DNA from: Acidobacteria bacterium AB60
GTDB taxonomy: Bacteria; Acidobacteriota; Terriglobia; Terriglobales; Acidobacteriaceae
Assembly: GCA_008682415.1 (NCBI GenBank)
Contig: VANK01000003.1
Coordinates: 186,001-250,000 of the forward strand
DNA length: 64,000 bases
Reading direction: 5' to 3'
The position numbers and the translations under genes were made by a program. Positions within the stretch are counted from its first letter, which is position 1. Every line of letters begins with the position of its first letter. Positions 1 through 64,000 of the stretch are shown piece by piece. Below the pieces are notes generated by a model. That model saw only the letters and a list, made by a program, of their open reading frames with translations, was not told the origin of the DNA and ran no database searches.

Positions 1-126
1 TTGAAAATGGAGCCAGCCGTCAGTCGCTCCATTATGAAATCAATTGCGCTCAGACCAAATGTTGCCAAGCGCAGGCCAATGGGACCAAGCGAATCCAGCT
101 TGGTCCCATAGAAGGCGGACTTCCGA

Positions 127-2004
127 CTAGCCCAGTACATTGGTTAGTTCCTCCGCATCTGCGGCTGATGAAGAGGGCGAGCACACCGCTGTCGGCGCAC
201 TTCGGACCTCGCTTATCGGGACGAATTGATGATTCGCGTAGATCGGATGGCGCCCATGCTCCTTGTGCCACTTGGATAGAGACGGAGCACAGCGCGCTGC
301 CTCGGCGATCTGCCGCCAACCTCCCGCATTCTTGAACGAAAACGCCACATCTGCGCTGACGTAACGTGTGTAATCCAAACCGGCATCCGCAACGACAGCG
401 GTTGATGTGTGGAGATTTGGCAGTTCATAGTTGAATAGGTCTTGAAACCACGACATACCGATAAACATGATTGACCAACGGTCGTGGTCATAGAGTTGCT
501 TTGACCACTGGTCGTCTCCACTGTGAGCCGCGCGAGCGAGGCATTGCTGGAATATCCGATACAGATCCATCGGAGTCAGCCCTTTTGGAGTTTTCGTGGC
601 ATCCAGGTTTCGAAGCACTGATAATATGATCTGAGCTTTCGACATTGCTGGTCCACGTGCCACATCGATAATGTCTTCGAGGTCGCTGAGAAACCGATCA
701 AAATTGAAGAACGATCCGACTGGACGCCACTCTCCCGTCTCCCTATTCACGACGATCGCGCTGAATACAGCAGAATCAGGATGCGAATTGACGAAGACGG
801 AACCCCGCTCTCGATTTGGCTGCAACATGTCAACGAGCGTGCTGAACACGCTGTAGCAGGCCATCGGCCACCAATCGCGAAGCGGCTGCCAATCGGCTTC
901 GGTCTGGGCCTGGAGATCGCTGGCTAGCTGCGAGATTGTGCATCGCTTCCGATACCTGGTTTCGTCATCGATCTCTTCGTCTCTGCCGGAAAACATAATC
1001 GGCTGAAACACAATGCCAAAAATTTGCTCGTTGTTTTGAGCAGCAAATTCGACAATCGGCCCGAGAGCATCGTCGTTCACTCCGTTGATGACGGTTACTT
1101 GAAGTGTGACGCGCATGCCTGCCGCGCTGATGTTCTCAATCGCCTTCAATTTTACGTCGAGGTAGTTGGCAATGCCGCGGTGGGCATTTTTCTCCTCAGT
1201 CATTCCGTCAATCTGAAGAAACACACCGTGAAGGCCGGCAGCGCGCGCTTCACGTGCGAAGCCGGCGTCTTCAGCGAACCTGATTCCATTTGTCGCTACG
1301 TGGAGCCGCTTAAGCCCGATACTACCGGCATACTCGACAGCCTTGAGAAAGTGCGGCGAAATCGTAGGCTCTCCCCCTGTGAAGAGAATGTTGAAATCAC
1401 GCTTCGGTTCAACGGTAAGAGCATGATCTAAGAGAGCCTTGATTTCATGCAGGTCAGGTTCATAGACATGATCCAGTCGATTGGCGTCCATGAAGCACGG
1501 GCTGCATTTCATATTGCAACGTGTCGTCAGATCTACCAGAACGTAGGAACCGCGACCATAACGGACGGCATGGATTCCATGTGCGTCTGTATCTGTTCGT
1601 TCATAGTCGCAGCCGGGATAAAGGTGCTCCATTCTCCAAAAGAATTGCGCATCGGAAGCGAGCAGATCCTCGAATGGCCCGTGCCGTTCGCAGGATTTGC
1701 GGAGAAGAACCCTCCCTGCTTCTTCCAGAATCTGAGCCTCAACCACAGCGGTTTCATCGATGAGCGCACGGTCGGGCAGATCGTTATGAAGAATGCTGTC
1801 TCGGATTTCGAGCAGGCATTTTGGGCAAACAGATTGGGTCCGTCTGGGACCGAGGGGAGGAAATGTTCTTTCGCGTTTGCGCCTGAGAGGGCTGTTGGAC
1901 CAGGCCGGTATTGGAAGGTGTCCTTTTGAGAAGGACTGGTTAATGCTCCGCACGACGTTCCACGCGACGTCGGCGACCTGCGAGGAGGCACGAAGAATAT
2001 TCAT
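127..2004 (-). CDS. Radical SAM protein, Tes/COG1964-like
   Basis: A 625-residue radical SAM enzyme. The cluster motif CxxxCxxC is at C163, C167 and C170 (TTRCNMKCSPC), followed by the GGEP motif of the S-adenosylmethionine site (FTGGEPT). Before the barrel lies a zinc-ribbon-like region with CPKC at 60-63 and KSCERHG near 104-110. This N-terminal layout, an early CxxC plus C..HG followed by a radical SAM barrel, recalls COG1964, the family of archaeal tetraether lipid synthase (Tes/GDGT-MAS) and MJ0619. Such enzymes couple or modify lipid chains, but the substrate here is unknown. The ATG at 2004 has GAGGA eight bases upstream. The gene is transcribed away from the Xre-RES pair across a 574-bp gap, with no visible partner. 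A lipid role is inference; membership of the radical SAM superfamily is clear. Confidence 0.8.
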   Translation of the reverse strand: MNILRASSQVADVAWNVVRSINQSFSKGHLPIPAWSNSPLRRKRERTFPPLGPRRTQSVCPKCLLEIRDSILHNDLPDRALIDETAVVEAQILEEAGRVLLRKSCERHGPFEDLLASDAQFFWRMEHLYPGCDYERTDTDAHGIHAVRYGRGSYVLVDLTTRCNMKCSPCFMDANRLDHVYEPDLHEIKALLDHALTVEPKRDFNILFTGGEPTISPHFLKAVEYAGSIGLKRLHVATNGIRFAEDAGFAREARAAGLHGVFLQIDGMTEEKNAHRGIANYLDVKLKAIENISAAGMRVTLQVTVINGVNDDALGPIVEFAAQNNEQIFGIVFQPIMFSGRDEEIDDETRYRKRCTISQLASDLQAQTEADWQPLRDWWPMACYSVFSTLVDMLQPNRERGSVFVNSHPDSAVFSAIVVNRETGEWRPVGSFFNFDRFLSDLEDIIDVARGPAMSKAQIILSVLRNLDATKTPKGLTPMDLYRIFQQCLARAAHSGDDQWSKQLYDHDRWSIMFIGMSWFQDLFNYELPNLHTSTAVVADAGLDYTRYVSADVAFSFKNAGGWRQIAEAARCAPSLSKWHKEHGRHPIYANHQFVPISEVRSAPTAVCSPSSSAADAEELTNVLG

Positions 2005-2497
2005 GGGGGAAGTCCTCAGATAAGAATGTGGTTTGGTCTGTCGTCACCTCTTGCGAATTACGGGATCTTGCGAACTCCGCTGTGCGGATCCTCTTGCGGT
2101 ACTGAACTGACCGACAATCTCAATGTGCCGTCTTCAAAACTCCTGCAATTGAATCTGTCAGGGCGCCGCGACGCGGTGCTTACGACTTTAGCACTTGTGG
2201 CGCTGGAACGCGACTCTCTCTCCCGGTCAGGCAGATGAGTTCGATGGACATCAGAAATGCGCGACTTTCACGTGGGATCGCCCCCATCATCACTTTATTC
2301 CGCGAATGCACCGCAGGAATGAACTGACCTCGTCTTTGGCATCCAACAGCTTCGCCGATTGCAAATTTCTCCAGACGATGTCTGGAGATTTTCTTAACGG
2401 AAAGTGAAGGAAACCGTCTACACATATTTTTTTGTCTCGCCGCCATCAAACTTCCGAATTCCTGTGGCACCTCACGCGTGGAACCTCACGCGACATT

Positions 2498-2516
2498 GGT
2501 CAGACAGTGTCTGACC
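2498..2516. repeat. Perfect 19-bp palindrome in intergenic gap
   Basis: GGTCAGACA-G-TGTCTGACC is a perfect inverted repeat of nine bases around one central base. It lies in the 2005-2578 gap, downstream of the RES toxin stop and far upstream of the radical SAM start. No T-run follows, so it looks more like a protein binding site than a terminator. Nothing else in this gap reads as a gene. Confidence 0.4.
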
Positions 2517-2578
2517 GATTCTCTCAACGCTGTTGCGAGACTTCGAATAAAGAGCACAAAATGTCCGGATATAACAAA

Positions 2579-3022
2579 TTACAGCTTAATTCGTGGATCG
2601 AAGGGATACGCGATTGCTTCAACGATCCGAAATTTGGCTGCATCCGGATGGGAGGGATTGAACAGATAGTTCATCGTTTCTGGCACAATGACGCTCGGAA
2701 CACGGAGGAGGACGCTATCGTTCCGTTCCAGCCACGCTGATCCAAGATCGCGCGTCACTTCAAGCCGCGCATGCCAGTCATCCGGCAGCTCGTCCGTTCT
2801 GACCGAGGGAACGTCGATCTCAGGTCCCTCGATTTTTAGCAGAGTAAATTCAGGTGGTACATCGTTTGCGCTAGTATGTACGCACACTTCGAGCAGAGAC
2901 GAAGCTGGACTATCGGAGAAATAGACGATTGCGCGACCTGCGTAGTGCCATCGTCCGGAAGCCCGGAGCCCACCAGTTCCAGTCAAATCACGATGCCGGC
3001 TGATCCGCCAGAAGACCATCAA
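2579..3022 (-). CDS. RES-domain toxin
   Basis: A 147-residue RES-family protein, the toxin half of a type II toxin-antitoxin pair. Known RES toxins (ParT, MbcT, Res) act on NAD+ or ADP-ribosylate a target. The sequence opens with WRISRH, followed by a GRWHYAG segment and SSLLEVCVH, the pattern of conserved Arg, Tyr and Glu residues seen in RES proteins. The length is normal for the family. The ATG overlaps the antitoxin stop by four bases (ATGA), so translation of the two is coupled. Function is assigned with good confidence; the exact biochemistry (NAD+ hydrolysis or ADP-ribosylation) is not decided by sequence. Confidence 0.85.
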   Translation of the reverse strand: MMVFWRISRHRDLTGTGGLRASGRWHYAGRAIVYFSDSPASSLLEVCVHTSANDVPPEFTLLKIEGPEIDVPSVRTDELPDDWHARLEVTRDLGSAWLERNDSVLLRVPSVIVPETMNYLFNPSHPDAAKFRIVEAIAYPFDPRIKL

Positions 3023-3438
3023 ACGAACATGCCTTCATCAATTTGGATCAGAAGCTCCTCCACGATTCGGCTGCCGGTGTCTGTTTGGAGAAGCGAGAGG
3101 GGTGTTCGTCCATCGAGGCGCATATGCGGTTTTCGTAGCCAAGCCAAAGCGCGTTCCCGGCTTCCGTAGACCATTTCCGCGAGTGACAATACCCGAATGA
3201 CGCGCAATACACGATCCGACTCCTCAACCGTCAGCTTTTCCCGCCGAGAGCGGCGATGCTGGAGGGTTCGCGACGGGATGATTACGGCGTCAATTTCCGC
3301 CCGCTCCAAACCAAGAGCGACGAGCCGCTTGATGATCGAAGGCGCCAGCCGACCCTCAACGATTCGAAGGATCTCGCCTTCTGTGGTGGGAGGCTGGAGG
3401 CCAAGCCAGTTGCCGATTTGCAGATTCGCGGCGTTCAT
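3019..3438 (-). CDS. Xre/MbcA/ParS-type antitoxin
   Basis: The partner of the RES toxin, with a C-terminal DUF2384 (MbcA/ParS/Xre toxin-binding) domain. The end reads ALAWLRKPHMRLDGRTPLSL then a Glu-rich helix, typical of this domain. The N-terminal half is a Xre-like helix-turn-helix used for autoregulation. The open frame extends to 3543, but the ATG at 3438 (MNAANLQI) is preferred. It has AGGTG just upstream and lies immediately after a 12-bp-arm palindrome that would otherwise fall inside the gene. From that start the protein is 139 residues. It is the first gene of the two-gene operon. Confidence 0.82.
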   Translation of the reverse strand: MNAANLQIGNWLGLQPPTTEGEILRIVEGRLAPSIIKRLVALGLERAEIDAVIIPSRTLQHRRSRREKLTVEESDRVLRVIRVLSLAEMVYGSRERALAWLRKPHMRLDGRTPLSLLQTDTGSRIVEELLIQIDEGMFV

Positions 3439-3443
3439 ATCAC

Positions 3444-3478
3444 CTACATTATGCCACACGCATTGCGGCATAGTGTAG
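3444..3478. promoter_or_regulatory. Palindromic operator of the Xre-RES operon
   Basis: Arms 3444-3455 and 3467-3478 are 12-bp inverted repeats with one mismatch (CTACAyTATGCC) around an 11-bp spacer. The palindrome ends six bases before the chosen antitoxin ATG, where an autorepressor would bind. Its position also supports the 3438 start. Confidence 0.6.
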
Positions 3479-3550
3479 GGCCTAGCTAAACCGCGCTTTG
3501 ATGAGATCCGAAGTGGAGGTTTCCCCGATGAATCCATTGCCACCGCTAGC

Positions 3551-6322
3551 TCACGAACTGATTACTTCCACGTACCCTACCAAATCGGCAGCATAGCTCC
3601 CGTCGCCATATGCCCCGCCCTTGTGCTTCAGCTCTCTCTCCAAAGTCGGCTCCAGAACCCGCTTAAACAGCTTGAGTCGTTCCTCTGGCCCCAGGATTGG
3701 AGCGGCAGCAGGTGCCCGCAAATAATGCTGGGCTTGACGCTCGACCGACGGCACTCGTGTGCCGTCCCGCTTTACTGCGATCGGCTGAATCACCATCTTG
3801 CGCTCTCCTCTACCGGCGGATAGTTCTACCAACCAGAGCGACAGCAGTACTGAATCCTCCACATCCACCGAGACCACAATTCCGACTTCCTCGGGGGGCA
3901 CACTACGCCACCGGCCGAGCTCCTCTTGCAGTAGTGGATGATCCAACCCCATCAATTCGACATCATCGCTGTTTGTAGCGGTGTCTCGATTCAATGTGAA
4001 CCTGACGCGGCGGGCGTTGTCAGGTCGCAATAAGTCGTAGGTTTCGTCATCAACCATTACAAGTTTCTGCTGTTGTTCCGAAACCGCTGCAGAAAAAAAC
4101 TGCACCAATCGCTCCAGGCTCGATGACACGTCCGAGAACGGCTTATAGTCATCGAGGCTGAAACCATCGAGGTCCTGAAACAAATCGCATACAACTCGCC
4201 GAGCTTCGCGTGAATTTGATAGCGCGGCTTCGAGTTCGACTCGGGTTCGTTTTAGCTCTGGGTCAGACAACGCCTCTTGGTAAAGACGATCGTAATTGAG
4301 ACGCTCCGATAATTGACCGAGGATCTGCGCCCGAAGATCTTCCGCTATGTTCCCTTCATCATCCACTTTGCCGACGGTTCGCGCGATTTCGTTGAGTTTT
4401 TCATCCAGCAAAAGAAAAATGCGGCCCTCTATGGTGTCCGATAGCACCAGGTTGTAGACCTGAGCTGTGTGGTTCTGGCCATAACGGTGAATACGTCCGA
4501 TTCGCTGCTCAATATCCATCGGGTTCCATGGCAAATCGAAGTTAAACAGGATTCGGGCGAATTGCAGGTTGATGCCCTCGCGACCTGCCGCCGTGCAAAC
4601 GAGGACACGTGGACCCTCCTTTTGACGAAACCGGCGCTCGGCCGCCAACTTGGAACCGTGGTCGCCTCCCCGCAGGACCACAACACCTTGGCCCGGGAAT
4701 GTTAGCTCAATCTCGCGCGCAATCGAATCCACCGTTCCCAAGTAAGTCGCGAATATTACAATCTTTTCGTTCGGATTCTGTCTCCACAAAACGCCAAGGC
4801 CATCTAGCAGTTTCTGCACCTTAGTTTCACGCTGTTCTGGGAAGATTTTCAGAAGATCGCGGATTCGCAGGCGCTCCTCGGGAAGATGGATATTGACTGC
4901 TGCCGCTGCAGCCTCTTCCGCGTGGGTCGCTGAATATTCACTACCGTACGGATCGGACGCCATTTCCAATTCTTCTTCATCGAGCTTTTTGACGAGGCGA
5001 TACTTAAGATCAGCGAGCACACGGTCCACCTCGCTGCGCCCGACGCCATCTCGAGCAAACCCAAATTCCTCATGGATCAGTTCACGGGCCTCCTGAATCA
5101 GCCGTTCGCGACCTTCGATGTCCAACTCTTTGTCGTGAAGGAGCGCCTCATGCAACGTCAGCATCAGCAGGCGACGTTTTAGTGTTCTGCGCACAGCTGC
5201 GAAGCTGGAAGCTGCGATCTTTTGAAAGATCGCCATCAAGAAACCCAGAGCCCGTCCCTGGTTGCCCTGACGGCGAGCGAGATCGAACCCTTCTTCCAGG
5301 TACTCCTTTAATTTCCCGTAGAAAAGCCTCTCTTCCTGGTTCATCAGGAATGATTCGGTATGGACCCAGCGACGAGCAAATAGAGCTGAGCCGTCTGGTT
5401 GGCAGGCATCCGCCTTTGTGCGCCGGTACATCACGGTATTCAAACGATGGCGATTCTCGACCATGTCCTCTGGACTGTTAAACAATGTTGGGTTCAGCAA
5501 CTGGATCAACATCCAGAATTGGAAATGATTACCCTGATGAGGAGTAGCAGACAACAGTAACAAATCTCGCGCGTGATCGCGCAGAGCCTCAGCCAGCTTA
5601 TAGTTTTCTGTTTTTCTCACCTTCTTACCAGCACGAAAGGCCGTCAGGTGATGGGCTTCATCGAACACTACCAAGTCCCAACGCGGCGCTTCGAGCAGAC
5701 GCCTGATGCGCGCTGGGCGCTTCAGCGTATCGATACTGGCAATCAAGCGATCATGCTTGGCAAAGGCATTCGTTTTCCGGTCAGTGATATCACCTTCAGA
5801 GCCGAAGACCTCAAAACCAAGGTTGAATACCTCGTTGAGTTCACGGTGCCAGTTGTTTACAAGACCCGCAGGAACCACCATGAGTGCCCTGTTCAATTCG
5901 CCACGACTGGCAAGCTCGCGCAGGATCAGCGCCGTCTCAATAGTCTTGCCAAGCCCCACTTCATCGGCGATCAAATAACGGCGGGGAGAAGCAGTTGCAA
6001 TACGGTGCGTTAATACGACTTGATGGGGCAGCAGGTCAATTTTCGCCGAAGTTAGCGCAGACGCACTCTCCATGATAGGCAACGCATGGGCCTCATATGA
6101 AAGCCATGCCTTCCGCGAACGTTCCGCACCGCCAGCAACTGCTCGCAGCATACGCTCCGCGCGGGAAAGTTCGCGGCGGACCGACGCTGTTGGTACGCGA
6201 CGTTCACCGACACCGAAGAACGCGCGAATGTAGCCATCTCGGCTCGGCTCAAGGACGACTCCTTGGCCGAACTCATGATGTGCGATCCGCTCACCGGGCT
6301 GAAGTTGGGCCTCTGCTTCCAC
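3551..6322 (-). CDS. SNF2-family helicase (BrxHII/DrmD-like)
   Basis: A 923-residue SNF2/HepA-type DNA translocase and last gene of the BREX-like operon. From the GTG at 6322, Walker A (ADEVGLGKTIE) is near residues 119-129, the DEAH box (VVFDEAHH) near 218-225, and motif III is LLLLSATPHQG. The C-terminal lobe carries GREGINLQ and QRIGRIHRYGQ, the motif VI arginine fingers. The open frame reaches 6466, but GTG 6322 has AGAAGG six bases upstream and begins 10 bp after the stop of the preceding gene, so the longer form is unlikely. In BREX type 3 and DISARM a helicase of this class accompanies a methylase. No DISARM drmA/B/C gene is present, and the PglZ next door argues for BREX. Confidence 0.85.
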   Translation of the reverse strand: MEAEAQLQPGERIAHHEFGQGVVLEPSRDGYIRAFFGVGERRVPTASVRRELSRAERMLRAVAGGAERSRKAWLSYEAHALPIMESASALTSAKIDLLPHQVVLTHRIATASPRRYLIADEVGLGKTIETALILRELASRGELNRALMVVPAGLVNNWHRELNEVFNLGFEVFGSEGDITDRKTNAFAKHDRLIASIDTLKRPARIRRLLEAPRWDLVVFDEAHHLTAFRAGKKVRKTENYKLAEALRDHARDLLLLSATPHQGNHFQFWMLIQLLNPTLFNSPEDMVENRHRLNTVMYRRTKADACQPDGSALFARRWVHTESFLMNQEERLFYGKLKEYLEEGFDLARRQGNQGRALGFLMAIFQKIAASSFAAVRRTLKRRLLMLTLHEALLHDKELDIEGRERLIQEARELIHEEFGFARDGVGRSEVDRVLADLKYRLVKKLDEEELEMASDPYGSEYSATHAEEAAAAAVNIHLPEERLRIRDLLKIFPEQRETKVQKLLDGLGVLWRQNPNEKIVIFATYLGTVDSIAREIELTFPGQGVVVLRGGDHGSKLAAERRFRQKEGPRVLVCTAAGREGINLQFARILFNFDLPWNPMDIEQRIGRIHRYGQNHTAQVYNLVLSDTIEGRIFLLLDEKLNEIARTVGKVDDEGNIAEDLRAQILGQLSERLNYDRLYQEALSDPELKRTRVELEAALSNSREARRVVCDLFQDLDGFSLDDYKPFSDVSSSLERLVQFFSAAVSEQQQKLVMVDDETYDLLRPDNARRVRFTLNRDTATNSDDVELMGLDHPLLQEELGRWRSVPPEEVGIVVSVDVEDSVLLSLWLVELSAGRGERKMVIQPIAVKRDGTRVPSVERQAQHYLRAPAAAPILGPEERLKLFKRVLEPTLERELKHKGGAYGDGSYAADLVGYVEVISS

Positions 6323-6332
6323 GCATCGCCTT

Positions 6333-6833
6333 CTAAGTAATCCGCAGATGAAACAACCCGGCGGTCTCGCCGCCCCTCCGCAGGACGATCTCCTGCGGAT
6401 ACTCGTTCGCCTCACCCCACACGACGCGACCAAAGGCAAGGAGGCTTTCTCCGTGCGGCACCGCACAGCGCCAAGAAATCGAATCCGTAGCGGGGTTCAG
6501 CCTAATGCGATTCTTCCCAGCTGGTAGCCAGAAAATCAGCGCAGCTTCACCCTCGAAGTAGGACTGGAATGACAGAATTGCATCCTTCACCGCGTTGCCA
6601 AGCCACGTCTCAGCGTCCGCTGGATTCAGCAGGTCGAGCCCACCTTCAAGGCCTGCAACAACGAGCGTTTGATTGTCGTTGCTCGGAAGATCATTCGGCC
6701 AGCGTCCCACCGCACGCAGCAGCTGGCGCATGCTCCAGACCTCATTCGCGACACAGACCTGATTGCGGGCCTCTTCATCCCAGATCCAGCTTGTGCCGTG
6801 CCGCCTCCACACCGTGTCGAGCAATTGCCTCAT
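6333..6833 (-). CDS. Unrecognised 166-residue protein of the BREX-like operon
   Basis: I do not recognise the family. The ATG (MRQLLDTVWRRHG) overlaps the methylase stop as ATGA, so the gene belongs to the operon and is probably translationally coupled. The protein is soluble with no signal peptide or membrane segment. It has a mixed alpha/beta look, with several Trp residues and a segment ALIFWLPAGKNRIRLNP that resembles a beta-rich half. It could be a small accessory like BrxB/BrxF in other BREX types, but no similarity is claimed. It ends 10 bp before the helicase start. Confidence 0.75.
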   Translation of the reverse strand: MRQLLDTVWRRHGTSWIWDEEARNQVCVANEVWSMRQLLRAVGRWPNDLPSNDNQTLVVAGLEGGLDLLNPADAETWLGNAVKDAILSFQSYFEGEAALIFWLPAGKNRIRLNPATDSISWRCAVPHGESLLAFGRVVWGEANEYPQEIVLRRGGETAGLFHLRIT

Positions 6834-9800
6834 AGCTCGTATTCCTCGAACAATGATCCTTGCGCAGGTTTGCTTGCCAGAGTTCCAGCCCAGGCCGTGT
6901 AGATTGCAACCGCCCGAGAGGCCGCGTTGCGAGTCGCTTGGTCCGGCCCGTTGTTTTGGAACCATTCCAGAAGCGGCTTTAAGGCGATGTGTGGCTTGAA
7001 ATTCCCATTCCTCAGGGTGTCGGATGCGTTGATGCCACTGCTGTCCGCGCATGCACCGACCAGCACTAGAGCTTGGTCCAGATCGGATATGAGACGACGG
7101 CGATGCTTCCCAACCCACTCGCGGGCAAAATCGAGCGAATTGACGCGAGTGAAGACCTTGTTCTTTTCAGCGCACCAACCACGCTGCACAAAATCATCTG
7201 GAGTCGTGATCGACCCTTTCAGAAACTTCTGCAATTGGTCCCGTTTCAATTCTGTGGCGCGACCGAATGTGCGGAGAAATTGACGGGTCATCGGTTCGGC
7301 ATTTACCGGTGGCGGCTCCTTGCCTTTGTCGGCATCTTCATCAATTAATTGATTGATTCCAACGAGAGCATCCTTAACAGAGATTGTGCGCCCCTCGTCT
7401 ACATAGACCTTTCCGTAATGGCGCGAAAAATATTCCAGCGCCTTGCCTCGCCGAATCACTTGCAGGTCCGCGGCTGGCAACCCTTCCTTTGCGTGGTTCT
7501 CAAGCAACGCTTGCAATTGGCGGACTTCAGCCATCACCTCACGGCGCATGCGCCCCCAGCTTACCGGCTTCGGTTCTTCCGTCCGCTTTCGGCACACGTG
7601 GATAATGTCATACTCGATCAGCTGGGATCCAAATGTCCCCGGCTTCGCTCCTTCTCCTTTCGTTTCATCGGAACGAATTGGATATGTCGCTTCGAGGTAG
7701 AATCCCGCTTCGAACAACGACTCGAGCACAGCTATCCAAGGTTCATCTTCACTGTGATGAAATGTGAACGCAAGTATGCCACCAGGCTTTAGGACTCTCT
7801 TAGCTTCCCGCCAACATTGAGTGAGAAGGCGCTGATAAAAGCCATCCGGGTCTTCTGGTTCGCGCGCACGATTAGCGACCGCTTCCAATGACTTAGGCGT
7901 GTAATCAGGCTCAAAGCATTCGGGGTACTGTTCTTTGAGTACAAGACGCAGCCAAACATGGAAGAAATCCGCTAACTCGGAGTAGTGCAGCAATCCACCA
8001 AATGGCGGATCGGTAATGACCAAGTCAATACTTGCCTCACTGAGTTGCACGAGATCCGTGGAGGAGCCGCAGAAAGCTTCAGCGCCATTGACAGCGTCAC
8101 CAGGGTATACTTTTTCGCTCTTTCCGCTGATCTCCTCAGCGAGCAAAGCATCCCGACGTCTGATGTTTTCAACGCTAACAGCTTCCCAAGGCGACTTCGA
8201 CCATTCTCCACCCTTGAAAATCACTTCGAGCGTAGATGACCACGGGCCATAACCCATCGGCGGAAAAACGCCAACTTCTACTACGTTACTTTTGGGGTGG
8301 AAGTTGCTATTCGACATAGCTGGTGCAAGCTTGTCGTAGGTCATGTGCCAGAACGAAAACATGTTTTGGTTTCTTAAATAGTTCTGAAAGGCGCCAAGAA
8401 CATACTCTCGAACCGATGAGTCGTAGTTGCCAACAGCAGAAATGGCCTTCAGTAGAAGTGCGTGGCCCAACAACTGGCGAGGGTTGAACATCGTCCACCA
8501 GTGTGTATACCCATGATTTGGGATGCCACCATTGTTCATGTGAGTCATGAACCCGAATGGAATCTCTGATAGAGGCCAGTACCCTTTGAGATCATTCAAC
8601 TTACGCTCTTCCCATTCTTTGAGCGCGGCGTCGTACTGCCTTGCATGCAAATCGTCGAAAGTCGAGAAGAACCGGCCGCCATAAGGCTGGCCAGCGACAT
8701 CACGTTTCGGTGAATAGCTTTGTACGGCATACGCCGCCACAGGTCCGGTTTTCCCCGTGGCCTTGACGGTTGTCAGCACATCTTGCACCGTGCCGCATCT
8801 ACCGCAAGCATAATGTGACTTCTTTGGCACCGTTCCGAGTTCAGACTTGAAGATCTTGCCCGATTCTGGATCGGTAACGTCTTCTGGCAAAGTTCCACGC
8901 ACTTCCAAAAGACGAATGGCTTCTGCTCTAAGCCGATCCCAACGAACGGTCGAGGCCACGTCGTCTTGAGCTGACCCTCCATAGGGTTGACCCAGAGCAT
9001 CCTCTTTCGGCGCTCCCGAAAGCCACTGGGGATGAACTAGCAGACTGAGCTCGATTTTCTTACTTTTCTTCTTTCCTAACACTTCTCCGACGCCGATTGT
9101 CTCGACATGACCACACAGCGGGCAATGAATTTCGCCCGTTTGACCAAGGACCGAATACGGATGCTCATCCGGTGCTACGTAGAGCGGGACGTCGGGTGCC
9201 ATGCGTGCTTCACTTTCTTCAATGTGAAAATGACCTCTGCATTTGTGACACTGACGATCCCAATACTTGACGCTTAATGTCTTAATTGCCATCACCGGAC
9301 TAGTCATAATTGGCGTTCGATGGCCGCACCCGGTGACCTGACATGGCCCGTGCTTTGCCCAGAATGTGTAAACAATCTCTGGACCTTGATACTTGTAGTC
9401 CTGGCGCTGTTCACCCGAAATGGAAAGAGGGTCAAACTCCGCAGGCATCTCTTTGCCCGTTGGGATGTGCGTCCAGACTCCTTTCTCGCCATTAGGACCG
9501 TCGCAGTAGTAGTACGGGATCATCTGAGGTTTTACTTCAGCCTCGATATCGGCGAGGAGCCGTCTCACTTCGTCGAGATCAACGTTGGCCAGCTCCTGCT
9601 TGACTACGAACCATGCCACTGGATTAAGGTCGTTGCCGGTCATCTGCATCCCGAGCCGAGAGCCCTCAACCAAGGTGGTACCGCCCCCCATGAAAATGTC
9701 CGCAACTCTAAGGTGCTTGAATGCCCCCTTTTTCTGATGATTCGAGTAGTAATTGTCCCAAACCAGCCGAGCGGTTTGAGAAGTGTCACCAGGGGCCTTG

Positions 9801-10054
9801 GTCGCGGCAGCGATGAGCATGGATCGAAACACACTCGAGCGACGTCGGGCCCACCATTTTGACATCTGATAAATTGGCTTACCGGCATTGCCCTCAATTA
9901 CCGCAACCTGATTCACAGGCAGGATTGGGAAATCGACTTCCAAGCAACTCTTTGGCCGGTTCGGGTCGCCGAAATCCACCGTCTCCATTGCGACAGCCTT
10001 CCCAGCGCCAACTGCTTTCGCAACTTCCTGTGCGAGCACTTCTTTGGTTCCCAT
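6830..10054 (-). CDS. DUF1156 adenine-specific DNA methylase (PglX-I-like)
   Basis: A 1074-residue COG1743-type methylase. DUF1156 is at the N-terminus (KPIYQMSKWWARR near 59-71). The SAM-binding motif I is DIFMGGGTT at 119-127, followed by the acidic motif NDLNPVAW. The catalytic motif IV, DPPFGG, is at about residue 684. Between these two blocks sit four Cys pairs in zinc-ribbon-like settings (CHKC, CPLC, CGRC, and CQVTGC), as expected for this family. Its role would be to mark self DNA by N6-adenine methylation and to take part in exclusion of phage DNA. It follows pglZ by 11 bp and overlaps the next gene. BREX type 3 uses this methylase class (PglXI). Confidence 0.88.
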   Translation of the reverse strand: MGTKEVLAQEVAKAVGAGKAVAMETVDFGDPNRPKSCLEVDFPILPVNQVAVIEGNAGKPIYQMSKWWARRRSSVFRSMLIAAATKAPGDTSQTARLVWDNYYSNHQKKGAFKHLRVADIFMGGGTTLVEGSRLGMQMTGNDLNPVAWFVVKQELANVDLDEVRRLLADIEAEVKPQMIPYYYCDGPNGEKGVWTHIPTGKEMPAEFDPLSISGEQRQDYKYQGPEIVYTFWAKHGPCQVTGCGHRTPIMTSPVMAIKTLSVKYWDRQCHKCRGHFHIEESEARMAPDVPLYVAPDEHPYSVLGQTGEIHCPLCGHVETIGVGEVLGKKKSKKIELSLLVHPQWLSGAPKEDALGQPYGGSAQDDVASTVRWDRLRAEAIRLLEVRGTLPEDVTDPESGKIFKSELGTVPKKSHYACGRCGTVQDVLTTVKATGKTGPVAAYAVQSYSPKRDVAGQPYGGRFFSTFDDLHARQYDAALKEWEERKLNDLKGYWPLSEIPFGFMTHMNNGGIPNHGYTHWWTMFNPRQLLGHALLLKAISAVGNYDSSVREYVLGAFQNYLRNQNMFSFWHMTYDKLAPAMSNSNFHPKSNVVEVGVFPPMGYGPWSSTLEVIFKGGEWSKSPWEAVSVENIRRRDALLAEEISGKSEKVYPGDAVNGAEAFCGSSTDLVQLSEASIDLVITDPPFGGLLHYSELADFFHVWLRLVLKEQYPECFEPDYTPKSLEAVANRAREPEDPDGFYQRLLTQCWREAKRVLKPGGILAFTFHHSEDEPWIAVLESLFEAGFYLEATYPIRSDETKGEGAKPGTFGSQLIEYDIIHVCRKRTEEPKPVSWGRMRREVMAEVRQLQALLENHAKEGLPAADLQVIRRGKALEYFSRHYGKVYVDEGRTISVKDALVGINQLIDEDADKGKEPPPVNAEPMTRQFLRTFGRATELKRDQLQKFLKGSITTPDDFVQRGWCAEKNKVFTRVNSLDFAREWVGKHRRRLISDLDQALVLVGACADSSGINASDTLRNGNFKPHIALKPLLEWFQNNGPDQATRNAASRAVAIYTAWAGTLASKPAQGSLFEEYEL

Positions 10055-10065
10055 TCAACGTTTCC

Positions 10066-11055
10066 TTATTTCGTCAGTTCGATAAAGGGACATAGCACTT
10101 CGAGCAGAGAAAGGCCGCCGTGTGTCAGCGTTGGATAGCCTCCCTGATTCTTCCACTTCCAGCGACCCAAGGCGAGCAGGTGCGCCCCATGTGGCCCACT
10201 CACCTGTAAAGCAACAGGCGGCACAAATGGACCAGCATCTTTCACGCCACTGGTACACCGACCACTCGAAAATGCTTTCTTGAGAAACTGGCCTAATTCT
10301 CCCTCAGCATCTGGAAAGTATCCGGTCGCTGCATAACCGTGGTCGGAGGTAATCACCAAACGCCGACCGGTAGCCATGCGCTTCACAAAACTCCAGAACT
10401 CCTCGTGATTAAGCTGGCTCGCAGCATCCCGAGCTAACAGTGCGAGACCTTGGCCCGCGCCTGCGCCGTCGTGCACCTTGCTGTCAGGCCAGTGATGCCA
10501 GAAGACTTGGTGTGAAGCACCACTAATCAAAGCTTCGCAATCTTTCCAAGGCAGGTCGACGCTTTCCGTATGCGCAGGCTGCAGCTTATGCGCGGAGCCG
10601 CCACTGTTGTTCTGGAGTTGGCTACGGCTACCGAACCCTAGCGCTTGGGCGAACTCGTCCGTTTCACCGGGCATTTCTGAAGCGTTGGCGCTGACGTCGT
10701 GCACCGACAGTCCATGGTCTTGAGCCCCTTGCAGAAGCCACGGCAACTCACGCAGTGACAGGCCATCGAGGATCAGCACCGCTTTGGCGCTGAAGGGCTT
10801 GGCCCACCAATCGAGTAGCTTGGTGGAATTGCGCTCTACAGTTCCAGAGAAAGCTTGCCACAGATCCCAGCTACTCGATGACAGCAGCAGATCGAGATCG
10901 CCAATTTCCCGGTCGCGTTTGACCACCTCGTGGGGCACGCTGCCGAGACTCAACGGCCTTGATGAAATCTCGAGGACCTTTTTGATCGTCACCGACCATG
11001 CGTCGGCGATTGACCCCTTGGTGACAACATCCACCAGGCCGGAATCGAGCGGCAT
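10066..11055 (-). CDS. pglZ: Short PglZ-domain protein
   Basis: A 329-residue PglZ of the alkaline-phosphatase fold. The first metal-binding Asp is in LILDGLSLREL (D97), the second metal site is VITSDHGY near residue 237, and the end reads LTHGGLSLLEVLCPFIELTK, the classic PglZ C-terminus. Most BREX PglZ proteins have 700-900 residues, so this one is close to a bare catalytic domain. PglZ is the hallmark BREX gene, and some members have been shown to have nuclease activity. Start and stop overlap by one base (TGATG) with the ATPase gene, implying coupling. Confidence 0.87.
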   Translation of the reverse strand: MPLDSGLVDVVTKGSIADAWSVTIKKVLEISSRPLSLGSVPHEVVKRDREIGDLDLLLSSSSWDLWQAFSGTVERNSTKLLDWWAKPFSAKAVLILDGLSLRELPWLLQGAQDHGLSVHDVSANASEMPGETDEFAQALGFGSRSQLQNNSGGSAHKLQPAHTESVDLPWKDCEALISGASHQVFWHHWPDSKVHDGAGAGQGLALLARDAASQLNHEEFWSFVKRMATGRRLVITSDHGYAATGYFPDAEGELGQFLKKAFSSGRCTSGVKDAGPFVPPVALQVSGPHGAHLLALGRWKWKNQGGYPTLTHGGLSLLEVLCPFIELTK

Positions 11056-13805
11056 CAGTTGCCCTCCTTTTCGAGGCTCAATTCGAAGGTGAGTCCGTCC
11101 GGCAGCTTCTTGAGCAACTCCCTGAGTTGCGCTCCTGAAAGCTGCGCGCCGCTAGCCGCAGAGACTTTGATTGATACGTCGGATACCTGCGTGGCCGGAC
11201 CAATTCCCCAGCTTTCCAATTTGCCGACTAGGTTAAGCGGCGACGTGGATGGTGCATTGAGTGGAATGCGCGGCGTCGTTACCGGGGCAGGGGTGCTCCC
11301 TGCGTAAATGCTTCCCGGTGCAGAGGTAGAAGGTCCAGACAGCGGCAAGCCTCCTGCAGGTTGGGCAGGAGGTACGTGCCCGGAAAAGAGACCGCCATTC
11401 GCAGTGGCAGGCGGTATCGGACCGACCGGGATTGTTCCACCCGTGGCCGCCACAGCCGACGGCAACATCAGGAACACTTCGTCTAACTGCCGTCCTGTAA
11501 AGGAGAGCTTAGGCCGCATCCGTCGCCATGCTGTTTCTTCATCCTCGCCGGGATGCGATTGCAGATTCTCCATCCCCCGCAGGTTAATGGCTATTTGGCC
11601 GCGCGCACACAAGCGGAGAATGCGCTCTTTCATCGCGGTCTCACCCAGCCACGGGATGCAGTCTTGTCCAGCAGGTCGCGGTTCCTGCAGTTCGCGGAGC
11701 AGCTTGCCGAGAGACGAATTTGCAGCCGCAGCGGCGAGCACGAGTGATTCAAAGTCTTCCGGGACGAAAAGATCATTGACCAGAGACTCCTCTATGCTTT
11801 CCGGAATCTGCGCTCCTTGCTTCTTGAGAGTCTCAATACTGAAAACAGATTGGTTGGGATCAGCGAAATCCCAACGGTGGAGCACGGCAAAGCGATCAAA
11901 ACGCTTTTTGAGGTTCTCGCGCAGTGTTCCCTCGAACTCCTTGTGAAGCTTCCTGTAGTCGGGATTTTGGTTGCTCCACTCCTGGGCCTTCATTTCCGCA
12001 CGAGCGAGGATCAGCAACTCGCGATCTAGAAAGGCGTTCGTCGATCCCGATTTTGGCAACAGGAAGCGAATGGCGTTTCGCCGCTTTTGAAGATGGTCTT
12101 TAAGCCAGAGCCCGAGCCGCTGATTTAAATTTTCCGGTTCCTCCGGCAGCACCAGGATTGGCAAGCGGTCATCCCAGTGGTCCGGCTGCTCAGCTTCTTC
12201 GATCGACGACCACGGGTCGTTCAGCCAAGACTTCGGCAAAACGATCACCCGGAAGGCTTTCACAACCTCCTCTGTACCGCCTATTACATACCGAATTTGC
12301 TTTCCGAGTTGGGCTAAATCGGAACCATCTGGGAATAGTTTGTCGTTGCGGGCATAGGACATCAGCTTGGCCCGCGGGTTCTCTTCCTCCCGGAACACGA
12401 GCCGCGAGCCGTCCTGATGGATATTGAAGCTGTTCTCTTCAATCGTTGCTAATTCAACCTGAAAAGCGTTGTCATCGATGGGCGTGTTACGAGTGATGTC
12501 AACCTGCAACATCACCGGCTCTGCACCGGCCAGGTTGCCAACTGCAATAGAACGCAACCACAGGGCGCCAACGATCTCCTGCAAATGCGGCGCAACGCTG
12601 GCATGATCGGCAACTGCCTCTTCGACCGAAATAATGTTTTGCTGGGCTTTCGCACGCAACGAGCGATGATGTTCATTTGACACTGAATCCAGCAGGGCGC
12701 CGATGCCTGAGGCGTCGTCATCTAGGCGAAAGTCTGCTGCAGTGAGAAGCGGGATCGAGTTGCCGTGACTCTTATATAGGTTGGCGAGGATTCGAATCAG
12801 ATCGCGGGTTTCTTGCGCATCGGTTGCTATCAGCACCTGCTCTTCCAGCAACCGCAGAAGATGCGGTGCAAAGGGCCAGCACTCGATGAATTCAGTGCTT
12901 TTTCTGGCTTGCTCGATGGAGGGAACCGCTAGAAGCCTGAAGCACTCAGAAATATGAAGCTTGATCAGCGCTTCAATCTTCTCATTCGCAATTTGAAGAC
13001 GGTTGTCGAACAATCGATGGAGCAGCATTCGACGGCGATCTCGCTGGATTCGCTCCGGATTCCCTCCACTCTTGAAATCGATCGCGACCGGGTTAACGCG
13101 ATGCACTTGCTGGTATGCATCGCTCTCACCATTACGAACTGAGACCACAAGGACCAGCAGCTCCGGCCTTTCGCTCGCAATCTCCGAGAGAATTTGGATG
13201 AAATTGAACGCCCATTGCTTCCAGGGATACTGCTTGGTGTTTGTTAATCCGTCGTACCACGTCTGGAATTCGTCCAGCAACAACATGGTGGGCTCTTTTT
13301 CAAATAGCTCGATCATGAGCTTGTCGGAAGGCACATCCGTCTTAGCGGCACCCATTCCCTCCCACTTGCCTTTAATGTAGCTGCCAGATGGATGGCGATC
13401 GAACAATAGATCCCAAAGAAATTTGTAGCGCTGCCTATGGAGGCTCTCACCGATGACCAACATGCTGTCGCGCAGCGCAATTTCACCAATTCCTGGTTCA
13501 TTGAGCGTGGACGCCCAGGATTTCAGCCAGGACCTCGTTGCAGCCGGATCGCTTACGGCGTGGTGTAGCGCCGCGAGCAGGTGAGATTTGCCAATCCCCC
13601 GTTCGCCGATGACCGCCACTGGCCGTCCGTGATTCGGCCCCACGGCCTCAATTGCGCTAAGCAGGTCATGGGTAGGGTAGGTAATGTCCAGGAACTTCTC
13701 CGCCGTAATCTGAGTCGCGCCCGTTTTCGAATCGTTAGAGAGCTCGATCGCCGTACCTTTGAGGCGTTTGCCCCGAAATTCTTCCCGAAGAGTCAAGTCA
13801 AGCAT
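11055..13805 (-). CDS. BrxC/PglY-like AAA ATPase
   Basis: A 916-residue ATPase, first gene of the operon. Walker A is GERGIGKS at 67-74 and Walker B is MLLLDEFQ near 174-181. An N-terminal TYPTHDLL segment precedes the P-loop, as in BrxC/PglY and DUF499 proteins. A long proline- and serine-rich linker (about residues 780-860) leads to a small C-terminal domain ending LPDGLTFELSLE, a tail also seen in DUF499-type ATPases. In BREX the ATPase organises the complex on DNA. Assignment to BrxC rather than DUF499 is uncertain, because the two groups are distant relatives and the operon fits either. Confidence 0.75.
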   Translation of the reverse strand: MLDLTLREEFRGKRLKGTAIELSNDSKTGATQITAEKFLDITYPTHDLLSAIEAVGPNHGRPVAVIGERGIGKSHLLAALHHAVSDPAATRSWLKSWASTLNEPGIGEIALRDSMLVIGESLHRQRYKFLWDLLFDRHPSGSYIKGKWEGMGAAKTDVPSDKLMIELFEKEPTMLLLDEFQTWYDGLTNTKQYPWKQWAFNFIQILSEIASERPELLVLVVSVRNGESDAYQQVHRVNPVAIDFKSGGNPERIQRDRRRMLLHRLFDNRLQIANEKIEALIKLHISECFRLLAVPSIEQARKSTEFIECWPFAPHLLRLLEEQVLIATDAQETRDLIRILANLYKSHGNSIPLLTAADFRLDDDASGIGALLDSVSNEHHRSLRAKAQQNIISVEEAVADHASVAPHLQEIVGALWLRSIAVGNLAGAEPVMLQVDITRNTPIDDNAFQVELATIEENSFNIHQDGSRLVFREEENPRAKLMSYARNDKLFPDGSDLAQLGKQIRYVIGGTEEVVKAFRVIVLPKSWLNDPWSSIEEAEQPDHWDDRLPILVLPEEPENLNQRLGLWLKDHLQKRRNAIRFLLPKSGSTNAFLDRELLILARAEMKAQEWSNQNPDYRKLHKEFEGTLRENLKKRFDRFAVLHRWDFADPNQSVFSIETLKKQGAQIPESIEESLVNDLFVPEDFESLVLAAAAANSSLGKLLRELQEPRPAGQDCIPWLGETAMKERILRLCARGQIAINLRGMENLQSHPGEDEETAWRRMRPKLSFTGRQLDEVFLMLPSAVAATGGTIPVGPIPPATANGGLFSGHVPPAQPAGGLPLSGPSTSAPGSIYAGSTPAPVTTPRIPLNAPSTSPLNLVGKLESWGIGPATQVSDVSIKVSAASGAQLSGAQLRELLKKLPDGLTFELSLEKEGN

Positions 13806-14110
13806 TACGGTCGCACTCCATCATCGAATTGTTCCCCACGAATGCATCCGCCGCCCCCAAATAGCCGGATTTCCACGGCGCGGGGCACAAAATAGCCATT
13901 TGTCACAGGAACTGTGGTCGAGCACCATCCTAGAACATCGACTCCCAATTCCCAAAAAGACTTGCTTTTCAAGGCGCTACCCGCTCACGAATGATCACTC
14001 TCCCACAAACCAGTCTTCGCCCTCGCGCCGTTCCGTTCCGGCGCTTTATCCGAGCGGGCCCGTTTCTTTTCGGCAACGCCCCTCCCCTAAAACAATTCGG
14101 AAGGATTCCT

Positions 14111-14292
14111 AAATTTCTTCCTTCGTCAAGTGCCCCCGCTTCAGGCGGCTTTATCGCAGGGCCAGGGAGAACCCGTCAAGGGTCTTCGCTGGCGCTCGAT
14201 GAACGTCAACAAACGCCGCCCTTGACCGAACCTCCCTCGTCCCTGCTGAGCCGCAAGAGCCATGAAGCGGGGGCACTCAACGAAAGAAATTT
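14111..14292. repeat. Long imperfect inverted repeat upstream of ardC
   Basis: Arms 14111-14143 and 14263-14292 are inverted copies. Their inner 15 bases (TGAAGCGGGGGCACT on one strand) are identical, and similarity continues outward to AGAAATTT with a few changes and a 3-base gap. Inside lies a second inverted pair, GTCAAGGG (14175-14182) and CCCTTGAC (14219-14226). The structure fills most of the 13806-14354 gap between the defence operon and the plasmid-type genes, where no gene is visible. A replication, transfer-origin or regulatory structure is possible. Confidence 0.55.
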
Positions 14293-14354
14293 GGTTTTGG
14301 TGCTCTTGCTTCTGAACGCGAATCGGCCCTTCGGGGCTTCATCAGGAGCACCAC

Positions 14355-15338
14355 ATGTCAGTCGCCGTCAGCATACAATCCGCAGCAAACACCACAACCC
14401 ACAACCAGCGCACCGCGCCGCACAGGAAAAATGCGGCGCATGGGAGCCGCAGCGAATCCCCTTACCAGCAACGAACTTCTCAAAGTGATAACCCCACGCA
14501 AGTTCTCATTAAGCAGGCCGTAGACTTTCTGATCCAGCAGCTTGAGGCGGGCAAAAGCGACACCTTGACTGCTTACCTGAATGCAATGGCCCGTTTCCAT
14601 TCCTATTCCTTCGGGAACATCTTGCAAATCGCCAGACAGCGCCCGACAGCTACGCGCGTGGCGGGCATCCGCACGTGGAACCAGATGGGCCGTTTCGTCA
14701 AGAAAGGTGAGAAGGGAATACAGATTCTCGCTCCCTTAATGGGCTATCGGCGCAGAGATACGGACAATACCGAAACCGAGCAGGGGCTGGAGTCCAAACC
14801 CCAATCTGTGCTAATCGGGTTCCGCGCCGTGTACGTGTTCGATGTGGCTCAGACGGAAGGTGCGGACCTGCCCGAGTTTGAGCACAGCATTACGGGTGAG
14901 GTGGGCGAGCACCGCGAGCGCCTGATCGATTTCCTTGCGCAGCAGAATATTGCCCTCGAATTCAACGAGAAGATTGCCCCCGCTCTTGGCGTCAGCTACG
15001 GCGGAAAGATCGCCCTGCTACCTGGACAATCAAAGGCTGAGGAATTCGTGAGTTTGGTTCACGAGACCGCGCACGAGCTTTTACACAAGGCTGAGCGCCG
15101 CACGATGACGACTCAGACCGTGCGCGAGACCGAAGCCGAGGCCGTTGCGTTCATCGTGGGCCAAGCGGTCGGCTTGGAGATGGGGAACGCTTCAAGCGAC
15201 TACATCCAGATGTACGCCGGTAACGCAACGCTTCTGGCCGAAAGTCTCGAAGTCATCCAGCGCACCGCTTCCACCATCCTCCGGGCAATCCGCCCGGAGG
15301 AGGCGTCCTCAGCCGAAGTATTACCAGCAGCAAATTAA
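14355..15338 (+). CDS. ArdC-like antirestriction protein (ssDNA-binding plus zincin)
   Basis: A 327-residue protein of the ArdC type, made of an N-terminal ssDNA-binding domain (DUF1738; AVDFLIQQLEAGK onward) and a C-terminal zincin-like metallopeptidase domain. The zinc motif HExxH is in LVHETAHELLHK near residue 240, with a later Glu in TEAEAVAFIVG. ArdC proteins enter the recipient during conjugation and protect incoming DNA from restriction. AGGAG at 14344-14348 sits six bases before the ATG. Together with parB, MobF and T4CP genes it indicates a conjugative or mobilisable ancestor. The first 50 residues are polar and low in complexity. Confidence 0.85.
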   Translation: MSVAVSIQSAANTTTHNQRTAPHRKNAAHGSRSESPYQQRTSQSDNPTQVLIKQAVDFLIQQLEAGKSDTLTAYLNAMARFHSYSFGNILQIARQRPTATRVAGIRTWNQMGRFVKKGEKGIQILAPLMGYRRRDTDNTETEQGLESKPQSVLIGFRAVYVFDVAQTEGADLPEFEHSITGEVGEHRERLIDFLAQQNIALEFNEKIAPALGVSYGGKIALLPGQSKAEEFVSLVHETAHELLHKAERRTMTTQTVRETEAEAVAFIVGQAVGLEMGNASSDYIQMYAGNATLLAESLEVIQRTASTILRAIRPEEASSAEVLPAAN

Positions 15339-15342
15339 CTCC

Positions 15343-15371
15343 ACGTTCTGAGCGGGCGGCGCTCAGAACGT
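15343..15371. repeat. Perfect 12-bp hairpin between ardC and parB
   Basis: ACGTTCTGAGCG (15343-15354) and its exact inverse (15360-15371) enclose a 5-base loop. It starts four bases after the ardC stop. No U-run follows, so it is a processing, attenuation or binding site rather than a clear terminator. Confidence 0.5.
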
Positions 15372-15417
15372 GCCCGCTCTCCAATTCACCTCGAACACAT
15401 GAATAGGAGTAATCGCC

Positions 15418-16269
15418 ATGACAGCTACTGTTGCAATGCAGTCCGAGTACCGCAATCTCCCGCTTCTCACGCTCACGGAATCACCAGCCAATCCGCGCCG
15501 GACGTTTGACGAATCGGCGCTTTGCGAATTGGCCGAGTCCATCCGAACCCAGGGCGTGCTCTCGCCGCTCTTGGTCCGGCCAAAGGGCCAGAGTTACGAA
15601 ATCGTAGCGGGCGCGCGGCGCTATCGAGCCGCGCAACTCGCTGGACTCGATTCCGTTCCCGTGCGCATCGTTGAACTCACCGATGCGCAGGCCCTTGAAA
15701 CTAGCATCGTCGAAAACCTGCAACGGCGCGATGTTCATCCGCTGGACGAAGCGACCGGTTACGTCTCGCTCTTGCACCTTGATTACAGCGTGGAGCAGAT
15801 CGCGGCCAAATGCGGCAAATCACCTTCGTATGTCGCCGCACGCGCCCGCTTGGCGGAGCTTGCGCCCACAATCGTCGAGGCATTCGCCAAGGATGAGATT
15901 GGCGTTGGACACGCTCTCTTGCTTGCCAAACTGCAGGCCGAACAACAGGAGGAAGGACTCGCCGCCTGCTATCAGGAGACGTACTCGAATGGCGGTAAGC
16001 CAAAACGTATCCTCCTCCCGGTCCGGCACCTCCAGCAGTGGATTGAGCACAACATTCTGCTAGAGCTTGCCACCGCGTCTTTCTCGAAAGAGGACGCACA
16101 GCTTGTGCCGGAAGCGGGTTCCTGCATTCAGTGCCCAAAGCGCACCGGTCACAATACTCTGCTATTCGCTGAAATCGGAGCGAACCAGCCCGATTCATGT
16201 ATGTTATGTGGAATCTGGGCAATTTCAAGTCTTTTCCGCTGGCTCCGCGTCGTCACCCCGTCGGTGTGA
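15418..16269 (+). CDS. ParB-like protein, N-terminal part, cut by transposon
   Basis: The first 262 codons (15418-16203) are a ParB/Spo0J-type protein. The ParB/Srx nuclease-fold domain reads SPANPRRTFDESAL, and the CTP-binding motif is GARRYRAAQ followed by ENLQRRDVHPLDEA. Next comes an HTH region (SVEQIAAKCGKSPSYVAAR). From 16204 the frame enters the inverted repeat of the inserted transposon and stops at 16269 after 21 foreign codons. The remaining half lies at 26481-27299 in the same frame. Such proteins serve plasmid or island partition and maintenance. The fragment keeps the CTP and DNA-binding parts but loses the C-terminal region, so it is probably non-functional. Confidence 0.87.
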   Translation: MTATVAMQSEYRNLPLLTLTESPANPRRTFDESALCELAESIRTQGVLSPLLVRPKGQSYEIVAGARRYRAAQLAGLDSVPVRIVELTDAQALETSIVENLQRRDVHPLDEATGYVSLLHLDYSVEQIAAKCGKSPSYVAARARLAELAPTIVEAFAKDEIGVGHALLLAKLQAEQQEEGLAACYQETYSNGGKPKRILLPVRHLQQWIEHNILLELATASFSKEDAQLVPEAGSCIQCPKRTGHNTLLFAEIGANQPDSCMLCGIWAISSLFRWLRVVTPSV

Positions 16270-16273
16270 GACG
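16204..16273 (+). repeat. Left terminal inverted repeat
   Basis: This 70-bp repeat matches the inverse of 26411-26480 with one substitution (C/T) and two compensating single-T length differences. It begins directly after codon 262 of parB. Confidence 0.88.
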
Positions 16274-16299
16274 GGCGCATCCACACGTCTGTTCTTATG

Positions 16300-16319
16300 G
16301 AACCTCCAACAGGAGGTTC
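16300..16319 (+). promoter_or_regulatory. Hairpin hiding the recombinase ribosome binding site
   Basis: GAACCTCC (16300-16307) pairs perfectly with GGAGGTTC (16312-16319) across an AACA loop. The right arm contains the only good Shine-Dalgarno sequence before the TTG start at 16322. The hairpin would mask it in the mRNA and keep transposase expression low. Confidence 0.55.
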
Positions 16320-16321
16320 AT

Positions 16322-17317
16322 TTGTCTTGTGACTTCGTAGTTCACCCTCTCAAGTGGGATTGCTGTCCGCTCGTTGCATCCGATCCTCACGCCCGCGCTT
16401 GGCTTACTCTCCAGTCTCATCGTGGATTGTCTGGTAACACCCTCGGCGCATACTCACGAGGCCTGGAACGCTACTTCGGCTTCCTGATTCAACACCATTT
16501 ATCGAACATTTCGGTGACCCGCACCGAGGTCGGTTTTTTTCTGGCCGGTTTACAGAGTAATGGTGCCCGCCTCTCGAACGCCACCATCCACCAGCTTCTA
16601 ACGGTGGTGCGTCTGTTCCATGCATATCTGATGGAAGAAGGTGTGCGCGTCAACAACCCGGCAGCCCACAGTCACACAGGTAGACCGCTGATTGCGCGGC
16701 ATCACAAGCTGCCGTGGATTCCGAACGAGGACGACTGGCACTCGTTTCTTGCCGCGGCGCGGCAGGAGTCGATCCGCAACCGCGTCATGCTGGCGTTCGC
16801 TTATGATGCCGGACTGCGGCGTGAGGAACTCTGCAGCCTCCGTAGCGACGACATCGATCCATCGCGTCGCATGCTCAGGATACGGGCGGAGACCACCAAG
16901 GGACGCCGTGATCGCATCGTTCCATATTCCGCCGCCAGCAGTGAGCTGCTTCACCGTTATCTCCAGCATCGGCGCACTCTGGCACAGAAGCGCGGGTCTC
17001 TCTTTCTCTCGGAGTCCCGCCGCAACTATGCTGAACCAATCTCCATCTGGAGCTGGTCGAAGGCTATTCTTGGAGTGGCTCGGCGCGCTCATGTGGAACA
17101 CTTCAGTACCCACACACTTCGCCATCTCTGTCTGACTGACCTTGCGCGCGCTGGCTGGGACATCCACGAGATCGCCGCATTCGCCGGCCATCGCAGCATT
17201 CAGACCACTCTCCTCTATATCCACCTTAGCGGCCGTGACCTCTCCGCGAAGCTGGCGGCAGGCATGGCCCAGATTCATGCACGTCGAGTCCAGATGCTTG
17301 CGGAGATGAACATATGA
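16322..17317 (+). CDS. Transposon tyrosine recombinase A
   Basis: A 331-residue tyrosine recombinase. The N-terminal SAM-like core-binding domain (SGNTLGAYSRGLERYFGFL) is followed by the catalytic domain: Arg I in AYDAGLRREEL, HTLRHLCLTD for His/Arg II, and AGHRSIQTTLLYIHLS for His and the nucleophilic Tyr. All catalytic residues are present. The open frame extends left into parB, so the start must lie inside the element. TTG 16322 is chosen because AGGAGG is five bases upstream and no in-frame ATG is better. Its stop overlaps the next ATG (ATGA). It corresponds in position to TnpA of Tn554-like elements. Confidence 0.83.
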   Translation: MSCDFVVHPLKWDCCPLVASDPHARAWLTLQSHRGLSGNTLGAYSRGLERYFGFLIQHHLSNISVTRTEVGFFLAGLQSNGARLSNATIHQLLTVVRLFHAYLMEEGVRVNNPAAHSHTGRPLIARHHKLPWIPNEDDWHSFLAAARQESIRNRVMLAFAYDAGLRREELCSLRSDDIDPSRRMLRIRAETTKGRRDRIVPYSAASSELLHRYLQHRRTLAQKRGSLFLSESRRNYAEPISIWSWSKAILGVARRAHVEHFSTHTLRHLCLTDLARAGWDIHEIAAFAGHRSIQTTLLYIHLSGRDLSAKLAAGMAQIHARRVQMLAEMNI

Positions 17318-19761
17318 AGATCAAGAAGAAGCGAGGACCTAGGAAAAACGGGAAGCCATGGCCCAACAACATCGGAAAGTGGGCAGCATCATTGTCTGCG
17401 GAAGAGAAGGAGCAGTATCATCAACGCGCAGCCCGCGGCTTGTGGGGACCGGAGAAGCAGGAACCGAAGAAGGCCAACGATGGCCCTTGGATCTGGCCGA
17501 TCGATCTGAGCCGTTATGATCGAAGCGGCTCGCTTACCGCCATCGAACAAGATCGGCTTCCACTGTGCGCGGAGGCATACCGATTCCATCCTTATGGTCG
17601 CCGTATGGATTTCGGTCCCGAGCTGGACAGGCTTGTTCGCCCCTTGAACGATGTGCTGGATTACACAGGCATCATTACCCTGCATCGGAAGTACACGCTT
17701 GTGTTTCTTTTGCACGAGATGGCAGAACGGCGACGGTCTTTCTGGGCATGGAGCGCCGACGAGTGGATTGACTCGATCCATCGGAAGAAACTCGTACGTC
17801 AGCACCTCTTGGCGATCGCGTACCTGCTTTGTGGATTCGCCGATCTGCATCGAATCGAGAACGATCAGATCGTCTACTTGTGTCTGGCTCGGAAGGTGTT
17901 TGGCCGTGAGTACGTAGATATCATTGCCCAACGAGTTCGGAAAGTGCTGGTTGAGTGGGGTTACAGAATAGGGTCGCAGAACGCCATCCTCAAAACGCTC
18001 TACGAAGCTCTGCTACACATCCGCTCGCCGCATCTCCATCAGCTCACCGTCGATCAGCTCCAAGCAGTCGTTGAGAGACGCCCTCCTCGAACCGGCAGCT
18101 ATCGCAAGGTTGCGCTTTCTCGTGCTTTGGCCAGCATGGGGATCATTCCGGAGGCGCTGAAGATCGAGCGTCCACCTCGTACTAAACAGCGCTCACCCTT
18201 TCTGATCATTGGTGTGCCTCCCGAGTGGGCCCGGCTCTGTGATGTCTGGTACGAGCGTTCCACCGCTTTAACGTCCCACAGAAACAAGAGCTACTACTTC
18301 CTACTCAACATTGGCCGTTGGCTCGCCCACGCACATCCTGAAGTGGCCTCTCCGGCCGATTGGACCCGCGATCTGGCCGGGCATGCCGTATCGGTCATCT
18401 GCCAGTGGCATGGAGGGGACTGGTGCAGTCCCGACTCCGGACACGTGAGAAGCCGTGGCAAGGCGCTCGCCCCGGGCACCAGGGCCGAACGCATTTCCAT
18501 CCTTCGCATGTTCTTTCGCGACCTGCAGGAGTGGGATCTCATCCCGCGTAGGTTCGATCCGGCACGAAGCCTCACGACGCCCAAAAGCCTGCTTGCCCTT
18601 ATTGGACCGAACCCGCGCGCTATTGCTGATGACATCTGGGCAAAGCTGGTATGGGCCGGCCTGAACCTGACGGCCGATGACCTTCCAAGGATGGGACCTG
18701 GTTCGCTCGGCGCCAAGCGCCCGCATGCATACCCCGTTGAGATGTGCAGAGCACTCGCTCTGACCTGGCTATTTGCAGGCCTGCGCAACAACGAAATCCT
18801 TCGCTTGCGTCTGGGCTGTATTAGATGGCAAAAGGATGATGTCACTGTGCCTGGCACGGGCGACAATCTTCCCGCAGACGCGGTTTGCATGCTTGACGTT
18901 CCGGTGAACAAGACCAGTACCTCCTTTACCAAGCCCGTCGATCGTATCGTCGGCGAGGCGATCGCTACTTGGGAAAGGGTGCGTCCGCAGGGCGAAAGAT
19001 TACCCGATCCGAAGACTGGTGAACTGGTCGATTTCTTGTTTCTGATGCGACTCACTCCCGTTGGAACATCCTATTTGAACGAGAGGCTGATTCCCGCACT
19101 ATGCAGCAAGGCTGGTGTCCCAACCGCGGATGTGCGCGGGAACTTTACCTCTCATCGCGCCCGATCAACGATTGCCTCCCAGCTCTACAACGCACGAGAA
19201 CCGATGACGTTGTTCGAGTTACAACAGTGGCTCGGACATTCAAGCCCCCACTCGACCCAGCATTACGCCAAGATCACTCCACTGAAAGTGGCCAAGTCTT
19301 ACGCTGATGCCGGATATTTTGCCCGCAACCTGCGAGCCATCGAGGTACTCGTCGATCAGGACGTGGTGCGAAGTGGACGAGCCGCTACCGAGCCATGGAA
19401 GTTCTATGACCTGGGGCACGGATACTGCACCTACGACTTCTTTGAACAGTGTCAACATCGCATGGCGTGCGCAAAATGCGACTTTTACATGCCGAAGAAG
19501 TCGACCGCGGCGCTGCTACTCGAAGGCAAGACGCACCTGTTGAAGCTGCTTCAAGAGATCCCGCTTGGGGAGCCTGAACAGGCAGCCATCGAAGACGGCG
19601 TGGCGGCTTATGAGAATCTGCTGTCGAAGTTAGCTGACGTACCCACTCCGGCGGGACCAACCCAGCGGCAGATCGGTGCCGAGTTGGTCCAAATTACGTC
19701 GCTGAGGCAGGGACTGCTCGGTGCAACAACCGAGATGAGAACTATATCTTCGCAGAGGTAG
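17314..19761 (+). CDS. Transposon tyrosine recombinase B with C-terminal Cys cluster
   Basis: An 815-residue recombinase, much longer than typical integrases. The N-terminal 450 residues are helical and unassigned. The catalytic domain follows, with Arg I in LFAGLRNNEI, TSHRARSTIASQ, and LGHSSPHSTQHYAK for the His and Tyr. After it comes a Cys/His-rich segment (YCTYDFFEQCQHRMACAKC) that probably binds zinc, then a coiled-coil-like tail. This arrangement is found in TnpB-type partners of two-recombinase transposons. It is coupled to recombinase A by an ATGA overlap. I see no convincing third gene (TnpC) after it. Confidence 0.82.
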   Translation: MKIKKKRGPRKNGKPWPNNIGKWAASLSAEEKEQYHQRAARGLWGPEKQEPKKANDGPWIWPIDLSRYDRSGSLTAIEQDRLPLCAEAYRFHPYGRRMDFGPELDRLVRPLNDVLDYTGIITLHRKYTLVFLLHEMAERRRSFWAWSADEWIDSIHRKKLVRQHLLAIAYLLCGFADLHRIENDQIVYLCLARKVFGREYVDIIAQRVRKVLVEWGYRIGSQNAILKTLYEALLHIRSPHLHQLTVDQLQAVVERRPPRTGSYRKVALSRALASMGIIPEALKIERPPRTKQRSPFLIIGVPPEWARLCDVWYERSTALTSHRNKSYYFLLNIGRWLAHAHPEVASPADWTRDLAGHAVSVICQWHGGDWCSPDSGHVRSRGKALAPGTRAERISILRMFFRDLQEWDLIPRRFDPARSLTTPKSLLALIGPNPRAIADDIWAKLVWAGLNLTADDLPRMGPGSLGAKRPHAYPVEMCRALALTWLFAGLRNNEILRLRLGCIRWQKDDVTVPGTGDNLPADAVCMLDVPVNKTSTSFTKPVDRIVGEAIATWERVRPQGERLPDPKTGELVDFLFLMRLTPVGTSYLNERLIPALCSKAGVPTADVRGNFTSHRARSTIASQLYNAREPMTLFELQQWLGHSSPHSTQHYAKITPLKVAKSYADAGYFARNLRAIEVLVDQDVVRSGRAATEPWKFYDLGHGYCTYDFFEQCQHRMACAKCDFYMPKKSTAALLLEGKTHLLKLLQEIPLGEPEQAAIEDGVAAYENLLSKLADVPTPAGPTQRQIGAELVQITSLRQGLLGATTEMRTISSQR

Positions 19762-20479
19762 CCGGTTCTTTGATTTTGAGTGCTTCAGGCAGTGAGTGCC
19801 ACTCCTTTGGTCGAAGCGCTGGTCGGCGACCGCCCATAAGCAGAATTGGCGGCTTTCGGCGGAGTTCCTGAACCTGTTGGACTCGTGGGGAAGTCACCGC
19901 TACGGGTTCATCGACAGTGCGCGGATGACCGTGCAAATGACGGAACCGAAGAGAACTAACGCTCCAGACATCTGCCACTAAACCAGAGGCGGAGGGGAAT
20001 CACACGTTTTGTCTGCTCGAGTGCACAGTGAGTTTTGCCTGGCTGAGACAGCTGCACAATCTAAGTTGCATTCCGGCCCGCCAGTTGAACGAACGTTCTC
20101 AAATATCTTGACAGGGCGTGGATTTTCTAGTTCAAATGTCACTCGACCCCGCGTAAAGGGTCTTTGACTGCATTTCTGCCGTCCTCTTTCCCCACAATTC
20201 ATGGATCATCAGCCCGGCTGAAGGAGAACCTTCGTTTCCCAAAGGTCTGAGGATTTTTGGTCACTGGTCAGATGAGGTCGAAGCGTCATTTGCGCTCCCG
20301 TCGGTCGCCAGGCTGCCGTGCCAGGAAAGCATCGCTTTTTAACGAGTTTATGGCCGTTCATGTCCGGACTTTGACGTTCGGAACCACATCTGCGTCTAGC
20401 TCGTGATTTTGGTTAACAATTTGACCTGCTGCCTTTCTTAAGAACATCGATTGACCGCCATTCGGATGGAGGCCTTGGC
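19762..20479. other. 718-bp gap between recombinases and RHS cargo
   Basis: No gene here can be supported. Short open frames occur on both strands (for example 19742-19978 minus) but lack family resemblance and good ribosome binding sites. The stretch presumably holds the RHS promoter and may contain decayed transposon sequence. Confidence 0.4.
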
Positions 20480-22516
20480 ATGATTCGTAAGATCATTTGC
20501 GCGCTTCGCGCTACAATCAGCTCTTCCACAATCTCCAATCCTGCGAAACTCCTGCGAACCGCAGTTACTTGTTGCGCCACGGTCAGCGCGATGCAAGGCA
20601 TTTATAGGGCTCAGGACACATCGGACATTGCGGCAGGTAATCAACCTGGCATCTCGTTTTCAGGCAGCGACATTGATGCGATTAATCTAGCCAACGGTAT
20701 GCTGAATGTGCATATCCCGCTGTTGTCGTTCCCGCAACGTGGAGGAAAGCTGAGGCTCGATTTTTCATTTCGTGCACGAGGAAAACGAACACTGCTTTAC
20801 ATTCCCGGCAATCCGTCCCTAGGAACCGATCCGACCACAACTTGGACCGCGTTGCACAATTCGACAGATTTCGGGGGCCTTAGCGGGCTGACAGATGACC
20901 AAGATGTGACCATGACGGGCGTCACGCACACTTACCAAAGGCCGTACCCTCAGCAGGGCAGTCTAACTGATAATCAAGCGGTCTGGTCAACCTCCGACGG
21001 AGCCACCCACGCAGGGTACCAGGTAAGCGGGACTTCATATCAGATGGCAATCGACGGGACTGGCTTTAAATATCCGCTCACGTACAGTGGGACATGCGCC
21101 TCGAGTTGTTACACGACCGATGGTGACGGCGTTTCTTACCGTCTTTCGAGCTCAGTCATCAGAGAAGATAAGAACGGCAATAAGATAACAGGCACTTATT
21201 CCAATAGTAGTTACCCAAACAACAGCGCAATCGTCAGCTACAGCGATACGATGGGAAGGAGTATTCCTGCCAAGCCTACGACGACCACGGACCTTTCATA
21301 TTGTCCAAGCGGAACGACAGCTGCGGCCAGTTGGACGGTGGCAGGATACGGCGGCGTGCCGCTGACCTACAAATTCTGTTATGCGCCCCAAACGCAGACC
21401 CTGACAGATTCATGCGGCGCAGTCGATCAGCTGACTTCTACGACCCAGGTCAACATGCTTACGGCAATCATCCTCCCAAATTTCCTGTCGTGGCAGTTTT
21501 CGTACGGCGGCGCTGGGGCAACGTTCCCATCCGCCACGGGCAACCCCAATACGGTACTGCCTCTATTGACAAAACTCACGTACCCTACAGGTGGCACAAT
21601 AAGCTACACCTATCAGTGTTACGCCACTGCCGGGACATTCGTCGCTACCAGAACTGAAAATCCCGATCCTCAGCAATCCAGCTCGCAAAACCATGTCTGG
21701 ACCTACTCATACAATGTAGGCAGCTGGAAAACCTCCTCGCAGACCACCGCCACAGATCCTCAAGGCCAGTATGTCGTCCATACTTTGGCACAAAGCACAA
21801 CAACAGTGCCTGCCCTTGAAACGTACACGAAATACTACACCGCATCCTCGGCGCTCCTTCGAACGATCGAAACCACCTTTGCAAATACCTCAAATCATGC
21901 AGACTGTTCGGCAAGTCAGATTGCTAACGAGGTGAATAGCACCTATCAACCGACCTGTCGGATCACAACCCTCGATAACGGGCACGTTTCCAAGGTGGCG
22001 TTCGCCTATTGCTGCGATCTTACCTTTACCACCCCGAGTGCGCCCAATTGGGGCGCACTCACTAGCGGGACCTACGGGTTGCCGGCGGACGGCAAATTCT
22101 ATGATTTCGCAAACGGAGGCGCAGGCGCACTGCTTAAGGAACTCCAGGCGTCGTATTCCTTCGCCTCAAACGGTTCCTACTTGTCGGCGAACCTTCTTCA
22201 CCTGCCTGCGAGCACCTCAACGCTTGACGCAACCGGAAACGTGCAGGCGTCAACTCTCTTCACCTATGATGAGACATCTTATCTGCAATCGTATCCGAAC
22301 GACAGCTCGATATCGGGTTCTCATGACTCTCTGAGCGGTGTCCACGGGAGTCTCACTACTGTGGCTACATGGAACAAAGGACAAAATCCCGCGTACATCT
22401 ATACGCATGCTTACGTATATGACACGGGCGAGATCTCTCAAGCAGTTGATGGGCGATCCAATTCCACCTCGTATAGCTATGATCGGGGTATTTCGGCGCT
22501 CTTCCGACGACGATAA
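20480..22516 (+). CDS. RHS repeat protein, N-terminal part (frameshifted)
   Basis: The first 678 residues of an RHS protein. It starts with a basic region and a hydrophobic signal-like segment (about 20-45). The N-terminal RHS module reads INLANGMLNVHIPLLSFPQRGG, and YD-type repeats follow. The frame breaks at the G-run 22485-22488. Adding one G gives ...SYDRGYFGALPTTITNALGQ and joins directly to the downstream frame, which holds the same repeat pattern. The ending FRRR before the stop at 22516 is therefore out of frame. The break is either an inactivating slip or a sequencing error in a homopolymer. RHS shells form cocoons that enclose a C-terminal toxin. Confidence 0.83.
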   Translation: MIRKIICALRATISSSTISNPAKLLRTAVTCCATVSAMQGIYRAQDTSDIAAGNQPGISFSGSDIDAINLANGMLNVHIPLLSFPQRGGKLRLDFSFRARGKRTLLYIPGNPSLGTDPTTTWTALHNSTDFGGLSGLTDDQDVTMTGVTHTYQRPYPQQGSLTDNQAVWSTSDGATHAGYQVSGTSYQMAIDGTGFKYPLTYSGTCASSCYTTDGDGVSYRLSSSVIREDKNGNKITGTYSNSSYPNNSAIVSYSDTMGRSIPAKPTTTTDLSYCPSGTTAAASWTVAGYGGVPLTYKFCYAPQTQTLTDSCGAVDQLTSTTQVNMLTAIILPNFLSWQFSYGGAGATFPSATGNPNTVLPLLTKLTYPTGGTISYTYQCYATAGTFVATRTENPDPQQSSSQNHVWTYSYNVGSWKTSSQTTATDPQGQYVVHTLAQSTTTVPALETYTKYYTASSALLRTIETTFANTSNHADCSASQIANEVNSTYQPTCRITTLDNGHVSKVAFAYCCDLTFTTPSAPNWGALTSGTYGLPADGKFYDFANGGAGALLKELQASYSFASNGSYLSANLLHLPASTSTLDATGNVQASTLFTYDETSYLQSYPNDSSISGSHDSLSGVHGSLTTVATWNKGQNPAYIYTHAYVYDTGEISQAVDGRSNSTSYSYDRGISALFRRR

Positions 22517-22542
22517 CCAATGCTCTGGGCCAGCAGACCGTA

Positions 22543-25500
22543 TTGACCTACGATGGGAATCTTGGCGTCCTCACAACCGCAAAGGATCCCAATCAAAAGA
22601 CGACCTCTTACAGTTACGATACTTGGGGACGAATTACATCCGTTCACTACCCAAATAAATGCCCGAACAGCAGTGTTAGCGGCGAAACCGACTATGTTTA
22701 TGGGGATACGGTACCTTCAACAATTGCCACTACGTCCGCCATGTGCGGGGTGAACTCTGGCGCCTCATCTGCCAAGGTCCAGACTACCGTTGACGGTTTC
22801 TCTCGGGCAGTCCGAAAGGCACTGCTTACAGACCCATCCGGGATCGTCTACGTCGATACCTCATATGACTCGATCGGGCATGTGGCGACTGTTTCCAACC
22901 CTTACCGCTCGACCGCAGATGCCACCTATGGTTCGACGTCTTATTCTTATGATGCCCTCGGTCGGATCACGAGGATCACTCACCCAGATAACACGAATGT
23001 AAGCTATTATTTCTACGGTGCTGCCGTCCAGCTGTCCGATGAAGGAAATGGGACTCGCACAACCAGCCGAATCTTGCAGCAAGACGCCCTTGGTCGACTG
23101 ACGAGCGTGTGTGAAGTTACCTCCGCTCAGGTGCAAGGGGGCAGCTCGGGAGATACAACTCCAGCGGGCTGCGGGCAGGATATTTCCACAACTGGCTTCT
23201 TGACATCATATTCTTATGACCCGTTGAGCAACCTATTAGCCGTGACGCAGGGATCGCTTACACGACGCTCTTTCCAATACGACAGTCTTTCTCGTTTGAC
23301 GTCCGCCTACAACCCGGAAGCGGGGACAACCACGTATACCTACGATGGGAACAATAACGTACTCACTAGAACCCGCCCGGCACCTAATCAACCCTCTGGA
23401 GGCAGTTCAGTTGCTGTGGCGACCTACGCCTACGACCAGCTGAATCGTCCAAGGTCCATCGTCTACACGGATTCGTACAATTCACCCAGTCCAGGCTCAT
23501 ATTTTGACTACGACTCAGCGAACAATGCCGTGTTCACTACTGGAGGTTCCCTCAATCCAATCGGTCGGCTAGTAGATGGTTATGTAAAGGACTCAAGCGG
23601 CAACTACCTCGCCGGGGCGGCATTCAGTTACAACGAGGTCGGATCGCCGACTTCATTCGCGCAATGCACGCAAGACGACTGTTCTGCCGGCTGGAATTAT
23701 ACGCTGAGCTATGCCTACGACATCACGGGACCTGTATCGTCACGGCAAATCGCGAGCGGAAGTTCAAATGACTATACACTCGCGTACACCTACAACGGAG
23801 CTGGGCAATTGACGACCCTAGCCAGTTCCTGGAATGACGCTACTCATCCAGGAACACTATTTTCCAATGGTACGTACGGGCCTCTAGGGAGACTGGCGAC
23901 AGACAGCTTGGGCAGCGGGGAAATCGAGAGCTTCGCTTACGATCAGCGAGGCCGATTGGGGTGTCTCAGCAGTTCTAAGAACGGCTCTGCGCTCTACAGT
24001 CTCAGCCTATCCAACGCAAATGGACAATGTTCTTCGTTCTCCGGGACCGGGTACGCCGGGAACGACGATGTTCTGGTTGCAAAGGATTCGATTAACGGAA
24101 ATTGGACTTACACTTACGACGATTTCAATCGGTTGATTAGTGCGAACGCTTCCTCTGGCCCGTTCTCTGGAACTCCCATGGCTTGGACTTATGACCGGTT
24201 TGGAAATAGATGGTCACAGACGAGCGGATCGACTGGACAGTCTCTGAGCTACACCCAGGGCAACAACCGGATGAACGCATTCAACTACGATGCCGCAGGC
24301 AACCTGACCAGTGACGGGACAAATTCATACATCTACGACGACGAGAACCGAATCATCAAGGTCAATCTAGGTTCTGGGGGGACGATCACGTATAGCTACG
24401 ACGCCGCCGGCAATCGCATCCGCTCAAACGTAGGTAGCACAGTCGAAGAATATATTTACGACATCGACGGGAACCAGGCTGGCGTGATGCAGCCCAATGG
24501 GGCTATGAAGAGGATGGAAATCTTTGCCGATGGGAGGCACGTCGGAACTTACGACATCGCAAGCAATGCGACCTATTTTTCACATCGGGATTGGCTCGGC
24601 AGTGAAAGGATGCGAACGACTTCGGCAGGTACAACCTTTGAGACCTGCGTTAATCTACCGTTTGGAGATGGGCAGCAATGTTCCGGTGGTGCTGATATCA
24701 GCCCGATGCATTTCACATCACAACTGCGGGACGCGAATGCCAATCTCGATTTCTTCGGTGCCCGTTATGGGACCTCCACCCTCGGCCGCTGGCTCACACC
24801 GGATTGGAGTAATATTGTCTCGCCGATCCCATACGGCGATCTTGCCAATCCGCAAGCGTTGAACTTGTACAGCTTTACCGGAAACAATCCCATCTCTTCG
24901 ATTGACCCGGATGGTCATGATGAGATGGCACCTGAAGGAGACGGAGGTGGAGGGGGCGATAGCGACGGAGGTGGAGGGGCCCTAGCTTTGCAACGGGAAT
25001 TCACTTGCACCCCCTGCTCGTGGCTAAGAGATTTCTTCGAAGCGCTGGGTTCCGGCGGCGGCGCGGGATGGGGAGGTTTCGGCGGGGGGCTTGGCGGCTC
25101 GAACGGAGGCGGATTGGCAGCGTTCGCGAGACCATTCGTCCAAGCCCAAATCAACTCTGCGTCAACGCCGGCCCATTTGGGTCCGTTTAGTGTCCCGAGT
25201 GACGGTCCTATTCGCAAGGAATTCGACATTGACGCGATCGTGAGAGCCGAAAAGGTGATTGGGGACAGTCAGTGCGTGACCGCCTGCAAGCATTTCGCGA
25301 CCGGTTTAGCAAACATCCCCACTTGGCGATGGATACAAGGACCATCGGTATCCACCCTGACCGCTGCTGATATCGGAACGGCAATCGCAACTTTTAATCG
25401 CAAGGGCCGTTATCCAGGTGGTGAAGACAAAAACTCTGGAATCTATCTTGGACCCGGGCCGGTCCCGGGGAGCATCATCATCCTAGATCAGTGGCCTGCT

Positions 25501-25620
25501 AACCCAAAGAGGACTAGTCACCCGGGAGCTCTCCCGCCCGGCCCCCGGCCGCTGTACCTTAATAACGGAGGCGCATCAGATAGCGCAAGCCACTATTACG
25601 TGATCTGGGCAAAGCCGTAG
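22543..25620 (+). CDS. RHS repeat protein, C-terminal part with BPSL0067-like toxin domain
   Basis: A continuation of the RHS protein: many YD repeats, then the RHS core end (LDFFGARYGTSTLGRWLTPD) and the self-cleavage motif NPISSIDPDGHD. After a glycine-rich linker (about residues 800-890) comes a variable C-terminal domain. It contains GDSQCVTACKHFATG, GTAIATFNRKGRYP and GSIIILDQWPANP, and ends with SHYYVIWAK. These match the BPSL0067 family, an NlpC/P60-like cysteine peptidase or amidase fold with a Cys after GxxQ and a late His. The likely role is a peptidoglycan-targeting effector used between cells. The start at 22543 is only where this frame opens; the real start is 20480. No secretion genes are visible nearby. 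Confidence 0.82.
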   Translation: MTYDGNLGVLTTAKDPNQKTTSYSYDTWGRITSVHYPNKCPNSSVSGETDYVYGDTVPSTIATTSAMCGVNSGASSAKVQTTVDGFSRAVRKALLTDPSGIVYVDTSYDSIGHVATVSNPYRSTADATYGSTSYSYDALGRITRITHPDNTNVSYYFYGAAVQLSDEGNGTRTTSRILQQDALGRLTSVCEVTSAQVQGGSSGDTTPAGCGQDISTTGFLTSYSYDPLSNLLAVTQGSLTRRSFQYDSLSRLTSAYNPEAGTTTYTYDGNNNVLTRTRPAPNQPSGGSSVAVATYAYDQLNRPRSIVYTDSYNSPSPGSYFDYDSANNAVFTTGGSLNPIGRLVDGYVKDSSGNYLAGAAFSYNEVGSPTSFAQCTQDDCSAGWNYTLSYAYDITGPVSSRQIASGSSNDYTLAYTYNGAGQLTTLASSWNDATHPGTLFSNGTYGPLGRLATDSLGSGEIESFAYDQRGRLGCLSSSKNGSALYSLSLSNANGQCSSFSGTGYAGNDDVLVAKDSINGNWTYTYDDFNRLISANASSGPFSGTPMAWTYDRFGNRWSQTSGSTGQSLSYTQGNNRMNAFNYDAAGNLTSDGTNSYIYDDENRIIKVNLGSGGTITYSYDAAGNRIRSNVGSTVEEYIYDIDGNQAGVMQPNGAMKRMEIFADGRHVGTYDIASNATYFSHRDWLGSERMRTTSAGTTFETCVNLPFGDGQQCSGGADISPMHFTSQLRDANANLDFFGARYGTSTLGRWLTPDWSNIVSPIPYGDLANPQALNLYSFTGNNPISSIDPDGHDEMAPEGDGGGGGDSDGGGGALALQREFTCTPCSWLRDFFEALGSGGGAGWGGFGGGLGGSNGGGLAAFARPFVQAQINSASTPAHLGPFSVPSDGPIRKEFDIDAIVRAEKVIGDSQCVTACKHFATGLANIPTWRWIQGPSVSTLTAADIGTAIATFNRKGRYPGGEDKNSGIYLGPGPVPGSIIILDQWPANPKRTSHPGALPPGPRPLYLNNGGASDSASHYYVIWAKP

Positions 25621-25635
25621 GCGCGAGGTAATGTC

Positions 25636-26274
25636 ATGAAGCACTTAAGATTAATTCTTCTTCTGCAATTGGCCTCAGGGATCGCTTGTGGCCAGCATGC
25701 ACGGCAGGGTGAACATCCCGACCTGTCCAATCAGGCAGAGACATTTGTCCAGGGCCTTTACGCACAAGTAATTGCTCGCCACCCGTTGGGAATTCCGTTC
25801 GGCGCGGAAAACAAGATCTTTGCGCCATACCTTAGCAAAGAGCTTCGCCACAAAATCGACTTGTACCTAGCATGTAACGCCGATTGGTCCCGGCAGCATT
25901 CGAACCCCAACTTAAAGGGCCCTTTCGGATTGTGGGAGAGTGACATCTTTTCGGGAAGTGATGAACAAGCTGCTCCACGAGCCTTCCACATTGAGCGAGC
26001 GCAGCCAGAGCCCGACAGCTCGATTCGGGTACCTGTTAGGCTCACTTGGGGCACACCGGCCGAAGGGGGTCCGTGGATATGGCACGTCGCAGTGCTGCTT
26101 GTTCGAGAGGGCGGTCATTTCACCGTGAACGACGTTATCTATTTGAAGGATCCCGAGCATCGGGGAACGGATGACGTTGATACGCGGTTATCGGAACGCT
26201 TATCTGTAGGTTGTGATGGACCTCGTTGGGTTGGCACTAGCGATGAACAGGGAGCGGTGAATCAGCAACCGTAG
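25636..26274 (+). CDS. Exported protein, probable immunity partner of the RHS toxin
   Basis: A 212-residue protein with a short signal peptide (MKHLRLILLLQLASGIACG), so exported or a lipoprotein. The mature part (AETFVQGLYAQVIARHP, later WIWHVAVLLVREGG and NDVIYLKD) looks like a DUF3828-type fold, which is a weak assignment. It begins 15 bp after the toxin stop with GAGGT at 25623-25627. A periplasmic protein encoded immediately after a probable cell-wall-active effector fits an immunity role, which is inference. It is the last gene before the right transposon end. Confidence 0.7.
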   Translation: MKHLRLILLLQLASGIACGQHARQGEHPDLSNQAETFVQGLYAQVIARHPLGIPFGAENKIFAPYLSKELRHKIDLYLACNADWSRQHSNPNLKGPFGLWESDIFSGSDEQAAPRAFHIERAQPEPDSSIRVPVRLTWGTPAEGGPWIWHVAVLLVREGGHFTVNDVIYLKDPEHRGTDDVDTRLSERLSVGCDGPRWVGTSDEQGAVNQQP

Positions 26275-26410
26275 ACGCGCCACAGCTCTCAACGTGGCTT
26301 CAATCTGGTTCGGGATCCCGGGGGATCCACTGCGCGCCGCGCGACCCGTCGATTTCGCGATCGCTGGCATTCCGCAGCCACCGCACGTTCTGAGTACAAC
26401 GAATGTTCTG

Positions 26411-26480
26411 CGTCTCACACCGACAGGGTGACGACGCGGAGCCGCGGAAAAGACTTGAAAATTGCCCAGATTCCACATAA
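26411..26480 (-). repeat. Right terminal inverted repeat
   Basis: The inverse copy of 16204-16273 (67 of 70 positions conserved apart from compensating single-base length changes). The base after it, 26481, is the first base of parB codon 263. Confidence 0.88.
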
Positions 26481-26522
26481 TGCAGCGACCCAAAGTGCTA
26501 CGCAGCCAAAATCGATGCGCAT

Positions 26523-27299
26523 GTGAAAAAGACTGTCGCCGCAAAACCGAAACTGGTACAGATCAGCACCGGCTACGGTAAACCAGCCGAAAATAGCCCC
26601 GTCATTCCGCGCAATAAGTATGTCGAAATTCGGCAGGACAAGCCGAAAGGCAAGAACGAACGCGACTGGCCGGAATACAAGACGTGCAAGTACACCGCCG
26701 AGGCCATCGTCACCGAGGGCACCGAGAAGGGCGAAATACGCAAAATCTGTGCCAATCCCGAATGCCCGATTCACCATCCCAAGCGGCAGAATCAGCACAA
26801 CCACGCCGATGCCGCATTCAAGGCCGAACAGGAAAAGCGTCGCCGCGAAGAGGCACTAGCCCAGGCCACCGGCTTGCGAGTGCTCAAAGCCATTGGTGAA
26901 GCAGTTCCAGTCCGGCTGATGAAACGTGACCTGCTCTTTGTTGCCCAACGGCTCACTACTATGCTCGACGAGCGACGCCTTGCCGTTCTCGTCCGTCAGC
27001 ATGGAATCAACAAGCCCAAAGACGGCGAGGCTCCCGCGAAGGTTCTAGCAGCATTCTTACCCAAGGCTGAAGAAAGCAAGCTGGGCTGTATTGTGGTCGA
27101 GACGGCCATACTTCTGTCTATGCACAACCAAACCGACGCGGCGCGGGTTCTCCGGGATGCCGCCCAAGTCTATAAAGTGGACGTTGACTCAATCTCCGCA
27201 AGAGTCAAGCAAGAATTCGCTGCAAAGGAAAAGGGCACGCCAGCAAAGAAGACCACACCCAAACCGCAAGCGAAATCGAGTAAGAAGGCGGTCGCGTAG
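26523..27299 (+). CDS. ParB-like protein, C-terminal part, separated by transposon
   Basis: The distal half of the interrupted parB. The parB frame actually resumes at 26481 (CSDPKCYAAKIDAHV). GTG 26523 is merely the first possible start, giving 258 residues. Contents are a Cys-containing region (YKTCKYTAEAIVTEG, KICANPECPIHHPK), a helical region (RREEALAQATGLRVLKAIGE), a conserved-looking core and a Lys/Pro-rich basic tail. Without a promoter of its own it may only be expressed from within the transposon. Together with codons 1-262 it makes a protein of 534 residues. A strong hairpin terminator follows. Confidence 0.78.
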   Translation: MKKTVAAKPKLVQISTGYGKPAENSPVIPRNKYVEIRQDKPKGKNERDWPEYKTCKYTAEAIVTEGTEKGEIRKICANPECPIHHPKRQNQHNHADAAFKAEQEKRRREEALAQATGLRVLKAIGEAVPVRLMKRDLLFVAQRLTTMLDERRLAVLVRQHGINKPKDGEAPAKVLAAFLPKAEESKLGCIVVETAILLSMHNQTDAARVLRDAAQVYKVDVDSISARVKQEFAAKEKGTPAKKTTPKPQAKSSKKAVA

Positions 27300-27320
27300 G
27301 CACGGACAAATAGCATCAAC

Positions 27321-27356
27321 GCGCGGAGCCACGCTAGACCGGCTCCGCGCTTTTGT
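27321..27356 (+). terminator. Rho-independent terminator after parB
   Basis: GCGCGGAGCC and GGCTCCGCGC form a perfect 10-bp stem (27321-27330 and 27341-27350) with a 10-base loop, followed by TTTTGTT. It lies 21 bases after the parB stop. Confidence 0.8.
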
Positions 27357-27436
27357 TCGTTGCCCGTCTTCCCACCCTTGATCGATGCCCCGGAACAAGC
27401 GCCGGGGCGACATCTCTCGCCCACCCGACGGGCAGC

Positions 27437-27453
27437 GCCGCCTGTTAGGCGGC
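27437..27453. repeat. Small GC hairpin before recombinase block
   Basis: GCCGCC and GGCGGC (6-bp stem, loop TGTTA) lie 33 bases past the stop of the last minus-strand recombinase. It may be that operon's terminator, or part of an element end. Confidence 0.35.
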
Positions 27454-27485
27454 GTGAATCGCTGGCAACCCGAATCGGTTGCGCC

Positions 27486-28460
27486 TCAGAGGGTGTCAAG
27501 GAACCTCATCAGCGCGACGTCGTCGCGCCATTTCTTTTTGCTTCGCTTTGGGCTGAGTTTATCGAGTTGCGTCCGAAATCGTTCTGGAGTCAATCGCAAA
27601 TAGCGCTCAGCCGCGCCGAGGTCATGTTGCCCCATATAGGCTGAAAGCGCCGGGATCATGCGATTGAGGTCAGCACCGTGTTTGAGCCATGCCGTCAACC
27701 GGTGGACAGCGAAGGTGTGTCGCAGATCGTGAATTCGCGGTTCGTAGCGTGCTTTGTCGTGCCGGGCAATGCCAGCTTCCTTGCGCACTCTCTGAAAGGT
27801 CTGGTTCGCCGTGTCGGCTTTGATCTTCTCTCCGTCTTTTGTCAGAAAGAAGTTGGAATCAAGCATCATGTCCTTCCGATGATGCTTTCGATGGTATCTG
27901 AGCAAGATTTCGCAGAGATCGGAGCCGATTGGAATTTCACGCGAACGGTGGACACGACTGCTCCGAATCGTGATGCGCCGCTTGTGAAGATCTACGTCCT
28001 TACGCTCCAATTGAAGTGCCTCTCCGAGCATCGCGCCGGTGCCATACAGAAAGAGAAGCATGGTGCGAAAGGTGGGCCCTCCAATCACGCAGTTGAATTG
28101 TCGTTGCACAGTGCTGGCGGCCACGAGCAGGCGCCGGAGTTCTGTCCGTGAGTAAACGTACGGAAGGAAACTCTGCACCGGCGATCTGCGCGGAGGAGGC
28201 AGTGGCAAATTGGAAAGCTCATTGCGCGCCTTCCAGTAGCGAAAGAATCCCCTCAGAACGGAATATTTCTTATACCAAGTGGCGGGAGAGGTTAGCGGAC
28301 CATCAAGGAAGGTAACGACATCGTTGATTCTGATTCCATCAATTGCTACGTCCCCGACGTGCGTCTGAAGGGAGCGAAGGTTCTGAGCGCCCTTCGCCCA
28401 GGGCGTGCCTTCAGACCGTCTGGCTTCAACATAGATTTGGACTCCGTCTTTAAGGTTCAT
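27486..28460 (-). CDS. Tyrosine recombinase, partner type lacking Arg I (pair B)
   Basis: A 324-residue tyrosine-recombinase-fold protein, second gene of pair B. The N-terminal core-binding domain is followed by a catalytic domain with RIHDLRHTFAVHRL (His/Arg II) and MGQHDLGAAERYL near the Tyr. At the position of catalytic Arg I, normally within GLRxxEAL, it reads YGTGAMLGEALQL, so the arginine is missing. Its counterpart at 29664-30776 also lacks it. The protein may be a structural partner of the complete recombinase next to it, with which it overlaps by four bases (ATGA). Confidence 0.82.
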   Translation of the reverse strand: MNLKDGVQIYVEARRSEGTPWAKGAQNLRSLQTHVGDVAIDGIRINDVVTFLDGPLTSPATWYKKYSVLRGFFRYWKARNELSNLPLPPPRRSPVQSFLPYVYSRTELRRLLVAASTVQRQFNCVIGGPTFRTMLLFLYGTGAMLGEALQLERKDVDLHKRRITIRSSRVHRSREIPIGSDLCEILLRYHRKHHRKDMMLDSNFFLTKDGEKIKADTANQTFQRVRKEAGIARHDKARYEPRIHDLRHTFAVHRLTAWLKHGADLNRMIPALSAYMGQHDLGAAERYLRLTPERFRTQLDKLSPKRSKKKWRDDVALMRFLDTL

Positions 28461-29701
28461 CGCAGCCCCGCAAGGCGGAAGGCGGCGACCTTCCGAAGTG
28501 CGCGATTATCATGCTTCGCATAGATGCTAACGGACTTGGTGTTGCGGTGACCCAGGAAATCGGCGATGTCCTTCAGCGAGGTTCCCTTCTGTAGGAGCCG
28601 CGTCGCGCAGGCGTGCCGCAAGCTGTGCGGGCCGAGATGATCGAGTTCGATGCCGAGCTCCCGCATACGCGTCGAGACTGTCCTCCAAACAGTCGAGTGC
28701 AGAAGCGGTCCCCACGGACGGCGCTCGCCAAGGAACACGTGTCTGTCGTCAACATGCGGGCGGCCATAGCGAAGATATTTCAGGATAGCCTCGCCGATTT
28801 CGTACTGAATCGGGAACTGTTGAATGCCGCCGCGCTTGCCGCGCCGCACCGTGAATACTTCACTGCGCCAATCGAAGTCTTCCAGTTGCAGGTCCATGAC
28901 CTCACGGCCGCGGAGTCCGTACACCGTGAAGAGCAGGAGGAGGGCTTTGGCGCGAAGTTGTTCGGGCTTCATGCCTTCGGTCAGCTTGAGCAACTCGCGG
29001 ACTTGTGCCCACGTGGGCCCCATAGGACGGGCCTCGTACTTCGAAATACGTGGGCCGCGGATCGCCAAAGAGAGGTCTGGCGAGCACCAGCGTTGCGCCT
29101 CGGCGAAGCGAAAGAAGCTTCGCAATGCCATGCATTGAGTAGCGATGCCGCGGGGCCTCCACCCTTCAGCGCGTTTTGCGCGAAGGAAGTCGTCGATATC
29201 ACTAGGGGACAATGTCTCAAGACCCCTACCCCGTGCCCCGAGCCATCTCAAGAAGATACTTGCTCGATTGGAATAGCCCCGAATTGTTGGAGCTGCAAGG
29301 CCCAGCTGGAAGCGCAGCGAATGAGAAAACATCTCCACTTGCTCTTGAGATCGAGAGCGTGGAGACGGCGCTAACCTGCCGAGGAATCGAAACCAGCCGC
29401 GAGCGACGATCGCGAATGATTTTGGCGACCCAGAGTCGTGGTGGCGAGAGTCCCGAAATGGGCCTCGATATTCAGCCCAGAATTTCGCTCCCTTTTCAAT
29501 TTCTTGCTCATCAATCACGCGTAATTCGTTCAATCCGAGGACGCGAATGATGTGGAGCATGTAGGTCGCGGCTCCGTGGACTTTGCTTTGGCAAAAGCCC
29601 TGTTCGAGCAAATGCCTCAGATACTGCTCACGTTCTGAACGGAGTGGCGCTTGCTGATGTCTTTCAACCAGTCTTCGGGTTTGGAAGATCTGTTCGAACA
29701 T
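28457..29701 (-). CDS. Tyrosine recombinase, complete (pair B)
   Basis: A 414-residue recombinase with all catalytic residues: YGLRGREVMDL for Arg I, PHSLRHACATRLL for His/Arg II, and LGHRNTKSVSIYAKHD for His III and the Tyr. It is similar throughout to the 414-residue protein at 30773-32017, for example KRGGIQQFPIQYE is identical in both, so the two pairs arose by duplication or tandem insertion. The start overlaps the end of the preceding recombinase by 38 bp, so all four genes read as one transcription unit. Confidence 0.85.
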   Translation of the reverse strand: MFEQIFQTRRLVERHQQAPLRSEREQYLRHLLEQGFCQSKVHGAATYMLHIIRVLGLNELRVIDEQEIEKGAKFWAEYRGPFRDSRHHDSGSPKSFAIVARGWFRFLGRLAPSPRSRSQEQVEMFSHSLRFQLGLAAPTIRGYSNRASIFLRWLGARGRGLETLSPSDIDDFLRAKRAEGWRPRGIATQCMALRSFFRFAEAQRWCSPDLSLAIRGPRISKYEARPMGPTWAQVRELLKLTEGMKPEQLRAKALLLLFTVYGLRGREVMDLQLEDFDWRSEVFTVRRGKRGGIQQFPIQYEIGEAILKYLRYGRPHVDDRHVFLGERRPWGPLLHSTVWRTVSTRMRELGIELDHLGPHSLRHACATRLLQKGTSLKDIADFLGHRNTKSVSIYAKHDNRALRKVAAFRLAGLR

Positions 29702-30776
29702 TGTTCCTCCCCGCGTGCGGTAGAGCCGTCTCGTGATCGTTAGGCGACAACGTTTTGCGGGAAACGAGACGCTCGTTCACGTTGCGATCTGGGACTCCTG
29801 TTGACAATAGGGACAAAAACCTCATCAGCTCGGGATCATCACGCCATCTCTTATTTCCCCGCTTAGGGCTGAGTTTTAGGAGCTGCGGGCGGAAGCGCTC
29901 GGGCGTGAGCGCAAGGTACTTTTCGGTCGTTCCGAGGCCCGTCAGGCCCATATAGACAGACAGCGCCGGCAACATTCGGTTCAATTCGGCACCATGTTTG
30001 ATCCATCCGGTGATCCGATGTACCGCAAACGTGTGTCGCAGATCATACATGCGAGGCTGACAACTGGCATCTTCGCGCCGTCGAATTCCAGAGAGTCGGC
30101 GCAATCTGGCGAACGTAGCTTGGACAGTAGGGGAATAGAGAGCTTTTCCTTCTCTGCTGACGAAAAAGTGTCCGTCCTCCGTCGAGTCTTGTCGCCGCCT
30201 TGACACGAAATATCTTTCAAGAACGTTCCTCAGGTCTGGACCGATCGGGATCGTCCGTGAGCGGTTGTAGCGATTGCGGCGGATCGTGATCGAGCTCTTC
30301 TTGAGATCGACATCTTGGATTAACAACCGAATAACCTCTCCAACCAGTGCGCCTGTGGCATAGATGAAGATCAGGACCGTGGCAAGAGTGATGGCGTCGA
30401 TTGAGCACCGATCCGCATTCTGAGACGTGCGAGTTTCCTTTAACAATGTGCGGATTTCGGAGTGACTGAAGATGTAAGGCACGAATGGCTGCTGCCTATC
30501 TATTCGCTTTGCGGGCAGCGGCAGGGCGCCGATCTCTCCACGTGCCAGCCAGAATTCAAAGAAGGCCCGAAGCAGCCGGTACTTCGACCTCCAGGTATCC
30601 GGGGACGACTTTGGGCTGTCTAGAAATGCCAAGACTTCGCGAGCGGTAACGCTTCCAAGAGAGACGTTCCCTACGCGCTTGCCAAACGCTCGAAGATACC
30701 ATCCGGTACAGCGATAGGAGAGCCCCTCGGAGCGCTTTCGTCCGATATAGCGTTCTATGGCATCATCAAGATTCAA
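29664..30776 (-). CDS. Tyrosine recombinase, partner type lacking Arg I (pair A)
   Basis: A 370-residue homologue of the 27486-28460 protein with a longer C-terminal tail. RMYDLRHTFAVHRI gives His/Arg II and TTEKYLALTPE the Tyr. The Arg I motif is altered to YATGALVGEVIRL, and the usual GH before the Tyr is also missing (MGLTGLGTTEKY). Overlaps of 4 bp with the gene upstream and 38 bp with the gene downstream put it in the same operon. It was probably kept for assembly with the complete recombinase rather than for its own strand cleavage. Confidence 0.82.
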   Translation of the reverse strand: MNLDDAIERYIGRKRSEGLSYRCTGWYLRAFGKRVGNVSLGSVTAREVLAFLDSPKSSPDTWRSKYRLLRAFFEFWLARGEIGALPLPAKRIDRQQPFVPYIFSHSEIRTLLKETRTSQNADRCSIDAITLATVLIFIYATGALVGEVIRLLIQDVDLKKSSITIRRNRYNRSRTIPIGPDLRNVLERYFVSRRRQDSTEDGHFFVSREGKALYSPTVQATFARLRRLSGIRRREDASCQPRMYDLRHTFAVHRITGWIKHGAELNRMLPALSVYMGLTGLGTTEKYLALTPERFRPQLLKLSPKRGNKRWRDDPELMRFLSLLSTGVPDRNVNERLVSRKTLSPNDHETALPHAGRNNVRTDLPNPKTG

Positions 30777-32017
30777 AGTATCGCCGCCAGACTGAAGGCT
30801 GCCACTTTGCGTAAAGAGCGCCGGTCGTATTTCGCATACGTCGCGACTGATCTGACAGTCCGGTGCCCAAGAAAATCAGCGATCTCCTTCAAAGAACTCC
30901 CCGTTTTCAAGAGCTGGGTAGCACAGGAGTGTCGAAGCGAATGGGGCCCGCAACGCTCCGACTGAATTCCCAGCCGCTTCATCCGCTTTCCTATGACGCC
31001 CCACATCGATCTCGCCTCGAACGGCCGCCAAGGGAGCTGCACCGTGAGAAAGATATTCCGGCAAGCGCAACGCGGGCGTCCGCAGCGAAGGTAGTCTAGG
31101 ATTGCTTCTCCCACCTCATACTGAATGGGGAACTGTTGGATGCCTCCGCGTTTCGCTCTGTGGACGCAGAAAGTCTCATTGCGCCAATCGAAATCGTCGA
31201 GGCGAAGGCGCGCCACCTCACTAGCACGCAGACCGTAAATCGAGAACAAAAGAAATAGAGCGCGATCGCGCAGAGCTACCGGCGTTCTGCCGTCCACAGA
31301 CCGTATCAGCCGGCGAACGTCCGACCAACTAGGTCCCTTGGCAGATTCCGTGTACGCTGGGAATCTCGGCTTGAGGATGCCACGCCATATACCCGGCGGA
31401 CACCAGCCCCGTTCTTCCGCGACGATGAAGAATGCACGCAGAGCGACGCATAAACCTCTTATCGTAATCAGGCGGAGCCCAGCCTCACGCTTGCTGGCGA
31501 GATAATCGTCCACGTCATTGACTGAGATGAACGAAAGCCCCTCGTGCCGTTCGGAAGCCCATTGCAAAAAATGCCCAACTCGGTTAACGCAGTCCCGAAT
31601 GGTGGTGGCAGCCAATCCTCGAGATTCCAACGCGCTTCTGAATTCAGCGAGTTGTGCTTCAAAAGGTCCGAGCGGCGGGGTCCGCAAAATCAGAGCGCCG
31701 TGAAAGCGCAACCAGTGCCGAGCTGTTATTGCAAAGGCTCTCGGTGAAGGGGGCCGGCACTTCAGCATTCGTTCAGGTCCGCTGTTGCTCGCCCAGCGTG
31801 CCCCGGCTTCCTCAATTTCCCTCAGCTCCACCTTCCGTAGACTCGTCAACCCCATGATCTGGACAATGCGGACGAGATAACTGGCAGTGGCCCGAACACG
31901 ATTGGCGTCCCAGCCGATTTGGAGCAGATGGGTCAAAAACTGCTCCCGCTCTTTTACGAGCGGCGCAGATCGGTGGCGCCGTTGAAAACTTGGGGAGATT
32001 GAAATGCTTTCAATCAA
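30773..32017 (-). CDS. Tyrosine recombinase, complete (pair A)
   Basis: A 414-residue recombinase, first gene of the four-gene block. Arg I is in YGLRASEVARL, His/Arg II in PHSLRHSCATQLL, His III and Tyr in LGHRTVRSVATYAKYD. The N-terminal half has a core-binding domain (ATTIRDCVNRVGHFLQWA). The ATGA overlap with the next gene mirrors pair B. Recombinase-in-trio (RIT) elements carry three overlapping recombinase genes. This block has two and two, so it is a relative rather than a standard RIT element. Confidence 0.85.
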   Translation of the reverse strand: MIESISISPSFQRRHRSAPLVKEREQFLTHLLQIGWDANRVRATASYLVRIVQIMGLTSLRKVELREIEEAGARWASNSGPERMLKCRPPSPRAFAITARHWLRFHGALILRTPPLGPFEAQLAEFRSALESRGLAATTIRDCVNRVGHFLQWASERHEGLSFISVNDVDDYLASKREAGLRLITIRGLCVALRAFFIVAEERGWCPPGIWRGILKPRFPAYTESAKGPSWSDVRRLIRSVDGRTPVALRDRALFLLFSIYGLRASEVARLRLDDFDWRNETFCVHRAKRGGIQQFPIQYEVGEAILDYLRCGRPRCACRNIFLTVQLPWRPFEARSMWGVIGKRMKRLGIQSERCGPHSLRHSCATQLLKTGSSLKEIADFLGHRTVRSVATYAKYDRRSLRKVAAFSLAAIL

Positions 32018-32098
32018 ATCTCACCGCTTCCTTATCTTCGGTGTTGGGCCCAGGAAATGGTGGTGCATTGCGAACCGGGGATGGTGGGGTAGAGGGGT

Positions 32099-32125
32099 GC
32101 GGGGAGAGGGGGCGCATCTCCCCGC
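32099..32125. repeat. 9-bp GC hairpin upstream of recombinase block
   Basis: GCGGGGAGA (32099-32107) and TCTCCCCGC (32117-32125) are perfect inverted arms. They lie in the 32018-32365 gap between the divergent recombinase and HEPN/Toprim genes. No other feature is seen in this gap. Confidence 0.4.
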
Positions 32126-32365
32126 AAGCGGTCAAATTATACCGCCGGGCTCGTGACTCGCACTGCTCTGTATCGGAAGCCGGATGCAGACCTCAGCTCA
32201 GTTGGCTCGCGATCTCGCAACGGTGCCGCGCCCAAAATGAGCGACACGGCGATAATTCGCGTGGTGGCGACTCAATTGGCTTGGCAGGAAGCCGGGTCTC
32301 TCGCCACGCCATCTGATATGAGATAAATGTCCTTGTCAAATCAAACGTACTCGTTGAGGTAATTT

Positions 32366-33022
32366 GTGTACGATCCCCCGTTTGAGCTTTATGTGGGCGG
32401 CTATGCTTTTTCTTATTCTCACGAACGTTCCAACGAACTGCTGGCCCTGTTCACTGAACGGGACCGGCGCCGCCCCTCCCAACCCGAGGAGAGCGATTCG
32501 GATGTTTCCGAATTTGAGGAGGCTAATTTCGACGATTCAGTCGTCAAAAACGCTAGTGTTGAGTCGGTTGGATCGAAGTTGGGGCCGTCTGATCTGCTTT
32601 TACCGGAGCCTGACGGTGCGCCCGAAAGATCAAATAGGGATGTGTTAATCGAGGGCAACTGTCCCACTTCAGCGGTACTGGAACCTGAGGAGTCTGCTTC
32701 GGAAGAGTCGAACACAGAAGAAACCTATTCCGAAAAAGCCTACGACGTTCCGGTCACGATTATGCGTGAACGCCTCGAAATCATGGGTTTCTCAAATGCC
32801 CGCTGGGAAGAAGAGCTGCAGGAGTACGTGAATCGGAAGATCGATTATGCGGTCAAGAACGCCGAGGAAAGAGAGGTTGGGACCCCTGCGCGAAGGAGAG
32901 CTGAGAAGCGTTTGATGATCATACAGCGCTCCTCTTTGAACCGATGGATGAAGAAGTGGTTGCTATTGCTTGACCAGTGGTTGAACCAGAGCTACTCCGT
33001 CCCAGAGGACACGCTCATGTAG
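32366..33022 (+). CDS. HEPN/Toprim-associated protein, N-terminal part (frameshifted)
   Basis: A 218-residue N-terminal part of a HEPN/Toprim-type protein. It begins with the short beta-strand module (MYDPPFELYVGGYAFSYSHE), has an acidic low-complexity stretch (about 45-130), and then a helical segment with RERLEIMGFSNARWEEELQEY. GTG 32366 has GAGGT five bases upstream. It stops at 33022 where the downstream frame already runs, so the two open frames are one gene interrupted by a shift of one base. HEPN domains are often RNases and Toprim domains nick or join DNA. Such fusions are frequent in defence islands. Confidence 0.68.
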   Translation: MYDPPFELYVGGYAFSYSHERSNELLALFTERDRRRPSQPEESDSDVSEFEEANFDDSVVKNASVESVGSKLGPSDLLLPEPDGAPERSNRDVLIEGNCPTSAVLEPEESASEESNTEETYSEKAYDVPVTIMRERLEIMGFSNARWEEELQEYVNRKIDYAVKNAEEREVGTPARRRAEKRLMIIQRSSLNRWMKKWLLLLDQWLNQSYSVPEDTLM

Positions 33023-33687
33023 CCGACGAACCTCTGTCTGAAACGGCCAGATATTCAGTCTTGCGCTCTGTGCGCGAGTTTGAGGCGATCCTCGTTCTTA
33101 CGGAAGGAAGAACAGACGCAAGAATCATCAGTGAAAGCTTCATGAGGATGAGGCCTGAAATTGCGCACATGTTCTCGTATATGGACCACGAAACCTTCAA
33201 GGTTCCCGGCGGAACGCCGGCTCTTGTCGCACTGGCGCGGAGTCTGGCCGGGGCCAAAATATCGAATCGGATCATCTTTCTCTTCGACAATGACACTGCG
33301 GGGCATGAGGGGCATCAGCAATTTCAGAAGGTTAATTGTCCGAAGCATTATCGAGGCGTGGTACTCCCATACTTGAAGTCTGCCGAGGCATACCCGACGA
33401 TCGGACCCACAGGAGACGCACCTGCAAATGTCAATGGTCGCGCTTGCGGTATCGAACTGTATTGCGGGCCAAAGGCTTTGACTTCGGAGAGCGGGAGTCT
33501 TTGCCCGGTTCAATGGAAGGGGTATATGGATGGCATGAAGCGCTATCAAGGAGAACCCCTGAACAAAGACGGTATCAAGGAACGTTTCCTCTTGGCCCTA
33601 AAGCAGAGTTCCAATCCCAGGACAGATCCCGAATTTGAAGACATGCGCCTCGTTCTGAAAACACTGACAGAAGTTCAATGGAACTGA
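32977..33687 (+). CDS. Toprim-domain part of HEPN/Toprim protein (frameshifted)
   Basis: The C-terminal half. The Toprim fold is clear, with ILVLTEGRTDARII carrying the catalytic Glu and IIFLFDNDTAGHEG the DxD-like metal motif. The frame is open from 32977, but the homologous part begins around SETARYSVLRSVREF near 33040. No slippery heptamer is visible in the overlap (32977-33022), so a programmed shift is unlikely; mutation or assembly error is preferred. Length of both halves together (about 440 residues) fits one intact protein. Confidence 0.68.
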   Translation: MVEPELLRPRGHAHVADEPLSETARYSVLRSVREFEAILVLTEGRTDARIISESFMRMRPEIAHMFSYMDHETFKVPGGTPALVALARSLAGAKISNRIIFLFDNDTAGHEGHQQFQKVNCPKHYRGVVLPYLKSAEAYPTIGPTGDAPANVNGRACGIELYCGPKALTSESGSLCPVQWKGYMDGMKRYQGEPLNKDGIKERFLLALKQSSNPRTDPEFEDMRLVLKTLTEVQWN

Positions 33688-33692
33688 GCTAA

Positions 33693-34218
33693 GCCATTGG
33701 CCATCTCCAAGCCCGACTACCGCGGCCAGAGCTACGTGCTTTGGAACGATGGCAACGGACATTTCCCCACCTGGACCAAGGTAGGACCGGCCAGAGCATG
33801 GATTCGCATGCCGTAGACGGTGCCTTTGCCATCGTTCCAGCGGATCTCGTGGAAGGTACGGCCGTGGCCGGTGTTGAAGTACACCGATCCGGGCATCTCC
33901 ACGTATCCGACGATGATATCCGGCTGCCTGTCGCGATTTAGGTCTGCGATCGCCACGCAATACGGTGGCCGACCGAGGCCGGGGGGCCGGACAGGATATC
34001 CGAACTGGAGTCCGCCGCGATTGAGCAGGATGAAATTCGCCTTGAGGGCTTCATCGATGATGGCCAGATCGGGTCGCCCATCGCCATTGAGATCGCCGGC
34101 CGCACCCGCCTCTCCTTCGCCGACTTCGATGGAGACGGCTGGCCGGACATAGTGGCGGCGCGCTCTGACGCTCCCAATGGCATCTGGTTCAGCACGAAAT
34201 GGGATGAGGGGCGCTGAG
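33693..34218 (+). pseudogene. VCBS/FG-GAP repeat fragment with internal inversion
   Basis: A remnant of a secreted beta-propeller protein. Outer parts code on the plus strand: 33693-33785 reads YRGQSYVLWNDGNGHFPTW, and about 34110-34218 reads LSFADFDGDGWPDIVAAR and ends at a stop. The middle, about 33795-34110, codes on the minus strand (AAGDLNGDGRPDLAII, IADLNRDRQPDIIVGYV, WNDGKGTVYGM). Turning the middle around gives one continuous run of VCBS repeats. The minus-strand open frame 33732-34388 is therefore not a gene of its own. No promoter or signal peptide remains. Confidence 0.65.
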
Positions 34219-34497
34219 CTCCGGACTGCAAATCCCGTCCGGCTGAGTGATGTTGTAGTGCTGGGCGCTGCTACGCAGCGGGTGAAAATTGACACGTCAT
34301 CCCCAGATGGGATCGCGCGCCCTGCAATTGTGAACATGTTGATTTTGAGGTACTTGGGTGAGTGATGTTCTCGTTTGTAAACGCGCAATCTGCAAGGCGT
34401 TTACGAATGTGAACGTCTTTGAATGGACAGAGTTAGCAGCCGGGGTGTTTGACAACGCGGAGACTCCGGGGTACTTTGCGACTAAGGCGACTGACTG

Positions 34498-34905
34498 ATG
34501 TCTTCCCCCGAAACCAGACCGCCTTCTGTTGTCCCGCCAGCTGTGCCCGCTCCCCGGGCAGGTGAGAGCTTTCGGACCAAATCCATTGCCACCAGGATTA
34601 CCGAGTCGGAGTTCGCCGAGATCGAATCGGCCGCTTCGGCCCAGGGTAAGAAGGTGTCCGAGTGGCTGCGCGAAGCCGCGCTTGCTCAGGCCCGAGGACG
34701 CGGCGCCGCAGAAACAGACCCAGTCTTATTAGCGGAGCTGATGGCCATCCGGACCCTGGTTGTGAATCTGTTCGCTTCTGCGTCGAAGGGTCCGCTCAAC
34801 GACGAATCCATCCGCAAGATGGCTGCCTATGCGGACTCGATCAAACTCCAAAAAGCTGAAGAATTCCTGGCAAGTCGAAAGGAAGGCAAGACCGGAAAAA
34901 CGTAG
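34498..34905 (+). CDS. Ribbon-helix-helix mobilisation accessory protein (MobC-like)
   Basis: A 135-residue protein with a ribbon-helix-helix DNA-binding region near residues 24-65 (KSIATRITESEFAEIES, KVSEWLREAAL), as in MobC/NikA-type relaxosome proteins. A C-terminal helical region follows. It sits 11 bp before the coupling protein gene and upstream of the relaxase, the usual place for an oriT-binding accessory protein. The N-terminal 20 residues are Pro-rich. The ATG has only a weak ribosome binding site. Confidence 0.7.
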   Translation: MSSPETRPPSVVPPAVPAPRAGESFRTKSIATRITESEFAEIESAASAQGKKVSEWLREAALAQARGRGAAETDPVLLAELMAIRTLVVNLFASASKGPLNDESIRKMAAYADSIKLQKAEEFLASRKEGKTGKT

Positions 34906-34916
34906 GAGGTCATACT

Positions 34917-36920
34917 GTGCCGCCGCTCCGATTTCCTCGACGGTCCCTGTTCTGGTTCGTGCTGGTGCTTGGCGTGTTGCTTTTGCTGCCCGTCCTTCCC
35001 CTTTTGGCATCATTCGCCTTCGTCACCCAGTCCCCGTTGCAGCGATACTATTTGCTCGCATACGCAGAAAGTGCGAAGATCCTCGGCCAGCGAAGCCAAA
35101 CCAGCCCAGTGATTTGGCTTTACAAAACCGCTCCCGGCCGGCGGCGAGCTCTCCTCTCCGATCTCGATGTCGAAGCCTCGAACAGTGGAACTCTTGGACT
35201 TCGCCTCTCCCCGGCAGCATTAACCGCCGGCTGGACAGGAATTCAGTCGGGTGCACAGGAACGAGTGGATTCGGCAGAATTGCACGCTTTCCTGCGGGCG
35301 AGTATCTACGGTGGCCACAGCTACGTGTGGGTGATGGCCGAGCCCCTACTACCCTTCGTTCTCGGAATTGCTGCATTGCTCGCCATCGCTATTGCGATTA
35401 GGCGCAGGTCTAGCCACTCAAGAGATCACGAGCAACGACACGGAAGACGGACCAAAGGTCCGGAACTGATTTCGGCCGCCGAGTGGAACACGAGGCTTCG
35501 GCCGGATGGACTTCGGCTCCAGTTGGCTTCTCCCGGGTTCCTCGGTCAGATCCGGGCCCGCGCCCTTGGCCGTCGCTCTTCGTCGCTTGGCATTCGCGGG
35601 AATCTTGAATCGAGCCACATCCTTATTATGGGTGACAGCGGCAGCGGGAAGACGTCCGCCATGCGCCAGATTCTTCGGCAGGTCGCCTCTCGACAAGCCG
35701 TAGCTGTTGTCTACGATCCGGCCCTTGAGTTCACGCACGAGTTCTATTCGCCGGAACGCGGCGACATCATCTTGAACCCTCTAGACGCTAGGTGCCCCTA
35801 TTGGGACATAGCTGAAGAATCGCAATCTGATGACGCGAACGCGGCTATGGCGGCGGCTCTCTTCCCTGATAAGGATTTTGAGAAGGACTACTTCACTGAC
35901 GCCCCCCGTCGAGTGTTTTCGTTCCTGATGCGCCGTCAGCCCAGCCCCCAGCAACTGATCGCGTGGATGAGCAATTCGGACCAAATAGAGGCGATGGCAA
36001 GAGGCACACCTTATGCGTCATTCCTTGATCCTGGCGCGCCTGCTCAAAGAGGAGGTGTGCTTTCAAGCTTCAACATGATTGCCGACAGCCTCGAGCTGTT
36101 GCCGGCAAGGGATGAGGGCCGCCCGGTTTATTCGTCGAGCCGCTGGAATGCTGAACGACGTCAGTGGATTTTTCTGACATCAAGTCCAGCGGCTCGTCAG
36201 AAGATTTTGCCTCTTCATAGCGCGTGGCTGGACATGCTGATTCTCCGCACAATGGAGCCGGCAATTCGTGGCACCAGGCCAGTATGGTTTGTCCTCGATG
36301 AAGTCGCCAGCCTGAATAAGCTGCCTCAGCTCCATACAGCCGTGACGGAGGCGCGAAAGTCAGGCAATCCGGTGGTGTTGGGATTTCAGGGGCGTAGCCA
36401 GATCGAGAAGAGATACGGCAAGGACGCCGAAACAATGCTTTCCCAGCCAGCGACGAAGGTCTTTTTGAAGACTTCGGAGCCGCATTCCTCGAAGTGGGTT
36501 TCCGATGCTATTGGCGAGATCGAGGTCGAGCGGCTTAAGGAATCGCGGCGCCACAGTTTATTACCCGGTAACCGGCAATACTCGATGGAGATCGTGAGCA
36601 AGCCGCTGGTGATGGCTTCAGAAATCGCGGGATTGGAACCTCTCCACGGCTACATCAAGCAAGAAAACCTTGTGGTCAATGCTCGCTTCCCATATGTTTC
36701 CGCAATCGCGCGTCAGCCAGCTTTTCTAGACCGAAGAGACTTCGGCACCTCGAAACCGGCGATCGCTAATGATACGGCCGCGCCAAGCGCTCAGGAAGTA
36801 GTGATCTCCATGCCGCCCAAAAGCCCGGCAGGAAGACAAGGCATATTCCCGCTAGCAGCGCAGCGGAAAGTAGCAAATGGTGAACCCACCGTCTGGGATG
36901 AATCTCAGTGGATTGACTGA
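34917..36920 (+). CDS. Type IV coupling protein (TraD/TrwB-like)
   Basis: A 667-residue T4CP that couples the relaxosome to a secretion channel. N-terminal membrane helices are at about 10-35 and 138-160. Walker A is MGDSGSGKTS near residue 238-247 and Walker B is VWFVLDEVASL near 455-465. The first residues after the membrane part (LGIRGNLESSHILIM) match the TraD DNA-binding family. GTG 34917 has AGGAGGT six bases upstream, directly overlapping the end of the RHH gene region. No other T4SS genes are present, so the island is mobilisable at most unless the channel lies outside. Confidence 0.85.
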   Translation: MPPLRFPRRSLFWFVLVLGVLLLLPVLPLLASFAFVTQSPLQRYYLLAYAESAKILGQRSQTSPVIWLYKTAPGRRRALLSDLDVEASNSGTLGLRLSPAALTAGWTGIQSGAQERVDSAELHAFLRASIYGGHSYVWVMAEPLLPFVLGIAALLAIAIAIRRRSSHSRDHEQRHGRRTKGPELISAAEWNTRLRPDGLRLQLASPGFLGQIRARALGRRSSSLGIRGNLESSHILIMGDSGSGKTSAMRQILRQVASRQAVAVVYDPALEFTHEFYSPERGDIILNPLDARCPYWDIAEESQSDDANAAMAAALFPDKDFEKDYFTDAPRRVFSFLMRRQPSPQQLIAWMSNSDQIEAMARGTPYASFLDPGAPAQRGGVLSSFNMIADSLELLPARDEGRPVYSSSRWNAERRQWIFLTSSPAARQKILPLHSAWLDMLILRTMEPAIRGTRPVWFVLDEVASLNKLPQLHTAVTEARKSGNPVVLGFQGRSQIEKRYGKDAETMLSQPATKVFLKTSEPHSSKWVSDAIGEIEVERLKESRRHSLLPGNRQYSMEIVSKPLVMASEIAGLEPLHGYIKQENLVVNARFPYVSAIARQPAFLDRRDFGTSKPAIANDTAAPSAQEVVISMPPKSPAGRQGIFPLAAQRKVANGEPTVWDESQWID

Positions 36921-36970
36921 ATTTCCGTTCCGCTGTTCTTTCGGTCGCTTCGAATTTTGGAGTTGAGCAA

Positions 36971-38962
36971 ATGTTGACCGTTTCGAAAGCGCTCTCTGCA
37001 GGACAGGCGCAAACATACCATTCTCGCGAGTTCACTTCTGAAGAGCAAAATTATTGGAGCCAGGACCGACGCGCGTACAGCGAATGGCGCGGAGCACTCG
37101 CAGAAGAATGGGATTTGAAGGGACCCGTACGAGCGGAGGACTTTGCGCGATTGAGCGAAGGTCAACACCCTGAGACAGGCGAGCAGCTGGTCAAACATCA
37201 GCCGGCCAGGACATATGAGAACGAATATGGGAGGCAGGTCACAAGTGCGGAACATCGAGCCGGGTGGGACGCGACCTTCTCGGCGCCGAAATCCGTTTCC
37301 TTGACCGCGCTAGTAGGCGGCGATGATCGCATTCGCGATGCACACCGCGAGAGCGTCCGTGTTGCTTTGTCAGAACTAGAACGATATACGCAGGCCAGGA
37401 TGGGCAATACTCGCACTCCGGAAACAACAGGGAAGTTCATTGCCGCAACCTTCGAACATGACACAGCTCGGCCCGTTGAGGGATATGCTGCTCCGCAGCT
37501 CCACACACACGCCATTGTGTTCAACGTCACCGTCCGTGAGAATGGCCACAACCGAGCTCTTCAGGAGCGCAGCCTTTTCCAGTCTCAGCATTATGTGACG
37601 AGTGTTTATCGTTCAGAACTCGCCCTGCGTCTTAAAGGGCTGGGCTATACGGTCGAGCGAGGCAAGTATGGACAGCCAGAGATTAAGGGCTATACACAGG
37701 AATATCTCGATGCCTCCAGTCCACGGCGAGAACAAATCTTGCAGCACTTGAATTCCATCGGAATGGAAGGTGCAGGCGCAGCACAGGTTGCCGCGCATAG
37801 GACCCGCGATCAAAAGGGATTGCTTTCACCAGAGGATGTCCTGAAACGACACCGCGAGTTGTCCGCAAAATTCGGGCATCAACCAGAGCGAGTCGTTGCC
37901 GAGGCCCGCCAGCAGACTCCAAATCGCTCTCATCAGCCCGAGAAGATCGCTCAGCAGGCGGTGACCTACGCTCGTAATCATGTCTTTGAACGTGCGGCTG
38001 TTCGGGACGAGCGGGTTGTCCTTCACTCTGTGCTGGATCGTGGAATGGGCCAAATCAACTTTGAGCAGGCTCGCCAGGAACTCCAGCAGCGGGTGAAGGC
38101 AGGAGAGTTTCGCATACTCGAACCGCAAGAGGGAGAGGCCGGGCGGCGCTATTCAACAGCCGAAATGATACGGCTTGAAAAAGAAACACTCACTCGAATG
38201 GAGGAGGGTAATCGACGTGGTGTGATCAACTCACCACTTGTCCGTGCTGAAACCGGTGTCGCGGTGTTGAATCATCATCACGATGAGATGAACGCGGCCC
38301 AACGCAACGCTGTTCATGAAATCCTGAATTCACGCGAACAGATCGTAGGGCTTGATGGTAGAGCGGGCGCCGGAAAGACGACGACCCTTTCAGTCGTTCG
38401 TGAGGCTGCTGAGGCCGAGGGCTACCGCATTGAAGGATTCGCGCCCACATCTCGTGCTGCGCAGAAGCTTGCCGAGGCCGGGATTGAGACCTCAACATTG
38501 CAGCGCCACCTAGCTCGCGGCGAGCAGCCTGATGGGGGCGATCGGCGCCTTTATGTGTTGGACGAGTCCTCTCTCGCATCCACGAAGCAGATGCACGAAT
38601 TCGTGAGCCGATTGGATCGGAGTGACAGAGTGCTCCTGGTAGGCGACACGCGGCAGCACGAGGCAGTCGAAGCTGGCCGGCCGTTTGCCCAACTCCAAGA
38701 AGCCGGCATGAAAACGGTACGGCTCGACGAGATCGTCCGGCAGCGGGACCCTGCCCTTAAAGAAGTCGTGGAGCAACTAGCCCGTGGAGAAGTACAAGCC
38801 GGTGTGGCCAACCTCGAGCGGCAAGGACGAGTGATCGAAATGCCCGCGAAGACGGACCGAATTGCAGCGATAGCGCGCGAATACGTAAAGGCTCCTAGAG
38901 ACAACAATGGTGATTTCGCCGGACAACCGCTCCCGCACAGAAATCAACGAGCGGATTCATGA
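36971..38962 (+). CDS. MobF relaxase-helicase, N-terminal part (frameshifted)
   Basis: A 663-residue MobF (TrwC/TraI) relaxase. The N-terminal relaxase domain has the tyrosines near residue 16 and 28 (TYHSREF, QNYW) and the metal site PQLHTHAIVFN. The SF1 helicase domain begins with Walker A GRAGAGKTTT near 463-472 and DES box LYVLDESSLAS. The frame breaks near 38905 in GACAACAATGGTG. Removing one A would give ...RDNMVISPDNRSR and continue into the downstream frame. The last 20 residues of this open frame are therefore foreign. A truncated protein would nick but lack the C-terminal helicase motifs. Confidence 0.85.
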   Translation: MLTVSKALSAGQAQTYHSREFTSEEQNYWSQDRRAYSEWRGALAEEWDLKGPVRAEDFARLSEGQHPETGEQLVKHQPARTYENEYGRQVTSAEHRAGWDATFSAPKSVSLTALVGGDDRIRDAHRESVRVALSELERYTQARMGNTRTPETTGKFIAATFEHDTARPVEGYAAPQLHTHAIVFNVTVRENGHNRALQERSLFQSQHYVTSVYRSELALRLKGLGYTVERGKYGQPEIKGYTQEYLDASSPRREQILQHLNSIGMEGAGAAQVAAHRTRDQKGLLSPEDVLKRHRELSAKFGHQPERVVAEARQQTPNRSHQPEKIAQQAVTYARNHVFERAAVRDERVVLHSVLDRGMGQINFEQARQELQQRVKAGEFRILEPQEGEAGRRYSTAEMIRLEKETLTRMEEGNRRGVINSPLVRAETGVAVLNHHHDEMNAAQRNAVHEILNSREQIVGLDGRAGAGKTTTLSVVREAAEAEGYRIEGFAPTSRAAQKLAEAGIETSTLQRHLARGEQPDGGDRRLYVLDESSLASTKQMHEFVSRLDRSDRVLLVGDTRQHEAVEAGRPFAQLQEAGMKTVRLDEIVRQRDPALKEVVEQLARGEVQAGVANLERQGRVIEMPAKTDRIAAIAREYVKAPRDNNGDFAGQPLPHRNQRADS

Positions 38963-39740
38963 GGAGCTCCAAGCGCATGGCAAAGTGAGCAAGGATGAAC
39001 ACAAGGTGACCACGCTCATCGCTCGCCAGGATATGACGGGGGCCGACCGCAGCTGGGCACAGAAATACCAGCTAAACGACGTGCTGCGATATTCCCGAAC
39101 GTCGAACGAGACCAGCATTAAGAAAGGCGAGTACACGCGTGTCACGAGTATTGACGCACGCAGCAATTTGTTGACGGTCCGGCGAGTGGATGGCAGCGAG
39201 CGCATGTATGACCCACGACGGCACACTGGAGTATCGGTCTATCGGGATGAACAGCGCGCCTTTTCAGTCGGGGACAGGATTCAGTTCACAGCCCCGAATC
39301 AGGACCTGAAGATCGCAAACCGCGAACTTGGAACGATTACATCCATTGATGAGAATGGGAGAATGGCGATTCGGCTTGAAACCGGGCGAAACCTGCAAAT
39401 CCATCCGCAGCGCCATCCGCATCTCGACCACGGTTACGCTGTCACCAGCTATTCCGGTCAAGGGCAAACTGCTGACCGCGTTCTGATCCACGTTGATACA
39501 GATCTCCCGGCGAAAGATCTGATCAATAATCGGATGGCGTACGTCGCAGTCTCGCGCGGAGCATGCGATGCGCAGATCTTCACAAACGATCGCACCCGCC
39601 TAGCCGAGTCGTTAAGCCGAGATGTCTCTCACGAGAGCGCACATAAGTCGGAGAAGGCACTTCCTCCCGTGCAGCAAGAGCTAGCGCAATCGCCGAAACC
39701 TGCTCGTCCCTCCGGAATGGAGGTCGGCATTGGCATCTGA
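38907..39740 (+). CDS. MobF relaxase, C-terminal helicase part (frameshifted)
   Basis: The remaining 277 residues of the MobF helicase: MVISPDNRSRTEINERIHEE, an OB-like insertion, then helicase motifs VTSYSGQGQTADRVLIH and AYVAVSRGACDAQIFT. It is in the +1 frame relative to the N-terminal part and overlaps it by 56 bases. ATG 38907 has no good ribosome binding site. It is therefore a piece of one gene rather than a separate protein. Confidence 0.8.
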   Translation: MVISPDNRSRTEINERIHEELQAHGKVSKDEHKVTTLIARQDMTGADRSWAQKYQLNDVLRYSRTSNETSIKKGEYTRVTSIDARSNLLTVRRVDGSERMYDPRRHTGVSVYRDEQRAFSVGDRIQFTAPNQDLKIANRELGTITSIDENGRMAIRLETGRNLQIHPQRHPHLDHGYAVTSYSGQGQTADRVLIHVDTDLPAKDLINNRMAYVAVSRGACDAQIFTNDRTRLAESLSRDVSHESAHKSEKALPPVQQELAQSPKPARPSGMEVGIGI

Positions 39741-39886
39741 TTCATGGGTGAGAAGTAGACGCTTAATCAGAGGCAGGGAGTAGATAGATTTCCGTTCGGC
39801 CTGGAAAGACTGAGAGTTGCCGGAGAGACTACTTAGTGTTACTACGATACTCGCAGAAACCGTTTCTCGTGCGTCGCCGCGCCGGA

Positions 39887-40561
39887 TTAAGAGTCTGGAG
39901 TGTACTGCAAATATCTTTTCCGTTCACTGTCCCACCGGGAATATTTGAGGGTGGTAGTCCCGGCCGCCTTTACGCGCTTCAAAACTCTCTTTATCGCGTC
40001 CTTGTCGATTAGCGACACCTTGGGCAATTGGTGATAGAAAACAATCCACGACACAAGCGCATCGGGGAATGTGGGCTCTGCCTCCGCAGTGGTGAAGAGG
40101 TAGGCAGGAGGGCGTAGGGCTTTCCCTGCTTTCTTCGCAAAATGCGTCGTAAGCCGCTGCTGAGTTGCCCCACAGGCAGACATCACCAAGATAAAATCAC
40201 CGTCGTAGTGACGCATTGCACACAGCGGCCTCAAGATGTCGAACAACTCATCCCATTTCACCGTGTCTTTACCGAAGCCCAATCCGTTCTCATTCCCGTG
40301 CGCTGCGATATGCAGGCAAACCGGCACACGTTTCCTGCTGCGCCTGTCATGGTCCGAATCGATGTCGGAGATAAAGCGGCAAAGTTCCTTGAACTCTGCC
40401 TTTGACTTGGCGATCAGCGATTGAACCTCGTGGCCTATCAGGGCGCAGGCCTCTTCCAAGGCCGGAGCCTCACCTCGCTTCTGCAGAAGGTCCATCGGGC
40501 TTGGCGCTTCGATAATGAAAAGCCGCAACGAAGTGGCTCTCGCTCTTTTCTCCATTGGCAT
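39887..40561 (-). CDS. Caspase-like (clan CD) protease
   Basis: About 224 residues. The His/Cys dyad pattern of clan CD peptidases is visible: CLHIAAHGNENGLGF with the catalytic His, then FILVMSACGATQQRL with the Cys. Caspase-like and CHAT proteases often act as death effectors in defence systems. The frame is open to 40606, but ATG 40561 lies 10 bp after the stop of the DUF262 gene, with which it forms an operon; a second ATG is two codons later. There are no extra sensor domains, so the partner gene probably supplies the trigger (inference). A proteolytic role is plausible but not shown. Confidence 0.6.
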   Translation of the reverse strand: MPMEKRARATSLRLFIIEAPSPMDLLQKRGEAPALEEACALIGHEVQSLIAKSKAEFKELCRFISDIDSDHDRRSRKRVPVCLHIAAHGNENGLGFGKDTVKWDELFDILRPLCAMRHYDGDFILVMSACGATQQRLTTHFAKKAGKALRPPAYLFTTAEAEPTFPDALVSWIVFYHQLPKVSLIDKDAIKRVLKRVKAAGTTTLKYSRWDSERKRYLQYTPDS

Positions 40562-40571
40562 ATGCCCGCTT

Positions 40572-42470
40572 TCAGGCGCGAGGGCCCGGCCAGAGGCGCA
40601 GGGCAATCGTCGTTAGTTGCTGGCCTCGCTCGGCGATGGCGGCTTCGTTCCACTCGGTCCGACTTACAAGAGGAATGTTCAACCGCAAGTTCGTATTTGC
40701 AATCAGCAAGTCGCGTTTTTCCTTGAACGCATAATGTTGCGCTTGTCGGTTAACGCTCAGATTGAGCAGCGTCAGGTTGCCCAAGTTGCGATAGGCGGCT
40801 TCGCGCAACACGATGTTCTGTTGGCGCTCGTTCATGGTGAATCCCGAACGCGAGAGTACTTCAACTTCCGATGCTTCCTCCCACGTTACGCTACTGCCAT
40901 CCTGAAGCGGCCAGTGCGCGTACCAGGATTGCGGCAAGATGTGATCGACATCGAGCGCATCGAGCCCGCCGAGAAACGCCTCTTCCGGGCGGCTTTCTGA
41001 ACGCAGGCCACGTTCAAGTTCGCTCAGCATTCCCTTCATCTTCCCGCTATCGAGACGGCCCGGATAAAGAGACGCCGTAAGGCAAGCATTACGAAATTCC
41101 GCGTCGTCGGGCCAGCGCGACACGTCGCCGGTGGAGGCAACGAGAAGGCTGCGCAAGGCTGCGGGCTTGATGCCGGCGGCGTGCAGCTGTTTCAACAGAC
41201 CTTGGAATACATTGTTGTAATTCTTAGATGTCAGCCCGCAGGCAGCCCGGCGCACCAGGAACGAAACAAGGTCAGTGAACATCTCGGCCTTCTCGTTATC
41301 GGAGGCGGCCGACGTTGAGATCATGAGGGCGAGTGGATACAGGGTAGTGATGTCGTAGGCGGCGATGCGCCGGCCGAAGCCGGCAATGGGCATGGCACCT
41401 GTGCCGCTCACCAGTTCCTTGTAGTGGTCGGCATAGGAGCTGAGCGTCAGAAGCTGTTGTTCCGCCGTTCGGGGATGTTCGGTGCTCGTCGCGAATCGGC
41501 GATATTCATGGTAGATCCGAGCCAGATCGACATCTTCGTGGAGTTCGGCCTGCAGGGTGGAATGAAGCAGCCATTCCAGGCGCGGCTTTTTAAGCCGGCC
41601 GCGGCGCTGCTCCTCGCTCCAGTAGGCGCTCTCGAACGCCGACCAGAGGTTGTTGTAAAGGGCCTCCGAGTCCGCTTGGTCACGGTCGGCGCGCATAAAA
41701 ACGTAGTTGCGAATCAGGTCGGTCGCATGGAGCTGCGCTCCGCGACCGTTCAGAGTCTCGAAGATTATCTGCGCGTCATCGTCCGTGTCCAGGACGATGG
41801 AGACAAGTTTGAGGTCGCGAAGGATAGCGATCACCAGGGCCTCAGCCCGCGATACACCGGGTTGAGGTTCTGGTTCCGAGAGCCATGCCTGAAACTGGTG
41901 CGTGAAATACCACAGTGCCGCCAGTGCCGGCGGATGCTCCATACCGATTTTGCGTAGTTCACCCGCCTGCGTAAAATGCTGGTCGAAGCGTTGGGCGAGT
42001 TCGTTGAGGTCGACGGCGGTAAGACCCGCGCGGTAACTTAAGCGATCCCGGAAGGTGGGCCATACCTTGAACGTCTCAATTGCTGCATTGCGCATGGTTT
42101 CCGGATTGCCGTTCTTCAGACAGCCAGTGACGATGGGCGATAGCGCTCCGTTCCCGAGACTGTTCAGCGCGAACAGCGCGGATGTCAGGACGTACTGAAG
42201 CGTCGTCAGGGGCTGCTGCCCGTCAATGATGTGGTATGCCTCCACGCCGATGAGCCCGTCGCGGTGCTGCGGATCGAGGACCACCGCGCCAAGAAAGTGC
42301 GGCGTGAACTTACCGCCAGCTACGCGCGCTTCGGCCTTAGAACGGATATCTTCCCACAGCTGCTCCCACTGGTCTTCGAGGGTCCAAACATAAGCGCGCT
42401 GGTAAAACGGCACGCAATACTGGCGTCGGTTTTGAAAGAGCTGCTCTACCGTAATCGTCTCGGACTTCAT
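40572..42470 (-). CDS. GmrSD-like DUF262/DUF1524 protein
   Basis: A 632-residue single-chain homologue of GmrS-GmrD (type IV restriction of modified DNA). The DUF262 domain has VPFYQRAYVW near the start and IIDGQQPLTTLQ. The C-terminal DUF1524 domain has the HNH nuclease motif VDHILPQSWYAHW and NLGNLTLLNLSVN. One oddity: the nucleotide-binding motif is normally DGQQRLTT, but here the Arg is replaced by Pro. GTG at 42494 is an alternative start; ATG 42470 (MKSETITVEQLF) fits the family better. It is divergent from the PD-(D/E)xK operon and upstream of the caspase-like gene, in one transcription unit with it. Confidence 0.83.
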   Translation of the reverse strand: MKSETITVEQLFQNRRQYCVPFYQRAYVWTLEDQWEQLWEDIRSKAEARVAGGKFTPHFLGAVVLDPQHRDGLIGVEAYHIIDGQQPLTTLQYVLTSALFALNSLGNGALSPIVTGCLKNGNPETMRNAAIETFKVWPTFRDRLSYRAGLTAVDLNELAQRFDQHFTQAGELRKIGMEHPPALAALWYFTHQFQAWLSEPEPQPGVSRAEALVIAILRDLKLVSIVLDTDDDAQIIFETLNGRGAQLHATDLIRNYVFMRADRDQADSEALYNNLWSAFESAYWSEEQRRGRLKKPRLEWLLHSTLQAELHEDVDLARIYHEYRRFATSTEHPRTAEQQLLTLSSYADHYKELVSGTGAMPIAGFGRRIAAYDITTLYPLALMISTSAASDNEKAEMFTDLVSFLVRRAACGLTSKNYNNVFQGLLKQLHAAGIKPAALRSLLVASTGDVSRWPDDAEFRNACLTASLYPGRLDSGKMKGMLSELERGLRSESRPEEAFLGGLDALDVDHILPQSWYAHWPLQDGSSVTWEEASEVEVLSRSGFTMNERQQNIVLREAAYRNLGNLTLLNLSVNRQAQHYAFKEKRDLLIANTNLRLNIPLVSRTEWNEAAIAERGQQLTTIALRLWPGPRA

Positions 42471-42633
42471 CGGCTCGTTTGTGCTCCCTTGCACTATCAG
42501 TTTTAAGCGGCTTCATTCGGTTCCAAAGACAAACAATTACTGCGAGCCTGTGCGACGTCCCAAACGGGATAGAGGCTCGATTTGCCTGAAGTGGCAGAAT
42601 AAGCATTACATTAGAGGTCGCGCCCAGACAATC

Positions 42634-43185
42634 ATGCAAGAAGAGTTCGAGATTTTCGAGAGAATGCTTTCCGAAGCGGCTTCTCGCGTAGCCGCGCTCT
42701 ACTTCCAGCTGCCGGTGGCGCAGCTGGCGGATGCGATATACCGGGAAAGGGTCTATTGCTACGAGCTTTATCACCAGCTGCGAATTCGCTGGAATGGCTT
42801 CGCGTTCAGCCTTGGCGGTGAAGTTGACAAGAGCGGTCATCCGCTTTTCCGTGGAGGGCCCTACGCGCAGGCAAAGCCCGACCTCCTGGTCCACGAGCCA
42901 GGAAACATGGGGCGCAATCTCGCCTGTGTCGAAGTGAAACCCTCCATCAGGCCAGTGGCGGAGTTTGCAGAAGATCTCGAAAAGCTCACCTGGTTCTGCG
43001 ATCATGCTCACTATTACCGGGGCATCTTTCTTGTGTACGGCAGCGATGATGACGAAACGCCGGGACTGGACCTGCTGCGGGCAAGGCTCCGCCAAGCCGC
43101 TGAGGACCGCGCGATAGACCTGGAACGCATATGTCTGATGCACCATCGCGGGGTGGGGGAGCAAGCCGCAAGGATTCAGCTATGA
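42634..43185 (+). CDS. PD-(D/E)xK-like nuclease candidate
   Basis: A 183-residue protein. The segment AKPDLLVHEPG...LACVEVKPS gives the PD...ExK spacing of the PD-(D/E)xK nuclease superfamily, preceded by a helix (IFERMLSEAASRVAALY). The open frame goes back to 42481, but ATG 42634 (MQEEFEIF) begins the recognisable part and avoids overlap with the divergent DUF262 gene start. Its stop overlaps the next ATG. It shares the 163-bp divergent control region with the DUF262 gene. The family is not recognised by name. Nuclease activity is inferred from the motif only. Confidence 0.6.
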   Translation: MQEEFEIFERMLSEAASRVAALYFQLPVAQLADAIYRERVYCYELYHQLRIRWNGFAFSLGGEVDKSGHPLFRGGPYAQAKPDLLVHEPGNMGRNLACVEVKPSIRPVAEFAEDLEKLTWFCDHAHYYRGIFLVYGSDDDETPGLDLLRARLRQAAEDRAIDLERICLMHHRGVGEQAARIQL

Positions 43186-43532
43186 CGAGCGAACATAGTG
43201 GCAAACCAATCCCGCGTGGGCTGCAGGAGGGGGCCTTCGGCGAGGAGATGCACCGCATTTATCAGCGCGCGCTGAAGGAAGCCGACTACAAGGCCACGCG
43301 CTTCCTACACATGCTTCATGAACACGGAGGACTGCAGACTGCGCGGATGCTGATACATGCCTCTGCGGCTTCGGAAGGCTACACCGCACTCTGGCTGAGA
43401 GGGCGCCTAGACTTAACAGTCGAGGCCCTGATTCAGGACGATTCCCGCTGGCATTCGCTGTTTACGGCCGATGAGCTGGCCATCTGCGAACGGCGGCTGA
43501 CTGCATACGAATATTTCAAAGGCCTAAAGTGA
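43182..43532 (+). CDS. Small conserved-looking partner protein
   Basis: A 116-residue soluble protein. Recognisable text is KATRFLHMLHEHGGLQTARML and LRGRLDLTVEALIQDD, a compact helical protein of the kind often found beside nuclease genes. ATG 43182 overlaps the preceding stop (ATGA), so it is co-translated with the PD-(D/E)xK candidate. I cannot assign a function. It is the last gene before the tRNA remnant and belongs to the island. Confidence 0.6.
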   Translation: MTSEHSGKPIPRGLQEGAFGEEMHRIYQRALKEADYKATRFLHMLHEHGGLQTARMLIHASAASEGYTALWLRGRLDLTVEALIQDDSRWHSLFTADELAICERRLTAYEYFKGLK

Positions 43533-43618
43533 TGCGTGTACAAGCGCGATACTTACACATATACTTGCACATGAGTTCCAGTGCGCGAAAGTAAATCACT
43601 TATAATCAATAACCTATC

Positions 43619-43690
43619 GGCAGACGCAGCGGACTTAAAATCCGCAGGAGCTTACCCTCCGTGGGGGTTCAAGTCCCCCTCCGGGCACCA
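43619..43690 (+). tRNA. tRNA-Leu(UAA) 3' remnant, probable island attachment site
   Basis: 72 bases from the D-loop to the encoded CCA end of a tRNA-Leu. GGCAGACGCAGC is followed by an anticodon arm with stem GCGGA/TCCGC and loop CTTAAAA (anticodon TAA), a long variable arm, and a T-arm with GGGGG/CCCCC around TTCAAGT. The 3' acceptor strand is TCCGGGCACCA. The matching 5' acceptor strand and D-stem are absent: upstream is AACCTATC instead of the expected GCCCGG...GGAAT. Such 3' fragments are left at the far end of islands that integrate into tRNA genes. The intact copy should lie left of the window. Confidence 0.8.
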
Positions 43691-43914
43691 GAGAGAGTGA
43701 AGAACTTACATGTCCTACAATCTGTTTTCCTCGATTGCTTCGGACAAATGGTGCTCTCATCTCCTCGTGAGAAACCTTGCGCTCGCAGAACGATCACGGT
43801 TGAAATGGGTGGCTGATGCGGCTGGGAGTGTGACGGCAGATGTGCGATCGTTGCTCAATTTCGCGGAATTCTCTTGGAGCCCGCCGCCTGCCATAGAATG
43901 GTTCACTACTGGCC

Positions 43915-44994
43915 ATGAATCTTCCCGTAAATCCGCCTATTCTTCCCATGCTCGCCAAACGGGTCGATGACGTCCCCAGTACAGGCGACTGGATCTTCGA
44001 GCCTAAGTGGGATGGCTTCCGTGTTTTGATCTTTCGCGACGGGGAAGAGATCCTCATCCAGAGCCGCGATGAGAAAGCCCTAAATCGCTACTTCCCCGAT
44101 ATGCTCGACCCATTGCGGGCGCAGCTCCCAGAACGCTGCGTGCTCGATGGCGAACTGGTGATCGCGCGCGAGGGACGGCTGGACTTCGATGCATTGCAAT
44201 TGCGGATTCATCCCGCGGCCTCACGGGTGAAGCTGCTGTCCGGGCAGATGCCCGCATCCGTCATATTCTTCGACCTGCTCTGCGTGGACGATCGCGATCT
44301 GCGTGGCGAACCTTTCGCCACACGGAGGACGGAACTGGAGTCGCTGCTGGTTGGCGCTACTCCACCGGTCCATATAACACCCGCAACCCGGGACCGTTCG
44401 ACAGCGGTGGATTGGTTTCGGCGCTTCGAGGGGGCGGGACTTGATGGCGTAGTCGCAAAGCCGAGCCACGACTCGTACCACCCGGATAAACGCGTCATGT
44501 TGAAGATCAAGCATGAGCGCGACTGCGACTGTGTGGTGGCCGGCTTCCGCTGGTACAAGGATGCTGTGGGTAAGGAGGTGGGCTCGCTCCTTCTTGGGCT
44601 CTTTAACGAATCCGGCGCACTGCAGCATGTAGGGGTGTGCGCCAGTTTCAGCAAGCAGAAGCGGCGTGAACTCATCGAGTTCCTTAGCCCTTATCGCGAG
44701 AATGCGTTGGCGGAGCATCCGTGGAAGGACTGGGCCGGCGCGCAAGGCGAAGTGGCGCAGCGTATGCCCGGCGCGCAAAGCCGCTGGAGCCAGGGAAAGG
44801 ATCTCTCGTGGGAGCCACTGCGTCCTGAGCTGGTGGTGGAGGTCGCCTACGAGCACATGCAGGCCGGCCGCTTCAGGCATATGGCGCAATTCCGGCGCTG
44901 GCGCAGCGACAAGGAGCCTAGGCGGTGCACCTATGCTCAACTGGAAGTGGTGCCGCCGGAGGAGCTGAAGACGATCTTTGCGCTGGGAAGATGA
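43915..44994 (+). CDS. ATP-dependent DNA ligase (LigC/LigD ligase-domain type)
   Basis: A 359-residue ATP-dependent ligase. The nucleotidyl Lys is K31 in FEPKWDGFR. Later motifs are VLDGELVIA, FFDLLCVDD, and the OB-fold domain ending FRRWRSDKEPRRCTYAQLE. Length and layout match stand-alone LigC-type enzymes related to the ligase domain of LigD, which seal breaks in end-joining or base-excision repair. It converges on the polymerase gene at 45014, with 19 bp between stops. It is the first gene to the right of the tRNA remnant. The overlapping frame 43710-43970 is not supported. Confidence 0.88.
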   Translation: MNLPVNPPILPMLAKRVDDVPSTGDWIFEPKWDGFRVLIFRDGEEILIQSRDEKALNRYFPDMLDPLRAQLPERCVLDGELVIAREGRLDFDALQLRIHPAASRVKLLSGQMPASVIFFDLLCVDDRDLRGEPFATRRTELESLLVGATPPVHITPATRDRSTAVDWFRRFEGAGLDGVVAKPSHDSYHPDKRVMLKIKHERDCDCVVAGFRWYKDAVGKEVGSLLLGLFNESGALQHVGVCASFSKQKRRELIEFLSPYRENALAEHPWKDWAGAQGEVAQRMPGAQSRWSQGKDLSWEPLRPELVVEVAYEHMQAGRFRHMAQFRRWRSDKEPRRCTYAQLEVVPPEELKTIFALGR

Positions 44995-45013
44995 AGGCAG
45001 CGCATGTTTCAGA

Positions 45014-46360
45014 CTACTCGGCTGTGTCGGAGCTTTGGGATTCACCAGGCATCTGTGCTCGCTTTCGACCAGGGCCGGTCCATTCAGGAACTTCGTCGGG
45101 ATCGGGTTTCTCCTGGTGCGGGCGGACGTCTTCGGGGACATGGCGCAGGTTCACGCGGATGCGCGTCCAGGTGCTGTATCGGCCACGCATGGCATCGACG
45201 AGCACGTCATCGATAGCGAGATGCTGTGCGGCCGCGGGGTGGCTCTGCTTCCAACGCTCGAGACCCGCCAGCGCCTCGGCTTTGCTATGTGAATTGGCAA
45301 CGGTGATCAGTGGCATCTTTTCACGCGCCGGTTTTTTGGCTGCGGGCCTGGCACGGGATGGAGCCACGCGCGGAGCCTCTCCCGCCATCTTGCGGAAGTG
45401 TGGCGGCCAGGGAGCGTCTCCAAGGCCTTCGGCTTCGTCGCGGGCGGCGATCTCGAGAAGAATGTCGAGCGATCCGGCAGCGTCGTTCATTTCGGCGTGG
45501 GGGTCGCCGATCCGAGCGAACCGGGCGGGCATGGTGAGGACTGTAAAGTCCGCGGGGTCGCAGGCCTCGACTTCGTCCCAGGAGAGGGGGGCCGAGACGC
45601 GCGCATCGGGGAGGGGGCGGACGGAATAGGCGGAGGCTGTGGTGCGATCTTTTGCGTTCTGGTTGTAATCGAGGAAGACGCCGTGGCGCTCTTCTTTCCA
45701 CCACTTGGAGGTTGCCAGAGCGGGTACGCGGCGCTCGATAGCTCGGGAGAGCGCCAGGGCTGCCCGCCGGACCTGATCGAACCCCCAGTGCGGATGGATA
45801 TGGACATTGATGTGCATACCGCGGGAGCCGCTTGTCTTGGGCCAGCCTTTCATCCCGGCTTCCTCGAGCAGTGCTTTGACCTCAAGGGCCACACGGCGGA
45901 CATCGTCCCAGGTGACGCCGGGGCCGGGATCGAGGTCGACGCGCATTTCATCGGGGTGCTCAAGGTCACCCGAGCGCAGTGGATGCGGGTGCAACTCGAT
46001 ACAACCAAGATTCACGATCCACGCGAGGCCTGCTGCGTCGTCGACGACAACCTCTTCGGCAGTGCGCCCGGAGGGGAACGAGAGGGTCACAGTTCGCAGC
46101 CACGCCGGGCGGTCGGAAGGCGCCCGTTTCTGGTAGAAAGCATCTTCCTCGGCGCCGTTCACGAATCGCTTGAGAACGATGGGGCGATCAAAGATGCCGG
46201 ACACGGCTCCGGGCGCCACCGATAGGTAATAATTGACGATGTCGAGCTTGGACAGTTGAACTTGCCGGGTGAAGTAGAGTTTGTCGGGATGCGAAATGCG
46301 CACTGCGCGTCCCTCGATGGATAACGTCTCAGCATGTTCGGATTTATCTGCTCGACTCAT
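45014..46360 (-). CDS. LigD-type polymerase (PrimPol) domain protein
   Basis: A 448-residue LigD polymerase-domain protein (archaeo-eukaryotic primase fold). Metal-binding motif RVDLDPGP is near 141-148, TSGSRGMHI is near 181-189, and VFLDYNQNAKDRT holds the third carboxylate. An Ala/Pro-rich linker leads to a short C-terminal segment (GRYSTWTRIRVNLRHVPED) often seen in these proteins. It would fill gaps and add ribonucleotides in non-homologous end joining. It is paired with the ligase at 43915. No Ku gene is in the window, so the pathway is incomplete here. Confidence 0.88.
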   Translation of the reverse strand: MSRADKSEHAETLSIEGRAVRISHPDKLYFTRQVQLSKLDIVNYYLSVAPGAVSGIFDRPIVLKRFVNGAEEDAFYQKRAPSDRPAWLRTVTLSFPSGRTAEEVVVDDAAGLAWIVNLGCIELHPHPLRSGDLEHPDEMRVDLDPGPGVTWDDVRRVALEVKALLEEAGMKGWPKTSGSRGMHINVHIHPHWGFDQVRRAALALSRAIERRVPALATSKWWKEERHGVFLDYNQNAKDRTTASAYSVRPLPDARVSAPLSWDEVEACDPADFTVLTMPARFARIGDPHAEMNDAAGSLDILLEIAARDEAEGLGDAPWPPHFRKMAGEAPRVAPSRARPAAKKPAREKMPLITVANSHSKAEALAGLERWKQSHPAAAQHLAIDDVLVDAMRGRYSTWTRIRVNLRHVPEDVRPHQEKPDPDEVPEWTGPGRKRAQMPGESQSSDTAE

Positions 46361-46708
46361 CCGTGTGAAGCCTCCCCTGCGACTGGGCTGTGCGTCCGCT
46401 TGTATCGTTCGGCTTCATTTTCAGGTCTGAGGGGTACGCCTGCCAACCCGCAAGCGGGTTGGGGAGATTGCCAAGATCCAGGCAGAGATTGATGATTGCG
46501 GCGCGCCGGAGAGCACCTTGCGATGGAACCTCCCGTGAGTGCCCATGACCTCGGACTACTGACCGGCAAGATCCGCCTATTACTCGCTGTCCGGAGTGAC
46601 CCTGCTTGTCCTAATGGCGACCACTCAGGTCAAAGCGGGTGCGGTCTCCTGTGCTCCCCACCTATCTGCGCGTTGCCGGGGTACACTGGACTGCATCTGA
46701 GGGCACCG

Positions 46709-47536
46709 ATGGCGGCTGAAGGCACGGAAGGCATCGTCTCACAGTTTGCGGGCGTTTATCGCGAGTGGGCGCCTCGTGCCTCGCTGCGCGAGCACGTCCG
46801 TTGCTTATGGATCAATGATCTTAGAGCCGCGCGCAGCAGCAATTTGCGGGTGGTGCCCGATGGGTGTGTCGACATCATTTGGACGGGGGAGTCGCTCTGC
46901 GTCGCCGGCCCGGATACCGAAGCCATTCTTACCGAGCTGCCGTGCCGTTCCATCGTTGTGGGAGTGCGTTTTCATCCCGGGACGGCTGCCGCATGGCTGG
47001 GCCAACCGGTGGGTGAGATTGTGAACACTCGAGTTCCTCTTGCCGCGTTCTGGAGACACGAAGCGCCCCGGCTTACTGATGGAGCCGCGGCGCGCGGTTG
47101 TGGAAGACAAGTGGCGGAGGGATTAGAAGCCTTCCTCGCCGGCAGGCTGGCTTCGGTTGGGTCAGTTGACCCGGGGATCGCATTCCTGCGAAGGACTGCA
47201 GGGGATAACCGCGCGCCTGCGGGACTCAAGCTCGATCAACTCGCCGCGCATATGGGGACGAGCGAGCGCACGTTGCGCCGCCGGAGCCTGGACGTCTTCG
47301 GCTATGGGTTCAAGACGCTGGACCGCATCCTCCGATTTCAGAGGTTCTTCCGTCTCGCAGCTCGGGCAGAGAAGCGCGACCTGGCAACTCTGGCCGCTCG
47401 AGCTGGCTATGCTGACCAGGCGCACCTGAGCCGTGAGGTGCGGCGGATCAGCGGGATAACGCCGGGCGACTTTGTCGTCCAGATGCAGGGGAGTTTGGCC
47501 GATTCGTTCAAGACAGCCTTCGCCGGACACATGTAG
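46709..47536 (+). CDS. AraC-family regulator (DUF6597-type sensor)
   Basis: A 275-residue regulator. The N-terminal region (WAPRASLREHVRCLWIND, VVPDGCVDIIW, VGVRFHPGTAAAWLG) is the DUF6597-type ligand domain. The C-terminal AraC DNA-binding domain has SERTLRRRSLDVFGYGFK and AARAGYADQAHLSREVRR. The frame is open to 46496, but ATG 46709 has GAGGG five bases upstream and gives the family length. It is followed by two genes in the same direction, which it may regulate. Confidence 0.84.
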   Translation: MAAEGTEGIVSQFAGVYREWAPRASLREHVRCLWINDLRAARSSNLRVVPDGCVDIIWTGESLCVAGPDTEAILTELPCRSIVVGVRFHPGTAAAWLGQPVGEIVNTRVPLAAFWRHEAPRLTDGAAARGCGRQVAEGLEAFLAGRLASVGSVDPGIAFLRRTAGDNRAPAGLKLDQLAAHMGTSERTLRRRSLDVFGYGFKTLDRILRFQRFFRLAARAEKRDLATLAARAGYADQAHLSREVRRISGITPGDFVVQMQGSLADSFKTAFAGHM

Positions 47537-47546
47537 TGTTGCGTGC

Positions 47547-48041
47547 ATGAAGAGTCTGCGGAGAGTCGCTAAAATTTCGCTTGCCTTATGGATACTGAGC
47601 TACGTCTACGGCGGCAGGGCTGCAATGGCTGACCCCGGACAAAGCACCACGGTCGAGTCACGCGCGGTGACTGTGAGAATCGACCGGCCCTTCGCCGAGG
47701 TATACGCGTTTCTGGTCGACCCCGCCAATTGGAACAGATGGGCATTCGGACTGGGCAAGAACATTCGAAGATCGCAGGGGGGCTGGATTGCCGACTCGGG
47801 CGGTGGGATTGCCAGGGTGCGATTCACGCCGCAGAATCGCTTTGGTGTTGTCGATCATACGATCATCCGCCCATCCGGCCAGCGTATTTACGTCCCCATG
47901 CGGCTGATTGCAAACGGCAGCGGCTGCGAGTTGATTTTTACTTTGTTTCGCGAGCGCAATATGTCGGATGCGCAGTTTGCGTCGGATGGTGACTTTGTGC
48001 AGCGCGACCTCAATGGCTTGAAGAGGCTGCTGGAGCCGTGA
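47547..48041 (+). CDS. Exported SRPBCC/START-like protein
   Basis: A 164-residue protein. A signal peptide (about residues 1-25) precedes an SRPBCC-type domain (VRIDRPFAEVYAFLVDPANW) of the polyketide-cyclase/START fold, which binds hydrophobic ligands. The start is 10 bp after the regulator stop and the stop overlaps the next start (GTGA), so it belongs to an operon. Export of this fold is uncommon. No active-site role can be claimed. Confidence 0.68.
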   Translation: MKSLRRVAKISLALWILSYVYGGRAAMADPGQSTTVESRAVTVRIDRPFAEVYAFLVDPANWNRWAFGLGKNIRRSQGGWIADSGGGIARVRFTPQNRFGVVDHTIIRPSGQRIYVPMRLIANGSGCELIFTLFRERNMSDAQFASDGDFVQRDLNGLKRLLEP

Positions 48042-49081
48042 GACTGCGAGGATTACAGCGCGGAAGGGCACTGGTCGTACTTCTGGTGCTTGTCACATCA
48101 TGCTGGATCCACGCGCAAAGCAAGAAACAAGGCTCGAAGTCCAGCGCTGGAGAGAAGGAGCCGACACTGCTCAGCCGCCAGGCCTTTACTCAAGCTGGGC
48201 ATTTTATCGACCAGACAGCGCGGCCGCTCGAGCGCGCTTTGTTCGCTTTCTATTTCAAACATGGCAGCCGCGATGCGGTGATGGCCGAATTGGCCAAGTT
48301 CCAAAATCGTGATGGAGGATTTGCGTCCTGTCTGGAGAGTGATACGCGCTGGTGCGGCTCTTCTCCTCTTGGAGCGATGAAAGCTTTACGAATACTTACG
48401 GAACTGAGGGTACCGGCAGAGGACCCGCGGGTAAAAGCGGTCATCCAGTACTTGCAGAGGAGTTTTGACCACAAGCAAGGCGGGTGGCATGCGCTGCCGA
48501 AGGAAGCGAACGCGGCGCCGCATGCTTCCTGGTGGGAGGTGCGTGAGGACACGGGAAGGTGCGACGTAGACAGCCCTGTATTTCCGACGGCGGCGATCGC
48601 GGGATACCTCCAGCCTTATGCAGCATTGTTGCCGCCAGGGTACGTGAAGGGCATCACGGAATCGTCGCTGACCTACCTGGCGTCCGCTCCGCTTCAGATG
48701 AAGATGCCGGACATCGAGTCCCTTATTGAACTCGTGCGATTGCTGCCGGCGAATCAGAGCATGAAAGGCCGCCGCAAACTCAAGCATGTGCTGGCTGCGG
48801 TTGTCGTGGAAGACAGTAAACAGTGGAACAGTTATAACGTCAAGCCGCTGACGTACGTTCACAGCACCAGCTCGCCACTCTATGACGGAATGAACGAGGG
48901 GATCGCCGCCAATCTGGACTACCTCATCTCTACGCAGATGCCCGATGGCGGGTGGGCGCTGACGTGGTCGTGGAAAGAGCGCGATCCGGCAGCCTGGGAG
49001 GCGAGCGAAAGAGAGTGGCGAGGCGTGGTGACTCTGGAAAACCTGCAAACCCTGCAGGCTTTCCACCGCATTGCGCCGTGA
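48038..49081 (+). CDS. Exported alpha/alpha-toroid protein
   Basis: A 347-residue protein with a signal peptide (about 1-26). Repeats of the prenyltransferase/squalene-oxidase kind follow, for example LAKFQNRDGGFASC, YLQRSFDHKQGGWHALP and LISTQMPDGGWALTW, each with the QxxDGGW-like signature. The fold is an alpha/alpha toroid. Cyclase activity is not indicated, since no DxDD motif is seen. GTG 48038 overlaps the preceding stop. Function unknown. Confidence 0.65.
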   Translation: MRLRGLQRGRALVVLLVLVTSCWIHAQSKKQGSKSSAGEKEPTLLSRQAFTQAGHFIDQTARPLERALFAFYFKHGSRDAVMAELAKFQNRDGGFASCLESDTRWCGSSPLGAMKALRILTELRVPAEDPRVKAVIQYLQRSFDHKQGGWHALPKEANAAPHASWWEVREDTGRCDVDSPVFPTAAIAGYLQPYAALLPPGYVKGITESSLTYLASAPLQMKMPDIESLIELVRLLPANQSMKGRRKLKHVLAAVVVEDSKQWNSYNVKPLTYVHSTSSPLYDGMNEGIAANLDYLISTQMPDGGWALTWSWKERDPAAWEASEREWRGVVTLENLQTLQAFHRIAP

Positions 49082-49436
49082 GAGCCCTATGCCCACGTTA
49101 CGCTGAACGGGGCCGTGCGGATCCGCTCCTCGGTTGGGCCGAGGCGATGGCGCGGGCTCTTACCTGCTTCCTCTCTCTCGGTTCTGTTGTCCGAAGATCA
49201 GCCGCTCTCGTCGTAATATTTGGACCTTGCACCGCGCGACAGCCCAGGCTAATCGCAAAGGCATGGCTTTTCGCCAGGCTCATTGGCCATCTTCGTGCAA
49301 GAGGTAGTCGTGTGCAATGCAGCTCACGGGCACGGTCCTCGAATCGAGTGTCTGATGATCGATGGGCTGCGACGGGCCCATTCGTCCTGATATCTAACCC
49401 ATATGTACGGAAGCCGATCGAGAGAGATTCAATCCC
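49082..49436. other. 355-bp gap without a supported gene
   Basis: Between the toroid gene and the GH18 gene I see no supportable gene. The last bases hold GAGAG about nine bases before the GH18 ATG. Confidence 0.4.
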
Positions 49437-50678
49437 ATGGCCAACCGCTCTGCAATTTTGAGTCACTTAGCAGTCTTTTGCCTGATCACATTCGCTTCGG
49501 CGCCTTTTACCTCGCAGGTACAGGGGGAAGCCCTTCAAGACCTTGATCGCCCCTTGGTGATCGGCTACTTTGGACACGACGGGTTATACAACGCACCGTA
49601 TTTCTTGCGCGATCTTGTGCGAAACGGAGGGGCGGACCTTCTGGATCAAATGAACTATTCGCATGCATCGGTGACCGCCGGCCGCTGCTCCATTCTCGAT
49701 GCCCGCGCGGACTTGGAGACTGCCTATAGCCAGGAGAACAGCGTGAACGGCAGAGCGGATGACCCGACCTCGTCCTTCCGAGGTTATCTTCATCAGTTGA
49801 AGCTTCTGAAGATGCTTCATCCCAATCTCAAGGTGCTGATCTCCCTGGAGGGAGCGGCGGCAGATTTCCGCTACGACTCACAGCCAGCACAACGTGCTGG
49901 ATTTGTCTCTTCGTGTGTGGACATGTTCCTCAAGGGCCGATTTTCCGAGACGATCGTGGAGCCGGGTATCTTCGATGGAATCGATGTGGATTGGGAATAT
50001 CCTGAGCGGGAGGATGCGGACAACTTCCTGGCACTTCTGAAGGAATTTCGCGAGCAGATGGAGAGGGCGCGTCGTGGCGCGCTCCTGACGATTGCCGTGG
50101 GAGACAGCCCGAAGATGCATCCTGGAACGGATTTCCGATCCGTGTCGGAGGTCGTCGACCAAGTTGGCGTCATGAACTATGACTACACCGGGCCGTGGAA
50201 TTCGGTCACTGGGATTCTCGCACCCCTATTTCGTTTGCCGAATGCGCCCAACTATTACGGCAGTGTGGCAGAGAGCCTGGCGGCCTATGAGGATGAAGGC
50301 GTACCGACAGAGAAACTCCTGATGGGTCTTCCATTCTACGGCTATCACTGGAGTGAGGTTGACCCGGCCAACCATGGCCTGCACCAGACGGGGCACGGCG
50401 TCACCCAGGACCTGCCCTATCGCATGATCCAGACATTTGCCGCGCGATACTCGGTGTACCGAGATCCCCGCACGCGCTCCCCGTGGCTCTTTGACGGCGC
50501 GGATTTCTGGACGTTTGATGATCCTGTCTCGATTGCCTATAAGACGAGCTTCGCCGCAGACCGTGGACTAGGGGGAGTGATGATCTGGGAACTCGATCAA
50601 GACACCTCAGAGGCGACGCTCTTGAACACGGTATGGCGCTCGCTGCGAGAACCCTTCGAGGTCCCGCTCGGGGATTAA
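49437..50678 (+). CDS. Exported GH18 family glycosidase (chitinase-like)
   Basis: A 413-residue secreted protein (signal peptide about 1-30). The GH18 catalytic motif DxxDxDxE is DGIDVDWEYP near residues 180-189, with its acid/base Glu. Further GH18 features are QVGVMNYDYTGPW and LGGVMIWELDQD. It would cleave chitin or peptidoglycan-like N-acetylglucosamine polymers by substrate-assisted catalysis. No chitin-binding domain is present. It appears monocistronic. Confidence 0.88.
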   Translation: MANRSAILSHLAVFCLITFASAPFTSQVQGEALQDLDRPLVIGYFGHDGLYNAPYFLRDLVRNGGADLLDQMNYSHASVTAGRCSILDARADLETAYSQENSVNGRADDPTSSFRGYLHQLKLLKMLHPNLKVLISLEGAAADFRYDSQPAQRAGFVSSCVDMFLKGRFSETIVEPGIFDGIDVDWEYPEREDADNFLALLKEFREQMERARRGALLTIAVGDSPKMHPGTDFRSVSEVVDQVGVMNYDYTGPWNSVTGILAPLFRLPNAPNYYGSVAESLAAYEDEGVPTEKLLMGLPFYGYHWSEVDPANHGLHQTGHGVTQDLPYRMIQTFAARYSVYRDPRTRSPWLFDGADFWTFDDPVSIAYKTSFAADRGLGGVMIWELDQDTSEATLLNTVWRSLREPFEVPLGD

Positions 50679-50854
50679 CAGCTACAAAGAGTCTCGCCCC
50701 AGCTTGACACATACGAAGTGGCGAGCACTTTGGCCGGGAAGATCGTGCAGCGCCAGTTTCTCCAGTCGGCCTCCGCTCGCCGAAGTGCATGTCATAGTTA
50801 TTACCCGAGCGCCGGAGTAATGGGGCGATCTGAACAGCCGCGGCGCATAGCCTG

Positions 50855-52048
50855 TTATGATCCGCCCGCACAGGCAGGAGAGATCTGTGAGGATTCCGGT
50901 GGGATACACGCGGCGTCTTCCTGGGGAAGGGCCACGATTTTGCCCGCGTGCGTTCCTGTATCCGGAATTCTCATGCCATACAGGACGGGATCACTGCCTT
51001 TGCTGGTTTTGGAAAAGACAAATTGCAGTGGAACCTTGTGCTTCGCGGCCCATTCAGCTGCGGAGGCGTCGATTTGGCTTGTCTGGGAGGCGCCGATTTG
51101 CCGCGACAGAGCGTCGAGTTGGTGCGCGATGATGGGTTGGGAATGATCTCCGCCCTGAATCGCAGCGATCCGCAACCAATAGTAGGCGAGGGTGGGATCG
51201 TTAGGTTTGGCAGGTTCGAGTGAGGCTCGGTGCGCAAGCATCAGAGAGGCCTGCCACACACCTGCGGATGCGGCTTCCTGCAGCGCAGAGTCAGCTTCCT
51301 TCGGGGAAGTTGCCAACTTCGGGTTGCGGTCCACCAACCAGCCGAACGCGTATTTTGCGGGCACCAGTCCCGCAAGAGCAGATTTGCGCAGGAGGCTTAC
51401 AGCTCTTGCAATGCCATGGGGCGCCGCCGTATCGACAGAGAGCAAGATTCCGAGCCGGTATTGTGCATATGGATCGTTGCGCCTGGCGCCGATCTCATAC
51501 CAGTGCAGAGCGCCGGATTTGTTGATGGAACCGTCGATCCCAAAGTAGTCGATGTCTCCGAGGATACATGCAGCTCGTCCGCTGCCCTGGGCGGCCGCAT
51601 CCCGCAGCCAGGCAGCACTTAGCGCTGTATCGCGCCGCACCCCGGTGCCCCACAGATATGCGACTGCGAGATTAACCTTTGCATTGAGTGAACCAGAAGC
51701 CACGGCTCGCTCGAGCCAACGTACTGAACGAGCAGGATCTTTGGCTACACCGATGCCAACCTCGTAAAAATAAGCGATGGTTCGCTGGGCCACCGGGTCA
51801 CCGAAGTTTGCCGCCTTCTCATACCAGTAGGCCGCGAGTTTCTCATTGCGCTCGGTCCCGCGGCCATTGAAGTAGGAGTCGGCCAGCTTGATCTGATCCT
51901 TCACGGAACCGCGCTCTGCTTTCTTCTTCAAGCGATCGAGGTTGCCGGCTGGCGCGCAAAGAGGCCAGAGCAGAAGGCAAAGAAAAAAGCCGGCTTGAAT
52001 CGCCGGCGGAACCCAATGCAAAATTGTGGATTTGTTCAACTTTTTCAT
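50855..52048 (-). CDS. Exported Sel1-repeat protein
   Basis: About 397 residues: an N-terminal hydrophobic export segment, then at least six Sel1-like repeats (for example AADSYFNGRG, AYFYEVGIGVAKDPARSV, LAVAYLWGTGVRRDTALSA). Sel1 repeats form a superhelix for protein contacts. ATG 52048 (MKKLNKS) has AGAAG upstream; an earlier ATG at 52081 is possible. It is the last of three minus-strand genes beginning with rubrerythrin, probably in one operon. The role is unknown. Confidence 0.78.
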   Translation of the reverse strand: MKKLNKSTILHWVPPAIQAGFFLCLLLWPLCAPAGNLDRLKKKAERGSVKDQIKLADSYFNGRGTERNEKLAAYWYEKAANFGDPVAQRTIAYFYEVGIGVAKDPARSVRWLERAVASGSLNAKVNLAVAYLWGTGVRRDTALSAAWLRDAAAQGSGRAACILGDIDYFGIDGSINKSGALHWYEIGARRNDPYAQYRLGILLSVDTAAPHGIARAVSLLRKSALAGLVPAKYAFGWLVDRNPKLATSPKEADSALQEAASAGVWQASLMLAHRASLEPAKPNDPTLAYYWLRIAAIQGGDHSQPIIAHQLDALSRQIGASQTSQIDASAAEWAAKHKVPLQFVFSKTSKGSDPVLYGMRIPDTGTHAGKIVALPQEDAACIPPESSQISPACAGGS

Positions 52049-52111
52049 GACCCGACTTCTTTCCAATCCCTCGATGCGCAACTACAGCGTCGTTCCTGCA
52101 AGTGCTAAAGT

Positions 52112-52651
52112 TCATTCCGGCTCCGCCTCCCGGGAAGTTTGTTGATGACTTGTGTCTCCCGGGATGACGGCGTGTACTCCGAACTGATGAACCAATCTAG
52201 CTCCCTGGTGAGCGGTGTTGACAAGGCTCAAAGCCCCAGTTGCGTACAGTGCGAGAAAAACCAGTGTCAAGGAAGCAAATTGAAACCTGGTAGGTTGCCA
52301 GCGCAAAGCGCGAGGCAGAAAACACAGGAGCAGGAGCAGCACGGTTAAGGCGCTGAATACGATCATGGTTTCCGAGGCGAGGTTCTGATGTTCGTGCAGG
52401 ACCGAATCGACGGTTGCGGTGCGCTCCGCCAGTTCAGCCGCCGCATCTCCTGTTTCGACCGCGACGAAGAGGCTTGCGGTGCCCGCAAGCAGGAGCACGA
52501 GGCCGGCATACAGATAGGCTCTCCCCCGAGCAGGAGTCAGCAGAACACTGATGAGGATCCAGATTGGGCTCATCAGCAGCAGGACAATCGGGAAATGGAT
52601 GATCGCCGGGTGCAATGAAGCCCAATCCGGAATTGGCGGAAGGTGTGGCAT
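52112..52651 (-). CDS. DUF2231 membrane protein
   Basis: A 179-residue membrane protein with four hydrophobic segments (about 18-38, 46-66, 94-113, 125-147). The opening LHPAIIHFPIVLLL is the signature of DUF2231, often encoded with cytochrome or redox genes. It is 54 bp after the rubrerythrin gene and 63 bp before the Sel1 gene. Function is not known; a heme-related role is suggested in the family by conserved His residues. Confidence 0.8.
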   Translation of the reverse strand: MPHLPPIPDWASLHPAIIHFPIVLLLMSPIWILISVLLTPARGRAYLYAGLVLLLAGTASLFVAVETGDAAAELAERTATVDSVLHEHQNLASETMIVFSALTVLLLLLCFLPRALRWQPTRFQFASLTLVFLALYATGALSLVNTAHQGARLVHQFGVHAVIPGDTSHQQTSREAEPE

Positions 52652-52705
52652 GTCGAGACCTCGTTCGGAGGGTTTGTTGGAACGGTTTCGAGGTGGCGGC
52701 TGATT

Positions 52706-53329
52706 TCAGGCCACCTTTTCGAAGCGCTCTTTGGAGGTGAAGCAGGAGGGGCAACGATCAGCGACCCTGGTGCGGGATGTGAAGCCGCACACCGGGCAGA
52801 CGTAGTACCCTCCCGCGACAACGCCCTTGGAACGCTCCAGGTTGTCCAGGGCGGCCTGGTAGAGCTTGGCGTGCTCAGCTTCAGCGGCTTTTGCCAGGTT
52901 GAAGGTTCTGACGGCCTGCGCGTCGCCGTCTTCACGCGCCTGCTTCAGAAAGTTCGGATACATCGTGTCCCGTTCGTAGGATTCGCCCTTGATAGCAGCT
53001 TGCAGGTTTTCGCGGGTCGACCGTACCTCAACCAGGCCCAGGGTGAAAACTGGGTGGCCGCCGAGACGTTTGATGACCTGGGCGTGATTTTGAGCGTGAA
53101 TCTGCTCGGCGCGAGCGGCGGCACGGAACAGATTGGCGACGTCTGGGTAACCATCCGTATCGGCTCTTTGCGCGAAGGAAGTGTAGCGGGCTTCCGCATT
53201 GCTCTCCCCGTTGTAGGCCTCCTGCAGATTGACGAGTGTTGATTCGGCCTTGATGGCTGGAGCCAATGGGAAAAAAGCCAACACGGCGAGTACCGTCCAG
53301 GCGCGATTCAGAAGGGGAATTCTTGGCAT
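52706..53329 (-). CDS. Rubrerythrin with signal peptide
   Basis: A 207-residue rubrerythrin. The di-iron four-helix domain has YNGESNAEARYTSFA and RAEQIHAQNH, then IKGESYERDTMYP and AAEAEHAKLY. The C-terminal rubredoxin-like site is CPVCGF and CPSC. It differs from the usual cytoplasmic form by an N-terminal hydrophobic leader (about 8-28), so it is probably exported or membrane-attached. Rubrerythrins reduce peroxide. It is the first gene of a three-gene operon preceded by a sigma-54-like promoter. Confidence 0.88.
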   Translation of the reverse strand: MPRIPLLNRAWTVLAVLAFFPLAPAIKAESTLVNLQEAYNGESNAEARYTSFAQRADTDGYPDVANLFRAAARAEQIHAQNHAQVIKRLGGHPVFTLGLVEVRSTRENLQAAIKGESYERDTMYPNFLKQAREDGDAQAVRTFNLAKAAEAEHAKLYQAALDNLERSKGVVAGGYYVCPVCGFTSRTRVADRCPSCFTSKERFEKVA

Positions 53330-53383
53330 GATGTCTTCTCCACGGGCAGTAGGAAGTTTTGGGATTGCCCTGACCCGAGGAGG

Positions 53384-53399
53384 AGCACTTCAAGGGCCA
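53384..53399 (-). promoter_or_regulatory. Sigma-54-like promoter of the rubrerythrin operon
   Basis: On the minus strand TGGCCCTTGAAGTGCT has the GG-N10-GC spacing. It lies 55 bases before the rubrerythrin ATG. Confidence 0.55.
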
Positions 53400-53629
53400 C
53401 TGTGCGGAGCACCGGCACCCTGGGAGGATCGGCTTGGCAGAAGTGGTGATTCCGGACACCTGGTAAGTGGCCGAGCACTGCGCGTCGAGGACAGTGGGTA
53501 GCAAGTCTTGAACGAAGCCGTCCAAGATTCAGGACGGGCCAAAGTGTGATCCGCCTCACAGTCGTATCGGGGGTTGATTCAGTAGGGTCGAGAGTTACTC
53601 GTCGATCGGCGGGACGAGCGAGGTGTGAT

Positions 53630-54943
53630 GTGTATACCCCTCCACAACTCGAACGAATCGAGGCGCAGGCCTTCCGGCGCCAGCAAATGGCGTTTTGTGT
53701 GCTAACGGCGTGTGTGTTTGCCGCCCTGCTTGCTCTTCACACGCAATTCGGGGCGCTTCTTGGCGAGCCTCCGCGGTCCGTTGTCGGTCTATTACTTGCA
53801 GGGACATTAATGAAGGCCGGGGAATGGTATTGGCTGTGGCGTAAGCCGGACGGGATCAGCGCGCGAGCAACGCGGGTGGAGACGGCGGTTTCCTCTATTT
53901 GCGTCTTTGCTCTTGCCTGGACCCTCACTGTCTTGACCGATCGTGACGACGCGCCCTACTTTGTTCTGCTGGCGGTTCCCATTCTCCAGTGTGCCTACCA
54001 CTTCGGGTTGAAGGCGACGATCGCTACGATTGTCGCCTCCATTGGGATGATCTTCGAATGGGCGCATCACTTTTTCACGCTGCATCCGCCCCCACGACCG
54101 ACGGAATTCCTGGAATCGGGGATGATTTCGGTGATCTATACGCTTATGGGGCTGCTGGTGTGTTCCCTGGTGCGGCAGGTGGATGAAAAGGAGCGCCGCC
54201 TGATCCAGAAAATGACGGAACTGGATAGTACCCGCGAACGACTCGCGAGCGAGGAGAAGCTCGCCGCAGTGGGTCGCCTGGCCGCAGGGGTGGCGCATGA
54301 GATCCGGAACCCTGTTGCGATGATCGTGAGCTCGCTGGGCACGGCGACCGACTCGAGCTCGCAAGCAATGGAAAGGGATGAGATGTTTGCCATTGCCAGC
54401 CGTGAAGCGAGACGCCTGGAGAATCTCACGAACGATTTCCTTACCTACGCCCGGCCCTCCCCTCCGCAAAGGACGCAGATAAGGTGCTCAGAGATTCTGG
54501 ATCACATCGCGAGTATGACGCGCCTTCGCGGATCGGAGAAGAGGATCAACGTCTTCTATGAATTGGGGGCTGATCCCGTGATCTCGGTGGATCCCTATCA
54601 GGTGGAAGCAGCGCTGGTGAACATTGCCATGAATGCAGTGACGGCGACGCCTGCCGAGGGGGCGATTCATTTTGCGTTCCAGGAGGACGCCACCCAGCTT
54701 TCGTTTGCGGTGAAGAATTCGGGCGAGAGAATCCCCGAAGCAGAGCTCACGAGAATCTTTGAACCGTTCTTCACGACCAAGCACTGGGGTACTGGTCTTG
54801 GCCTTGCTATTTCCAGAGGGGTGGCAAGAGCGCATGGCGGGGATCTGTGGGTGAGCAAAAATGAACCCGGAGCGGTGGAATTCACGCTGTCACTCGATTT
54901 GAAGGAAGCCAACGTTTCCCAAGAGGAGCTTTTCCATGGCTAA
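53630..54943 (+). CDS. Membrane-bound sensor histidine kinase
   Basis: About 437 residues from GTG 53630 (AGGTG just upstream; a start at 53546 is possible). About five membrane helices fill residues 15-175. Then come a short coiled coil (LDSTRERLASEEKLAAVG), the H-box GVAHEIRNPVAM with the phospho-His near residue 222, N-box MNAVTATP, and G-boxes TGLGLAISRG. There is no obvious ligand domain outside the membrane, so sensing is likely in or at the membrane. It overlaps the regulator gene by 8 bp, forming a two-component pair. Confidence 0.87.
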   Translation: MYTPPQLERIEAQAFRRQQMAFCVLTACVFAALLALHTQFGALLGEPPRSVVGLLLAGTLMKAGEWYWLWRKPDGISARATRVETAVSSICVFALAWTLTVLTDRDDAPYFVLLAVPILQCAYHFGLKATIATIVASIGMIFEWAHHFFTLHPPPRPTEFLESGMISVIYTLMGLLVCSLVRQVDEKERRLIQKMTELDSTRERLASEEKLAAVGRLAAGVAHEIRNPVAMIVSSLGTATDSSSQAMERDEMFAIASREARRLENLTNDFLTYARPSPPQRTQIRCSEILDHIASMTRLRGSEKRINVFYELGADPVISVDPYQVEAALVNIAMNAVTATPAEGAIHFAFQEDATQLSFAVKNSGERIPEAELTRIFEPFFTTKHWGTGLGLAISRGVARAHGGDLWVSKNEPGAVEFTLSLDLKEANVSQEELFHG

Positions 54944-56360
54944 CGTGCTGGTAGTCGATGATGAACCGGGAATGCGGCGCATTCTGAGTGTGAACCTTAG
55001 AAAGGACGCTCATGTTGTGATCGAGGCGGGTGGGGCACTGGAGGCTAAGGAACTGGTGGCGCGCCAGGACTTCGACGTGGTCTTGACAGACCAGCGCATG
55101 CCGGACGGAAACGGACTTGAGGTCATGCGGGCCGCGCATCAAGACGATCCCACCACCGCCGTGATTTTCCTCACCGCAGTTGGGACTGTAGAACTCGCTG
55201 TTGAGAGTATGCGCCAGGGGGCATTCGACTTCCTGACCAAGCCCTTTGTTCCGGAGGTGGTGAAAGCGGCGGTGGCTCGCGCGAGCCAGCATACCAAGCT
55301 GCTGCGGGAAAACGCTGTTTTGAAGAGTGAGATGCGCAAGCTGGCTGGCAATGACGAGATTCTAGGCAGCTGTTCTGCGATGCGCACTGTACGAGATCTG
55401 ATTGCAAGGGTGGCCGGCACGAATTCAACCGTATTGATCACCGGCGAGACAGGAACAGGCAAGGAACTCGTTGCCCGCGCAATCCACAAGAATAGCCAGA
55501 GATCTCAGCGCCCCTTTATCGCGGTGAATTGCGCGGCCGTTACAGAGACCCTGCTTGAGAGCGAGTTGTTTGGTCATGAGCGAGGGGCGTTTACAGGAGC
55601 CGATCGGTCACGAGCCGGCCTGTTTGAGGCTGCTCACGAGGGGACCCTGTTTCTTGACGAGGTTGCAGAAATGTCGGCGGCAGCCCAGGGAAAGCTGTTG
55701 CGCGTTCTGGCTTATGGAGAGATTCAGCGGGTTGGATCGACGAGCACACGGCGGGTGGATGTACGCATCCTGGCGGCCACGCATCGCAGGCTTGAAGATA
55801 GAGTGCAAGAGGGGAGTTTTCGAGAGGATCTCTATTATCGACTTGCCGTCGTACCGATTCACCTGCCTCCTCTTCGCCAGCGGCCGGAAGATCTCGAAGA
55901 GCTATGCAAGGCATTGTCCCTGCGCATCGCCGAAGAGGTGAAGGTTCGCCCTCGTCCTTTGAGTCCAGCCGCGCTCGAGAAGTTGAAACGCTATGGCTTC
56001 CCGGGAAATATTCGTGAGTTGCGGAACCTGCTGGAACGCGCATTGATTCTGGGCCAAGACAATGAGCTGGGCGTGAAGGACTTCCCGATAGAGTCACCCT
56101 CCGTGGTTACGTGCAGGAAATCCGGGGAATTGTCGGTCGAAAGATTAGCGGAGAGTTTGCCGCGCCAATTGAACCTTAGAAACACTCTTGGGGAGCTGGA
56201 ACGCGCCTTACTCGTACGAGCTCTGAATGACTCGAATGGGATTCAGGCGGAGGCGGCCCGTCAGCTCGAGTTGTCAAGAAGCGATATGGGTTACAAGTTA
56301 GCCAAGTACAGCCTAGGGCCGGAAGAGCTCCCGGTCAGGAGAGCGGAACCTGGGCCATGA
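54936..56360 (+). CDS. NtrC-type sigma-54 response regulator
   Basis: A 474-residue regulator. The receiver domain has phospho-acceptor D52 (LTDQRMPDGNG). The AAA+ domain has Walker A GETGTGKE near 169-176, the sigma-54 contact loop GAFTGA near 217-222, and GTLFLDEV for Walker B. A Fis-type HTH at the C-terminus reads IQAEAARQLELSRSDMGYKL. It activates sigma-54 promoters when phosphorylated by the kinase encoded just upstream. Five candidate sigma-54 promoters lie in this cluster. Confidence 0.93.
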   Translation: MANVLVVDDEPGMRRILSVNLRKDAHVVIEAGGALEAKELVARQDFDVVLTDQRMPDGNGLEVMRAAHQDDPTTAVIFLTAVGTVELAVESMRQGAFDFLTKPFVPEVVKAAVARASQHTKLLRENAVLKSEMRKLAGNDEILGSCSAMRTVRDLIARVAGTNSTVLITGETGTGKELVARAIHKNSQRSQRPFIAVNCAAVTETLLESELFGHERGAFTGADRSRAGLFEAAHEGTLFLDEVAEMSAAAQGKLLRVLAYGEIQRVGSTSTRRVDVRILAATHRRLEDRVQEGSFREDLYYRLAVVPIHLPPLRQRPEDLEELCKALSLRIAEEVKVRPRPLSPAALEKLKRYGFPGNIRELRNLLERALILGQDNELGVKDFPIESPSVVTCRKSGELSVERLAESLPRQLNLRNTLGELERALLVRALNDSNGIQAEAARQLELSRSDMGYKLAKYSLGPEELPVRRAEPGP

Positions 56361-56443
56361 TTTCCGATGAGACATCCAGGTCCCAGGTTATGCCCTCGTG
56401 AGGGAATCGAGGGCTTTCCCAGGATCCAAAGCGGCGTCGCAGC

Positions 56444-56995
56444 TTAGTCCCCGTTTGGCTGGAGAGCCAGCGATTTTGCGAGCGTTTCGAGCTTAGCTTT
56501 TGCCTCTCCATAGCTGACGTAGTCGCGGATGAGAGTTGCAGTTCTGAAGGCATACTCTCGATTCCCATGAACATAGTCGAGCCAGGGTTGCATGTGGGTC
56601 ATCTTGCGGTTCTGCTTCAAGTGTTCGATGGAGGCTGAGAGATGGTCCGCCATGCCCTGGAGAAGAGGTCGAATTTGATCGATGGCAGCTCTTTGCCAAT
56701 CCGAAGCCTCGTTTCGCAGGGTCGATGCCTGATTGAAATCTTTCGCCAGGTCGTTCACGTGTTCGGTCATTTCGCTGACTCGGTTCGCATGCAGTTCCCA
56801 AGGAGCGCCGGAACGTGCGTAGCTATCTAGAAGATCGGCATCTGCTTCCGCGAGCGTTGCGTGACTCTGGATCTCGGTGAAGAGCATGGCGACCTTTTCC
56901 GATTCGGCGCTCCGCGATTGTGAAACACAAGGAAACACCGCGAGTGAGCACAAGGCGATCAAGGCTGGGATACAGTACTTCGAGTTGATGGTCAT
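56444..56995 (-). CDS. Exported helical protein, paralogue of 61469
   Basis: A 183-residue protein with a signal peptide (about 1-29). The mature part is all-helical. It shares clear similarity with the protein at 61469-62035: DLLDSYARS matches TLDSYARS, EHVNDLAKDFNQASTLR matches EHVNDLIEDCNQMSSLR, and LRNEASDWQRAAIDQI matches LRGEGSAWQQETIDRI. The family is not recognised. GGAG five bases before the ATG supports the start. Its position in the stress cluster suggests a periplasmic stress role (inference). Confidence 0.75.
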   Translation of the reverse strand: MTINSKYCIPALIALCSLAVFPCVSQSRSAESEKVAMLFTEIQSHATLAEADADLLDSYARSGAPWELHANRVSEMTEHVNDLAKDFNQASTLRNEASDWQRAAIDQIRPLLQGMADHLSASIEHLKQNRKMTHMQPWLDYVHGNREYAFRTATLIRDYVSYGEAKAKLETLAKSLALQPNGD

Positions 56996-57169
56996 TGTCT
57001 CTCCTTTGGGCGGGGTTCGAGTTATGCTTCTTCAAGCCATGGGTTCTTGGGGAGAAGGCTCGGAACTCAGTGGGGCGGGCGATAGGGCCATTTGTGGCTC
57101 GATGCGCGGGTCTGAGGCCACATCTGGCCTTCTCGATGAGCCTGATTGGCAGAACGGTCGGCACAGTCG

Positions 57170-59119
57170 CTACTTCCTGAGCATGGATATCTCGGTATTC
57201 GCCCGATCGGACCAAGATGCGGCGGCGGACATTTGTGGGTCCTCCGGGAGGCCGGTTGCCTCGACATTCGCGAAGTCGCCGATAAATCGCCGCGGCATGG
57301 CGATTCGCAGAGCATAAAGGATGGAGAGCACGTCGATGCACTCCTGAAGAATGGCGCCCTGGATCGGCCGGAGATATCCCAAGGCACCGGCCACAACGCC
57401 GATTGCGCTAAGGCTCATTCCCCCGATTGCGCTGGTCAACGCGATGGATCTCATCCGGGCTCCGATGTGAATCAACTCGTCCACGCTTCCGAGTGAAGAG
57501 CTGAGAATTACCGCGCCGGCGGCCTCCGAGGTGATTTCACTATTTGCCCCCATGGCCACTCCGACCGTTGCGCTCATCATTGCGGGGGCATCGTTGATCC
57601 CGTCTCCGAGATAGAGCGTCGGATGGGCGGCGGTTGCGGTCCGAACGATGGCCAGCTTCTCTTCCGGTGATTTGCCGCCTGCGGGCGTGGCAATCTCCAT
57701 CAGGCGGGCGAAGGATTCGACCTCGGCCACGCGGTCCCCGGACAGAAGAACCACATCGCGAATTCCATGGCGAGAGCGGACGTGCCCTAGAAAGGATTTG
57801 CTCTCCGGGCGTGGCGTATCCCGGAAGCGAAGAAGTCCACCAAGCCGGCCATCGACGAGCACGATGGATTCCAAGCCTGGCGCAGCGTCAGGAAGTTTCG
57901 AAATCAGCCTCGTCGGAAGCTGACTGCGTCCTGTAATCGTAATGATGTGGTCTTCCGCATGAGCGGTGACGCCGTGGCCGGGGATCTCGAAGACGTCGCG
58001 CAGGGTGCTCAGGCGGATGTGCTCGCTTCGAGCCGCGGCAAGGATCGCCGTTCCGAGAGGGTGCTTCGAGTACTGCTCGAGAGATGCGGCTAGGCGGAGA
58101 ATCTCGCTGCGGCCCCACTCGCCAAGGCAGATTACTTCGTTGAGTTCCGGCTTGCCATAGGTCAAAGTTCCAGTCTTGTCGACGATCAGGGTATGGCACC
58201 GGCCCACTTTCTCGAGGATGGCGGGGTCCTTGATCACAATCCCGCGCCGGGCCGCTATGGAAACGGCACCGAGGATTGCGATTGGAATCGCAAGCAGGAG
58301 TGGACAGGGAGTGGCGATGACCAGGACGGCGAGGAAACGCTCGGGATCGCCGGAGGCAATCCAGCTCGCGACTGCCACCACAAGAATCGCGGGCGTATAC
58401 CACTCGGCGATGCGATCGGCGATTCGCCGCATACGGGGCCGGTTCAATTCGGAATCCCGCAAGATCTGCACGATTTTGGCGTACCGCGAGTCGGAAGCTA
58501 CACGTGTGGCTTTGATCGTGAGGGCTGCTTCGCCGTTGATCGCTCCGGAAAGTACGGTCGCACCGGGCGCCTTGGCGAGCAGAAAGGGTTCACCGGTTAG
58601 ATACGATTCGTCCATATGGCCGTTTCCCGCAACGACCGCCCCATCGACGGGGCATAGCTCATGCGGATAGACGCTGAGTGTGTCTCCGACACAGACGTCT
58701 TTGAGTTCGATATCGTCGACGGAACCGCTGGAAGAGACTCGATGTGCCGTTTGCGGCATCCGTTTAGCTAACGCGGACAGCATCGACGACGCTCTTCCCG
58801 TGGCGAAGTCCTCCAGTGTCTTCCCGCCCGAGAGCATGAGGACAACGACCGCCGCCACCCAATCTTGACGCATGGCAAACGCGCTCACGACCGAGAGTGC
58901 GGCAAGAAGGTCGACATTGAACTTAAGACATGCGAGGTTTCGCGCGAGTTCGTACGCCAGAGGTATGCATCCAACTGCCGTTGCGATCAGCAGCAGGGGA
59001 TGAGACGCTCGCCCACCCGCAAGGAGCTGCGCTGTTCCCGCGGCCAGCATTGCCGCCAACATCCAGATCGTGACAGCTGGATGTGACCCGTACGCTGTGA
59101 ATCGAGACTGGAAGCGCAT
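57170..59119 (-). CDS. P1B-type heavy-metal ATPase
   Basis: A 649-residue P-type ATPase without N-terminal metal-binding domains. The phosphorylation motif DKTGTLT is near 313-319, TGEP of the actuator domain near 177-180, GDGINDAP near 503-510, and the HP signature is QYSKHPLG. The membrane metal site reads ATPCPLLLAIP near 268-278, so it is TPCP rather than the CPC of copper/zinc pumps. Substrate therefore cannot be assigned with confidence. It is the third gene of an operon after a universal stress protein and a zinc-ribbon protein. Confidence 0.88.
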   Translation of the reverse strand: MRFQSRFTAYGSHPAVTIWMLAAMLAAGTAQLLAGGRASHPLLLIATAVGCIPLAYELARNLACLKFNVDLLAALSVVSAFAMRQDWVAAVVVLMLSGGKTLEDFATGRASSMLSALAKRMPQTAHRVSSSGSVDDIELKDVCVGDTLSVYPHELCPVDGAVVAGNGHMDESYLTGEPFLLAKAPGATVLSGAINGEAALTIKATRVASDSRYAKIVQILRDSELNRPRMRRIADRIAEWYTPAILVVAVASWIASGDPERFLAVLVIATPCPLLLAIPIAILGAVSIAARRGIVIKDPAILEKVGRCHTLIVDKTGTLTYGKPELNEVICLGEWGRSEILRLAASLEQYSKHPLGTAILAAARSEHIRLSTLRDVFEIPGHGVTAHAEDHIITITGRSQLPTRLISKLPDAAPGLESIVLVDGRLGGLLRFRDTPRPESKSFLGHVRSRHGIRDVVLLSGDRVAEVESFARLMEIATPAGGKSPEEKLAIVRTATAAHPTLYLGDGINDAPAMMSATVGVAMGANSEITSEAAGAVILSSSLGSVDELIHIGARMRSIALTSAIGGMSLSAIGVVAGALGYLRPIQGAILQECIDVLSILYALRIAMPRRFIGDFANVEATGLPEDPQMSAAASWSDRANTEISMLRK

Positions 59120-59141
59120 AGATCCTGGCCCTCAGTGCTTT

Positions 59142-59459
59142 TCATGCACTCTTTGGAACGGGTAGCTTTGTTACCGATCCTTGAAGGGATGCTTCTGAAT
59201 CGGGGGAGGAGCGATGCCCGACAGGAGGTCTCCGCAGCGACCCGATCTTCACCCCGGCCTCCGTCCAGCTTTGAATATCCATGGTCTGCGCGCAATCCGG
59301 GCAGAGCCAGAAATAGCGGGCGGGTGCGACGCAGACGGGAAATCCGTGATCGTCTCCAGTGATTCGCGCCTTGGGCGGCAACTCCAGCTCTATGAGTCGA
59401 AGCGTCCCTTCGAACAGACTCCGGGCCATCCGACCGCATTCTGGATTGATGCAACGCAT
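59142..59459 (-). CDS. Small Cys-rich (zinc-ribbon-like) protein
   Basis: About 105 residues. MRCINPECGRM and LCPDCAQTM supply two CxxC-type pairs, separated by about 45 residues, as in a zinc ribbon. ATG 59459 has GGAG six bases upstream; a TTG four codons earlier (59471) is the longer option. It lies 12 bp after the stress-protein stop and 22 bp before the P-type ATPase start, so all three appear co-transcribed. Confidence 0.68.
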   Translation of the reverse strand: MRCINPECGRMARSLFEGTLRLIELELPPKARITGDDHGFPVCVAPARYFWLCPDCAQTMDIQSWTEAGVKIGSLRRPPVGHRSSPDSEASLQGSVTKLPVPKSA

Positions 59460-59471
59460 GCTGGACTCCAA

Positions 59472-60422
59472 TCAATCTGTGGAAGTGAGAGTGGCGATAG
59501 GGTGTGCACTGGCGTGATGAGCATTCTTAGGCGGGGCAGTATCTTGCAGCCCCTGAATTCCAGAACCAAGGAGAACCACCGGACAGCCGCTCTGGGAGCA
59601 CACCTTTTCAATAAGAGTGTCGTGCTGACGAGAAGCGGCCCCGGGGCTGCTTGTCGAGCGAAGTACGATCAAATCGTGAGGTTTGCTTTTCTCGAATTCG
59701 AGAATCTCAGTTGCAGGATCTCCCTGGCGTACCGAAATCTCAATGCGGCATCGCCCTGGAGAGGAATCAGCTGGAAGAGGGAGCCACGACATGACGGTGA
59801 AGGGGTTTCTGTTCGATTGCCCAAGACTCCCGGATTGAGGAAACACGTGAAGCACCGTCAGGCCTGCACTCTGCATCCTCGCCAGTTCGTAGGCGAAACT
59901 GAACCCGACCCCATTCTGGGGTCCATCGGAGACGGGCAACAAGATTCGCTGCGGGAATTGTCCTGCGTCTGCCTGATTCCGAACGGGGTAGGGAAACAGC
60001 CAGATCGGGACGTTTACTAGGTCCGGGAGGGTTCTCTGCAATCCGGAAAGTTGCGTTTGTGCCCGAAGACGACTGGCGAAGAGCAGGACTCGATCGACTT
60101 TGAATCTTCGCACCAGCAAAGGCGTATCCCGCGAGGGAACATTCTTCAGAACGAATGCGCGCCGATAGACTTCATCCCAACTGTGTGAGCTCGTCCAGTC
60201 GGAAGGCAGGAATTCTTTAGCTTCTGGAGCAACAGGGGCTCGTGCTTTATCGGCATCGATGGCGGGGGGGAGGTCACCGCAGACCTGCACCAAGATGAGC
60301 CTGGCACCGGCGGTATGTGCGTGGTGCACTAGCCGAAGAGCCTGGTTGGCATCATCAGAGCATTGCACAATCACCAACACAGTTTTTGGAGAGCACCACC
60401 TGTGAATCGTCTGATTGGACAT
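59472..60422 (-). CDS. Tandem universal stress protein (USP) 1
   Basis: About 316 residues with two UspA-like domains (ILLPVSDGPQNGVGFSFAYELA in the second). The nucleotide loop at the end reads KVCSQSGCPVVLL. ATG 60422 has AGAGGGTG upstream; the frame is open to 60572 and ATG 60482 would match the length of the second USP, so the start is uncertain. It resembles the protein at 62187 (shared WCSP near the N-terminus). It heads the operon with the zinc-ribbon protein and the P-type ATPase, and a sigma-54-like site lies upstream. Confidence 0.82.
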   Translation of the reverse strand: MSNQTIHRWCSPKTVLVIVQCSDDANQALRLVHHAHTAGARLILVQVCGDLPPAIDADKARAPVAPEAKEFLPSDWTSSHSWDEVYRRAFVLKNVPSRDTPLLVRRFKVDRVLLFASRLRAQTQLSGLQRTLPDLVNVPIWLFPYPVRNQADAGQFPQRILLPVSDGPQNGVGFSFAYELARMQSAGLTVLHVFPQSGSLGQSNRNPFTVMSWLPLPADSSPGRCRIEISVRQGDPATEILEFEKSKPHDLIVLRSTSSPGAASRQHDTLIEKVCSQSGCPVVLLGSGIQGLQDTAPPKNAHHASAHPIATLTSTD

Positions 60423-60507
60423 CACACCCTCTGGGCAAGTGCGAGATCCGAAGTTCGGGAAAGTCACCGAGTTCGGCGTCATCACCGCGGATTGCCGGAA
60501 ACGGTGA

Positions 60508-60523
60508 TGCACGAACGTGGCCA
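60508..60523 (-). promoter_or_regulatory. Sigma-54-like promoter of USP 1 operon
   Basis: On the minus strand TGGCCACGTTCGTGCA has the GG-N10-GC spacing. The GC is about 87 bases before ATG 60422. It shares TGGCCA......GTGCA with the site at 60837. Confidence 0.6.
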
Positions 60524-60836
60524 ATTTCCGCAGGCGGAATTGGCATCTGTCCCTGCGTGTAAGTGGCACCAACTCTCGGGCGGGTATGAGAAAGACGACA
60601 GACTTGTCGGATCATTCTGACAACAGTCGAGACGTCCAGGCCGGTCGGGAGTTGTGCGCGGTTCACGCCCTAAAAGACGACGAGGCGCCTTGCGTCGATG
60701 GCGGCCGCTACCATTCCTGCGCTCGCCTCAACCCCTCGACTCATGAAGTTCTCGCGACCTGGAAGGGATCATCACGTCCCTGCGGAACGGCCTCCTGGCC
60801 CAATCCGATTGGACGACTGATCTCGCAGTCGCCGTG

Positions 60837-60852
60837 TGGCCAAAACCGTGCA
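60837..60852 (+). promoter_or_regulatory. Sigma-54-like promoter of the GrlR-like gene
   Basis: TGGCCAAAACCGTGCA has GG-N10-GC spacing. The GC is about 32 bases before the ATG at 60883 and the expected transcript start would lie before the AGGAGG ribosome binding site. Confidence 0.62.
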
Positions 60853-60882
60853 ATTGAGGGAATCGAGGAAAGGAGGATATCC

Positions 60883-61257
60883 ATGAAAGGCTATTGGAGA
60901 ACTCATTTCGAAAGCGGAGCGGTCCAGGGCGACGGGATTGCCATCCTCCACGATGGGCAGATAACCGGGAGCGATCGTGAGCATGTCTGGACTGGAACTT
61001 ACGAAGAAGTTGGCCCGGTTCTCTCGGCCCACATCCGGATCGTGCCGTCAGTTTCTTGCGAAGAGAAAGAGATCCTGGCCCGCGACCAGCCGGTGATCTA
61101 TGCATTGCGTGGTTACTGCACAACTGAGTTTGCAAGGCTGGAAGGCGCACCAGAGCATCGAGAGGGCCAGAGAGTTGTGATCACGATGAGAAAATGCAAG
61201 GGTGGAGAGATGGAGGTGGGAGCAGAGGCGGCCCACGACTCGCGTCGCGATCAGTGA
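60883..61257 (+). CDS. GrlR-like small protein
   Basis: A 124-residue protein whose first half (MKGYWRTHFESGAVQGDG, ILHDGQITGSDREHVWTG) follows the pattern of the GrlR/negative-regulator fold: a beta-barrel with G-x-G-V/A and GxD-containing strands. AGGAGG (60871-60876) lies six bases before the ATG; the frame open to 60517 is not needed. GrlR controls type III secretion in enteric bacteria, but members of this fold occur widely, so no secretion role is implied. It is preceded by a sigma-54-like promoter. Confidence 0.6.
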   Translation: MKGYWRTHFESGAVQGDGIAILHDGQITGSDREHVWTGTYEEVGPVLSAHIRIVPSVSCEEKEILARDQPVIYALRGYCTTEFARLEGAPEHREGQRVVITMRKCKGGEMEVGAEAAHDSRRDQ

Positions 61258-61265
61258 ATCCCGGA

Positions 61266-61281
61266 TGGCAATTCGATTGCA
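61266..61281 (+). promoter_or_regulatory. Sigma-54-like promoter upstream of the 61469 gene
   Basis: TGGCAATTCGATTGCA is the closest to consensus (TGGCA...TTGCA, GG-N10-GC). It lies about 190 bases before the ATG at 61469. Confidence 0.62.
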
Positions 61282-61468
61282 CTTGGAATCGGCAGGGCGC
61301 GGATGCGAAGTGGGCTCCTCGCAAATCCAATCCGCGCGATACGAATGGAGTGTTGCAGGTGATGGCTCCCAGTCTGAGATTCGCGAAGTCTGGGTCACTT
61401 AGAACCCAGGAAGGAATCTTTAAGGGAACCTGTCTTCTGCCGCCCGTCGTAATTGAGGAGGATCGGTG

Positions 61469-62035
61469 ATGTCCTCATGGATCGCCCCGCTAACCAAGCG
61501 ATTTGCGTTTGTCGCGCTTCTGTTGTCCATATTCCCAACGCTGGAAGCGCAAGCCACTACTGACTCTGTCGCAATCAACAAGCTCCTGGGGCAGGTGAAG
61601 ATTCACTCCACCTTGGCGGTGGACGATGCCGCTACGTTGGATTCCTACGCCCGTTCCCCTACTATCTCCTGGCAATCGCACAGCGGAAAACTGCGGGCGA
61701 TCAAGGAGCACGTGAACGACTTGATCGAGGACTGCAACCAAATGAGTTCTTTGCGCGGGGAAGGCTCAGCTTGGCAGCAAGAGACCATCGACCGAATCAA
61801 TCCCTTGTTGCACGAAATCGCCGACCACCTCACGGCAACCGTGGAGCATTTGAAGGGCAACCCGGATCAGACGCTGATGCAGGCATACCGCGACTACGTC
61901 CACACCAACTTCGAGCTGATTGATAACACGCAGAAGCTCATCTCGGATTTCAGCAGCTATAGCAGGTCCAAAGATAAGGCTCAGACCCTGGAACAAAAGT
62001 TGGAGTTGCCGACAGTGGCTGGTGAGCGGCAATGA
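61469..62035 (+). CDS. Exported helical protein, paralogue of 56444
   Basis: A 188-residue protein with a signal peptide (about 1-28) and an all-helical mature part similar to the one at 56444-56995. ATG 61469 is favoured because GAGGAGG (61455-61461) is seven bases away. The GTG at 61466 is possible. Function unknown; control by sigma-54 is suggested by the promoter upstream. Confidence 0.75.
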   Translation: MSSWIAPLTKRFAFVALLLSIFPTLEAQATTDSVAINKLLGQVKIHSTLAVDDAATLDSYARSPTISWQSHSGKLRAIKEHVNDLIEDCNQMSSLRGEGSAWQQETIDRINPLLHEIADHLTATVEHLKGNPDQTLMQAYRDYVHTNFELIDNTQKLISDFSSYSRSKDKAQTLEQKLELPTVAGERQ

Positions 62036-62186
62036 ACTCGTCGGCTCTCGTGCGTTCCGGCGCACGAGAGCCGAACGCGTGTTCACCTCATGAGAGCGGG
62101 CGGATGGATTGCAACCTTTCCCTGACTTCGGAATCCCCAGCAGGATATTCCTTCGCATCTCTCCGGTTTCGTCTCCGGCCTGAGCC

Positions 62187-63146
62187 TCACGAGGAAGCGG
62201 GCTTCCAGGGCGGTTCGTCGCCAGATTCCAACGGGTCGCGAAGCACAATCACCGGAGACGGAGCTTGTCGAATCAACGCACGTACGGTACTTCTCCCAAA
62301 CCCCGCTGGCGTGGCATCCCATGGTGGGGCCAAGATCAGATAGTCTTGGCTGCAGGCGGCGTCATGGCTAAGGATCTCAGAGACAGGATCGCCCGCTCGG
62401 ACGGCGATCTCCACCGGGCACAGATATTCAGCTTCTCTAAGGATGACCGAGGGCAGTTGTGCCACGAAGCTTGCATGTATCCGGTCCGTGTGATGGTTGT
62501 CTCCAGACCCTTTGGGCAATATGTTCAGGATCGTGAGTTGCGACCGCAGCTCCTGACAGAGTCGACTCGCGAAAGCGAGGGGGATCTCGTTTCTGCGTTC
62601 CAGGGAGAGAACCAGGGTTATTCTGTGCGAGGGCCGCTGAAGGCGAGGGAGGACCGAGAGTGTGCGCCCCACGATGCAAACGGGGACATCGAGCGAGTCA
62701 ATCAGTCGATCAGCAAACGAAGCCTTGTCCTCCCCTTCAGTGAGATCGGTTGGGGAACTTAGGAGTACCCGGTCCGCTTTGCACGATTGAGCGAGAGCAA
62801 AGATATCGCTGGCCTGCTGGTCGCGCAAAATGATCGGCTCGGCTGGGATTCCCGACCGGCGGAGACCCGCGGCCAACTCCACAACAGGGCCAGCAGTCGA
62901 ATCGGTGACCGTGGATCGTCCTCCCGGAAGGTCCTCCACTCCCAGCGTGGCGGGAGTCTTCACGACGAATACCTTCGCGCCGCTTTGGCGAGCGTGTTGA
63001 ATGACGTGAAACTTCAGGGAGTGTGCATCAAGCAGATCGGTCACTGCTAATATCACCGTGGGCGAGCACCATTGCCGTAGAGTCGCTGTGTTGATCCGCC
63101 GGGTTGAGATTGGACGTTTCCAGTTCTCCGTATGCAAAGCTCCCAT
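62187..63146 (-). CDS. Tandem universal stress protein (USP) 2
   Basis: About 319 residues with two USP domains. First: TVILAVTDLLDAHSLKFHVI; second: RITLVLSLERRNEIPLAFAS with the tail RALIRQAPSPVIVLRD. ATG 63146 has AAGGTG six bases upstream; GTG 63155 is the alternative. It is a paralogue of USP 1 (similar WCSP start and order of domains). It lies next to the exported paralogue at 61469 with convergent orientation and 151 bp between them. A sigma-54-like site lies about 100 bases upstream. Confidence 0.82.
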   Translation of the reverse strand: MGALHTENWKRPISTRRINTATLRQWCSPTVILAVTDLLDAHSLKFHVIQHARQSGAKVFVVKTPATLGVEDLPGGRSTVTDSTAGPVVELAAGLRRSGIPAEPIILRDQQASDIFALAQSCKADRVLLSSPTDLTEGEDKASFADRLIDSLDVPVCIVGRTLSVLPRLQRPSHRITLVLSLERRNEIPLAFASRLCQELRSQLTILNILPKGSGDNHHTDRIHASFVAQLPSVILREAEYLCPVEIAVRAGDPVSEILSHDAACSQDYLILAPPWDATPAGFGRSTVRALIRQAPSPVIVLRDPLESGDEPPWKPASS

Positions 63147-63252
63147 ATCACTCACCTTTCTCGTCCCTTCCTGTCCGTAAAATTAGAGCCCGACCAGAGA
63201 CCCTTCAGGACGGCCAGCGCGCAGGCTGGACGCGAGAAACATGAGAGGACAT

Positions 63253-63268
63253 TGCATGCGAGAGGCCA
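63253..63268 (-). promoter_or_regulatory. Sigma-54-like promoter of USP 2
   Basis: On the minus strand TGGCCTCTCGCATGCA has the GG-N10-GC spacing. It is in the 63147-63644 gap, which holds no supported gene. Confidence 0.58.
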
Positions 63269-63644
63269 TTCTGGGATCGAAGCAGGTTTTGTGAAATGCG
63301 AAGCAGGATCATCGAAAGAGAACCCAGAAGAGCAGATCTCTATCGTTGGAATGCGCTCAGAAGGTGTCCCGATCGATCCACTGCCGGCGGTTCGATAGTC
63401 GTACAAGTCTTTTGACGTTGAGGGTCCGATTTTTCAAACCACAGGTTACCCTGGATTATGGCGGGATTCATCCAGCCGCGATCGGCCGTCGAGGAGAGCT
63501 TCGGACTACAGCTTCGAATAGGTGCCGCGAGGCGCACTGTGGATCTGGCGAAAACGGCAGAGGTTCTTCTACAGGTTCGCGCAAAGCCGGAGAGTAGCAG
63601 GGTTTATTCTCCCGCAATCGCCACGCATATGTAGAAGGCATAGT

Positions 63645-63992
63645 ATGGTGGTCGTTGGCGGGGGTGTTCGATTGCGTCGTATCGCTTTCCTTTTGCACTT
63701 GAGGCCGGGCACTGGAGAGGCTTATGACCGGGATCATGCCGCAGTGTGGCCGGAGATGCTTGCTCTGCTGAAGAGGGCAGGCATTAGCGAGTACTCCATC
63801 TTTCGCCGGGACGAACTACTCGTGTTATACATGCGGCTTGAAGAGGATTTTGATACGGTTTGGGATCGCATCGAGGCGGACCCGGTGAATACGCGCTGGC
63901 AGCAGGCGATGAGCGCCTATTTCGTTCCGCAGCAAGAAACGCGGCCAGGCGAACGATTTCCTTTCATGCGGGAAGTCTTCTACATGGACTGA
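63645..63992 (+). CDS. rhaM: L-rhamnose mutarotase-like protein
   Basis: A 115-residue protein of the RhaM family (DUF718). Typical text is RIAFLLHLRPGTGEAYDRDH and ALLKRAGISEYSIFRRDE. RhaM interconverts anomers of L-rhamnose. The frame is open from 63522, but ATG 63645 gives a normal family length. No other rhamnose gene is nearby before the window ends. Confidence 0.82.
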   Translation: MVVVGGGVRLRRIAFLLHLRPGTGEAYDRDHAAVWPEMLALLKRAGISEYSIFRRDELLVLYMRLEEDFDTVWDRIEADPVNTRWQQAMSAYFVPQQETRPGERFPFMREVFYMD

Positions 63993-64000
63993 TGCGAGTC

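Follow-up and report, generated by a model that had tools for sequence, protein, structure and literature searches.

The window analyzed here, a 64,000-nt stretch of contig VANK01000003.1 (positions 186,001 to 250,000) from Acidobacteria bacterium AB60, contains five closely spaced minus-strand genes at positions 3551-13805. All five reading frames are open, with zero internal stops, and their coordinates confirm the order ATPase-PglZ-methylase-small gene-helicase, joined by overlaps or gaps of 1-11 bp, that had been described in an earlier reading of the sequence alone. The genes and two of their junctions are:

11055..13805, minus strand: DUF499 AAA+ ATPase, BR-type counterpart of BrxC (916 aa; Pfam, motifs, tree)
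10066..11055, minus strand: standalone PglZ (329 aa; fold, profile match, motifs)
10055..10065: PglZ-methylase junction, an 11-bp gap in the window
6830..10054, minus strand: DUF1156-type DNA methylase (1074 aa; N6-adenine target expected from its family; Pfam, PADLOC, NCBIfam)
6333..6833, minus strand: 166-aa protein, probably an iSTAND subunit with an inactive P-loop, like BrxB/BrxF (position, size, weak fold likeness)
6323..6332: small gene-helicase junction, a 10-bp gap in the window
3551..6322, minus strand: SNF2-family helicase resembling BrxH, HmaA and DrmD (923 aa; PADLOC, Pfam; start set by homology)

The ATPase and PglZ genes overlap by 1 bp and the methylase and 166-aa genes by 4 bp, and none of the core junctions in the window operon holds cargo. 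The longest reading frame of the helicase starts at position 6466 and encodes 971 aa; in alignment with its Aminobacter homologue, the GTG at 6322 falls at that protein's annotated start and yields the 923-aa product. A promoter scan remained at chance level (6 found versus 5.5 expected), and terminator-like sites numbered 19 versus 12.2 expected; the interpretation draws on neither.

The ATPase matches Pfam DUF499 at 34.1 bits (cut-off 23), and its Walker A motif (residue 67) and LLLDEF motif (residue 175) are kept, respectively, in 74 and 75 of the 75 full-length homologues. We inferred a tree of 16 rows, comprising eight PglZ-associated DUF499 proteins of bacterial and archaeal origin, six non-PglZ DUF499 proteins and two BREX-3 ATPases, on which all eight sampled PglZ-associated proteins split from the other eight rows with branch support of 97/94, and a branch of 2.24 separates the window clade from the haloarchaeal members. 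A phmmer search with the window ATPase did not recover the BREX-3 ATPase of two relatives from the same phylum, and the protein yielded no match, at E-values up to 1, to PADLOC HmaC, by its published description likewise a DUF499 ATPase (PMC12839542, consulted in excerpt, here and below).

The methylase matches Pfam PF01555 (N6_N4_Mtase) at 30.5 bits, over the cut-off of 26.7, whereas its matches to Pfam DUF1156 (17.5 bits, cut-off 24) and to NF042963 DUF1156_antiphage (E 2.6e-25, 88.7 bits, against a far higher model cut-off of 1000) fall below threshold. Its top PADLOC match is HmaB (E 4.2e-32), a PglXI-like model is matched at E 2.7e-22, and a large insert between the FMGGGT (121) and DPPF (682) motifs carries eight cysteines in two clusters. 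On the methylase tree, the PglZ-associated rows do not form one group (3 changes). The helicase presents the Pfam SNF2 and Helicase_C domains and ranks highest in PADLOC against BrxHI|BrxHII (E 2.9e-99), a model described as BrxHI, followed by HmaA (2.6e-91) and a model described as BrxHII (2.9e-79), with DrmD at 5.4e-75; in NCBIfam its best match is DISARM DrmD, at 308 bits for a cut-off of 610. No nuclease family appears among its Pfam matches at E-values up to 1, a search that a divergent domain could escape. By these profiles the protein is BrxH-like and not cleanly BrxHII, the BrxHII-described model coming third.

The PglZ component was recognized from its fold and from a profile match. 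Pfam PglZ (PF08665) has zero matches in the whole host genome, in a search whose positive controls worked, and the window PglZ has no Pfam match of any kind and only weak tails in NCBIfam (NF033449, E 0.012). Comparison of its predicted model with solved structures placed PorX closest (Z 16.8-17.9), one of the PorX structures holding bound pGpG, followed by the BREX PglZ 9zn5_B (Z 12.8), while a second BREX PglZ, 9nv3_C, reached a Z of only 9.1, the same level as general phosphodiesterases. In a profile search, 9nv3_C was matched at E 4e-6 and a designed protein (E 6e-4) outscored PorX (E 0.0015), for which reason only the BREX PglZ match is clear of noise. The model displays a helical linker followed by a nucleotide-pyrophosphatase-type core, and on this modeled structure the 329-aa protein has a PglZ fold even though Pfam misses it.

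Motifs around D97, T132, D191/H195, D238-H239 and H312 are present in 78-80 of 80 homologues (the best 80 of 243), and we take these residues to be those that bind metal and provide the nucleophile in NPP enzymes; parts of the model between residues 244 and 313 are ill defined, and H312 is placed by its sequence motif. The window and archaeal PglZ proteins share profile homology (E 4.5e-16), and one haloarchaeal copy, L114, does not conserve a threonine at the position matching T132. PglZ matches were found in three of 396 genomes of the phylum: the window's own, one BREX-3 PglZ and one other. The divergence that hides this protein from Pfam could also be taken as a sign of a decayed, inactive operon, but every reading frame is full length and all the searched motifs are intact, which makes such decay hardly credible. 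The window PglZ is devoid of the N-terminal module (residues 1-98) of type I BREX PglZ, and its earlier description as a near-bare catalytic domain is right.

The 166-aa product of the fourth gene has zero matches in Pfam, PADLOC and NCBIfam searches, and a Pfam scan of 37 relatives reached a best E of only 0.043. The AlphaFold2 model is confident (pLDDT 90.8), but Foldseek returned nothing significant with it (best E 0.12; BrxB 9zll_E at rank 43, E 2.3), and VIA-align detected a weak RecA/Rad51/Hda P-loop likeness (best Z 4.8, none at Z of at least 5), which could reflect a common fold. The candidate P-loop stretch is without the Walker lysine, which fits an inactive P-loop. Profile comparison with six BrxF sequences gave a probability of 0.3%, and comparisons with the archaeal small gene were weak both for one sequence (E 0.0054, probability 7%) and for four (E 0.034, probability 1.5%). 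An iSTAND gene is present in 82% of published Type-3 BREX-Related (BR) taxa (PMC12839542), and we consider the 166-aa protein likely to be this published subunit, in the role of BrxB/BrxF, without sequence support for the equivalence.

Taken together, the component matches and the PglZ fold uphold the original view of the locus as BREX-like. The closest counterpart is the Type-3 BR system defined by Rakesh & Krishnan (NAR 2026, gkag035, PMC12839542), with which the window shares a DUF499 ATPase, a standalone PglZ, a DUF1156-type methylase, a small extra gene and a helicase in which no nuclease was detected. As published there, the ATPase of Type-3 BR systems ends in a C-terminal RRM, and their DUF1156 N6-methylase has three HTH and a zinc-finger insert, a subset having two four-Cys clusters, as the window methylase does; their BrxHII helicase combines a Tudor domain, a degenerate nuclease and a C-terminal alpha+beta domain (PMC12839542). 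The window operon differs in belonging to a clade far from the haloarchaeal members, and its iSTAND and BrxHII-layout identities are putative. The match is one of gene content. Within those terms we regard it as quite probable that the locus is an intact Type-3 BR operon, with a predicted anti-phage function.

The sequence-only reading had proposed a minimal or new BREX subtype, which would correspond to a type-3 BREX system after loss of BrxA, BrxB/BrxF and BrxL. PglZ, the PglXI-like methylase and the BrxH-like helicase are indeed shared with type-3 BREX, and BrxL, BrxB and BrxF have zero matches in the host genome; BrxA was not found either, in a search whose controls were silent. The reported absence of these four genes therefore holds with the provisos that the BrxA result comes from that search and that a distant BrxB/BrxF homologue may be hidden in the 166-aa protein. 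Against a new subtype, the ATPase is a DUF499 protein that falls with archaeal PglZ-associated DUF499s, away from BREX-3 BrxC, the phmmer search missed the BREX-3 ATPase of both same-phylum relatives, and an identical gene set is already in print as Type-3 BR (PMC12839542). By gene content the operon is not a new subtype, and the derivation from type-3 BREX is very unlikely; since the same gene set has been published, it belongs by content, its order aside, to an already named system. The likeness to BREX type 3 was apt for PglZ, methylase and helicase and imprecise for the ATPase, which stands apart from the two BREX-3 BrxC proteins. The window operon further differs from that type in having DUF499 instead of BrxC, in yielding no BrxA or BrxF, and in a PglZ of half the length (329 versus 673 aa in relative L123).

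Other known systems were also considered and rejected. BREX of any type was set aside on the absence of a BrxC/PglY-type ATPase, the DUF499 protein found instead lying apart from two BREX-3 ATPases. Hma, the PADLOC helicase-methylase-ATPase system, is counted among the DUF499-centred BR systems (PMC12839542) and resembles the window operon in its HmaA-like helicase and in HmaB, the methylase's top PADLOC match; plain Hma was rejected because the operon adds PglZ and a small gene and its ATPase falls outside the six-protein non-PglZ DUF499 group. DISARM was rejected on the grounds that, DrmD-like helicase notwithstanding, the other four proteins present no DrmA, DrmB or DrmC among the matches listed (25 of 33 for the methylase).

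Under the Type-3 BR assignment, the DUF1156-type methylase would mark host DNA at its target site, with the cysteine-rich insert as a putative target-recognition domain. The DUF499 ATPase would nucleate a complex with PglZ and the 166-aa subunit, probably an inactive P-loop protein, and this complex, with the SNF2 translocase, would engage incoming unmarked DNA, which PglZ may then cut or nick. In type I BREX, BrxB bridges BrxC and PglZ by binding residues 1-98 of PglZ (PMC13326643, in excerpt). Because the window PglZ is without that module, its predicted complex must be held differently from that of BREX.

PglZ is likely to be a DNA nuclease or phosphodiesterase. It might instead act as a signaling phosphodiesterase on cyclic or linear oligonucleotides that controls the complex, leaving the damage to the helicase or a host nuclease; its nearest solved structures are those of PorX, one with pGpG bound, and the PglZ of PorX cleaves oligonucleotides (PMC12839542). 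Yet no cyclase is recognizable among the five genes, the type I BREX PglZ cuts DNA (PMC13326643), and the fused nuclease of BR-1 and BR-2 helicases is missing from BR-3, where PglZ is argued to substitute for it (PMC12839542). We therefore consider a signaling role unlikely.

A survey of the best 80 of 243 relatives in genome contigs (62-88% identity), which by this choice covers close relatives and not all Type-3 BR, answered the earlier call for a search of the gene order in other genomes: the same five-gene order recurs in 67 of the 80 loci, exceeding chance. At least one gene is missing from the other 13, 11 of which reach a contig end; in L083, and probably in L010, the missing gene or genes do not have a contig end as their cause. 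In L010, the nearest relative, the methylase match breaks off at residue 705 although about 1.1 kb still follows. On four haloarchaeal plasmids the order of the first four genes, from ATPase to small gene, is likewise kept, with no helicase adjoining the small gene. Many carrier genomes are metagenome bins, and carrier labels outside the Pseudomonadota may for that reason be binning errors.

The survey also revealed that core junctions hold additional genes, in many cases a known defence system as a second one, in 32 of the 67 complete loci among these best 80. The PglZ-methylase junction exceeds 250 bp in 29 of 76 loci and hosts IetAS, SIR2-HerA and others, and the small gene-helicase junction does so in 9 of 67, with HEC-01 in eight and an AlbA_2-type protein in one. 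Within the same 80 loci, placement follows the family: all nine in-operon IetAS and all seven SIR2-HerA (the L088 row being a partial pair) lie between PglZ and methylase, and all eight HEC-01 between the 166-aa gene and the helicase. Cargo types were assigned from similarity to a set of 20 reference inserts; the reading frames unk158, unk195, unk197, unk307 and unk315 have no family, and the ATPase-PglZ gap of L038 reflects a failed end alignment and no insert. Embedded cargo switches repeatedly among close relatives. The PglZ tree (89 rows, with viral contigs among them; four rows have no slot state) was inferred with a quick method and SH-aLRT only, and some placements are unsure owing to long rows.

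Left out of these slot counts were an IetA-like match in L016 (72% of length) and GmrSD-like matches in L043, L090, L091 and L094, all away from core junctions, as well as L023, where an IetA-IetS pair follows PglZ and the contig ends before any methylase.

The operon adjoins mobile-element genes and probably arrived by horizontal transfer; its neighbors are ArdC, ParB, integrases and a RES-Xre toxin-antitoxin pair. This setting, and the occurrence of relatives on plasmids and IMG/VR contigs, would suit a role in mobile-element upkeep or competition, such as the exclusion of other plasmids, more than in phage defence; PADLOC-listed defence systems at the junctions of relatives argue against such a role, which we deem quite improbable. 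The idea of 'guilt-by-embedding' and Hma-embedded candidates are in print (Payne et al. 2024 preprint, via PMC12988326, in excerpt), and PADLOC HEC-01 and HEC-06 were found at relatives' junctions, but the hosts here are PglZ-containing BR-3 operons and the window itself is without cargo. Cargo placement and its repeated change are observed in the relatives. It is possible, and we propose it with some doubt, that Type-3 BR operons of the window clade constitute a modular chassis. On this view each of the defined junctions, chiefly PglZ/methylase and small gene/helicase, would accept its own families of complete second defence systems; recombination within the conserved genes on either side would have exchanged these repeatedly, and they would be expressed along with the core, each a backup matched to its slot that comes into play once a phage has disabled that core.

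The window copy is an ordinary one, a further member of a system published in 2026. Its compact PglZ, without the BrxB-binding module, is a handy protein for asking whether PglZ alone cuts DNA. More useful than the window itself is the survey, which sets close operons with empty and filled junctions side by side and can therefore be used to ask whether embedded systems need their host operon or are simply carried along by it.

The five genes of the operon are open and the operon is real and intact, with coordinates and gene sizes as the sequence-only reading had given them. The operon and its surroundings (window coordinates) are as follows.

127-2004: radical SAM protein, relative of tetraether lipid synthase Tes (E 2.5e-78, under the equivalog cut-off)
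2579-3543: type II toxin-antitoxin pair of the RES-Xre kind, adjoining the helicase on its downstream side
3551-13805, minus strand: ATPase, PglZ, methylase, 166-aa protein and helicase, in that order
14355-19761, just upstream of the operon: ArdC-N domain protein, ParB and two integrase-family proteins
22543-25620: RHS-repeat protein, 1025 aa
27486-32017, minus strand: four tandem tyrosine recombinase frames (324, 414, 370 and 414 aa)

ATPase and PglZ overlap by 1 bp, PglZ and methylase lie 11 bp apart, the methylase overlaps the gene of the 166-aa protein by 4 bp, and 10 bp separate the latter from the helicase. The likeliest helicase start is 6322, giving 923 aa, because this position lines up with the start annotated for the Aminobacter homologue. 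In the flanks, RES (NF049844, 135.8 bits, cut-off 110) and Xre (NF049845, 94 bits, cut-off 90) both pass their models. The genes at 14355-19761 suggest a plasmid-like region or a mobile element, and the tandem recombinases resemble recombinase-trio elements.

Domain searches identified the ATPase as DUF499 (34.1 bits, cut-off 23) and the methylase as N6_N4_Mtase (30.5 bits, cut-off 26.7), with an NCBIfam DUF1156_antiphage match (E 2.6e-25) under that model's own cut-off and HmaB as the top PADLOC match (E 4.2e-32). In the helicase, Pfam detects SNF2 and Helicase_C domains and no nuclease domain. PADLOC ranks the BrxHI|BrxHII model first (2.9e-99), followed by HmaA (2.6e-91) and a model described as BrxHII (2.9e-79), and the top NCBIfam match is DISARM DrmD (308 bits, under the cut-off of 610); by these rankings the helicase is BrxH-like, a BrxHII layout being no more than possible.

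These components correspond to the BREX-Related (BR) Type-3 system, described by Rakesh & Krishnan (PMC12839542) as comprising a DUF499 ATPase, a DUF1156 methylase and a BrxHII-layout helicase without nuclease; of 569 taxa, nearly all have a standalone active PglZ, and 466 (82%) have an iSTAND gene. The window agrees with four of the Type-3 BR points compared and may agree with two more, the iSTAND gene and the helicase layout. Like the methylases of a subset in that description, which carry two four-Cys zinc fingers, the window methylase has two sets of four cysteines (238, 243, 269, 272 and 311, 314, 417, 420). The operon is thus a new member of a published BREX-related type, as that type is described in PMC12839542, and not the new BREX subtype proposed earlier as a possibility.

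In a 16-row ATPase tree, all eight PglZ-associated DUF499 proteins (window, Aminobacter, Tenderia, Ensifer and four haloarchaea) fall on one side of a branch (97/94), leaving on the other side six DUF499 proteins that have no PglZ, together with two BREX-3 ATPases from the window host's own phylum. PglZ rows are split in the methylase tree (three changes), so this grouping is not confirmed by the methylase. Four haloarchaeal plasmids order ATPase, PglZ, methylase and small gene as in the window; in none of the four does a helicase adjoin the small gene, and three have an annotated adenine methylase at its position (L008 13888-14742, L111 11141-11995, L112 11210-12064). A Halorussus locus (L113, 7974-10619) encodes a DUF1156 methylase with no ATPase or PglZ annotated within 8 kb.

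The 329-aa PglZ has no Pfam match, and Pfam PglZ is silent across the whole host genome. Structure searches with an AlphaFold2 model (37 sequences, pLDDT 77.6, pTM 0.81) placed PorX first (E 7.4e-8), ahead of BREX PglZ 9zn5_B (E 2.3e-4), as did VIA-align (PorX, Z 17.9 over 261 residues; 9zn5_B, Z 12.8 over 253 residues; a second BREX entry, Z 9.1, not above general phosphodiesterases). The main rival to a DNA-cutting role for PglZ is action on a small nucleotide signal, as suggested by PorX, its closest structural relative. The family profile retrieves BREX PglZ 9nv3_C at E 4e-6, and PorX at E 0.0015, on par with a chance match to a designed protein. Because the alignment covers residues 383-749 of 9zn5_B, the protein is the linker plus catalytic core and lacks the N-terminal part of BREX PglZ. 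Residues 1-98 of type I BREX PglZ bind BrxB (PMC13326643). Motifs around D97, T132, D191/H195, D238-H239 and H312 are conserved in 78-80 of 80 homologues. All four haloarchaeal copies carry glutamate at the H195 position, and one (L114) lacks the T132-equivalent threonine.

The 166-aa protein was modelled confidently (pLDDT 90.8), with no significant match in Foldseek (best E 0.12) or VIA-align (best Z 4.8, chiefly RecA/Rad51/Hda P-loop proteins) and no profile similarity to BrxF. Its position, its size and the lack of a Walker lysine where a P-loop might lie fit a putative inactive P-loop (iSTAND) subunit. The parts, their order, the fold and the motifs are observed; how the operon works is inferred from BREX. 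Most likely the methylase would mark self DNA, the ATPase would bring PglZ and the small subunit together in a complex, the helicase would remodel or travel along DNA, and PglZ would cut unmarked DNA.

PglZ matches occur in three of 396 genomes of the host's phylum: the window's own, one with another short PglZ (353 aa) and one with a BREX-3 PglZ. A contig scan found 243 related loci, of which the best 80, mostly Pseudomonadota by record title, were analysed; 67 have all five genes, invariably in the window order. Nine IMG/VR viral contigs (L090-L098) encode a PglZ relative of 25-72% identity, and the small gene is also present in at least five (L092-L095, L097). Copies also lie on enterobacterial plasmids (L005, L009 and plasmid matches H107-H112 and H114-H132); two viewed in detail have a KPC-2 gene within about 5 kb, and SIR2 and ATP-binding genes between PglZ and methylase. 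Among the 40 records listed of 56, 25 are enterobacterial ATPases: six match over the full length, one has a match beginning at residue 79, and 18 have one that begins only at residue 214. The Walker A region is therefore absent in many.

Gaps between neighbouring core genes in the best 80 of 243 loci are either short (at most 100 bp) or long (more than 250 bp).

Gap lengths by junction
ATPase-PglZ: short in 78 of 80, long in 2
PglZ-methylase: short in 47 of 76, long in 29
Methylase-small gene: short in 62 of 67, long in 5
Small gene-helicase: short in 58 of 67, long in 9

At least one gap exceeds 300 bp in 32 of the 67 complete operons; every junction of the window operon is empty.

Inserts taken as representative (Pfam scans of 20 proteins, PADLOC scans of 10)
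SIR2 and HerA (PADLOC E 3e-81 and 5e-224)
IetA and IetS (PADLOC E 5e-145 and 0)
HEC-01A and HEC-01B (PADLOC E 3e-139 and 3e-73)
GmrSD/HEC-06 enzyme
AlbA_2 proteins, in one arrangement with a ParA-like ATPase
Nucleotidyltransferase and HEPN
Toxins: PemK, PIN
Several open frames without family

Cargo placement inside operons is specific: IetAS (9/9) and SIR2-HerA (7/7, one partial) occupy the PglZ-methylase junction and HEC-01 (8/8) the small gene-helicase junction. In six loci, relatives of some cargo lie outside core junctions. Proteins of 307, 312 and 315 aa embedded at PglZ-methylase (L052 11000-11923, L051 10990-11928 and L030 11002-11949, respectively) are possible new cargo; scans of those in L052 and L030 matched no Pfam family.

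On the PglZ tree, the PglZ-methylase slot requires at least 20 state changes (shuffled mean, 27.6), IetAS seven for nine rows (shuffled, 8.7) and SIR2-HerA six for seven rows (shuffled, 6.8), and close neighbours can carry unlike cargo (e.g. loci L018/L033 and L073/L074). Slot states are overall more clustered than shuffled states, and the pattern is therefore partly due to shared ancestry; the HEC-01 hypergeometric value (6e-8) ignores relatedness and is descriptive only. The embedding of nucleases within BREX and BR loci is described in PMC12839542, and PMC12988326 refers to 'guilt-by-embedding' and Hma-embedded candidates, citing a preprint from 2024. Embedding as such is thus already in print. 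Since neither SIR2 nor subtilisin is mentioned in the main text of PMC12839542, the slot-specific change of IetAS, SIR2-HerA and HEC-01 in PglZ-containing BR operons may be a new detail. The survey of relatives is a more interesting product than the window operon itself.
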